Assembly: GCA_945878355.1 (NCBI GenBank)
Contig: CAMCTC010000046.1
Span: forward strand, 1 to 33,080
Origin: Bordetella parapertussis
GTDB taxonomy: Bacteria; Pseudomonadota; Gammaproteobacteria; Burkholderiales; Burkholderiaceae_C
Direction: 5' to 3'
Length of the DNA stretch: 33,080 bases
The notes under the pieces were generated by a model. The model made no database searches and was not told the origin of the DNA. It was given only the letters and a program-made list of their open reading frames with translations. Positions 1 to 33,080 of this stretch are shown in pieces. The position numbers and the translations under genes were made by a program. Numbering within the stretch: position 1 is the first letter of the stretch; every line of letters starts with the position of its first letter.

Positions 1-2556
1 CAGCGACAGCATCACCGTCTTCGCGCCGGCTTGCTCGAGGTCTTGCGCCACCGGGGCGATCAGCAGCTGGTAGAGCGCTTGCGCGGCGGGCAGCGGGTCG
101 GATTTCGGGTCGCGCAGCAATCGCCTGTACTCGGCAATCTGGCGGTTCAACGCCTTGGCGCCGACCGGGCTGCTGCGAGCGAGCTGCACGCCCGGGCTGG
201 TCAGCAGCAGGTTGACCTTGTCGTCGGTCAGGTAGATCTGCAGCAGCACCGCGCCGTCGCCCAGGCCCCGCAGCAGGCCTCGCAGCTCGCCCAAGGCCTT
301 GACGCTGGACTCGGCCAGCTCGACCTCGCGCGCCAGACCCTTGCGGGCGAAGTCCTCGCGCATGTGGCTCAGAAAGTCAGCGAAGGCCGACTGCGCCACG
401 GCCAAGTCGGCGGCCAGGGCCTGCTGGCGCTGCTTTTGCTCTGCGTTCAGGCCTTTGGCCGCCTGCTTTTTCAGCGTCAGTTCCTCGACACCCAGCGCGG
501 CCAGTTGGCCGGCGATCTTGCGGTAGCGCGCGGTCCAGTCCTGCTCGGCCGGGGTGTAGCCGATGCGGGTGCGCCTCGGGTCGGCGCTCGGGCTGCGCCG
601 GATGAAGTCGAACTGCTCGTCCTCCTTGAGCATGTCCAGCACCATCTGCGCCTCGGGCAGCCGGCCTTGCTCGGTCAGTGCTGCGGCCAGGTCCTGGTAG
701 GCATAAGAGACCGAAGCGGTGTAGCTCTGCAACTCGGCGCTGCCCATGCGGGCCGCCTGCTCACGCATAGCCTGGTAGGCATTGACCGTCTGCTTGAGCA
801 TCGCGATCGCCAGGGCTTGGTCGCCCAGGCCCTGGTGCGAGTAGGCGAGGCCGCTCAGGATCTTTGCGGTGGTCGGGTGGTCGGGGCCGAAAGCCCTCAG
901 GTAGGCCATGAAAGCCCGCTGCTGCAAGGGCCGGGCTTCCTCATACCGACCCAGCAGGCGGTAGGTCGAGCCCAGATTGTTCACGATCACATAGGTATCG
1001 GGGTGTTCTGGACCCAGCGCCTTTTCTCGGATGGCCAGGGCCCTGATCAGGTAGGGCAAGGCCTGATCGAACTGCGCCAGGTTGAAATGGCTATTGGCCA
1101 CGTTGTTCAGGACGCCCGCCGTCAACGAGTGCTCGGGGCCCAGTGCTTTCTCGCGGATAGCTAGGGCACGCAGGCGCAGCGCCAGCGTCTTGTCGTGCTG
1201 GCCCAGCCCCTCGTAGTTGGTGGCCAGGTTGGCCAGGCTGTAGGCTGTTTCGGGGTGTTCGGGGCCGTAGACCTTTTCGTTGATCACCAGCGCTTTTTCT
1301 CGGGCCTGAACGGCCAGATCGTGCTGGCCCAGCCTGGTGTAGATGAAGCCCAGGTTGTTCAGCGCCTGCGACGTGACGGGGTGCTCCGGGCCGAGTACCT
1401 TCTCGTCGATTGCCAGCGCCCGCAACTGCAGCGGCAGCGCGGTCTCGTACTGTCCGATCCGGGTGTAGATCATCGCGACGTCGATCATCGTGCTGGCGGT
1501 GTTGGGATGGTCCGGACCCTGGGCCTTGCTGCGGATCGCCAGCGCGCGCTGTTGCAGCGGCAAGGCCTTGTCGAGCTGGCCCATCGCCTTGTGGGTCTGT
1601 CCCAGATCCGACAACACGGTGGCAGTGTCGGGATGGTCAGGTCCGATGTGTTGCTCGGCCATCGGCAGCGCCCGGAGCTGCAGCGCTAGCGCCTGCGCAT
1701 ACTGGCCCATCAGGTTGTGGACCACGCCCAGCTGATTCAGGCTGAGGGCCAGATCGGCATGCGACGGCCCTTGGCTCGCTTCACGGATCGCCACGGCGCG
1801 CTGAGAATTCTCCAATGCGGGGCGGTATTGCGCCAGCTCGAGCTGGGCCGACACCAGGCCCTCCAGCGCCGTCGCTGTAGCTGGATGTTCGCGGCCGAAC
1901 GATTTCTCAGACGATGCCAGCGCCAGCCGGCTCAGCGCCAGCGCCTGGTCGTATTGGCCCAGTTTGACCCGGACCGCGCTGAGCTGGCCCAGCAGGACCG
2001 CTGTCGCCGGACGATCGGTGCCCGGGACTTCTTTGTCGACGTCGAGCGCCCGTTGCAGATGTTGCAAGGCCAGCCCGTAGCGGGCCATCGCGGAGTGGCT
2101 GAGCCCGAGCAGTCGCAGGCTGTCGGCCAAGCCCGCAGGGTCTGGATCGGGCAAGCTCTCGCGGATCGCCAGCGCGCGCTGCAGTGACGCCAGCGCCAAA
2201 TCGTGCTGGCCCAGCTGGGCTTGGGCCCGCGCCAGCAGCATCAGCGCCTGTGCGGTCGGCGATCCGCTGGCGCCATGCTCGCGCTCGGCCAGTGCCAACG
2301 CGTCCCGTCCCAGAGTCTGGGCCCGCTGCCAATCGCCGCCGTCCAAAGAGGTTCGGCCTGCGCGAAGCATCTCGGGCAGGTCGGGCGCTGCAGGCGCTTG
2401 GGCGTTGGCGATGCCGATACAGATCGCAGCGATGGTGGATGCCATCAGCGCGACGCCGGGACAGCTGGTGCGCCAGGGTATTCCCTTGTCGGCGCGGCGC
2501 GGTCTATCACTGCCCTGACTTTTTGTGGCGGCCGGCGTCTCTGGGGTGTCGCTCAT
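1..2556 (-). CDS. TPR-CHAT domain protein, C-terminus outside the window
   Basis: The minus-strand frame is open from the ATG at 2556 to the window edge (852 codons, no stop), so the C-terminus is missing. The N-terminus has a basic stretch, then a hydrophobic segment (about residues 34-53, ending IGIANAQA) that looks like a signal peptide or anchor. From about residue 180 to 600 there is an exact 126-bp (42-residue) periodicity. Each unit carries a motif like HPNTASTMIDVAMIY followed by GQYETALPLQ, which is the kinesin-light-chain type of TPR; about ten units are visible. Near the window edge, LYQLLIAPVAQDLEQAG is the typical start of a CHAT domain, a caspase-like clan CD peptidase fold. The catalytic His and Cys would lie beyond the window, so activity cannot be judged. 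The gene is divergent from the receiver gene at 2644, which points to a shared control region. TPR-CHAT proteins are known as regulated proteases or adaptors; the role here is inferred. Confidence 0.85.
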   Translation of the reverse strand, partial: MSDTPETPAATKSQGSDRPRRADKGIPWRTSCPGVALMASTIAAICIGIANAQAPAAPDLPEMLRAGRTSLDGGDWQRAQTLGRDALALAEREHGASGSPTAQALMLLARAQAQLGQHDLALASLQRALAIRESLPDPDPAGLADSLRLLGLSHSAMARYGLALQHLQRALDVDKEVPGTDRPATAVLLGQLSAVRVKLGQYDQALALSRLALASSEKSFGREHPATATALEGLVSAQLELAQYRPALENSQRAVAIREASQGPSHADLALSLNQLGVVHNLMGQYAQALALQLRALPMAEQHIGPDHPDTATVLSDLGQTHKAMGQLDKALPLQQRALAIRSKAQGPDHPNTASTMIDVAMIYTRIGQYETALPLQLRALAIDEKVLGPEHPVTSQALNNLGFIYTRLGQHDLAVQAREKALVINEKVYGPEHPETAYSLANLATNYEGLGQHDKTLALRLRALAIREKALGPEHSLTAGVLNNVANSHFNLAQFDQALPYLIRALAIREKALGPEHPDTYVIVNNLGSTYRLLGRYEEARPLQQRAFMAYLRAFGPDHPTTAKILSGLAYSHQGLGDQALAIAMLKQTVNAYQAMREQAARMGSAELQSYTASVSYAYQDLAAALTEQGRLPEAQMVLDMLKEDEQFDFIRRSPSADPRRTRIGYTPAEQDWTARYRKIAGQLAALGVEELTLKKQAAKGLNAEQKQRQQALAADLAVAQSAFADFLSHMREDFARKGLAREVELAESSVKALGELRGLLRGLGDGAVLLQIYLTDDKVNLLLTSPGVQLARSSPVGAKALNRQIAEYRRLLRDPKSDPLPAAQALYQLLIAPVAQDLEQAGAKTVMLSL

Positions 2557-2643
2557 CAAAACAGTTTAGATCAGTGAAAATATGAAAGCAGAAATCAGTT
2601 CAAGCGCTTTGGCCGCGGAGGCGATGCAAGGCGATGCTCGGCG

Positions 2644-3123
2644 ATGGGCCGCCGCGCGATGAACAGCGCAGCGATGGCAGTCATGCGTGGCCGCACAGTG
2701 CTGGTCGTCGACGACATCGCGACCAACCGCCTGTTGTTGCAATTCATGCTGCGCGCCGAAGGCATGGTGGTCGAGTTGGCCTGCGATGGGCTGGAGGCTG
2801 TTCGGCGCGTCGAGTCCGAGGCCTTCGATCTGGTGTTGATGGACTTGTCGATGCCGGTGATGGACGGCTACCAGGCCACCCGCGCGATCCGTGACTTGAC
2901 GGCCAGGGCATCCGCCGTTGATCGCCCAGCCCTCTCGGCCTTGCCGATCATCGCGGTGACGGCCAACCAGGCACGAGGCGAGCGTGCCCGATGCCTGGCC
3001 GCCGGCATGAGCGACTACCTGACCAAGCCGATCGTTCGGCTCCATCTGCTGCTGGCCATCGCGCGTGCGCTGGACAACAGCCCGCAAAGCTTGGGCGATC
3101 TTGCGCGAGGCGGTCATGCGTGA
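2644..3123 (+). CDS. Stand-alone response-regulator receiver domain protein
   Basis: This 159-residue protein is a single CheY-like receiver domain. It shows the acidic pair D23-D24 (TVLVVDD), the phospho-acceptor D67 in VLMDLSMPVMDG, the switch Thr T106 (PIIAVTAN) and the conserved K128 in YLTKP. No DNA-binding or enzymatic output domain follows, so it probably acts through a partner protein. It resembles the receiver modules of hybrid histidine kinases. In-frame ATGs also occur at 2659, 2674 and 2683. The true start is uncertain because no strong ribosome site is visible, and the domain itself would be complete even from 2683. Its 3' end overlaps the SUMF1-domain gene by 8 bases, so the two are probably translationally coupled. 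No histidine kinase is visible in the window. Confidence 0.85.
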   Translation: MGRRAMNSAAMAVMRGRTVLVVDDIATNRLLLQFMLRAEGMVVELACDGLEAVRRVESEAFDLVLMDLSMPVMDGYQATRAIRDLTARASAVDRPALSALPIIAVTANQARGERARCLAAGMSDYLTKPIVRLHLLLAIARALDNSPQSLGDLARGGHA

Positions 3124-4297
3124 AGCGCTCAACCTGGTGGAGGGCTGGGCGCAGCAGGTGGATGTGGAACTCATCTGGATTGCACTCCTCATCCAGGCGG
3201 AGGTCTTCGGCTGTTTCTGTGGCTGGATGGCCAAAAAGAAGAACCGGAGTCATCGGACCTGGTTTGCGCTCGGCTTCTTCTTCAGCATCGTGGCGGCCTT
3301 TGCGCTGATCGCCATGCCGAAGGTCGAGCGACCCTCTATTGCGGCTCTCGACGAGGGCGCACGCTGGCGTGACGCGCTTGCGCCACAAAACCACTTCGAC
3401 GGTCAACCAGACATCGCGAAGCCGCCTTATCAACTGTTCCTGGCCCGGCGCTTTGGCATCAGCAAGCACGCGACCTTGGACAAGTTCGTGATCGGCCGCG
3501 ATGTTTTCGATGACTTGCATGCCGCGCTGGCCGTCGCCAATGAACGCTATGAGCAACAGTTGGCCGAGTCGGCGGCGCGGCAGCTGGCATGGTCGTCAAC
3601 TGGTGAGATCGTCAACGACGGTCCAGATTGCCCCGACATGGTGTTGATTCCTGCTGGACGGTTTGTGATGGGTTCTGGCGCTGGCGGAGAGTTCTATGAA
3701 ACACCCACCCATCAGGTCACCTTGGCGGCATTTCTTCTCGGTCGAACTGCGATCACCCGCGGGCAGTGGCAGGCGGTGATGGGCAGCAGCCCTAGAGATT
3801 TAAAAGTTGGCGGCATGGACTTGCCGATGGCGAACGTCAGTTGGGACGATGCGCAGGAATTTGCAACACGGCTGAGCCAGAAGTCGGGCAAGACCTACCG
3901 CTTGCCCAGTGAAGCTGAGTGGGAATATGCGGCGCGCGCTGGTAGCACCGGTCACTGGAACTTTGGTGACGATGAGTTGCAACTTGCGACCCATGCTTGG
4001 TTCAGCGAAAACAGCCGCGGCAAGGCCCACCCGGTAGGGCAGAAGGCAGCCAGCGCGATCGGTCTGTACGACATGCACGGCAATGTCTGGGAGTGGGTGC
4101 AAGACACCTGGCACGAGACCTACCAGGGGGCACCTATCGATGGATCAGCCTGGGTCCGTGGCGGCAGCGCAGAGCGAGTGCTTCGCGGGGGCTCCGCGAA
4201 GGACTATCCCAGGGTGCTGTGGTCGGCCTTCCGCCACTGTGGCGCGCCTGACGACCGCAGCGACAACACTGGCATGCGTATCGCAAGAACTCTTTAG
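3116..4297 (+). CDS. Membrane-anchored SUMF1/FGE-fold protein
   Basis: The chosen start is the ATG at 3116, overlapping the end of the receiver gene, and gives 393 residues. The N-terminus has two hydrophobic segments (about residues 17-38 and 48-67) separated by a basic loop, then a linker. A formylglycine-generating-enzyme-like (SUMF1) domain follows from about residue 174 to the end. Diagnostic motifs are DMVLIPAGRFVMGS, the middle YRLPSEAEWEYAARAG, GLYDMHGNVWEWVQD, RVLRGGS and the terminal DNTGMRIA. The paired catalytic cysteines of true sulfatase-activating enzymes are not evident near the C-terminus (only a single Cys in FRHCGAP). A binding or non-canonical role is therefore more likely than sulfatase activation, and no sulfatase is nearby. 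SUMF1 domains often accompany caspase-like proteins in bacterial signalling or conflict loci, and here a CHAT protein is divergently encoded next door. Confidence 0.85.
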   Translation: MREALNLVEGWAQQVDVELIWIALLIQAEVFGCFCGWMAKKKNRSHRTWFALGFFFSIVAAFALIAMPKVERPSIAALDEGARWRDALAPQNHFDGQPDIAKPPYQLFLARRFGISKHATLDKFVIGRDVFDDLHAALAVANERYEQQLAESAARQLAWSSTGEIVNDGPDCPDMVLIPAGRFVMGSGAGGEFYETPTHQVTLAAFLLGRTAITRGQWQAVMGSSPRDLKVGGMDLPMANVSWDDAQEFATRLSQKSGKTYRLPSEAEWEYAARAGSTGHWNFGDDELQLATHAWFSENSRGKAHPVGQKAASAIGLYDMHGNVWEWVQDTWHETYQGAPIDGSAWVRGGSAERVLRGGSAKDYPRVLWSAFRHCGAPDDRSDNTGMRIARTL

Positions 4298-4395
4298 GCG
4301 TTATCAATATTGTTATTTGTTAGAAGAATATTCAGCGAAGCTTATTGGGCCTGGCTAGAGGTATTTTGGAAAGCGACAGGAAATAGGGGCAAGCG

Positions 4396-4776
4396 GTGAG
4401 CAAAAGAGATCGGGCTTTGGTTATATTGAGGCATTGGGTAGAAAGTTTTCGCGATTGCGGAGTTTGCCCTGTGCCTATTCGTATCATTTCTAATGGATAC
4501 GCGAATAATGATAATTGCAGCGAAGACGAAAATTTACCATCCTACGCGGTATTTGTAGGCGTGGCCTCGCTTGGGAGGCAATCTTTGGCGCCTGGCTCAA
4601 CGCATGGCCATATGATTGATCAACCAATTGATGAGGTATGTTTCATTGTTTGGTTGAATCTTGAAACGAATGAGCCGGAGGAGATCCGTGAGCCGGATCT
4701 TGCTGATTTGGAAATTGAGAAATATTATCAGATGATTGTTGATATAGAGAGCGCGAATAAGAATGAAAAAATTTAA
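4396..4776 (+). CDS. Hypothetical protein, AT-rich orphan gene
   Basis: This 126-residue protein starts at a GTG preceded by AGGGG about seven bases upstream, a good ribosome site. No family was recognised. It is acidic overall, especially in the C-terminal third (NLETNEPEEIREPDLADLEI), with no signal peptide or membrane segment, so it is probably cytoplasmic. Its codon and base use is clearly more AT-rich than the flanking genes. The 98-base gap before it, after the SUMF1-domain gene, is also AT-rich, which suggests acquisition from a different genetic background. Such small acidic orphans are often immunity or cassette-type proteins, but nothing here proves that. Reading frame and ribosome site support a real gene. 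Confidence 0.6.
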   Translation: MSKRDRALVILRHWVESFRDCGVCPVPIRIISNGYANNDNCSEDENLPSYAVFVGVASLGRQSLAPGSTHGHMIDQPIDEVCFIVWLNLETNEPEEIREPDLADLEIEKYYQMIVDIESANKNEKI

Positions 4777-4787
4777 CCATCGTGCAT

Positions 4788-5276
4788 ATGAAGAGCGTCT
4801 CCATGCCTGCGGCTTTGCAAGACCTCGGCGCTGAAACCGAAGATATTTCCCGGGTGCCAGCCCCGGCAGCTGTGGCGGCGCTCATGGCGTTGGCGCGGCG
4901 CAGTGTTGCGATGCGCCACTGGGAGCGCGAGCATCTGCCGATCCACGCCTCGCAGCTTGGTTTCGAGTTGTTCATGACGCTGCCGCAGCTTTTCACAGCG
5001 GGTTTTCGAGACCGTACGAGCCTGCTCAAGCAGCTCTACCTGATGTTGCCGTACAGCGAGAAAGGGGTCCGGCTGCATTTGCGCCGGCTGGAGATCACGT
5101 GCTGGATCACTGTCGACAAGACCGGCAGCGACACGCGTTCAGCGCAGGTCGAACTCAGTCAGGGTTATTGGCAACTGCTGGGCGTGTACGCCGCGCACTG
5201 CCAGTTGATCGGCGGGTCGGTAGAGGGGGTGCCGGGGGTAGAGGCTTCTTGGGCTGCGCCGCGCGAGCCTGTCTGA
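4788..5276 (+). CDS. Small putative winged-helix protein of unknown function
   Basis: The ATG at 4788 gives 162 residues; a GTG at 4782 and an ATG at 4803 are alternatives, and none has a clear ribosome site. The central part (SLLKQLYLMLPYSEKGVRLHLRRLEITCWITVDKTG, positions about 5018-5125) reads like a helix-turn-helix plus wing of the MarR/PadR kind: helices, a recognition-like helix ending HLRRLE, then a beta hairpin carrying the polar end of the wing. This is pattern recognition only. The gene is GC-rich like the chromosome, unlike the AT-rich gene just upstream. It converges on the ParA-like gene at 5366 with about 90 bases between stops. No membrane segment or signal peptide is visible. 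Confidence 0.55.
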   Translation: MKSVSMPAALQDLGAETEDISRVPAPAAVAALMALARRSVAMRHWEREHLPIHASQLGFELFMTLPQLFTAGFRDRTSLLKQLYLMLPYSEKGVRLHLRRLEITCWITVDKTGSDTRSAQVELSQGYWQLLGVYAAHCQLIGGSVEGVPGVEASWAAPREPV

Positions 5277-5365
5277 CATTTCTTCATGAAACCGGCCCAG
5301 GCCGTAGCGTCGACAGTGGGCAGTTCTGCAGCACAAAAGCCGCTGTGGCAGCAGGCCTCAGCCTT

Positions 5366-6094
5366 TCAAACCGCGACCTTGTCGATCTCGCCCATTGCAT
5401 GCACCAGCCACATTTTCAGCCGCTGACGCTCCATCAAACCCAGGCCTGGACCGTCTTTGCCGACCTGATGACGCGCGGCCCAGAAGCTGGCGTTCGCAGC
5501 ATCGATCTTTTGCACCACCGGATCGTGCAAGTGCTTGAGGGTGATGACATGGGCGCCCAGCGCCAGCGCGCGCTCTTGCGCGCCTGATGCATCGAGCATC
5601 TGAAAGTCGTCGCCACGCAACTGGTTGCGCACCAGCACATAGCGCAGCCTGGGGCCGAACTGATCGAGCAACCTTGTCAGCAGGTCCACCGAGTCGCGTC
5701 CGGTGTCCATCACATGCCAGTAGTACAGGCTCAGGCCGCTGACGTCGGCCAGGTCGAGAACGCCTGATTCGTCCATCCACTTGACCAGCGGGGCCTGGGT
5801 CTGTGCGGCCAGGTCCACCAGCACACGGCGGCCGGGATGCTCGGCCGCGCTTTCGACGATCGCGTCCATCGCCTCGTAGCGGTCTGCCAGCACCGCTGAC
5901 GCGTAGCCTGCGTAATACCTCAGCAGCGCACCGTGCGATCGGTCGGTGTCGAAACCGACGAAAGCCATCTCGTGGTCGATGAAATACTGCGCCAGCAAGC
6001 GCGCAACCATCGACTTGCCGACGCCGCCTTTCTCGCCACCAATCAGGTGGATCTTGGATTGGGTCACGGTCTCGAGGATGGGTGGCTGGGTCAT
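5366..6094 (-). CDS. ParA/MinD-type P-loop ATPase
   Basis: The ATG at 6094 gives 242 residues; a TTG twelve bases upstream is an alternative. Residues 15-30 contain a deviant Walker A box, IGGEKGGVGKSMVAR, with the signature lysine of the ParA/MinD/SIMIBI group. The usual switch region follows (FVGFDTDRSHGALLRYY), then RVLVDLAAQTQAPL for Walker B. The C-terminal part (VLVRNQLRGDDF) matches the base-recognition strand of this fold. No ParB-like partner lies beside it, so plasmid-type partitioning is not indicated. Such solitary ATPases occur on betaproteobacterial chromosomes and mobilisation regions with unknown cargo. It lies 75 bases downstream of alkB on the same strand and may be co-transcribed with it, without an obvious functional link. 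Confidence 0.8.
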   Translation of the reverse strand: MTQPPILETVTQSKIHLIGGEKGGVGKSMVARLLAQYFIDHEMAFVGFDTDRSHGALLRYYAGYASAVLADRYEAMDAIVESAAEHPGRRVLVDLAAQTQAPLVKWMDESGVLDLADVSGLSLYYWHVMDTGRDSVDLLTRLLDQFGPRLRYVLVRNQLRGDDFQMLDASGAQERALALGAHVITLKHLHDPVVQKIDAANASFWAARHQVGKDGPGLGLMERQRLKMWLVHAMGEIDKVAV

Positions 6095-6169
6095 GGGCTT
6101 GGGCAAGTGTTTGTGAGGGTTGGGCGGACCAGACGCAGGACTCGTGCCAGTCTGGCGATTCTGGCAGGC

Positions 6170-7390
6170 TCAGTCTTGTCGGCGCGCAGTGCCCGACCCA
6201 TAGCGCGCGACCAGTGCTTCGCGCCGCCGCGGGTCGATGTTGACACGGCTCAGGTCGCCGGCGATCTGGGGCAAGGCCAGCAGTCGCTGGTCCATCACCT
6301 TGAACCACAGCGGTGGCACATAGGCCAGCGGAAACATGCCGAAGTAGCCGCTGGGCAGGCGCGGCAGCTGTTGAAAATCGCGCAGGCACTGGTAGCGCCG
6401 CATCGGGTGGGCGTGGTGGTCTGAATGGCGCTGCAGGTGGAAGGTCACCAGGTTGGTCACCAGGTGGTTGGTGTTCCAGCTGTGGTGCGGCTGTGGCGCC
6501 TCGTAGCCGGTGCCGCCGTCGTGCAGCCCGGCGCCGCTGCTGCGCCGGCGCAGCAGGCCGTAATGCTCGACATAGTTGGCCGAGGTCAGCTGCCACCAGG
6601 CCACGATGTTGTGGATCGCCAGAAAAGCCAGCATCACCCAGCCGAAGGCCCACACCAGCCCGCCTTGCAGCAGCGCAGTGATGGCATACGACTGCAGCAT
6701 GGTGTTGTGCGGCCCCCAGCGCGACTGGCCGGCGGCGCGCAGCCGGTCGCCTTCGAGTTGCCAGGCGCGGTGGATGCCACCCGGCAACTCGCGCAGCGCA
6801 AAGCGGTAGATGCTCTCGCCCATGCGTGCGCTGGCGTGGTCCTCGGGCGTGGCCACCCAGCGGTGGTGGCCGCGGCCATGCTCGACCGTGAAATGGCCGT
6901 AGGCCGGCACTGCCAGCACCAGCCTGGCCAGCCACTGCTCGACCGGGTTGTTCTTGTGGCCCAGTTCATGCGCGGTGTTGAGCCCCAGCCCGGCGTCGGT
7001 GCCCGCCACATAGGCCAGCAGGACCACCGCCCACCAGGTCAGGTCCTGCGTGCCGGCCCACCAAGCGCAACCGACCAATGCGATGAAATGCAGCGGCACG
7101 GTGGCCCAGGTCAGCCAGCGGTAATAGCGGTCGGCGTCGAGCTGCGGCACCACGGCCTCGGGCGGGTTGTTCGGGTCCTCGCCGATCAGCGCGTCGAGCA
7201 GCGGCATCAAGCCGTAGCTGATCAGCAGCGGCAAGCCGAGCGCGATCTGCGCGCCGCTGGCGTGGTGGGCCCACAGGCCCAGAAACGGGATCAACGGATA
7301 GACCACCGACAGCGCCCACCAGGACCGCTTGCGATCGCGCCAGGTGGCCGCTTGGCCAGAGGGGTCGGTGAAAGTGTAAGCAGCACCCAT
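6170..7390 (-). CDS. alkB: Alkane 1-monooxygenase (AlkB)
   Basis: AlkB is an integral-membrane, non-haem di-iron hydroxylase that oxidises the terminal carbon of medium-chain n-alkanes to 1-alkanols, using electrons from rubredoxin and rubredoxin reductase. The 406-residue length is normal for the family. The histidine boxes are present: HELGHK (residues 141-146), EHGRGHH (170-176) and LQRHSDHHAHP (319-329), plus the AlkB-specific NYVEHYGL (272-279). Hydrophobic segments lie around residues 25-65, 95-130 and 235-265. The ATG at 7390 is preceded by GAGGTGA at good spacing. No rubredoxin, AlkS-type regulator or alcohol dehydrogenase is in the window, so electron-transfer partners must be encoded elsewhere. 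The downstream ParA-like ATPase follows on the same strand. Confidence 0.95.
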   Translation of the reverse strand: MGAAYTFTDPSGQAATWRDRKRSWWALSVVYPLIPFLGLWAHHASGAQIALGLPLLISYGLMPLLDALIGEDPNNPPEAVVPQLDADRYYRWLTWATVPLHFIALVGCAWWAGTQDLTWWAVVLLAYVAGTDAGLGLNTAHELGHKNNPVEQWLARLVLAVPAYGHFTVEHGRGHHRWVATPEDHASARMGESIYRFALRELPGGIHRAWQLEGDRLRAAGQSRWGPHNTMLQSYAITALLQGGLVWAFGWVMLAFLAIHNIVAWWQLTSANYVEHYGLLRRRSSGAGLHDGGTGYEAPQPHHSWNTNHLVTNLVTFHLQRHSDHHAHPMRRYQCLRDFQQLPRLPSGYFGMFPLAYVPPLWFKVMDQRLLALPQIAGDLSRVNIDPRRREALVARYGSGTARRQD

Positions 7391-7489
7391 GGTTCACCTC
7401 GATGCGCCGTGCGGCGCAGTCTGGGACAGGCCTGGCATTGCCGCGATTGTGCCTAGCGGCTCGGCTCAGGGCTGTCTTTTGGCGCTCGC

Positions 7490-7509
7490 TGGCGCACCAG
7501 GATGCGCCA
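7490..7509 (-). terminator. Hairpin just after tctA, possible weak terminator
   Basis: A perfect inverted repeat with 7-bp arms (TGGCGCA / TGCGCCA) and a 6-base loop lies 10 bases past the tctA stop, on the strand being transcribed. No T-run follows, so it would be Rho-assisted at best or a 3' end stabiliser. It may separate tctCBA transcription from alkB, whose start codon lies at 7390. Confidence 0.35.
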
Positions 7510-7518
7510 ACTTCTTGC

Positions 7519-9009
7519 TCACTTCGCCCCGACGGCGCGTCGCAGCAAAGTGCGTCCCAGTGGCCACAGCCAGATCAGCAGCGTGATTGCGCCCAGAACG
7601 CCGGCGATCGGCCGCTCGAAGAACGGCAGGATCTGGCCGTCGGCCTTGATCAGGCTGCTGAAGAAATGCTCTTCCAGCATCGTGCCCAGCACCACGCCGA
7701 GGATGGTCGGGGCGACGGGGAAGCCCCAGCGCTCCATGAAGAACGCCACCAGGCCGGCCGCCAGCATCACGACGACGCCGAACATCGTGTTGTTGATCGC
7801 GAAGCTGCCGACCACGCAGAACAGCAGGATCAGCGGCATCAACAGCTTGGCCGGCACTTGCAGGATCCGCTTGGCCACCTTTATCGCCATCCAGCCCAGC
7901 GGCAGCATCAGCAGCTGCGCCAGCATGAAGACGATGAACACCGCGTAGATGTTCTGCGGGTTCTCGACAAACAGCATCGGCCCTGGGTTCATGTTCTTCA
8001 TGTAGAGCACGCCGATGGCGATCGCGGTGATCGAGTCACCCGGGATGCCGAACACCAGCGCCGGGATCCAGGCCCCGCCCAGCGCCGAGTTGTTGGCCGC
8101 ACCGGCCTCGATGATGCCCTCGATGTGGCCGGTGCCGAACTTCTCGGGCTCTTTCGAGAAGCGCTTGCTCATCGCGTACGACATCCAGGCTGCGATGTCG
8201 GCGCCGGCGCCAGGCAGCGCACCCACCAGCGTGCCCAGTGCCGAGCCGCGCAGCGTTTGCACCGGGTAGCGCTTCATCAGGCCCCACATGCCGGCAAAGA
8301 CGTTGCCAAATGGCCGGTCTATGGCCATCTCCGGCTTGTCACGCGCCAGTGCGAAGCGCAGCACCTCGCTGATCGCGAACATGCCGATCATCAGCGGGAT
8401 CAGCGATATGCCGCCGGTCAGCTCTGCGCTGCCAAAGGTGTAGCGCGGTGCACCGGCCGGGTTCTCCAGCCCGACGCAGGAGATCAACAAGCCCAGCAGC
8501 ATCGAGACACAGCCTTTGAGCGCGTCGTTGCCGGCGATGAAGATCGCGCTGGTGAAGCCCAGCATCACCAACCAGAAGTACTCGAACGAGCTGAATTTGA
8601 GCGCCACCTCGGCCAGCATCGGTGCGGCCACGATCAGCACCAGCACGCCGAAGACGCCGCCCAACACCGAGAACACCAGCCCGGCGCCCAGCGCCAGCTC
8701 GGCCTGGCCTTTTCGGGTCAGGTTGTAGGCCTCGTCGGTGTAGGCCGCGCTGGCCGGCGTGCCCGGCATTCGCAGCAAGGCGCTGGGGATGTCACCCGAG
8801 AAGATGGCCATCGCGGTGGCGGTGACGATGGCTGCCACCGCCGGGATCGGGGCCATGAAGAAAGTGACCGGCACCAGCAGCGCGGTGGCCATCGTCGCGG
8901 TCAGGCCGGGGATCGCGCCAACAAACAAGCCGTACAGCGCCGACAACACGATGACCAGCAGCACATAAGGCTGGAACACCAGCCCGAAAGCGGTGGCTAA
9001 GGCGTCCAT
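7519..9009 (-). CDS. tctA: Tripartite tricarboxylate transporter, large membrane subunit TctA
   Basis: TctA is the large membrane-embedded permease of the tripartite tricarboxylate (TTT) transporters, which take up citrate-like or other carboxylates using the ion gradient. The chosen ATG at 9009 (MDALATAFGLVFQPY) gives 496 residues, matching the family; an in-frame ATG at 9033 is less likely. Family hallmarks are GAIPGLTATMATALLVPVT near the N-terminus, IPSALLRMPGTPASAAYT (a conserved glycine/proline loop), LPGAGADIAAWMSYAMSK and GIPGDSITAIAIGVL in the second half. Many hydrophobic segments are spread over the protein. It is the last gene of a tctC-tctB-tctA operon on the minus strand, 49 bases after tctB. 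The substrate cannot be read from the sequence. Confidence 0.95.
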   Translation of the reverse strand: MDALATAFGLVFQPYVLLVIVLSALYGLFVGAIPGLTATMATALLVPVTFFMAPIPAVAAIVTATAMAIFSGDIPSALLRMPGTPASAAYTDEAYNLTRKGQAELALGAGLVFSVLGGVFGVLVLIVAAPMLAEVALKFSSFEYFWLVMLGFTSAIFIAGNDALKGCVSMLLGLLISCVGLENPAGAPRYTFGSAELTGGISLIPLMIGMFAISEVLRFALARDKPEMAIDRPFGNVFAGMWGLMKRYPVQTLRGSALGTLVGALPGAGADIAAWMSYAMSKRFSKEPEKFGTGHIEGIIEAGAANNSALGGAWIPALVFGIPGDSITAIAIGVLYMKNMNPGPMLFVENPQNIYAVFIVFMLAQLLMLPLGWMAIKVAKRILQVPAKLLMPLILLFCVVGSFAINNTMFGVVVMLAAGLVAFFMERWGFPVAPTILGVVLGTMLEEHFFSSLIKADGQILPFFERPIAGVLGAITLLIWLWPLGRTLLRRAVGAK

Positions 9010-9058
9010 GGAGGGCTCCAGAGTGCGACTCACAGCGCGCTGGCGCGCTGCGAACCGT

Positions 9059-9523
9059 TCAATAAAAAGGACGCAACAGACCCCAGGGCAGGGGAACGCG
9101 CAGCAGTTTGTAGAACGCCAGGTGCACCAGCAGCGTCCCGGCCAAGGCCCAGCCCAGTGCCGGCAGCAGCTTCACATCGAGGACCACGAAAACCGCCGTC
9201 AGGCACAGCGGGGCGATCAGCAGAAAGCCCAGTTTGTCGGCCAGCGCGATGTAGGCCAGCACCGAGGCCACGATCAGCAGCGCGCTGAACAAGTCGCGCC
9301 GAGACGATGCGGGTGCCTCGTCCATCAAGGCATAGGCGCCGCTGCGCAGGCTGCGCCCCATCAGGCCCAGTCCGCACAGCAACAAGCCCGCGCCCACCAG
9401 CGACGGCAAGAAACCAGCGCCCAGTTTTTGCCCAGGCACTGCTGGAAAGCTGCGTGCCGACCACAGCACGGCTGTGGCGAGCAAGGCCAGTGCCGCCCCC
9501 AAGCGTCGATCGACGTTTCTCAC
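9059..9523 (-). CDS. tctB: Tripartite tricarboxylate transporter, small membrane subunit TctB
   Basis: TctB is the small, poorly conserved membrane subunit that assembles with TctA. This 154-residue protein has the expected four hydrophobic segments (about residues 8-22, 40-55, 80-95 and 100-140) and a typical ending (HLAFYKLLRVPLPWG). The motif GAGFLPSLVGAGLLLCGLGL is typical of the TctB N-terminal half. It sits between tctC and tctA, 9 bases after the tctC stop. Sequence conservation in this family is weak, so the call rests on length, topology, the terminal motif and operon position. Confidence 0.9.
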   Translation of the reverse strand: MRNVDRRLGAALALLATAVLWSARSFPAVPGQKLGAGFLPSLVGAGLLLCGLGLMGRSLRSGAYALMDEAPASSRRDLFSALLIVASVLAYIALADKLGFLLIAPLCLTAVFVVLDVKLLPALGWALAGTLLVHLAFYKLLRVPLPWGLLRPFY

Positions 9524-9532
9524 GTCCGCGGC

Positions 9533-10525
9533 TTACTTGATCAGGCCGACGGCTGTCATCACAGCCTTCATGTCGGCGTCGCCCTTGGCCATGAAACCAG
9601 CGAACTCGGTGCTGCTGCCCCACAACATGCCGAAGCCGCGCTGGGTCATGAAGTCCTTGTATTCCTTGCTGTCGTAGGCCTTTTTGACGCTGGCTTCCAG
9701 GCGCGCGGCCAGCGGCGCGGGCAGGCCCTTGGGTGCGGCGATGCCGCGCCAAGCACCGGTGGCCCAGTCCGAACCGGTGGCCTCTTTCAGTGTGGGCACG
9801 TTGGGAAACAGCGCGGATCTTGTCTTGCTCATCACCGCCAGCGAACGCACCTTGCCGGCGTCGATCAGCGAGCGCGCCTCAGGCAGCGAGCAGGGCACGA
9901 ACTCGACGCCGCCTGCGACCAGGTCCTGCAAACCCGGTGCAGCACCGTTGCTCGGCACCCAGGGTGCGGCGGCCGGGTCGACCTTGGCGTCCTTGAGCAT
10001 GCCGGCCAGCGCCAGATGCCAGATGCCGCCTTGGCCGGTGCCCGAGGCCTTGAATTTGCCGGGGTTGGCCTTGATCGCGGCCATCGCGTCACCGACGTTC
10101 TTGTACGGCGAGTCTGCGCGCACCTGCAAGCCCGCCGGGTCCAGGTTGACCAGCGCGATTGGCGTGTAACTGGTGCCGTTGAGCTCGGTCAGCTTCTGGT
10201 GGTGCATCATCGTGATCTCGACCGTGACCATGCCGATCGTGTAGCCATCGGGCGCCGCGGCGGCGATCGCCGCGTGTCCGACGACACCCGAGCCACCAGT
10301 GCGGTTGACGACGTTGACCGGCTGGCCCAGGTCGCGCTCCATCAGGCTGCCGACCATGCGCGCCACCGCGTCAGTGCCCCCTCCCGCGCCCCAGGGCACG
10401 ATCAGCGTGATCGGCCGGTCAGGAAAGCCCTGCGCCGCGGCGGCGCCGGCGGCCGTGGCCAAGGTCAGACCCAGCAGGCCGCGGCGGGTGAGGCTGCTCA
10501 GGGTGTTGCCGTTGATCTTGCGCAT
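9533..10525 (-). CDS. tctC: Tripartite tricarboxylate transporter substrate-binding protein (Bug/TctC)
   Basis: This is the periplasmic receptor of the TTT system, of the Bug family that is greatly expanded in Burkholderiales. The ATG at 10525 is preceded by GGAGAA and gives 330 residues. An N-terminal export signal contains a twin-arginine-like start (TRRGLLGLTLATAAGAAAAQG). The Bug hallmarks follow: FPDRPITLIVPWGAGGGTDAV, the ligand-loop region AAAPDGYTIGM, and a C-terminal KYKDFMTQRGF-type helix (here EYKDFMTQRGFGM). It is the first gene of the operon and is divergent from urtA. A decayed second tctC copy lies at 23032-23671. Ligand specificity cannot be inferred; Bug proteins bind many carboxylates and amides. 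Confidence 0.95.
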   Translation of the reverse strand: MRKINGNTLSSLTRRGLLGLTLATAAGAAAAQGFPDRPITLIVPWGAGGGTDAVARMVGSLMERDLGQPVNVVNRTGGSGVVGHAAIAAAAPDGYTIGMVTVEITMMHHQKLTELNGTSYTPIALVNLDPAGLQVRADSPYKNVGDAMAAIKANPGKFKASGTGQGGIWHLALAGMLKDAKVDPAAAPWVPSNGAAPGLQDLVAGGVEFVPCSLPEARSLIDAGKVRSLAVMSKTRSALFPNVPTLKEATGSDWATGAWRGIAAPKGLPAPLAARLEASVKKAYDSKEYKDFMTQRGFGMLWGSSTEFAGFMAKGDADMKAVMTAVGLIK

Positions 10526-10633
10526 CAGGTTCTCCAATCGTCATATGAAATGGGTGGCATCGACTCTGGCACCGCAAAGCCGGGACATCAAGAGGGGAAA
10601 CCCAGTGCCTGGCGGGGTCGGCGAGCAAGTCGA

Positions 10634-10653
10634 CATACGACATCTGTCGTATG
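10634..10653. promoter_or_regulatory. 20-bp palindrome in the tctC-urtA divergent control region
   Basis: Between the divergent tctC (start 10525) and urtA (start 10728) genes lies a 20-bp inverted repeat: perfect 9-bp arms CATACGACA and TGTCGTATG around a TC spacer. This size and symmetry fit a dimeric regulator operator, for example of the GntR/FadR type often linked to carboxylate transporters. The site is about 75 bases from urtA and 109 from tctC, so it could control either or both. No regulator gene is adjacent, so its binder is unknown. Confidence 0.5.
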
Positions 10654-10727
10654 GACCGATGCGTCGGTGCCGCCCAGACTCGGGTCATCCATTCACAGGG
10701 CGCATCAGCCCGTCAGGAGTTCTAGAG

Positions 10728-12011
10728 ATGACATCAACCCGTCGCAAATTTTCCGCCTCGCTCGCTGTTTCACTGAGCGCCGTGGCGATCGGCGTTAGCC
10801 TGTTTGCCGTGCCTGCGTTCGCGCAGGACACCATCAAGGTCGGTGTGCTGCATTCGCTGTCGGGCACGATGGCGATCTCAGAAACCGTGCTGAAAGACAC
10901 CGTGTTGATGGCGATCGACGAGATCAATGCCAAGGGCGGCGTGCTGGGCAAGAAGCTCGAGCCGGTCGTCGTCGACCCGGCTTCGAACTGGCCGTTGTTC
11001 GCCGAGAAGGCGCGCCAGCTGATCAGCAAGGACAAGGTCGCGGTGACCTTCGGCTGCTGGACCAGCGTGTCGCGCAAGAGCGTGTTGCCGGTCTACGAAG
11101 AGTTGAACAGCCTGCTGTTCTACCCCGTGCAGTACGAGGGTGAAGAGCTCTCCAAGAACGTGTTCTACACCGGTGCGGCGCCGAACCAGCAAGCCATCCC
11201 TGCGGTGGAATACCTGATGAGCAAGGACGGCGGCAGCGCCAAGCGCTTCGTGCTGCTGGGCACCGACTATGTCTACCCGCGCACCACCAACAAGATCCTG
11301 CGGTCCTTCTTGCTCAGCAAGGGCATCAAGGACGCAGACATCATGGAGGACTACACCCCGTTCGGCCATGCCGACTACCAGGGCATCATCGCCAAGATCA
11401 AGAAGTTTGCTGCCGAAGGCAAGAAGACAGCGGTGATCTCGACGATCAACGGCGACTCCAACGTGCCGTTCTACAAGGAGCTCGGCAACCAGGGCCTGAA
11501 GGCGACCGACGTGCCGGTGGTGGCTTTCTCGGTGGGTGAGGAAGAGCTGCGTGGCGTCGACACCAAGCCACTGGTCGGCCACCTGGCGGCCTGGAACTAC
11601 TTCATGAGCATTAAGAGCCCGGCCAACACCGAGTTCGTCAAGAAGTGGAGCGACTATGCCAAGGCCAAGGGTATCGCTGGGCACAAGGACAAGGCGCTGA
11701 CCAACGACCCGATGGAAGCGACTTACATCGGCATCATGATGTGGAAGGCTGCGGTCGAGAAGGCCAAGAGCACCGACACCGACAAGGTGATCGCGGCGAT
11801 GGCCGGCCAGACCTATCCTGCACCGGGCGGTTTCGTCTCGACGATGGATGCGAAGAACCACCACCTGCACAAGCCGGTGTTCATCGGTGAGATCAAGGCC
11901 GACGGACAGTTCAACGTGGTCTGGAAGACCAAGGGCCCGGTCAAGGCCGAGCCTTGGAGCCCGTTCATCCCTGAGAACAAGGGCAAGAAGGACGAGCCAG
12001 AAAAGAAGTAA
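10728..12011 (+). CDS. urtA: Urea ABC transporter substrate-binding protein UrtA
   Basis: UrtA is the periplasmic urea (and short-chain amide) receptor of the high-affinity UrtABCDE transporter. The ATG at 10728, with AGGAG about eight bases upstream, gives 427 residues, the usual size. A signal peptide covers about residues 1-32 (ending VPAFAQD). The mature protein starts TIKVGVLHSLSGTMAISE, and it has the UrtA-typical VDPASNWPLFAEKARQL, VTFGCWTSVSRKSVLPV and VEYLMSKDGG segments, then YTPFGHADYQGI and DPMEATYIGIMMWK. The open frame continues upstream to about 10299, but that part runs over the tctC control region and has no ribosome site. It heads the urtABCDE operon and is divergent from tctC. 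Confidence 0.96.
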   Translation: MTSTRRKFSASLAVSLSAVAIGVSLFAVPAFAQDTIKVGVLHSLSGTMAISETVLKDTVLMAIDEINAKGGVLGKKLEPVVVDPASNWPLFAEKARQLISKDKVAVTFGCWTSVSRKSVLPVYEELNSLLFYPVQYEGEELSKNVFYTGAAPNQQAIPAVEYLMSKDGGSAKRFVLLGTDYVYPRTTNKILRSFLLSKGIKDADIMEDYTPFGHADYQGIIAKIKKFAAEGKKTAVISTINGDSNVPFYKELGNQGLKATDVPVVAFSVGEEELRGVDTKPLVGHLAAWNYFMSIKSPANTEFVKKWSDYAKAKGIAGHKDKALTNDPMEATYIGIMMWKAAVEKAKSTDTDKVIAAMAGQTYPAPGGFVSTMDAKNHHLHKPVFIGEIKADGQFNVVWKTKGPVKAEPWSPFIPENKGKKDEPEKK

Positions 12012-12110
12012 CCCCCCGCAGCGGCTTCGCCGCTCCCCCCAAGGGGGGCCACGCCAGCGGCCCGGCGGAGCCGGTTCCGCGGCGTGTGCTTGAGGGGGCG
12101 GCTGCGGGTT
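12012..12110 (+). repeat. GC-rich intergenic hairpin element, copy A
   Basis: This element fills the urtA-urtB gap directly after the urtA stop. It contains a stem-loop AGCGGC-TTC-GCCGCT (12020-12034), a C6/G6 pair, and a 33-bp segment (12052-12084) that is identical to 13794-13826 in copy B between urtB and urtC. Such elements are seen between operon genes of Burkholderiales. It may modulate mRNA stability or expression of downstream genes. No open reading frame is assigned to it. Confidence 0.75.
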
Positions 12111-12148
12111 TTCCGCAGCCTGATATTGAATTTCTACCGGGTCTGCCA

Positions 12149-13723
12149 GTGCTGAGTCGTTTGATATTGCTTTTTGCTTTGCTTGGCGCATTGGGCTCTG
12201 CCCGGGCCTTGACGTCCGAACAGGCGGGTGCCATCGCCGCTGGCGACATCGACGGCCGCGTCGCTGCGCTCAACGCCGTGGTGGCCACGGCCGATGTGGC
12301 GCTTGCGCCTTTCGTCAAGGCATTGCTCGACGACAGCGTCAAGACCTCTGGCGGCAAGGCCTACATCGTGACGGACGGCAAGGCGGTCGACGCTGCGTCG
12401 GGCAAACCGGCCACGCTGCCGGCCGACGCCGAGGACGCCGTCAACAACAACCGGATGCGCCGCGAGCTGGAATCGGCGATCGCGGTGTTGCAACTGGTGT
12501 CGCCGGACCGCGCGGTGCGCGCCAAGGCGATCACTGAACTGAAGGACCAGGTCGACGAGGGCAAGCTCGGCCTGATCGACAAGGCCAGCGCTGCCGAGAC
12601 CGATGCCGAGCTCAAGGCCAAGCTGTTGCTGCTGCGCGCTGCGGTGCTGATCTCCTCAGCCGACGCGGCCAAGCGCGCCGCTGCGGCCAAGGCGCTGTCG
12701 GGCAGCAGTTCGCCGGCCACGCGTTCGCTGCTGCTGGAAAAGCTGGGCACCGAGACCGATCCGGCTGCCCGCGCTGCGATCCAGGCCGCGATCGCCAGCG
12801 TGCAGGGCCAGCTCGCCTGGGGCGAGCGGCTCGGCCTGCTGTTCACCGGTGCCAGCCTGGGCTCGATCCTGCTGCTGGTCGCACTCGGCCTGGCGATCAC
12901 CTATGGCTTGATGGGCGTGATCAACATGGCCCACGGCGAACTGATGATGATCGGCGCCTACGCCACCTATCTGGTGCAAAACCTGTTCAAGGCGTTTGCG
13001 CCGTCGGCCTTCAACGCCTACATCCTGGTCGCGATTCCCGCGTCCTTTCTGGCCAGCGCACTGGTCGGCGCGGTGCTCGAGCGCACGGTGATCCGCTGGC
13101 TCTATGGCCGGCCGCTCGAGACGCTGCTAGCCACCTGGGGCATCAGCCTGGTGCTGATGCAGGGCGTGCGCTCGATCTTCGGCGCGCAGAACGTCGGCGT
13201 CGAAAACCCGGCCTGGATGTCGGGCGGTTTGCAGGTGTTGCCTAACTTGCTGCTGCCCTACAACCGGTTGGCGATCCTGGTCTTCGCCGCGCTGGTGCTG
13301 CTGGGCATGGCCGCGCTGATCGGCAAGACCCGGCTGGGCCTGTTCGTTCGCGGGGTCACGCAGAACCGGCGCATGGCGTCTTGTGTGGGTGTCAACACCG
13401 CCCGCATCGACACGCTCGCTTTCTCGCTGGGTGCGGGCATTGCAGGGCTGGCGGGTTGTGCGCTCAGCCAGGTCGGCAATGTCGGCCCAGACCTCGGCCA
13501 GGGCTATATCGTCGACTCGTTCATGGTCGTGGTGTTGGGCGGTGTCGGCCAGCTCGCAGGCACTGTGGTCGCTGCGCTCGGCCTAGGGCTGGGCAACAAG
13601 CTGCTCGAGGGCTGGGCCGGCGCGGTGTTGGCCAAGATCATGGTGCTGGTGTTCATCGTCGTCTTCATCCAGAAGCGGCCGCAGGGCTTGTTTGCCGTCA
13701 AGGGCCGGAGCGCAGATCTATGA
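12149..13723 (+). CDS. urtB: Urea ABC transporter permease UrtB
   Basis: UrtB is one of the two inner-membrane permeases of the urea transporter (branched-chain amino acid permease/LivH family). A GTG at 12149 is chosen because it begins a signal-like hydrophobic N-terminus (VLSRLILLFALLGALGSARA) and avoids translating hairpin element A; this gives 524 residues. UrtB proteins have this extra N-terminal periplasmic alpha-helical part (about residues 25-240, ending near ASVQGQLAWGERLGLLF), followed by the LivH-like membrane domain with GLMGVINMAHGELMMIGAY, VLERTVIRWLYGRPLETLLA, TWGISLVLMQGVRSIFG and SFMVVVLGGVGQLAGTV. The stop overlaps the urtC ATG (ATGA), indicating coupled translation. Confidence 0.93.
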   Translation: MLSRLILLFALLGALGSARALTSEQAGAIAAGDIDGRVAALNAVVATADVALAPFVKALLDDSVKTSGGKAYIVTDGKAVDAASGKPATLPADAEDAVNNNRMRRELESAIAVLQLVSPDRAVRAKAITELKDQVDEGKLGLIDKASAAETDAELKAKLLLLRAAVLISSADAAKRAAAAKALSGSSSPATRSLLLEKLGTETDPAARAAIQAAIASVQGQLAWGERLGLLFTGASLGSILLLVALGLAITYGLMGVINMAHGELMMIGAYATYLVQNLFKAFAPSAFNAYILVAIPASFLASALVGAVLERTVIRWLYGRPLETLLATWGISLVLMQGVRSIFGAQNVGVENPAWMSGGLQVLPNLLLPYNRLAILVFAALVLLGMAALIGKTRLGLFVRGVTQNRRMASCVGVNTARIDTLAFSLGAGIAGLAGCALSQVGNVGPDLGQGYIVDSFMVVVLGGVGQLAGTVVAALGLGLGNKLLEGWAGAVLAKIMVLVFIVVFIQKRPQGLFAVKGRSADL

Positions 13724-14949
13724 CCCCCCCCCGTAGCGCCTTCGGCGCTCCCCCCATGGACCCGAAGGGGCCATTGCATGGCCCTGGGGGCGCCGCCAGC
13801 GGCCCGGCGGAGCCGGTTCCGCGGCGGCCGCTTGACGCCACTGTCCTCGTGCAGAAACGTGGTTTGTTGCTTGGGGTCCGTGGTTGGACTGCGGTGATCG
13901 CTGCGTTGGTGGTGCTGACGGTTGTCGTTCCGCTGCTCAACCGGGTGGTGCCTGATGGCCATGTCTTCCATGTCAGCGACTACGCGGTCGGGCTCGTCGG
14001 CAAGATCCTGTGCTACGCGATCTGCGCGCTGGCGATGGACTTGATCTGGGGTTACACCGGCATCCTGTCGCTGGGCCACGGCTTGTTTTTCGCGCTCGGC
14101 GGCTACGGCATGGGCATGTACTTGATGCGCCAGATCGGCCGTGACGGCAACTACAAGAGTGAGTTGCCCGACTTCATGGTGTTCCTGGACTGGAAGTCCT
14201 TGCCCTGGACTTGGAGCTGGTCGGATTCCTTTGCGCTGCAGATGTTGCTGGTGGTGTTGGTGCCAGCGCTGTTGGCTTTGGTCTTCGGCTGGTTCGCGTT
14301 CCGCTCGCGCATCAAGGGCGTGTATTTCTCGATCATCACCCAGGCCTTGACTTACGCGGCCATGCTGCTGTTCTTTCGCAACGAGACCGGCTTCGGTGGC
14401 AACAACGGTTTCACCGACTTCAAGCGCATCCTTGGGCTGCCGATTGCCACACCCGACACGCGCATCGTGTTGTTCGTGATCACCGGTGGCACCTTGGTGG
14501 GTTTCTACCTGCTGGCCCGAGCGATCGTCAACAGCAAGTACGGTCGGGTGCTGCAGGCGATCCGTGACGCCGAGACCCGCGTGATGTTCACCGGCTACAA
14601 CCCGCTGGCCTACAAGCTCAGCATCTGGACCTTGTCGGCGGTGATGTGCGCGATCGCCGGCGCACTCTATGTGCCGCAGGTCGGCATCATCAACCCGAGC
14701 GAGATGTCGCCGTCGGCCGGGATCGAGATCGCGATCTGGGCCGCGGTGGGTGGCCGCGCCACGTTGATCGGTCCCATCGTCGGTGCTTTCTTCGTCAACG
14801 GCGCGAAGAGCTGGTTCACCGTGGCGTTTCCAGAGTTCTGGCTATATTTCTTGGGCGCTTTGTTCATCGCTGTCACGCTATTTCTTCCCCAAGGCATTGC
14901 CGGCCTGTTCAAGCGTTTTTCCGGCGCAACGCACGAGAAACATTCATGA
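13720..14949 (+). CDS. urtC: Urea ABC transporter permease UrtC with element-derived N-terminus
   Basis: UrtC is the second inner-membrane permease (LivM family) and pairs with UrtB. Starting at the ATG at 13720, which overlaps the urtB stop, the protein has 409 residues. Residues 2 to about 40 come from hairpin element B (MTPPRSAFGAPPMDPKG onward). The recognisable permease begins at about residue 45 (GLLLGVRGWTAVIAALVV). LivM hallmarks are DYAVGLVGKILCYAICALA, DLIWGYTGILSLGHGLFFALG, FFRNETGFGGNNGFTDF and GRVLQAIRDAETRVMFTGY. An in-frame GTG at 13849 would give a 366-residue protein without the added part, closer to usual UrtC length, so the true start is open. The stop overlaps urtD (ATGA). 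Confidence 0.93.
   Translation: MTPPRSAFGAPPMDPKGPLHGPGGAASGPAEPVPRRPLDATVLVQKRGLLLGVRGWTAVIAALVVLTVVVPLLNRVVPDGHVFHVSDYAVGLVGKILCYAICALAMDLIWGYTGILSLGHGLFFALGGYGMGMYLMRQIGRDGNYKSELPDFMVFLDWKSLPWTWSWSDSFALQMLLVVLVPALLALVFGWFAFRSRIKGVYFSIITQALTYAAMLLFFRNETGFGGNNGFTDFKRILGLPIATPDTRIVLFVITGGTLVGFYLLARAIVNSKYGRVLQAIRDAETRVMFTGYNPLAYKLSIWTLSAVMCAIAGALYVPQVGIINPSEMSPSAGIEIAIWAAVGGRATLIGPIVGAFFVNGAKSWFTVAFPEFWLYFLGALFIAVTLFLPQGIAGLFKRFSGATHEKHS
13724..13840 (+). repeat. GC-rich hairpin element, copy B, read as UrtC N-terminus
   Basis: This is a second copy of the element at 12012, placed straight after the urtB stop. It shares an identical 33-bp segment (13794-13826) with copy A. Its first stem is AGCGCC-TTC-GGCGCT (13735-13749), whereas copy A has AGCGGC-TTC-GCCGCT: one base pair is swapped, keeping the stem. 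The urtC start codon at 13720 runs through the element without a stop, so it encodes about 40 residues rich in Pro, Gly and Ala. Confidence 0.75.
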
Positions 14950-15833
14950 CCCCCGACCTGATGGAAGAAGGCGCGAAGCGCCGCCAGGCTTACGAAGCGC
15001 GCCAGCAGGCGGCCACAGGCACAGAGAGCGGTGGCCGCGATGCCGGATTCGGTCGCATCGTCAAGCTCGGTGTGCCTGACTTCACCCAAGGCGTGGCGCT
15101 CTACCTCGACGACATCACGGTCAGTTTCGATGGTTTCAAGGCGCTCAATGCCTTGACGATCACGGTCAATGTGGGTGAGCTGCGCTGCATCATCGGCCCC
15201 AACGGCGCTGGCAAGACGACGATGATGGACTGCATCACCGGCAAGACCAAGCCCGACAGCGGCCAGGCGTTTTTCGGCTCGACCATCGATTTGCTGCGCC
15301 TGAGCGAGCCTGAGATCGCCCAGATCGGCATCGGCCGCAAGTTCCAGAAGCCCACGGTCTACGAAGAGTTGAGCGTGTTCGAGAACCTCGAGCTCGCGCT
15401 GGCGGCCGACCGTCGGGTTCGGGCCTCGCTGTTTTCACGCTTGTCTGGCGCCCAGCTCGACCGCATCGGCGAGACCTTGACGACCATCCATCTTCGCGGC
15501 GAGGCCCAACGCAGCGCCGGCCTGCTCAGCCATGGCCAGAAGCAGTGGCTGGAGATCGGCATGCTGCTGGTGCAGGACCCCAAGCTGCTGCTGCTCGACG
15601 AGCCGGTGGCCGGCATGACCGACGAGGAGACCGAGCGCACCGCCGAGCTGTTCCTGTCGCTCGAGGGCAAGCACTCGCTGGTGGTGGTCGAGCACGACAT
15701 GAAGTTCGTCGACCAGCTCACGCAAGGCCGCAAGAAAGTGACGGTGCTGCACGAGGGCAGCGTGCTGGCCGAGGGCTTGCTGTCCGAGGTGCAGAACAAC
15801 GAAAAAGTCGTCGAGGTGTACCTGGGGCGTTAG
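14946..15833 (+). CDS. urtD: Urea ABC transporter ATPase UrtD
   Basis: UrtD is one of two ATPases that power the urea transporter (LivG type). The ATG at 14946 overlaps the urtC stop, giving 295 residues. After a variable charged N-terminus, the ATPase starts near residue 52 (LYLDDITVSFDGFKALNAL). It has Walker A IGPNGAGKTTMMDCITGKT, a Q-loop region IGRKFQKPTVYEELSVFENL, the signature LLSHGQKQWLEIGMLLVQ, Walker B PKLLLLDEPVAGMTDEE and the switch His in VVVEHDMKFV. The 3' end, including the stop codon, forms the right-hand part of a strong 15-bp stem-loop. UrtE follows 86 bases later. Confidence 0.96.
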   Translation: MTPDLMEEGAKRRQAYEARQQAATGTESGGRDAGFGRIVKLGVPDFTQGVALYLDDITVSFDGFKALNALTITVNVGELRCIIGPNGAGKTTMMDCITGKTKPDSGQAFFGSTIDLLRLSEPEIAQIGIGRKFQKPTVYEELSVFENLELALAADRRVRASLFSRLSGAQLDRIGETLTTIHLRGEAQRSAGLLSHGQKQWLEIGMLLVQDPKLLLLDEPVAGMTDEETERTAELFLSLEGKHSLVVVEHDMKFVDQLTQGRKKVTVLHEGSVLAEGLLSEVQNNEKVVEVYLGR

Positions 15834-15847
15834 CCCCAGGTACACCT
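15814..15847 (+). promoter_or_regulatory. Strong 15-bp stem-loop over the urtD stop codon
   Basis: Perfect 15-bp arms (15814-15828 and 15833-15847) enclose the 4-base loop GTTA; the urtD stop TAG is at 15831-15833, spanning loop and stem. No T-run follows, so it is not a classical terminator. It could slow the ribosome or RNA polymerase, protect the urtABCD mRNA 3' end, or set the urtD:urtE ratio. The following bases to 15919 also hold a GC-rich inverted repeat (CCCCCT and AGGGGG, about 15871-15888). Confidence 0.6.
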
Positions 15848-15919
15848 TCGGTGGAACGCACCGCTCCCCCAGCCCCCTCCGGGAGGGGGCACCAGCATGA
15901 ATCTGAAAGCCGGCAACAG

Positions 15920-16624
15920 ATGCTCAGCGTCAACGGATTGAACCAGTACTACGGCGGTAGCCACATCCTGCGCAATGTCGGCTTCGAGGCGCGCATCGGC
16001 GAGGTGACGGTGGTGTTGGGCCGCAACGGCGTGGGCAAGACCACGCTGCTCAAGAGCTTGATGGGCGTGGTGCCGGTCAAGGCCGGCACGGTCACACTGG
16101 GCGGCGTGGACATCACCCGGGCCACGCCTTACGAGAGGGTTCGTCTGGGCGTGGGTTATGTGCCGCAGGGCCGTGAGATCTTCTCGCGCCTGACGGTCGA
16201 GGACAACCTGCGCATGGGCTTGGCGGTCAAGTCCGGCAGCAGCCCCATTCCGGCTGAATTGTTCGAGCTGTTCCCGGTTCTCAAGCAGATGATCAAGCGC
16301 CGCGGCGGTGACTTGTCGGGCGGTCAGCAGCAGCAGCTCGCGATCGCCCGCGCGCTGGCTGCTGCGCCCAAGCTGCTGATCCTCGACGAGCCCACCGAGG
16401 GCATACAGCCCAGCATCATCAAGGACATCGGCCGCGTGATCCGGATGCTGGCCGACTCGGGGCTGAACGGCCAGCGCATGGCGGTGGTCCTGGTCGAGCA
16501 GTATTACGACTTCGCCGCCGAGTTGGCCGACCAGTACCTGGTGATGGAGCGCGGCGAGGTCATCGCCCGCGGCCTCGGCCGCGACATGCAGGCCGATGGG
16601 GTTCGCGAGCGCGTCGCGATCTGA
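15920..16624 (+). CDS. urtE: Urea ABC transporter ATPase UrtE
   Basis: UrtE is the second ATPase of the urea transporter (LivF type). The ATG at 15920 gives 234 residues, the usual length. Motifs are Walker A LGRNGVGKTTLLKSLMGV, the Q-loop GYVPQGREIFSRLTVEDNLR, signature LSGGQQQQLAIARAL, Walker B PKLLILDEPTEGIQPSI and switch His replaced in context by LVEQYYDFAAELADQYLVM, as is normal for LivF/UrtE. The last 83 bases of the gene are the left end of a 383-bp direct repeat whose other copy lies at 27165. The operon ends here. In many related bacteria urease genes follow urtE; here an antitoxin gene and the accessory island come instead, and ureD is 13 kb away and inverted. Confidence 0.96.
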   Translation: MLSVNGLNQYYGGSHILRNVGFEARIGEVTVVLGRNGVGKTTLLKSLMGVVPVKAGTVTLGGVDITRATPYERVRLGVGYVPQGREIFSRLTVEDNLRMGLAVKSGSSPIPAELFELFPVLKQMIKRRGGDLSGGQQQQLAIARALAAAPKLLILDEPTEGIQPSIIKDIGRVIRMLADSGLNGQRMAVVLVEQYYDFAAELADQYLVMERGEVIARGLGRDMQADGVRERVAI

Positions 16625-16924
16625 TAGACCTAAAACATCCTTGACGCGGCCATCGCCCGACGGCGATCAGGCCTCGTCTTCTTCGCGCGGGGCTTGGCCG
16701 CCGCTGCGGCTCATCAGCTGGTCAAAGGCTTCCAAGTCGGCTCTGGCGATGCGCTCGGCGAAATAGGTTTCGGCCTGCATGATGGCCAGCTTCTCGGCCA
16801 CCGCGATGCAGACGAACTGGTTGATGCTGATGCCGTCCTGCTTGCTCAGGCGCTCGATGCCAGCGCGGATCGATCGGGGAAGTCTCAGGGGGTAGGTGCT
16901 CAGTTCGGTCATGACAGACTCCGC
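16542..16924. repeat. Left 383-bp direct repeat (urtE tail plus antitoxin gene)
   Basis: This stretch aligns without gaps to 27165-27547 with about 17 mismatches by eye. Four of them fall in the 246-base antitoxin gene, five in the urtE tail and the rest in the short gap. Left of 16542 urtE is intact. Right of 16924 the sequence departs abruptly and the toxin gene present beside the right copy is missing. The two copies bound an island of about 10.2 kb. Confidence 0.9.
16667..16912 (-). CDS. Ribbon-helix-helix (CopG-like) antitoxin, orphan copy
   Basis: This 81-residue protein starts at MTELSTYPLRLPRSIRAG and is a small CopG/HicB-like ribbon-helix-helix protein: a short beta strand (TYPLRLP), helix (RAGIERLSKQ), the turn DGISINQFV, then a helix (IAVAEKLAIM). 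The tail is acidic (PREEDEA). It is nearly identical to the copy at 27290-27535, with three amino-acid changes. In that copy a PIN-domain toxin gene precedes it and overlaps by four bases. Here the toxin gene is absent because sequence homology stops 12 bases upstream of the start codon. It could still neutralise the remote toxin or repress its promoter. It converges on urtE with 42 bases between stops. Confidence 0.8.
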   Translation of the reverse strand: MTELSTYPLRLPRSIRAGIERLSKQDGISINQFVCIAVAEKLAIMQAETYFAERIARADLEAFDQLMSRSGGQAPREEDEA

Positions 16925-16945
16925 CAACGCATTTGCCCTGCCGGG
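16919..16945. repeat. 27-bp M48 protease gene fragment at the island's left edge
   Basis: These 27 bases are identical to 19507-19533, which lie inside the M48 protease remnant (encoding part of SANAFALPG). Here they abut the end of the 383-bp repeat with a few bases of overlap and are followed by unrelated DNA. The two direct copies therefore flank the flavocytochrome module at 17401-19284. Confidence 0.85.
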
Positions 16946-17400
16946 CAGTCTGATCGTGCACGGTGAAACGGCGTCGGCGCGAAGGCGCTGAGGTGGTGCG
17001 CAAGCACCAACTTGGAATCTAGCTCAATCGCCCACGATCAGCCTGAAATGGACTGTCTAGGGGCTGGAATTGGCGCCGGTTTTGGGGTGATTTTTCTTCA
17101 AGTTTGAACCCCCCGCCAGGCCGCCGGAGGCACCCCGACTGGGCATGAGTTCATGGCTCGGTCCAGGGCGCTTGACGGCCGCCGCGGCGAAGGGGTTCAT
17201 GGCAAATCGGCGCTGCCGTCATCTCGCATCGAGCGGTTGCCGTCTCAGATTTGGATCGGCGCCAACAGTTGAAATGCTCATCCGTCGTCGAACGGGTGCA
17301 CGACAACGCCTTCGGCCCGACCGCGCGCCCCTGGCAGGGCACGCGCGGACCAGGCCGGTCCGGGCAGGGCGCGCCCGGGGCTCCAGCCGGACGCCGAAAC
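16946..17400. other. 455-base stretch without a recognised gene
   Basis: Both strands were read in all frames and no protein family, RNA gene or repeat was recognised apart from the 27-bp protease piece at its left. Short open frames exist but have no ribosome site and no recognisable motif. A relatively T-rich patch lies around 17080-17108. The stretch ends at the stop codon of the flavoprotein gene. It may be degraded mobile-element DNA. Confidence 0.5.
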
Positions 17401-18702
17401 TCAGGCGAAAGTGTCACCCATGAGGGTTGCGAACCACTTCTCCATGTCCTCGTAGTTGCCTGTGGTGGCGCTGGTGGCTACCCTGGGCTGGGTGACACCG
17501 TTCTCGGTCGACGGCACCATCACGCCGTTGGCGTACTGGTAGACGGCCGACAGCCAGGTGGCCCGGGCACTGGTCAGGGGCGTGTAGCAGGCTGAGTTGA
17601 GCACCGGCGACGTCTCTTCCAGCGCGTACAGGCTGCCCTTGAGCGCGTTCACGATGGCGTTGGCGCAGGTCTTGGCCTCCTGGTTGCCGATATGTCCCGC
17701 CTTGGGCATGCCCGAGATGCAGGCATCGCCGATGACGTGGATGCCGGGCTTGAGGGTCGATTCGTAGGTCAGCAGGTTCACCGGGGCAAACTTGCCGTTG
17801 AGCAGGCCCGAGCCGGCCAGCAGGCCCGGGGCGCGCTGCGGCGGTATCGGGTTGAGCACTGCGGCAGCGACCGCATCGGTGGCGCCGTTGCGCGTGTAGG
17901 TGACGTTGTGGGCACCGGCCACCAGCTGCAGCTGGGTCACCGTGCAGCCGGAGCGGTAGTCGACCCGGTAGCCGTAGGCACCGTTGAACGCATTCTGGAA
18001 GTTGGCCTTCTGGGCCTGGATCTCCAGATTGGCGTCGAGCACCACCACCTTGCTGTTGGGCTTGCGGCTTCGCAACCAGTCCGCGATCACGCAGGCCCGC
18101 TCGTAAGGGCCGGGCGGGCAGCGGAAGGGCGCCAGCGGCACGGTGATGACCACGTTCTGCCAGTCCGGCATGGCCAGCAGCTGGCTGCGCAGCAGCGTGG
18201 TCTGGGCGCCGGCCTTCCAGGCGTGCGGCACGATGCTGTCGTACTGGCTGGCGCTGGTCATGCCGGGCATGAGGTCGAAGTCCACGCCCGGCGCCAGCAC
18301 CAGGCGGTCGTAGGTCAGGACGGCACTCCCGGCAGCCGTTTCATAGGTGACCGACTTGTTGATGTCATCGATGCCCGTGACCATGCCCTGGATGCGCTGG
18401 ACGCCGTACTTGGTGGTCAGCGCGGTGTACGAGTAGACCAACGAGTTGACGGACGCGCGTTTGCCGGTGACGACCTCGTTGCTCAGGATGTTGGACACGT
18501 ACGAGGCGTCCTTCTCGATCAGGACCACGCTGATCTCGCCCTTGCTCCACAGGCGGATGAACTTGGCCACGGCGGCACCGGCCATGCCGCCGCCGACCAC
18601 CACCACGCTGAAGGAAGCCGCACGAGCAGCGAATGGGATGAGCCCAGCGCCGAGGGTCAGGCCCGCGGCTGCCGTGGATTGGATGAATTGACGACGTTTC
18701 AT
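17401..18702 (-). CDS. fccB: FAD-dependent sulfide dehydrogenase-like flavoprotein (FccB/SoxF type)
   Basis: This 433-residue protein resembles the flavoprotein subunit of flavocytochrome c sulfide dehydrogenase, which oxidises sulfide in the periplasm and passes electrons to a cytochrome c partner. A Tat signal (MKRRQFIQSTAAAG) is followed by a dinucleotide fold FSVVVVGGGMAGAAVAKFI (residues 31-49). Cys195 in PFRCPPGPYERACV is the family's conserved cysteine. Cys328 in VIGDACISGMPKAGHIGNQ matches the second, so the redox pair is present. GVDFDLMPG and the C-terminal FCSD-type dimer domain also fit. The start at 18702 has GAGAGG upstream. It lies 9 bases after the cytochrome gene, so the two form an operon. 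The substrate could be another sulfur compound. Confidence 0.85.
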   Translation of the reverse strand: MKRRQFIQSTAAAGLTLGAGLIPFAARAASFSVVVVGGGMAGAAVAKFIRLWSKGEISVVLIEKDASYVSNILSNEVVTGKRASVNSLVYSYTALTTKYGVQRIQGMVTGIDDINKSVTYETAAGSAVLTYDRLVLAPGVDFDLMPGMTSASQYDSIVPHAWKAGAQTTLLRSQLLAMPDWQNVVITVPLAPFRCPPGPYERACVIADWLRSRKPNSKVVVLDANLEIQAQKANFQNAFNGAYGYRVDYRSGCTVTQLQLVAGAHNVTYTRNGATDAVAAAVLNPIPPQRAPGLLAGSGLLNGKFAPVNLLTYESTLKPGIHVIGDACISGMPKAGHIGNQEAKTCANAIVNALKGSLYALEETSPVLNSACYTPLTSARATWLSAVYQYANGVMVPSTENGVTQPRVATSATTGNYEDMEKWFATLMGDTFA

Positions 18703-18711
18703 GGGGACCTC

Positions 18712-19284
18712 TCAACGCACGCTGGCGAAGTAACTGGCGATGGACTTCAGCTGGGCATCGGTGAAGCCCATGGCGTGCGCGGCCATGATGCCGCTGGCGT
18801 CTTCCTTGCCGCTGGCAAACTCACGCAGCTCGCCATAGATCTCGTTGGCGCTCTTGCCGGCCAGGCGGTCGAATCCGCCGGTGCCGTTGGTGCCGTGGCA
18901 CTGGAAGCAGTTGCTGGCCAGCAGGCGGCCGCTCAGCGCTCCCGTGGGCGTGGCGGCCGCGGGAGGAGTCGAGGTCATCGCAGACGTCACGTCCACCTTG
19001 ACCTTCGCGTCCGACCTCTCGTCCTTGAACTTGACTTCCGCCCTGCCGGCCGCGCTGCCGCTGATGCGGTAGGTCGAGGCATCGACCCGGGTCACGCTGA
19101 CGACAGCGGGGCTGGAATTCCTCACCGCCAAGGTGCCCGACACCTTGGCAACCGTGACCGTTCGTGACTCTCCGGACGCCATGGAGACGGACTTGGACGA
19201 GACCGTGACCGCCCAGGCCGAGCCCGAGGCGAGCAGACCCATGGCAAGGAACCACTGTCCGACAGTACTTTTGACTACCCTCAT
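18712..19284 (-). CDS. Class I cytochrome c with N-terminal beta-rich domain (FccA-like)
   Basis: The ATG at 19284 has AGGGG about six bases upstream and gives 190 residues; a longer frame upstream is rejected because it lacks a signal sequence. A signal peptide ends at GSAWA (residue 25). Residues 26-100 are Ser/Thr/Val-rich, alternating strands (VTVSSKSVSMASGESRTVTV onward), resembling a bacterial Ig-like or pilus-assembly-N type domain. A Pro/Ala/Thr linker follows. The haem motif is CFQCH (126-130), with a candidate axial Met at about 167 (SGIMAAHAMGF) and a c553-like ending. It is the likely electron acceptor of the flavoprotein that follows 9 bases downstream. A beta-domain in front of the FccA cytochrome is unusual. 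Confidence 0.8.
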   Translation of the reverse strand: MRVVKSTVGQWFLAMGLLASGSAWAVTVSSKSVSMASGESRTVTVAKVSGTLAVRNSSPAVVSVTRVDASTYRISGSAAGRAEVKFKDERSDAKVKVDVTSAMTSTPPAAATPTGALSGRLLASNCFQCHGTNGTGGFDRLAGKSANEIYGELREFASGKEDASGIMAAHAMGFTDAQLKSIASYFASVR

Positions 19285-19442
19285 CTGAAACCCCTTCTTC
19301 GATAGACTGCGACGGAACGTCACGTTGCCAGGCCAGCTCCGTCCGGCCGTTGTGGCTTGCGGCCACGCCTGGTTCATGCAAAGAGACGACATCGTTATCG
19401 ACCGGGAACCCTGTGCACTCGGTTGAGTTTGCGCGGTGAAGA

Positions 19443-19457
19443 TTAAGATCTTCTTAA
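19443..19457 (-). promoter_or_regulatory. Short inverted repeat upstream of the cytochrome-flavoprotein operon
   Basis: TTAAG and CTTAA arms enclose ATCTT in an AT-rich patch about 160 bases upstream of the cytochrome start, in otherwise GC-rich DNA. It could be an operator or part of the promoter of the fcc-like operon. No regulator is adjacent. The evidence is composition and symmetry only. Confidence 0.25.
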
Positions 19458-19483
19458 CCCGAGTTTCACGGTCGTAAGCGGCT

Positions 19484-19672
19484 GTGACTGGGCTGGACCG
19501 CTCGTTCTCCGCCAACGCATTTGCCCTGCCGGGTGGCTACGTCTATTTGACGCGCGGCATCATGGCTTGCATGGACAGTGAGGCTGATCTGGCGGGTGTC
19601 ATCGGGCACGAAATCGGACACCTTACTGCGCGCCACGGGGCCCAGCGTGCCACCAGTGAGCAGAACGGGGGC
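19484..19672 (+). pseudogene. M48 family metalloprotease, internal fragment
   Basis: Translation gives LDRSFSANAFALPGGYVYLT followed by RGIMACMDSEADLAGVIGHE and IGHLTARHGAQRATSEQ. This is the M48 (BepA/LoiP-like) core with the zinc-binding HEIGH motif and the family's NAFALPGG loop. Both ends are missing: there is no signal or upstream domain, and the frame runs after about 60 residues into unrelated sequence. It cannot be a working protease. Its 5' part shares 27 identical bases with 16919-16945. It appears to be a relic interrupted by the insertions that built the island. Confidence 0.85.
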
Positions 19673-19674
19673 CG

Positions 19675-19833
19675 GTGCCGGACAACCAGACGCGCGCCGA
19701 CGCCGAGGCGCTGTACCCGCAGTTGGTGGCGCGCTATGCCGCGCCGGGGCTGCGCCCGCCGTTCAACCTGGCGGCGTGGGGCGCGGCGGGCTTCAGCGAG
19801 GCCGAACTGGTCGACCTGGCGCGCAAAGCCTGA
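19675..19833 (+). pseudogene. Unidentified 3' gene remnant
   Basis: An in-frame segment ending at a TGA at 19831-19833 encodes about 52 residues (ADAEALYPQLVARYAAPG, then RPPFNLAAWGAAGFSEAELV). It looks like the C-terminal tail of a larger protein joined to the M48 fragment. A faint resemblance to the tail of DUF455/ferritin-like proteins was noted, but this is not secure. No ribosome site precedes it. It converges on the nucleotidyltransferase gene, whose stop is 18 bases further. Confidence 0.4.
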
Positions 19834-19851
19834 GCCGCGCTGCGGTGCCGA

Positions 19852-21021
19852 TCACTGCGGCGCTGGCGCCACCACCGCTTCGTCGTCGCGCATCTGCTGG
19901 CGTTGCAAGCGCCACTTGCGCCACAAGTGCGGCAGCAACAGCTGCAGCGGCATGCGGCGGCCGTGGTGGCGCGCCAGCAGCAGCGTGGCCGCCAGTTCCC
20001 GGCGCAGCGCAGGCGGGTCGTCCGGCTCACTGGGCATCAACACCAGCGCCAGCACCGGCAGCAGCCAGGCCCGTTGCAGCGCGCCGGGTCCGGCCCGGCC
20101 GATGGCGCTGATGGTCCACAACGGCACCGGCGTGCCCAGCCAGCGCGTCGTGAAGTGGCAGGCCAGCGCCAGCGGTTCGGCCAGGCCGAGTTCGGTCGCG
20201 CGCGCCGTCAGCCGACGCCAGAAGTTCTGCTGCGCGCTGAAATGGCGCAGCAAGCTGTCGAGGTCGACCAGATCGCGCACCCGGTCCAGCAGTTCGGAAT
20301 CGAAGAACAAGTGCGCCGCGCTGTGCAGCACCTGATCGACCGGGTCCAGCACCTGCCAACCGGACAACTGCGATCCCACCAGCCAGGCGATGAGCCGGTC
20401 GGCGTCCACCGGTGCGTGACCCACCGCCGGCAGGATGTTGTGGTGCAGGTCGAGCTCGAGCGGGATCAGTGGATGCGTCATCGGTGGAGCCTCATGGCTC
20501 CACTCGTGGTAATAGCGCTGATCATGGGCGTCCAGCACGGTCTCGGACCATCCGGCCGCGACAAGTCGGGACTGCGCATCGGCCAGGTGTGCCCTTGGCA
20601 CCAGGATGTCCAGATCGGACGGCAGGCGACCGCGCGCGATGGCCAGGCCCTGCGCAACATAGGCCGCCCCTTTGAGCAGGACCCGCGGATAAGGCGCGTC
20701 CGCCAGCACCGTGGCGACACGCTCGATGGTCCAGCGCATCGCCGCGCTGCGGCTGCGCGACAAGTGTTGCTCGGCCACCAGATGGCGGCGCGCAGGTGCG
20801 GGCACACTGGACAGCAAGCCGGCAGCGTCGATCGCCTCGGCCAGCCTGGCCAGCAGGCGCAGGCGGCGCGACAGTCGCACCACCCGCTGCCAATCGGCCA
20901 GCGACCAGCCCAGCGCAAGTTCAGGCCGACGCAGCGCCTGCAGCCAGGCCAAGGCCGACGGCGGCTGGAACATCCGCTCGTCTATCGCGAGATTCCGGTC
21001 GGGAGAGATGTCGGGCGTCAT
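19852..21021 (-). CDS. Nucleotidyltransferase family protein (NTP_transf_5 type)
   Basis: This 389-residue protein has the uncharacterised NTP_transf_5 nucleotidyltransferase fold. Residues 114-145 hold VLLKGAAYV, then GRLPSDLDILVP, the catalytic pattern (a GS-like start and the DxD metal-binding pair). ELDLHHNILP further on may supply the third acidic residue. The C-terminal half is helical, with conserved HSAAHLFFDSELLDRVRDL. The ATG at 21021 overlaps the stop of the HprK-like gene (ATGA), so it is translationally coupled and is the last gene of a four-gene operon. In lasso-peptide clusters, related nucleotidyltransferases sit beside HprK-like kinases. Its acceptor here (protein, peptide or small molecule) is unknown. 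Confidence 0.85.
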   Translation of the reverse strand: MTPDISPDRNLAIDERMFQPPSALAWLQALRRPELALGWSLADWQRVVRLSRRLRLLARLAEAIDAAGLLSSVPAPARRHLVAEQHLSRSRSAAMRWTIERVATVLADAPYPRVLLKGAAYVAQGLAIARGRLPSDLDILVPRAHLADAQSRLVAAGWSETVLDAHDQRYYHEWSHEAPPMTHPLIPLELDLHHNILPAVGHAPVDADRLIAWLVGSQLSGWQVLDPVDQVLHSAAHLFFDSELLDRVRDLVDLDSLLRHFSAQQNFWRRLTARATELGLAEPLALACHFTTRWLGTPVPLWTISAIGRAGPGALQRAWLLPVLALVLMPSEPDDPPALRRELAATLLLARHHGRRMPLQLLLPHLWRKWRLQRQQMRDDEAVVAPAPQ

Positions 21022-21992
21022 GGTGCGGTCTGCCCGTGGCGCTCGCGCACCTGGGTCCAGATGGCGTCGATCGCTGCCAAGGCTTCGCCCAAGTCGCTGT
21101 ACACCAGTTGCCAGCCCGGGCAGCGCTGCACCATGCCGACCACCGCCCGAAACGCGGTCGCACCCAGCACACCGTAATTGAAGGCATTGAAGGCCAGCGC
21201 CGGGAACAGGCGGTTCGGCGGCAGGAGTTCCAGCCGGGTCGGGCTGCCGGCCTGCCACTTGGGCAGCACGAAGGCACCGGGACTGGCTGGCTGATGGCGC
21301 CGCGCCACCGAGTCGGGCAAGGCGGCCAAGTGGGCGACGTTGCCCTTGCGGGTCTTTGGAAACTCCGGTCCGAAAGACGCGTCGGGCGCAAAACGGCGAA
21401 GCACGCCGATCGACTGATTCTTCAGCGCCACCGGCTTGAGCATGGCGCGGAAAACACCGCTGTCGGGATCGAAGGCGCCGAACTCGTCGGACAACAGGCG
21501 CCAGCCGCGCTGCGACAGCGCCGCGGTCAAGGTGCTCTTTCCCGAGCCGGGCAAAGCCGGCATCACCAGCGCCAAGCCGTCGCGCTCGACCACGCCAGCG
21601 TGCAGCAGCAGCAAGTGGTTGAGGCGCTGGCCGATCAGCCAGTTGCAGCCCCATTCAAACAGCGGCAGCGGGCTGTCGGCGGGAAAGGGATCGAAGGGGC
21701 GTCGACCGTCGCTGAACAATTCGACCTGGGGCCGGGCCCAACGCCGCAGGCCGGCAGGGCGAGCGATGCGCACCTGGCAGTCAGACCAGTCGGCGTGGGG
21801 GACAAACGGAAACGCCGGGTAGGCTTGCTGCAGTTGCCGGGCCAGTACCCGGCTGTCGCTGCGCACCTGCAGCGTCGCAGCGCCGACGTCCAGCCACAGA
21901 CCGCCCCGGCTGAGCGCGCGGTACAACTCGGTCAGATCGACACCGGCCAACGGACGACCCGCAGACTGCGCCCCGACGTCGATCGGCGTCAC
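21018..21992 (-). CDS. HprK-related kinase (HPr-rel-A type)
   Basis: A GTG at 21992, overlapping the stop of the upstream PqqD-like gene (GTGA), gives 324 residues. Residues 145-154 form a P-loop (PALPGSGKST), followed by TLTAALSQRGWRLLSDEFGAFD, the HPr kinase/phosphorylase arrangement where the acidic pair after the loop is catalytic. The region before it (GRRPFDPFPADSPLPLFEWG) and after it (KPVALKNQSIGVLRRFAPD) fits the HprK-related kinase A family known from HPr-rel-A gene sets in exosortase-type bacteria. No HPr protein is nearby, so the phosphorylated target is probably the secreted partner, a peptide or a sugar. In paeninodin-type lasso clusters a related kinase phosphorylates the precursor peptide. 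Confidence 0.85.
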   Translation of the reverse strand: MTPIDVGAQSAGRPLAGVDLTELYRALSRGGLWLDVGAATLQVRSDSRVLARQLQQAYPAFPFVPHADWSDCQVRIARPAGLRRWARPQVELFSDGRRPFDPFPADSPLPLFEWGCNWLIGQRLNHLLLLHAGVVERDGLALVMPALPGSGKSTLTAALSQRGWRLLSDEFGAFDPDSGVFRAMLKPVALKNQSIGVLRRFAPDASFGPEFPKTRKGNVAHLAALPDSVARRHQPASPGAFVLPKWQAGSPTRLELLPPNRLFPALAFNAFNYGVLGATAFRAVVGMVQRCPGWQLVYSDLGEALAAIDAIWTQVRERHGQTAP

Positions 21993-22276
21993 GACTGTGG
22001 CGTGCCGGCGCCAGCATGGCGGCGCAGCAGTCCGGAACCGATCAAACTCGGCCAGTGGGTCTCGAGCATCGCCGCCAATTGCTCGGCGGGCAGACCGCAG
22101 TCGAGCGCCAGCGCCGCGCTCACCGCATCCAGGTCGGCCGGGCCGTCTCGCAGGCATTCGAGGATCGCCGCACTCTCGTCGTTGAGCAAGGCAGTTTCAC
22201 CACTGATCGGACTGAAAGCCGCCCAGACATCGCCCAAGGGCGCGAGTTCGAGGCCCTCCACCAGCGCAAAGCGCAT
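21989..22276 (-). CDS. PqqD-like peptide chaperone (HPr-rel-A type)
   Basis: The ATG at 22276 gives 95 residues. The sequence FSPISGETALLNDESAAILECL is the PqqD pattern, a small winged-helix fold (RiPP recognition element) that binds leader peptides or substrates and presents them to modifying enzymes. The second half (LDAVSAALALDCGLPAEQLA) is helical, as in PqqD. The stop overlaps the GTG start of the kinase gene, and the upstream secreted-protein gene ends 20 bases before the start, so all four genes are probably one transcript. No PQQ synthesis genes are present, so a PQQ role is unlikely. A GTG or TTG start slightly upstream cannot be excluded. Confidence 0.75.
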   Translation of the reverse strand: MRFALVEGLELAPLGDVWAAFSPISGETALLNDESAAILECLRDGPADLDAVSAALALDCGLPAEQLAAMLETHWPSLIGSGLLRRHAGAGTPQS

Positions 22277-22296
22277 CGGCTGCCAACCGGCCGGGA

Positions 22297-22887
22297 TCAA
22301 CGGATGAACGAAGTCCAGCAGGACTGCGAAACCGAGTTCCCTGTGTAGCCGGCGTTGTACGTACCGATGCCGATGATCTGGCCACTGGCGTCGACCAGCA
22401 CCGAATACCATCTGCTGACACTTGCGTAGACACCATTCATACCGTTGACTGGAGAGTTGTAGATCGTCCCTGCGCTGGCCCCAGTGCCCGACTCCACGCA
22501 CAAGAACTTGCCCGCGACGATCCAGTTGTTCTTGATTCCGGACTTGAGCCCTGCGACGTTGGCCACGGCGACGATATCGGCATGACTGACCCAATAGCTG
22601 CGTGTCTTGTTGCTGCCGTTGGGCAGAAAGCTGCTGGCCTGCACCCGAAGCCAACCCGTGGTGGTGCTGGGTTGGCTGGTGACAAAGTCCTGAGGGTCCG
22701 CCTCCGAAGCCGCCGACCGGGCCATGCACGCCCCTGTCGAGGTCGCTGCCATCGCACCGCCGCTGAACAAGGTCAGTGCGGCCGGTGCCGCAAAGCTCCC
22801 CTTGATCAGGCGCCGTCTCGCGCTGACATGCTCTTCGGTACCTTGCAATTGGTCGGCCAAATCACCCTCCTGCGCGTCTTTTGACAT
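22297..22887 (-). CDS. Tat-signal secreted protein, first gene of the HprK/PqqD operon
   Basis: The ATG at 22887 (MSKDAQEGDLADQLQGTEEH) gives 196 residues; an in-frame ATG at 22923 is possible. A charged N-terminal region of about 30 residues precedes a twin-arginine-like signal (ARRRLIKGSFAAPAALTLFSGGAMA), so the protein is probably exported with a long leader. The mature part has three cysteines (ACMARS, FLCVES, QSCWTS), many Ser/Gly/Asn and a C-terminus rich in aromatic and Gly residues (TYNAGYTGNSVSQSCWTSF). No family was recognised and no PEP-CTERM sorting tail is present. Its place at the head of the operon makes it the candidate substrate of the kinase and nucleotidyltransferase, with PqqD-like binding of the charged leader. 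That is inference. Confidence 0.7.
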   Translation of the reverse strand: MSKDAQEGDLADQLQGTEEHVSARRRLIKGSFAAPAALTLFSGGAMAATSTGACMARSAASEADPQDFVTSQPSTTTGWLRVQASSFLPNGSNKTRSYWVSHADIVAVANVAGLKSGIKNNWIVAGKFLCVESGTGASAGTIYNSPVNGMNGVYASVSRWYSVLVDASGQIIGIGTYNAGYTGNSVSQSCWTSFIR

Positions 22888-23031
22888 TTGATAAAGTATC
22901 TCAGCCTTGGAGCAGCCCACCATCCGCTCAGATCGGGGGTTAAATGTTATTTTCGGTCGTTTTGCATACGCGACGCCCGCAATACGGAGCGCAGCACGGC
23001 GGCGCCGGACAGCGCGCCGCGCCGGGTCCGC

Positions 23032-23671
23032 TCAATCGGCGTCGACCCCTGCCGACTTGATCACCTGCCCCCCGGCGCTCGGTCTGCTGCTTCAGCCAAC
23101 TGCTCGGGCTTTCGGGTGTGAGCTTGGCATCGGGCACGATCTCGGCGCCGAGCTTGGCCATCCGAGCCCTGAACAACGGATCTCTCGCCGGGCTGGTGCC
23201 CTGGTAGGCCACAGTGGTCAGGTCCACCCCCACCGCCTGGCGGTACACCATGCCACACAGTTGCGAGACCGCGCCCAGCCCGGCATGGGCCAGGGTGACC
23301 TTGTCGCCCCGGGACTTGAGGTAGATCAGCAGTTCGGGCAGGGACTTGGCCGGCAAGCCCTTGCGCCCGATCAGCGTCATCGGCACGTCCACCACCTGGC
23401 CGACGAACTCGAAGTCGGTCAGCGGGTCGTAGGGCAGCTGGCGATAGAGCGCCGGCGCGGCGGCCATGCCTTTGTGGTGGATCAGCAAGGTGGTGCCGTC
23501 GGGCGCTGCGCGCGCCACCAGGCCGGTGGGCCTCCCCGCGGCGAAGGGCACGACCAGGACGATGGGACGCATCGGGGTGACCTGCGACCAGGCCAGGCTG
23601 GCCACCGGGCCACCGGGCCAGCGAGCACGGCGAGTGCAGCCAGTGAGCCAAGCCGCGAACGAACAATCAAG
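23032..23671 (-). pseudogene. Decayed TctC/Bug substrate-binding protein gene
   Basis: Bug-family pieces are recognisable: a signal-like start (LIVRSRLGSLAALAVLAG), VTPMRPIVLVVPFAAG, APDGTTLLIHHKGMAAAPAL, YRQLPYDPLTDFEFVGQV, VYRQAVGVDLTTVAYQGTSP and the end AKLGAEIVPDAKLTPE. Two frameshifts are visible. An 8-bp tandem duplication (CCACCGGG twice, 23602-23617) breaks the signal peptide from the body, and an extra G in a six-base run (23068-23073) shifts the last residues, which would otherwise read VIKSAGVDAD then stop. Two internal deletions (after FAAG, and after GTSP) shorten the protein to about two thirds of normal. It cannot produce a working receptor. Confidence 0.85.
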
Positions 23672-23819
23672 GACAGACTCCCTCGGAAGGCAAACAAGTT
23701 TGCGCGCCGGCGCCGTTGGCCAGCACCCTTGAAACGCCGTTCGGCCTGACCCCACCGCATCGCGCGGCTCGCCGTGCTTTCCGGAGGGTCCGGCCCTGCG
23801 CCACCGCCAGCCGCCGGCT

Positions 23820-24479
23820 TGCCCACATCGCGCCAACACGCGGATTGTTCGCAACGGCAGTGCCGGCGGCTTGCAACGCTTCAAGTGCCGGGCTTGCCAA
23901 CGCACGTTCAACGCACTGAGCAAGACGCCGTTGGCCTGGTTGCGGAACAAGGCCAAGTGCTTGCAACAAAAGGCGCTGGGCCGGGGGCTGATCGTTCGTT
24001 TGGCTTCGGCAGAGTTGGGAGTGGCGCCCTCGACGGCGTTTCGCTGGCGCCACCGCTTCTTGCAACTGACCCAGCCGGTCAAGGCGCTGGTGCTCACCGG
24101 CGTGGTCGAGGCCGACGAGACCTTCTTTCTGCGCTCCAGTATGGGCCAGCACCCGGGCCGTGCTCCTCGCAAGCGTGGAGGCCATGCGCCGCGCAAGTGC
24201 CGCGGCGAGGACCTGATTCCCGTCCTGGTCGCCCGCGATCGTTCCGCAGCGACGGCCGACTTTCTGCTGGAGGCGGTCTCCAAGAAGTGCCTGAGCGAGG
24301 CTCTCAGCCCGCGCGTCAAAGCCGACGCCATTCTTTGCACGGATCGCTCGGCAGCGATGGCCGCGACCGCCAACGCGTGTCACGGCAGGCTCAAGGGCTG
24401 GATGTATCGCTTCAGAGGGGTGGCCACGTCGTATCTGGAAAGCTACCCGGGATGATTCCGCGCGCTCGACCGGGCCTGA
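23820..24479 (+). pseudogene. IS1595/ISXO2-like transposase, damaged
   Basis: The frame has an N-terminal zinc-ribbon half (CPHRANTRIVRNGSAG, then FKCRACQRTFNALS), a helix-turn-helix (LGVAPSTAFRWRHRFLQ), the DDE-type catalytic part VVEADETFFLRSS, and ILCTDRSAAMAATA. It then jumps to HGRLKGWMYRFRGVATSYLE, so a stretch of about 40 residues between the second Asp and the C-terminal helices is missing. The end YLESYPG is followed by TGA in place of the usual Trp, and the frame continues as FRALDRA. The upstream part of the zinc ribbon has no clear start codon. IS1595-family elements use cut-and-paste or replicative movement; this copy is inactive. A second fragment lies at 25466-25715. Confidence 0.85.
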
Positions 24480-24560
24480 CCAGTCGCTCAAGGGGGGCGC
24501 CAACGGCAAGAATCGACTCACATCGAAGAAGTGTGTAGACTTTCGCACAAGGAGTCACAC

Positions 24561-24764
24561 ATGGCTACAAATCTCGCAATCGATCCAGCCCTTCTTGACC
24601 GAGCCGTTCAAGTCAGTGGTGAACGCACGAAGAAGGCCACGGTAACCAAAGCCCTACAAGAGTTCATCGCGCGCCGCGAGCAACGGCGCGTAGCCGATCT
24701 ACTCGGCAAACTGGAGTGGGATCAGTCATTCGACTACAAAGCTGAACGGTCTCGTCCCAAATGA
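24561..24764 (+). CDS. vapB: VapB-type antitoxin
   Basis: This 67-residue protein (MATNLAIDPALLDRAVQVSG) belongs to the VapB antitoxins with an N-terminal DNA-binding segment (beta strand plus helix, ERTKKATVTKALQEFIAR) and a C-terminal toxin-wrapping tail (LGKLEWDQSFDYKAERS). AAGGAG lies about seven bases before the ATG. It overlaps vapC by four bases (ATGA). It binds and inhibits the PIN RNase VapC and represses the pair's own promoter. The module lies right after the damaged transposase and before an attC-like site, typical of TA modules carried on cassettes. Confidence 0.9.
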   Translation: MATNLAIDPALLDRAVQVSGERTKKATVTKALQEFIARREQRRVADLLGKLEWDQSFDYKAERSRPK

Positions 24765-25183
24765 CGCTGCTCGTTGATACAAGCGTTTGGTCCCTGGCCC
24801 TTCGTCGGGATATTGAAGCTACCGAACCTGAGGTGCAAGAGCTCAAGGACGCCTTGTTCGGCTCAAACCTTGTAGTCACTACAGGCCTGGTCCTTCAGGA
24901 ACTATTGCAAGGGTTCTCGGGTGCCAAAGCCCAGGCTCAGATCATCGAACGCTTTGCCGCATTGCCTTTGCTGCAACCCGATCGAGATGATCACATCGGT
25001 GCGGCAGTCCTGCGAAATGCATGTCGCCAAGCGGGCATTCAGATCGGCACTATTGATGCACTGCTTGCACAACTCGCCATCCGGCACGGTCTGACGCTCC
25101 TCACCACAGACAAAGACTTCACGCATGCGGCCAAGCACTGCGCGCTTCGCGTTTGGCCCGCTAAGGAGCGGGCGATGCGGTGA
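24761..25183 (+). CDS. vapC: VapC PIN-domain toxin (RNase)
   Basis: This 140-residue PIN-domain protein starts at the ATG overlapping vapB. The first catalytic Asp is in TLLVDTSVWSLAL, with the acidic residue in VLQELLQGF and IGTIDALLAQLAIRHG, and the final acidic site TTDKDF. VapC toxins are magnesium-dependent endoribonucleases that cut tRNA or rRNA when VapB is degraded. All acidic positions are present, so it may be active. The pair is complete and in the usual antitoxin-first order, unlike the PIN module at 27290-27951. The stop sits at the first bases of an attC-like hairpin. Confidence 0.92.
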   Translation: MTLLVDTSVWSLALRRDIEATEPEVQELKDALFGSNLVVTTGLVLQELLQGFSGAKAQAQIIERFAALPLLQPDRDDHIGAAVLRNACRQAGIQIGTIDALLAQLAIRHGLTLLTTDKDFTHAAKHCALRVWPAKERAMR

Positions 25184-25240
25184 TGCCCTTCAATCGAGAG
25201 GCTGTGCTAAAGCATGCCTCTCATTTCAAACGTTAGGCAT
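25183..25240. repeat. attC-like integron recombination site, degenerate
   Basis: The 58-base stretch after vapC has matching outer ends ATGCC/GGCAT, perfect inner arms GAGAGGC (25196-25202) and GCCTCTC (25216-25222), and ends in GTTAGGC (25232-25238), the attC core recombination sequence. TTTCAAAC precedes it, as in attC L boxes. The other core (GCCCTTC) is a poor match to RYYYAAC, so it is degenerate. This would make vapBC one gene cassette and the next small gene the following cassette. Confidence 0.5.
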
Positions 25241-25267
25241 CTATTTCATGAAGGAGACTCGGTACCA

Positions 25268-25465
25268 ATGAACACAAAAATATGGCTGTTCATATCTCTC
25301 ATTCTGGCTCTATCCATGTTTGGCGGTATGGCTCACGCTGCCGATGAAGAGGCCGACTGGCTCGTTGAGCAATGTAAGTCAGCAATTACCTTCTCAGGCC
25401 CGCTGGCTCCAGAACCCATGGGTGCAATGAACATGGGGTTCTATTTTGGGCTCTTTGCGCGTTAG
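25268..25465 (+). CDS. Small secreted protein of unknown function
   Basis: The ATG at 25268 has GAAGGAG about twelve bases upstream and gives 65 residues. A clear signal peptide (MNTKIWLFISLILALSMFGG, ending AHA/ADEE near residue 24) is followed by a short acidic mature part with one cysteine (WLVEQCKSAITF) and a Met/Gly-rich end. The frame stops just where an IS1595 fragment begins, so the protein may be shortened by that insertion. It starts 28 bases after the attC-like core, where a cassette gene would be expected. No family was recognised. Confidence 0.55.
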   Translation: MNTKIWLFISLILALSMFGGMAHAADEEADWLVEQCKSAITFSGPLAPEPMGAMNMGFYFGLFAR

Positions 25466-25715
25466 TTCGTGATGACTCACGCCATGATCCACTGCCGTGT
25501 CAGACTTGGCTTCGTGGCCCCGTGTTGCGGGCTTTCGGAGCCTGCGATCGATGCGGGAGAACTGAAGCGTTGGCTGGCGTCGGTGGCGCGGCTGACGCCG
25601 GCCCAGAAGGCCGATTTCCTCAAGTTCTTTGCACAGATGGCTCGGCAGCGATGGCGGCGACCGCCAAGGAAATGGGCGTGCACCACGAAGCCATGAATCT
25701 GAGTGCAGGCGGAAT
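25466..25715 (+). pseudogene. Second IS1595-type transposase fragment
   Basis: Two pieces of an IS1595-type transposase are joined here. The first encodes the N-terminal part (EPAIDAGELKRWLASVARLT, then PAQKADFLKFF). The second, in the next frame, encodes LCTDGSAAMAATAKEMGVHH then EAMNLSAGG, the region after the second catalytic Asp. About 35 bases around 25627-25663 closely match 24336-24372 of the first fragment. The zinc ribbon and first Asp are missing, so it is an internal deletion derivative and cannot act. It holds part of the region the fragment at 23820 lacks. Confidence 0.7.
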
Positions 25716-25726
25716 GTTGCCTTTAC

Positions 25727-26539
25727 TTACTTCTGTTTCGCAGTCCGTGCCAGCAGCACCGGTGACGTCTGGAAATCGATCCAGCCGGTATCGATACCTG
25801 CGCTGTAACCGTCATCCACCGGCAGATCAACACCGTTCACCCAGCGTGGACCAAAGAGCAACATCTCGATTGCTTCCGCAACCTCATCAGGCGTTGCGGC
25901 GCGGCCGGTCTGGGCGTTGGTCCAATCACTTTGCGCCTTGCCCATCAACGCTTCAAACTGAGGGGTGAGGGGAGTATCAATGCCGCCGGGGCTGACGCAG
26001 TTGATGCGTGTTGACTTGCCGGCATGTCTCTGCGCCTCCTGCAAGGTAAAGGCGGTCACGCAGCGTTTGGAAAAGGTATAGGGGTCGCGGGCAAAACCCT
26101 CGCGATTGGCTTCACACCACGCCAGTCCCTCTGCCATTGAAGGCGTCGCCAGCAGTGGCTGGATCCGATCCAGGCGGCCTTTCCAGTCGCGCCCGGCAAT
26201 GGACGAGACGCTGACGATACTGCCTTGCTGCGTGAGTCGATTGGTCAGTTCCTGCGTCAGCAGGCGCAAGCCGAGAAAATTCACAGCGACTACCCTGGTC
26301 GGATCGGTTGCGCGGGCGATGCCGGCCACGTTCACCAATCCATCGACGGCATCCGGAATCAAGGCAAGCGCAGTGGTGATCGAAGACTCGACCGCGAGAT
26401 CACAGTGGACGAATGCACCGACGGCAGACGGTGGGGCATTGACGTCCAGATTGATGACCTGGTGGCCGGCGCCGACAAGCCGGCACACCAATGCATAGCC
26501 GACGCCCGAAGAGCCGCCGGTGATAACCAGTGTTTTCAT
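25727..26539 (-). CDS. Short-chain dehydrogenase/reductase (SDR)
   Basis: This 270-residue protein is a classical SDR: cofactor motif TGGSSGVGYAL at the N-terminus, DL (residues 47-48) and the NVAG-like loop (VNVAGIAR), catalytic Ser in VSSIAGRDW and the YTFSK pair (Y-x-x-x-K). VSPGGIDTPLTPQFE and FGPRWVNGVDLPVDDGY complete the fold. The layout, with a long insertion between the Ser and Tyr motifs and DGLVNVAGI with VVAVNFLGL, resembles the 3-alpha-hydroxysteroid dehydrogenase/carbonyl reductase group of Comamonas. The substrate is unknown. It stands alone, converging on the IS1595 fragment. Confidence 0.88.
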   Translation of the reverse strand: MKTLVITGGSSGVGYALVCRLVGAGHQVINLDVNAPPSAVGAFVHCDLAVESSITTALALIPDAVDGLVNVAGIARATDPTRVVAVNFLGLRLLTQELTNRLTQQGSIVSVSSIAGRDWKGRLDRIQPLLATPSMAEGLAWCEANREGFARDPYTFSKRCVTAFTLQEAQRHAGKSTRINCVSPGGIDTPLTPQFEALMGKAQSDWTNAQTGRAATPDEVAEAIEMLLFGPRWVNGVDLPVDDGYSAGIDTGWIDFQTSPVLLARTAKQK

Positions 26540-26786
26540 GGATACCTGACCTCATGGATGTGGATCGCTTCTGTTTATTCTCGCACGCAAGCGTGACGCG
26601 TCCGAAGCCTGGCGACCAAGGAAAAACCATTGCTCAGCCGAGGCAAAGGCGTATCAACGGGCTCGACGCTTGTTTTCCTGTGGAGGGAGAGCAGTCGCAG
26701 TCGTAATGCGAGGAAGTTGGTGGTCTCGCAGCGCTGAAGTATTCCCCTTGATCGGTCATTTGAACCAGAAAACGGGTGAGCATTCC

Positions 26787-26942
26787 ATGGGCAAGCACTA
26801 CGGTTTCGTGCACTTCTTTCCTTTTCTGTTCAGAAACAGCCGTCTGCTGGTCGGGTGGCTCGCGCTGATAACCTCGATCGGTTTGCCGGCGGCGGGGTAC
26901 GCAGCCGACAACGCGCCCAAGGCCAGTACCGCGCTTGGTTTG
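26787..26942 (+). pseudogene. N-terminal membrane/signal fragment joined to the EAL relic
   Basis: From an ATG at 26787 the frame reads MGKHYGFVHFFPFLFRNSRL then LVGWLALITSIGLPAAGYAA and DNAPKAS. This is a signal-anchor-like start of an envelope protein, after which the frame runs into EAL-gene DNA in the wrong frame. It is probably the 5' remnant of a gene cut by deletion. The parent family cannot be named. Confidence 0.4.
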
Positions 26943-27247
26943 ACACTGATCTGGCCATGCGCGCCCGCCACGGCGAGATGCAGTGAGCCACCCGGCTGGA
27001 GCAAGCCATCGACGAGAACCGTTTCGTGCGCTATGCGCAACGAATTCGGGCGCTGACGTCAGACCCTTCAGGCCTGCATGCGAAAGTGTTGCTTCGGATA
27101 GTGGACGCCGCTGGCCGCGTGATCCCGCCGGGCGCCTTCCTGCCTGCCGCCGAACGCTTTCATCTGATGGCGCGCGGCGAGGTCATCGCCCGCAGTCTCG
27201 GCCGCGACATGCAGGCCGATGGGGTGCGCGAGCGCGTCGCGATTTGA
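26943..27247 (+). pseudogene. EAL-domain gene fragment fused in frame to the UrtE tail
   Basis: The frame encodes DLAMRARHGEMQ, a TGA stop at 26984-26986 where related proteins have Trp, then ATRLEQAIDENRFVRYAQRI and IPPGAFLPAAERFHL. This is the linker and start of a GGDEF-EAL cyclic-di-GMP phosphodiesterase. At 27165 it joins, in frame, the copied UrtE C-terminus (ARGEVIARSLGRDMQADGV). The EAL signature, the metal sites and the rest of the domain are missing, so no phosphodiesterase activity is possible. The junction marks the right border of the island. Confidence 0.8.
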
Positions 27248-27547
27248 TAGCCCCACATCAGCCGTGACGCGGCCACCGCCCGACGGCTATCAGGCCTCGT
27301 CTTCTTTGCGCGGGGCTTGGCCGCCGCTGCGGCTCATCAGCTGGCCAAAGGCTTCCAAGTCGGCTCTGGCGATGCGTTCGGCGAAATAGGTTTCGGCCTG
27401 CATGATGGCCAGCTTCTCGGCCACCGCGATGCTGACGAACTGGTTGATGCTGATGCCGTCCTGCTTGCTCAGGCGCTCGATGCCAGCGCGGATCGATCGG
27501 GGAAGTCTCAGGGGGTAGGTGCTCAGTTCGGTCATGACAGACTCCGC
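27165..27547. repeat. Right 383-bp direct repeat (urtE tail plus antitoxin gene)
   Basis: This is the gap-free partner of 16542-16924. Here only the last 27 codons of urtE are present, fused to the EAL relic, whereas the antitoxin gene continues into its intact toxin gene. The left copy has the opposite arrangement. Together they fit an insertion of about 10.2 kb into one ancestral urtE-antitoxin-toxin locus with duplication of the target region. Confidence 0.9.
27290..27535 (-). CDS. Ribbon-helix-helix (CopG-like) antitoxin, paired with PIN toxin
   Basis: This 81-residue copy differs from the one at 16667-16912 by three residues (Ser for Cys in QFVSIAV, Gly for Asp in EAFGQLM, Lys for Glu in PRKEDEA). 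Its start codon overlaps the stop of the PIN toxin gene (ATGA on the minus strand), so the toxin is translated first. It is a likely DNA-binding antitoxin. The near-identical second copy means two antitoxin genes serve one toxin gene in this window. Its 3' end lies 42 bases from the urtE relic. Confidence 0.82.
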   Translation of the reverse strand: MTELSTYPLRLPRSIRAGIERLSKQDGISINQFVSIAVAEKLAIMQAETYFAERIARADLEAFGQLMSRSGGQAPRKEDEA

Positions 27548-27951
27548 AAGAATGGACCGGGCAAGGACAGTTGCAGCCCGAAACGGTGGGCTGCGTTCGA
27601 AAAATTCTTTTGGTTGAAGCTCAGCAATACATCAGCGCCGGCGTTGACTGCAGCCTCCAGCACCAGTTCGTCGCCCGGATCACGCAACTGGGGTCGCCAT
27701 CTGAAGTGGATCGGTACCGGCTCAACCAGCTTGGCCATGGCGTCCAGGAAGATTCCGATCTGATGTGAGCTCAAACCGGCGGCTTCAGCATGTTCCGGAC
27801 GCTGGCAGACGGCTTCGTATTTGGTGAACAGACTGACGCTGGCAGCCAGCCGGAGTTGGCCCAGACGCACGCGTCTCAACAAGGCCGCTGAAGCCCCTGT
27901 CGGGCTGCGCAGCGCAGCCACGACGACATCCGTGCCCATCACCATCAACAT
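27532..27951 (-). CDS. PIN-family toxin (PIN_3 type), toxin-first TA module
   Basis: Up to 139 residues, with ATGs at 27951, 27945 and 27939. The N-terminal TDVVVAALRSPTGASAALL is the PIN_3 pattern, with the first catalytic Asp. RPEHAEAAGLSSHQI follows, and DPGDELVLEAAVNAGADVLL holds the central acidic residues. The last motif reads LLSFNQKNF, where an acidic residue is more usual, so activity may be altered. It directly precedes the ribbon-helix-helix antitoxin and overlaps it by four bases, the reverse of the usual order but typical for this PIN subgroup. The right border of the 383-bp repeat lies just inside its 3' end. Confidence 0.82.
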   Translation of the reverse strand: MLMVMGTDVVVAALRSPTGASAALLRRVRLGQLRLAASVSLFTKYEAVCQRPEHAEAAGLSSHQIGIFLDAMAKLVEPVPIHFRWRPQLRDPGDELVLEAAVNAGADVLLSFNQKNFSNAAHRFGLQLSLPGPFLRSLS

Positions 27952-28060
27952 AGTTTATGGTGTCACCGGCGATGAGGGTTTCTTGGTCTCTTAGGCCTGT
28001 AGGACGCGCCGCTGCCGGGTCCATGGAGGCGAGTTGCAGACCAAGCCTAGACTCGGCTGC

Positions 28061-29401
28061 ATGACGCCCACCCCATCGACACCTTCTGTTTCAACGCCGT
28101 CCCTGCGGGTCGCGATCATCGGTGGCGGCCCTGCCGGTCTGATGGCCGCCGAGGTTTTGCTGCAAGCTGGCGCCAGCGTCGACCTGTACGACGCGATGCC
28201 CTCGGTGGGCCGCAAGTTCTTGCTCGCCGGCAAGGGTGGCCTGAACCTGACGCACAGCGAGGCGTTCGAGCCTTTCGTCGGCCGTTACGCCGAGCGCGCG
28301 GCCCAGGTCGCTTGTTGGCTTTCGGCCTTCAGCCCGCAGGATTTGCGCGATTGGGCTTCAGGCCTGGGCATCAAGACTTTTGTCGGCAGCTCGGGCCGGG
28401 TGTTTCCGGCCGAGATGAAGGCTGCGCCGCTGCTGCGGGCCTGGCTGCACCGCTTGCGTGGCGATGGACTGCGGCTGCACATGCGCCACCGCTGGCTGGG
28501 CTGGACTGACGCTGATGCGCCCACGCTGTTGCGCTTTGCCACACCGCAGGGCGAGCAGGTGCTGCAGGCCGACGCGGTGGACGCGGTGGATGCGGTGGAT
28601 GCGGTGGTGCTGGCGCTGGGCGGCGCGAGCTGGCCCCAGCTTGGCAGCGACGGCGCCTGGGCGCCCGGGCTGGCGGCGCGCGGCGTCGACCTGGCGCCGC
28701 TGCAGCCGGCCAACTGCGGTTTCGACGTCGCTTGGAGCCCTTATTTCGCCCAGCGTTTTGCCGGCGCGCCGATGAAGACGGTGCGGCTGTATTTCGACGA
28801 TGGCCAGGACCAGGCCTTCGACCGCCAGGGCGAGTTTGTCGTCACCGCCGGCGGCGTCGAGGGAAGCCTGGTGTACGCCGCCTCGGCGCGGCTGCGCGAC
28901 GCGATTGCCCGCGACGGCCACGCCACCGTGCTGCTCGACCTGCTGCCCGGGCGTAGCGTGGCGCAGATCGGCGCGGCGCTGGCCAAGGGTCGCGGCGCGC
29001 GGTCCTTGCCCAACCATCTGAAAGAGCATGCCGGGCTCGACGGCGTCAAGGCTGCGCTGCTGCGCGAGACCTTGAGCGCCGAGCAATTGGCGGCCCGGGT
29101 GGCCACCGACCCGTTGGGGCTCGCCGCCGACCTCAAGGCCTGGCCGCTGCGGCTGACCGCGGCCAGACCGATCGCCGAGGCCATCAGCAGTGCCGGCGGC
29201 GTTCGCTTCGAGGCGCTGGACGAGCACGCGATGCTCAAAGCCTTGCCGGCGGTGTTCTGTGCCGGCGAGATGATCGACTGGGAAGCGCCCACCGGCGGTT
29301 ACCTGCTCAGCGCCAGCCTGTCCAGCGGCCGCGCTGCGGCGGCCGGCGTGCTGGCCTGGGCGCTGCGCTCCGCCTTGGTCGACCCGGTCGACCCGGTCTG
29401 A
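28061..29401 (+). CDS. HI0933-family FAD-dependent flavoprotein (TIGR03862 type)
   Basis: The ATG at 28061 gives 446 residues. A dinucleotide fold VAIIGGGPAGLMAAEVLLQA (about residues 16-35) is followed by the HI0933 signature GRKFLLAGKGGLNLTHSE, then VFPAEMKAAPLLRAWL, LALGGASWPQLGSDGAW, FVVTAGGVEGSLVYA and a C-terminal FCAGEMIDWEAPTGGYLLSA, where the flavin is held. The family's function is unknown; it is an NAD(P)/FAD oxidoreductase. A run of four GACGCGGTG-like 9-mers (28571-28606) encodes DAVDAVDAVDAV just before VVLALGG. The gene converges on ureD with six bases between stops. Confidence 0.9.
   Translation: MTPTPSTPSVSTPSLRVAIIGGGPAGLMAAEVLLQAGASVDLYDAMPSVGRKFLLAGKGGLNLTHSEAFEPFVGRYAERAAQVACWLSAFSPQDLRDWASGLGIKTFVGSSGRVFPAEMKAAPLLRAWLHRLRGDGLRLHMRHRWLGWTDADAPTLLRFATPQGEQVLQADAVDAVDAVDAVVLALGGASWPQLGSDGAWAPGLAARGVDLAPLQPANCGFDVAWSPYFAQRFAGAPMKTVRLYFDDGQDQAFDRQGEFVVTAGGVEGSLVYAASARLRDAIARDGHATVLLDLLPGRSVAQIGAALAKGRGARSLPNHLKEHAGLDGVKAALLRETLSAEQLAARVATDPLGLAADLKAWPLRLTAARPIAEAISSAGGVRFEALDEHAMLKALPAVFCAGEMIDWEAPTGGYLLSASLSSGRAAAAGVLAWALRSALVDPVDPV
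28571..28606 (+). repeat. 9-bp tandem repeat inside the flavoprotein gene
   Basis: Four in-frame copies of a 9-mer (GACGCGGTG twice, GATGCGGTG twice) encode Asp-Ala-Val four times. Related proteins usually show one such unit (ADAVVLALGG), so this is a local expansion that keeps the frame and would vary by slippage in steps of three residues. Confidence 0.85.
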
Positions 29402-29407
29402 ACCCGG

Positions 29408-30238
29408 TCAAGTCCGCCAGACCCTGGGCGGGCAGGCTGGCAACCCCCAGTGCAGCTGACGCCAGCTCGCCCACACCGATTGCAACAAAGCCATCACCGG
29501 CTCGACCCGGTGGCCGAGCGCACGCAAGACCAGCAGTGAGGGATCGGGCGCGCTGACGCCTGCGGTCGTGGGCAGCGCGCTGGTGTCGATCAGCGCGCGG
29601 GCGCTGTCGATCAGCTGTTCGCTGCGCTCGCGACCCAAGGGCACGCCGTCGGCCAGCCACATCGTGGCGATCACCGAATGACCAGCCAGCCCCAGCTTCG
29701 AGTCCATCAGCAGCCGGTCGCTGCCGTCGATGCGGCCGCGCTCGAGCCAGACGCCTGGCAGCGACAACTGCTGCAGGAACGACCCTGCATCGAAGGGCTC
29801 ACCGGCCGCCGGCAGCCCGAGTGCGAGCAAGTCCCAGCCGATCATCTGCGCGCCCGGCGCGAGCGCAAAGCGCAGCCGGTTCTCGACCAGACAGCGGCGG
29901 TAGGCGATGGACTCTTGCGGCAACCACTCCAGCCGCGCGCCGTCGGCCAGCGAGGCCTGCACTTGCTGCACCGCGAGCGGGCCGGCGCTTCGGTAGAAGC
30001 GGGTTGCAGCGGGCGTGGTGATCAACGCATGGCTGCCGGGGGTCAGCGTCGCGTCGAGTTCTAGCAGGTCGCCGCCGACGATGCCGCCGGGCGGGTGCAC
30101 CAGCACATGGTGGCACACCGCGTCGCCCTCGGGGTAGAGCCGCTGCAGCACGCGCTGCGGCCCATGGTGGCGGTCGAGCGCGATGGTGCGCCCGGCCTTG
30201 CTGCTGTAATCGAGTTGAAGGTGGCCTTGCCAGCCCAT
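29408..30238 (-). CDS. ureD: Urease accessory protein UreD
   Basis: UreD (UreH) binds apo-urease with UreF and UreG and helps insert the nickel centre. The ATG at 30238 with AGGGG upstream gives 276 residues, a normal length; a TTG at 30256 is less likely. Motifs are GHLQLDYSSKAGRTIALDRH, YPEGDAVCHHVLVHPPGGIV, GGDLLELDATLTPGSHALI, TTPAATRFYRS and a C-terminal DPSLLVLRALGHRVEPVMALL. No other urease gene is in the window, and ureD is inverted relative to urtABCDE. In related genomes ureD usually follows urtE, so the island and an inversion may have separated them. It converges on the flavoprotein gene. Confidence 0.93.
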   Translation of the reverse strand: MGWQGHLQLDYSSKAGRTIALDRHHGPQRVLQRLYPEGDAVCHHVLVHPPGGIVGGDLLELDATLTPGSHALITTPAATRFYRSAGPLAVQQVQASLADGARLEWLPQESIAYRRCLVENRLRFALAPGAQMIGWDLLALGLPAAGEPFDAGSFLQQLSLPGVWLERGRIDGSDRLLMDSKLGLAGHSVIATMWLADGVPLGRERSEQLIDSARALIDTSALPTTAGVSAPDPSLLVLRALGHRVEPVMALLQSVWASWRQLHWGLPACPPRVWRT

Positions 30239-30531
30239 GCCTGCCCCTGCCTGCAACCCGTGGCCTGGGCTGCCAAAGCGCTGGAGTTTAGGCCACGGCG
30301 CCTCGACTGCAGCAGCTTGACTGCATGCGCCCCATCGGCTGCCGGACCGGACCTGGTCTGGGTCTGCGAAGCCTGAACTCAGCCCTCCCAGCGCGATGCC
30401 GGCTTGGGATATAGACTCGCGGCGTGGTGTCCGGGCGGCGATGCAGCTTCAGCGTTCCGCCGGATGCCATTTGTCAGTCAAGCAGCCGAATTCGCATCGC
30501 CGCCCCGCGGCCCACAACCCAGGAAGACAAC

Positions 30532-30822
30532 ATGACCCGTAGCATCGTCGCGACCATCAAGGTCAAAGCCGGACAGGAAGCGCAATTCGAGGCCGTCGCC
30601 CTCAAGCTGGTGGCCGCCGTCAACGCCAACGAGCCCGGTTGCCTGCTCTACACCCTGAGCAAGGGCGATGACCCGAGCACCTATGTGTTCATGGAGCGCT
30701 ACCGTGACGACGAGGCCATGGCCGCCCACCGCGGCATGGACCACTTCCGCACGCTGGGGCGCGAAATGGGGGCTTTCATGGACGGCGCACCCAGCGTGAT
30801 GCGCATGAGCGAACTGGGCTGA
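30532..30822 (+). CDS. Putative antibiotic biosynthesis monooxygenase-fold (ABM) protein
   Basis: The ATG at 30532 has AGGAAG about six bases upstream and gives 96 residues, the usual size of the ABM/YgiN family (dimeric ferredoxin-like fold). Recognisable are SIVATIKVKAGQEAQFEAVA at the N-terminus, ANEPGCLLYTLSKGDDPSTY, FMERYRDDEAMAAHRGMDHF and the terminal ELG. Members oxidise quinols or degrade haem-like or aromatic compounds, but many have unknown substrates. It is preceded by about 290 bases from the ureD start without another gene. The downstream CoA-transferase starts 94 bases later. Confidence 0.88.
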   Translation: MTRSIVATIKVKAGQEAQFEAVALKLVAAVNANEPGCLLYTLSKGDDPSTYVFMERYRDDEAMAAHRGMDHFRTLGREMGAFMDGAPSVMRMSELG

Positions 30823-30916
30823 CCCGCCCTGTCTGGACGGCTGGCCTGTCAGGCCAGCGCCGCCGTGTCGATGGCGTATGGCGCCTGTGTTGCCGCGCCA
30901 CTTTGAGGATTGCCAG

Positions 30917-33080
30917 ATGAACGCTTTGCCCCTTCCACTGTCAGGGCTCAAGGTCCTGGAGATCGCCGGGGGGGCTTCAGCCGCCTACTGTGGGCGCTTG
31001 CTTTGCGATGCCGGCGCTGCGGTCGAGGTCACCGCACGCGACGAGTCGCGCCGTCTCGACGGCATCGTGCGCGGTGCTGGCCACAGTGCAGACGCCGATC
31101 TGCGCTATGCCGAGTACGTGCAGGCTGGCAAGACCCGCTTGGCAGCGCCGCAGAGCCTGCAGGCTCTGCTCGACTGCTGCGCCGCGGCCGACATCGTGTT
31201 GGTGGGCGAGGGCTCGGGCTTCGACGCCTCGCTCGCCAGACCCCGGATCGCCTGTATCGACCTCAGCTGGTTCGGCCAAAGTCCGGGCCCGTACGCGGGC
31301 TGGCAGGGCAGCGACCTCGTGATCCAGGCGCTGTCGGGCATGCCGCAGATGGCCGGGCACACCGAGGGCACGCCGACGTTTTTCGGTGACCGCCAATCCA
31401 CCGTGGTGGCCGGTGTCACCGCTTACATCGCCGCCTGCGCTGCGCTGCTCGCGCCGCCGGCCGCTGCGGGCTCGGGCCGGTACGCCGTCAGCATCCTGGA
31501 AGCCAACATCGTGCTCAGCGAGATGCACATGCATTTCTTCGAGCGCGACGGCATCCCGATGACGCGTTGCGGGCTGAACCGTTTTTCGCCCAATTCACCG
31601 GTGGGGGTTTACCCCTGTAGCGACGGTTGGGTCGGCATCACGATCACCACCCCCGACCAATGGCGCTCACTGTGCAAGGCCCTGGACCTGCGCGAGCAGG
31701 CGGCCGACGTAGGCCTCGTGACGCGCGAACTGCGTTTCAGCCGGGCTGACGAAGTCGAGCCTGCGCTGTGCCGTGCGCTTGCCGCGAAGACCGCCGTCGA
31801 ATGGGCAGCGCTGGGTCGCTTGCACAAGGTGCCGATCGTCGTCGTGCCCGACGCGCAAGGCATCCTGGATCACCCCATCTTCGCCGCGCGCGGCTCGCTG
31901 GCCGAGACCTCGGTGGGCGCGGCTCTGGTGCGGGTACCGCGAACCCCGTTCGGACTGAGCCGCACGCCGGTGCGCGCGCAGCTCGACGCGCCGGCCCAGG
32001 CCGATGGGCCCTGGACATCGGCTGCCAGCCTGTTCTCGGGGCCTGGTGTTGCGGCGCCGCTGAGCGGCGTGACCGTGATCGATTTCGCGATGGGCTGGGC
32101 TGGGCCGCTGGCCAGTCGCATGCTCGGCGATCTGGGGGCCACCGTGCTCAAGATCGAAGCGGCCCGTTACCCGGACTGGTGGCGCGGCGTGAACTGGACG
32201 CCCGAGTACATCCGCGACAAAGCTTATGAAGACGCCAAGCCATTTCTGGCGCTGAACCGCGGCAAGCGCGGCGTCAGCCTGGACTTGACCACGGCGGCGG
32301 GCCGCGAACTCGCGCTCGCGCTGATTGCACGCGCCGACATGGTGGTCGAGAACCAGGCCTCCGGCGTGCTGGCCAAACTGGGCCTGGGCTACGAAGACGC
32401 GGTCCGGGTCAACCCGGAACTGGTGATGGTCTCGATGTCGGCTTTCGGTACCGGCAACGCTTGGTCGGACACCCGGGCTTATGGGTCGACCCTCGAGCAG
32501 GGCGCCGGCCTGCCCAGTTTCATGGGTTCAGCGGATGACCCGCCGACGATGGCGCACCTGGCTTACGGTGACCCGGTGGGCGGCTTGTTCGGCTGTGCGG
32601 CCGGGCTCAGCGCGTTGGTCGGCAAACGTCGCACCGGCAGCGGCCAATACGTCAACGTCAGCATGATCGAAGCCATGCTGCAGTTCACGGCCCCTGCGCT
32701 GCTCGCCCACCAGTGCGATGTTGGCCGGGCCGCCCGCCTGTTCAACCGCCATGCTGCGCTGGTGCCGCACGGCATTTGGGCGGCGGCTGGCGCCGACCAG
32801 TGGCTCGCCGTCTCGGTTGACAGCGACGCCGCTTTTGCAGCATTGGGTCAGGCCATCGGCAGGCCCGACTGGGCGCAACAAGCCTGGCAATCGACCGATG
32901 CCCGGCGCGCCCGCCAGGACGAGATCGAGGCGGCGATCGCTGCCTGGTCGGCGCATCAGGAGCCGCGCGCTGCGGCCGCGCTGCTGCAGTCGCTGGGTGT
33001 GCCGGCAGCGCCGCTGCTGCATGCCCAGGAGCTGTTCGACAACGCCCATTTCGCGTCGGCCGATTTCTACATCGACCTGG
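30917..33080 (+). CDS. CaiB/BaiF family CoA-transferase, two fused domains, C-terminus outside the window
   Basis: The ATG at 30917, with GAGG about ten bases upstream, starts a frame open to the window edge (721 codons seen). The first CaiB/BaiF (class III CoA-transferase) domain starts PLSGLKVLEIAGGASAAYCG and includes GDRQSTVVAGVTAYIAACAA and GVYPCSDGWVGITIT. A second domain begins near residue 378 (APLSGVTVIDFAMGWAGPLA) with MLGDLGATVLKIEA, LNRGKRGVSLDLTT and SMIEAMLQF. Class III enzymes move CoA between carboxylic acids through an Asp-bound intermediate. Tandem fused domains occur in some carnitine- and acyl-CoA-type members. The substrate is unknown, and the first domain is more divergent. 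Confidence 0.93.
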   Translation, partial: MNALPLPLSGLKVLEIAGGASAAYCGRLLCDAGAAVEVTARDESRRLDGIVRGAGHSADADLRYAEYVQAGKTRLAAPQSLQALLDCCAAADIVLVGEGSGFDASLARPRIACIDLSWFGQSPGPYAGWQGSDLVIQALSGMPQMAGHTEGTPTFFGDRQSTVVAGVTAYIAACAALLAPPAAAGSGRYAVSILEANIVLSEMHMHFFERDGIPMTRCGLNRFSPNSPVGVYPCSDGWVGITITTPDQWRSLCKALDLREQAADVGLVTRELRFSRADEVEPALCRALAAKTAVEWAALGRLHKVPIVVVPDAQGILDHPIFAARGSLAETSVGAALVRVPRTPFGLSRTPVRAQLDAPAQADGPWTSAASLFSGPGVAAPLSGVTVIDFAMGWAGPLASRMLGDLGATVLKIEAARYPDWWRGVNWTPEYIRDKAYEDAKPFLALNRGKRGVSLDLTTAAGRELALALIARADMVVENQASGVLAKLGLGYEDAVRVNPELVMVSMSAFGTGNAWSDTRAYGSTLEQGAGLPSFMGSADDPPTMAHLAYGDPVGGLFGCAAGLSALVGKRRTGSGQYVNVSMIEAMLQFTAPALLAHQCDVGRAARLFNRHAALVPHGIWAAAGADQWLAVSVDSDAAFAALGQAIGRPDWAQQAWQSTDARRARQDEIEAAIAAWSAHQEPRAAAALLQSLGVPAAPLLHAQELFDNAHFASADFYIDL

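Follow-up and report, generated by a model that had tools for sequence, protein, structure and literature searches.

Integrative elements are known that duplicate the 3′ end of a gene, leaving the intact gene on one side of the inserted DNA and the displaced tail on the other. Chromosomal integration hotspots, which lie between core genes, hold cargo that differs among relatives at one and the same place. A further class consists of variable segments that arise by homology-assisted illegitimate recombination; their main class spans 20–500 bp and most of the flanking repeats are shorter than 30 bp (PMC2884548).

The window (the whole 33 080-nucleotide stretch analysed here) contains beside urtE an island of about 10 kb flanked by a direct repeat, the longest that the repeat search reported in the window. 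Our best reading, with a probability of roughly 0.55, is that the region from ∼16625 to 28045 represents one form of a variable spot in the chromosome and that the island was built by recombination with foreign DNA that brought a urtE/antitoxin segment of its own; the island looks like ordinary gene turnover by such recombination and not like a self-moving element. The earlier note had described a gap-free repeat of 383 bp in the same orientation with about 17 mismatches; self-alignment gave exactly 17 (95.6% identity) and no gaps, and outside the repeat the identity drops to background (1–9 of 20 positions matching per 20-bp block). Each copy comprises 83 bp of the urtE 3′ end, a spacer, the antitoxin ORF (81 aa, minus strand) and 12 bp past the antitoxin start. 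The ORFs also confirm the described asymmetry, with an intact urtE and no toxin at the left copy and a urtE tail and an intact PIN toxin at the right. The features are listed in Table 1.

Table 1. Features of the urtE–HI0933 region in the window
Feature	Coordinates	Strand	Evidence and remarks
urtE, intact, left flank, 234 aa	15920..16624	+	ORF; 97% aa identity to G419 urtE
Left copy of 383-bp repeat (urtE 3′ end, spacer, antitoxin)	16542..16924	+	Self-alignment
Antitoxin copy without toxin, 81 aa, intact ORF	16667..16912	-	ORF; no Pfam match
IS21-family element end, remnant	16946..17241	+	83–90% identity to G419 C233, G419 C126, G410 C224
Flavocytochrome c sulfide dehydrogenase-like flavoprotein	17401..18702	-	PF21706, PF09242
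Cytochrome c, start uncertain	18712..19290	-	PF00034, 26.7 bits vs 21.3; scanned as ORF 18712–19515
M48 peptidase gene fragment	19484..19700	+	Only profile positions 30–86 of 186
NTP_transf_5 protein, HprK-related kinase A and neighbouring ORFs	19852..22923	-	PF14907; TIGR04352, 343.8 bits vs cut-off 200
TctC-type solute-binding protein gene fragment	23023..23594	-	Profile positions 30–146 of 274; extent by DNA matches
IS1595-type transposase, degenerate	23871..24455	+	PF12762, 24.4 bits, under cut-off 27; second piece 25625–25667 (repeat D6)
VapBC toxin–antitoxin pair	24531..25183	+	PF09957, PF01850
Short-chain dehydrogenase	25727..26539	-	PF13561
EAL-domain gene fragment, decayed, abutting right repeat	26933..27164	+	Pfam EAL 21 bits, under cut-off 31.3
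Right copy of 383-bp repeat (urtE tail, spacer, antitoxin)	27165..27547	+	Self-alignment
Antitoxin copy partnered with toxin	27290..27535	-	ORF
PIN-domain toxin, intact, 139 aa, upstream of antitoxin	27532..27951	-	PF13470; TIGR00305, 36.8 bits vs cut-off 29.15
HI0933-like flavoprotein, right flank	28061..29401	+	PF03486; flank homology restarts at ∼28046

The DNA between the repeats is accessory and mosaic, as the earlier note had held, and consists of intact cassettes together with IS remnants and broken genes. The cytochrome c is probably the partner of the flavoprotein, judging by their adjacency. In one relative (locus L155, G419 C233) the IS21-type match is followed by IstB (NF038214, 245 bits against a cut-off of 200) and then by a partial IstA (28.6 bits, under the cut-off of 160). 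Several interior pieces occur elsewhere in the genomes of relatives: the VapBC stretch (24505–25188) is 95% identical to another location in G410, and the EAL fragment (26933–27162) shares 75% identity with an EAL gene of G001 (C189), which has a Trp codon at the position of the fragment's stop codon (26984–26986). Pieces of this kind invite misjoins, by which two strains or loci with a common antitoxin segment might have been joined inside the island during assembly. We consider such a chimera very improbable: the error would need to lie inside the island, reads can distinguish the repeat copies because these differ by 17 bases, the GC content shows no step at the repeats (although it dips to 0.54–0.62 at 24–27 kb) and the same architecture is present on one contig in another genome, G209.

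The two edges of the island are unlike. The left edge is an IS21-family end, and the right edge is the decayed EAL gene joined to urtE at a 6-bp microhomology, TGATGG. This motif forms the first 6 bp of the repeat and, at the right copy, sits at the junction with the EAL fragment ahead of the first mismatch, so that sequence certainly derived from urtE begins on the right at ∼27172. Homology-assisted illegitimate recombination would leave such a pattern, with homology on one side (the longest identical run between the copies, 114 bp, falls in the antitoxin segment) and the TGATGG join on the other. A composite transposon would carry the same IS at both ends together with a target duplication; here the matches to IS21-type DNA were confined to the left edge. 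The earlier note's target duplication, taken in the sense of transposition, was rejected, as a repeat of 383 bp with 4.4% divergence is too long and too diverged, the neighbours at the two edges differ and a Pfam scan of 17 island ORFs showed no recombinase or integrase.

Comparison with relatives supports an insertion. In two congeners, G001 and G420, the flanks are contiguous, with urtE and the HI0933-like gene separated by 32 and 86 bp, respectively; therefore the intervening region in the window is variable DNA. The gap spans 32 bp to 12.2 kb in the ten of 21 congeners in which it is measurable on one contig, sizes that come from one genus with mostly fragmented assemblies and that include G412 (∼3.6 kb) and leave out G413, where the 3.0 kb starts at a cut-off urtE. 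The cargo of G419 at this spot is unrelated to that of the window and measures at least 10.8 kb, lying across two contigs between which a single penicillin-amidase gene is divided. Neither observation that the earlier note had set against its reading was made: no relative examined carries a full antitoxin copy at the spot, and the flanks outside the repeats are continuous. Its proposal of an insertion into one urtE–antitoxin–toxin locus thus holds for the insertion; the pre-existing locus was not observed, because the toxin–antitoxin pair is also absent from both short-gap congeners, and such an 'empty site' was not seen in any relative examined. G419 retains a 40-bp trace after urtE (32 identical positions), part of which corresponds to the final 16 bp of the antitoxin gene; its score of 45 compares with a maximum of 32 in 1000 shuffles, and against the right repeat copy it is weak (35, with a shuffle maximum of 34). 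The trace is an indirect hint of such an empty site.

The mismatches between the copies are unevenly distributed (4/74 in the urtE tail, 8/42 in the spacer and 4/246 in the antitoxin). The spacer is more diverged than the urtE tail (p = 0.028) and than the antitoxin (p = 3.5 × 10−5), with six of its eight differences inside 14 bp, so that a single multi-base event could mimic this pattern. Of the four antitoxin codons that changed, three now specify a different amino acid. Between the cut-off and intact urtE tails of the window, two codons differ synonymously and one nonsynonymously (p = 0.17), an excess that is not significant. These points count against the foreign-DNA reading.

Two other genomes show the same architecture. 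In G413 urtE is intact on one contig, and a second contig carries a cut-off copy of it (89 + 127 bp) 3.0 kb before HI0933, with the repeat extending ∼415 bp into urtE; G209 has an intact urtE and a second tail of 99 bp located 2.1 kb downstream on the same contig. The cut-off tails differ from the intact ones by eight synonymous and no nonsynonymous codons in G413 (p = 1.2 × 10−5) and by 11 and three, respectively, in G209 (p = 3.3 × 10−5). Being mostly synonymously changed, these tails diverged in working genes elsewhere. A second tail is rare: among 121 loci whose sequence extends at least 300 bp past urtE (at least 2.5 kb in 82 of them; several loci per genome), it occurs at one, and this sole positive, G209, had been chosen for its two tail matches.

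These data bear on an in-place tandem duplication, in which a stretch reaching from the urtE tail into an EAL gene farther downstream was doubled via TGATGG, after which deletions and insertions linked to IS21 removed most of the interior of the first copy. Its joint would read from EAL fragment into urtE tail, as seen, and eight of the ten differences polarised with G419 fall on the right copy, as in a relaxed local duplicate. We nevertheless regard it as unlikely. The EAL piece has no DNA match either in the 5 kb that follow the HI0933-like gene in G419 or in the initial 20 kb of contig C369 of G410, whose start lies within this gene, and the duplicated unit would therefore be longer; the right urtE tail is less diverged than the spacer; and divergence under coding constraint, as in the tails of G413 and G209, is unexpected for a local duplicate.

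Distinctly unlikely, in our judgement, is a recombinase-encoding mobile element that entered the 3′ end of urtE, restored the gene and displaced the old tail, the repeats being former attachment sites. The cut-off tails that the window, G413 and G209 have beside an intact urtE could be the trace of elements targeting gene 3′ ends, synonymous divergence would be expected of a restoring tail as well, and the cargo at one place varies. Against this stand the lack of an integrase among the island ORFs scanned, a PF00589 search of ten relatives with no match, among the matches listed, on contigs carrying urtE or the HI0933 flank, the length of the repeat for an attachment site (also in G413), the confinement of matched IS21-type DNA to the left edge and the single urtE tail at most loci tested.

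Recombination with foreign DNA, our preferred reading, could have proceeded as follows. A PIN-toxin/antitoxin pair, toxin gene first, would have come to sit between urtE and the HI0933-like gene. Later, foreign DNA with a diverged urtE-tail/antitoxin segment would have been taken up by homologous recombination, either by a single crossover of a circle or by homology-assisted illegitimate joining, placing one such segment on either side of the incoming DNA; subsequent deletions and IS insertions may have trimmed the edges, leaving the mosaic. We infer this order of events, the donor and RecA as the agent. The search for a donor of the foreign segment found none, and a plasmid donor is not indicated because all plasmid homologues of the antitoxin (30 records) and toxin (73 records) are below 60% identity. 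We also offer, as a rather doubtful generalization, that the urtE 3′ end is a recurrent docking site without its own recombinase in at least two genera, where cargo would arrive with the donor's working urtE piece (here with the antitoxin), RecA would load and unload it, and cut-off urtE tails and orphan antitoxins would remain as scars.

The PIN toxin gene shares 4 bp with the start of the antitoxin gene and, its product scoring above the TIGR00305 cut-off and being paired with an antitoxin, is a predicted member of the PIN family of type II toxin–antitoxin systems; plasmid relatives of the antitoxin are annotated as 'toxin-antitoxin system HicB family antitoxin'. A simple consensus scan, which proves nothing in a genome of this kind, gave no promoter for either antitoxin copy, and an Rfam search over the window returned nothing at gathering thresholds. 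Dispersal of the antitoxin alone in many copies was considered and rejected: 23 antitoxin clusters (at least 91%, among the matches listed) compare with one toxin cluster (96%), but the latter stands for 89 member sequences and the contrast is therefore probably a clustering effect. On the preferred reading the left antitoxin is a scar, which, if expressed, might increase the dose of antitoxin.

Exchange between the repeats by RecA could plausibly delete 10 623 bp, leaving urtE, one antitoxin and the toxin, and the 114-bp identical run agrees with the earlier note's view that the island could be lost in this way. An addiction role of the PIN pair was discarded on the same grounds: after deletion the chromosome would still hold the toxin together with one antitoxin, so the pair cannot enforce keeping of the island, and a toxin–antitoxin pair adjoining an island need not hold it in place. 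The case documents an apparently integrase-free variable spot with readable edges, and synonymous excess in a displaced gene tail provides a simple test of foreign allele versus local duplicate. The site is concrete enough for gain and loss to be sought in long-read data from the same habitat.

Like the integrative elements known to duplicate the 3′ end of a gene, the window has accessory DNA beside the end of a core gene, an intact urtE with a displaced tail and a target that is contiguous in relatives (G001 and G420, where the toxin–antitoxin pair is missing too). Unlike them, it has no tyrosine or serine recombinase among the 17 ORFs scanned, and in place of short near-identical att repeats it has a long, diverged repeat that contains an antitoxin gene. 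The toxin and antitoxin have the same order and strand as a Methylosinus plasmid pair (toxin, 140729–141121, first; antitoxin, 141154–141390), and the window differs from other pairs of a PIN toxin (PF13470/TIGR00305) with a HicB-annotated antitoxin in having the antitoxin twice, once without a toxin. As at integration hotspots, the urtE–HI0933 spot holds different cargo in different relatives, measured in one genus with mostly fragmented assemblies. The 383-bp repeat and 10-kb segment exceed the main class of variable segments in PMC2884548, but the resemblance to these segments extends to insertion or replacement between conserved genes, to homology on one side with a short-homology illegitimate join on the other and to repeats at the base that permit deletion.

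The earlier note's duplicated segment of urtE tail and antitoxin gene was borne out: the two 383-bp copies align in the same orientation without gaps, with 17 mismatches and an offset of 10,623 bp. In each, the final 83 bp of urtE are followed by a 42-bp spacer and then by an 81-aa antitoxin ORF, encoded on the minus strand. Their unlike neighbours were also as described, the left copy being part of an intact urtE and the right copy running into an intact PIN gene, whose product scores above the TIGR00305 cut-off (36.8 versus 29.15 bits) and matches PF13470. The PIN gene ends 4 bp inside the start of the antitoxin ORF, which makes the toxin gene the first of the pair. Our preferred reading, with a probability of roughly 0.55, is that this is a variable spot at which foreign DNA bearing its own urtE/antitoxin segment would have recombined and brought in cargo, and that subsequent deletions and IS insertions would have trimmed the island edges.

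A UrtE scan of public genomes, from which 80 loci were retained, ranked first a locus (L001, genome G001) where urtE, the HI0933-like gene and ureD follow one another as in the window, with 32 bp between the first two. The urtE end (last 425 bp) is matched fully or nearly so in 16 of the 21 genomes of the genus of G001, and urtE and the HI0933-like gene share a contig in ten; the gap between them measures 32 bp in G001, 86 bp in G420 and about 0.9, 0.9, 1.6, 3.6, 3.6, 3.6, 4.4 and 12.2 kb in the others, the larger gaps being taken between sequence matches. Cargo is unlike between the genomes compared. That of G419 (∼91% identical to the window over the urt operon, 88% over the right flank) includes a γ-glutamyltranspeptidase, an IclR regulator, a penicillin amidase and an oligopeptide transporter; the interval is at least 10.8 kb over two contigs, which end within one penicillin-amidase gene (profile positions 3–217 and 231–675). 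No urtE was found in G410 (94–95% identical over the right flank), where the right-flank contig begins within the HI0933-like gene. Outside the genus, the two genes lie 147–156 bp apart, between tblastn matches, in two loci (L003 and L013), which suggests that their close neighbourhood is the older arrangement.

Features of the window and island; rows without coordinates lie between the repeats
Feature	Coordinates	Strand
Long ORF with 126-bp (42-residue) tetratricopeptide-like repeats, running off the window edge	1–2559	minus
50-bp G+C-rich repeat (90%) near urtB and urtC starts	12044–12093, 13786–13835	
44-bp dispersed intergenic repeat between urtD and urtE (at least nine places in genome G004, 91–96%)	15857–15900	
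Left repeat copy	16542–16924	
IS21-family element end	16946–17241	
∼110-bp segment	19699–19808	
HprK-related kinase A cassette (TIGR04352) with nucleotidyltransferase and small secreted-looking protein	19852–22923	
43-bp IS1595-type transposase pieces flanking VapBC (93% identical, same orientation)	24331–24373, 25625–25667	
VapBC pair	24505–25188	
Decayed EAL-domain gene piece	26933–27162	
Right repeat copy	27165–27547	
PIN-domain protein, 139 aa, intact, continuing from right copy	27532–27951	minus
HI0933-like gene	28061–29401	plus
Flavocytochrome c sulfide dehydrogenase-like flavoprotein and cytochrome c		
M48 peptidase gene fragment		
NTP_transf_5 gene and HprK-related kinase A gene, both in the 19852–22923 cassette		
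TctC-type gene fragment		
Degenerate IS1595-type pieces, including the 43-bp ones above		
Short-chain dehydrogenase		

The VapBC pair is 95% identical to a copy in G410 and 91% to one in G419, both at other genomic places; the shared stretch with unlike flanks in all three implies that the module travelled as one block with sharply defined ends. The ∼110-bp segment has one match each in six of eight congeners searched (78–89%), beside different genes in those inspected, and no Rfam match. An element with a recombinase targeting the urtE end is doubtful as the source of the island: none of the 17 island ORFs scanned is an integrase, and, in ten relatives, none of the PF00589 matches listed falls on a contig carrying urtE or its HI0933 flank.

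The IS21-type end just beyond the left copy, with its outermost bases changed, has three counterparts in two close relatives (contigs C233, 88%, and C126, 90%, of G419; contig C224, 83%, of G410), and the one in C233 is adjoined by IstB and then a partial IstA below its cut-off. Directly before the right copy, the EAL-domain piece (75% identical to a G001 gene) contains a stop at 26984–26986 and joins the copy at TGATGG, six bases common to both copies ahead of the first mismatch.

By its distribution, the toxin–antitoxin pair is part of the variable DNA. The one sizeable DNA match within the genus is in G413, at another genomic place (68–73%); in a family sample the pair is matched in 11 of 399 genomes, over most of its length in five. 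None of 18 fetched pair-matching loci, most reaching just ∼1.5 kb each side, has a urtE match. An older urtE–antitoxin locus is hinted at by a sole sign: a 40-bp stretch after urtE in G419 can be aligned with the left copy (32 identical), across the spacer and into the antitoxin gene, of which it takes in the final 16 bp; its score is 45, against a maximum of 32 in 1000 dinucleotide shuffles. The right copy scores 35 (shuffle maximum 34), and eight other relatives score 19–29.

Mismatches between the copies number 4/74 in the urtE tail, 8/42 in the spacer (six inside 14 bp), 4/246 in the antitoxin gene and none in the last 12 bp; against the spacer, Fisher tests on these small numbers give p = 0.028 for the tail and 3.5 × 10⁻⁵ for the antitoxin gene. 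Three of four altered antitoxin codons change the residue (C35 in the left copy, G64 and K77 in the right). P0013 is the one protein among the 23 closest in the database that has C35; G64 and K77 are seen in none of them. G419 polarises ten sites, assigning eight changes to the right copy (one at junction base 16548) and two to the left. Local duplication, which would derive both copies from one at the spot, is an unlikely origin. The window's tail codons differ by two synonymous changes and one nonsynonymous (p = 0.17, where about one quarter of random single changes are expected to be synonymous).

Second urtE tails occur in two further genomes. In G413, contig C143 carries an intact urtE after urtBCD and stops 538 bp past it; a cut-off urtE (89 bp + 127 bp of the gene) lies on separate contig C152, downstream of other genes (AraC, CMD, EamA and SnoaL families) and 3.0 kb upstream of the HI0933-like gene. 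In G209, a family member outside the genus list, a single contig holds both an intact urtE and a 99-bp second tail (same orientation, 87% identity), which lies 2.1 kb downstream with a histidine kinase gene in between. Chimeric assembly, which would have joined two loci or strains within the island, is improbable for the window. A second tail is rare, with one in 121 loci tested, that of G209, examined because two tail matches were already listed. Codon differences between cut-off and intact tails, synonymous over nonsynonymous, are 8/0 in G413 (p = 1.2 × 10⁻⁵; its upstream piece has one of each) and 11/3 in G209 (p = 3.3 × 10⁻⁵), so these alleles diverged inside working genes before meeting. 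The urtD–urtE interval of G209 (L228, 2604–3150) also holds a ∼570-bp imperfect palindrome, 73% identical to its own reverse complement.

The earlier interpretation is partly borne out. Loss of the island by exchange between the repeats is plausible through RecA, because the copies are identical over as much as 114 consecutive bp and the E. coli threshold cited in PMC2884548 is ∼30 bp. The predicted product retains urtE, one antitoxin and the toxin; addiction of the cell to the island by the pair is thereby ruled out, both components remaining after exchange. As regards gain by recombination with foreign DNA, homology-anchored illegitimate uptake is described in PMC2884548 from three competent species, and that paper also has islands spreading through exchange within their flanking sequence. 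The island represents genome turnover of an ordinary type; its edges are unusually readable.
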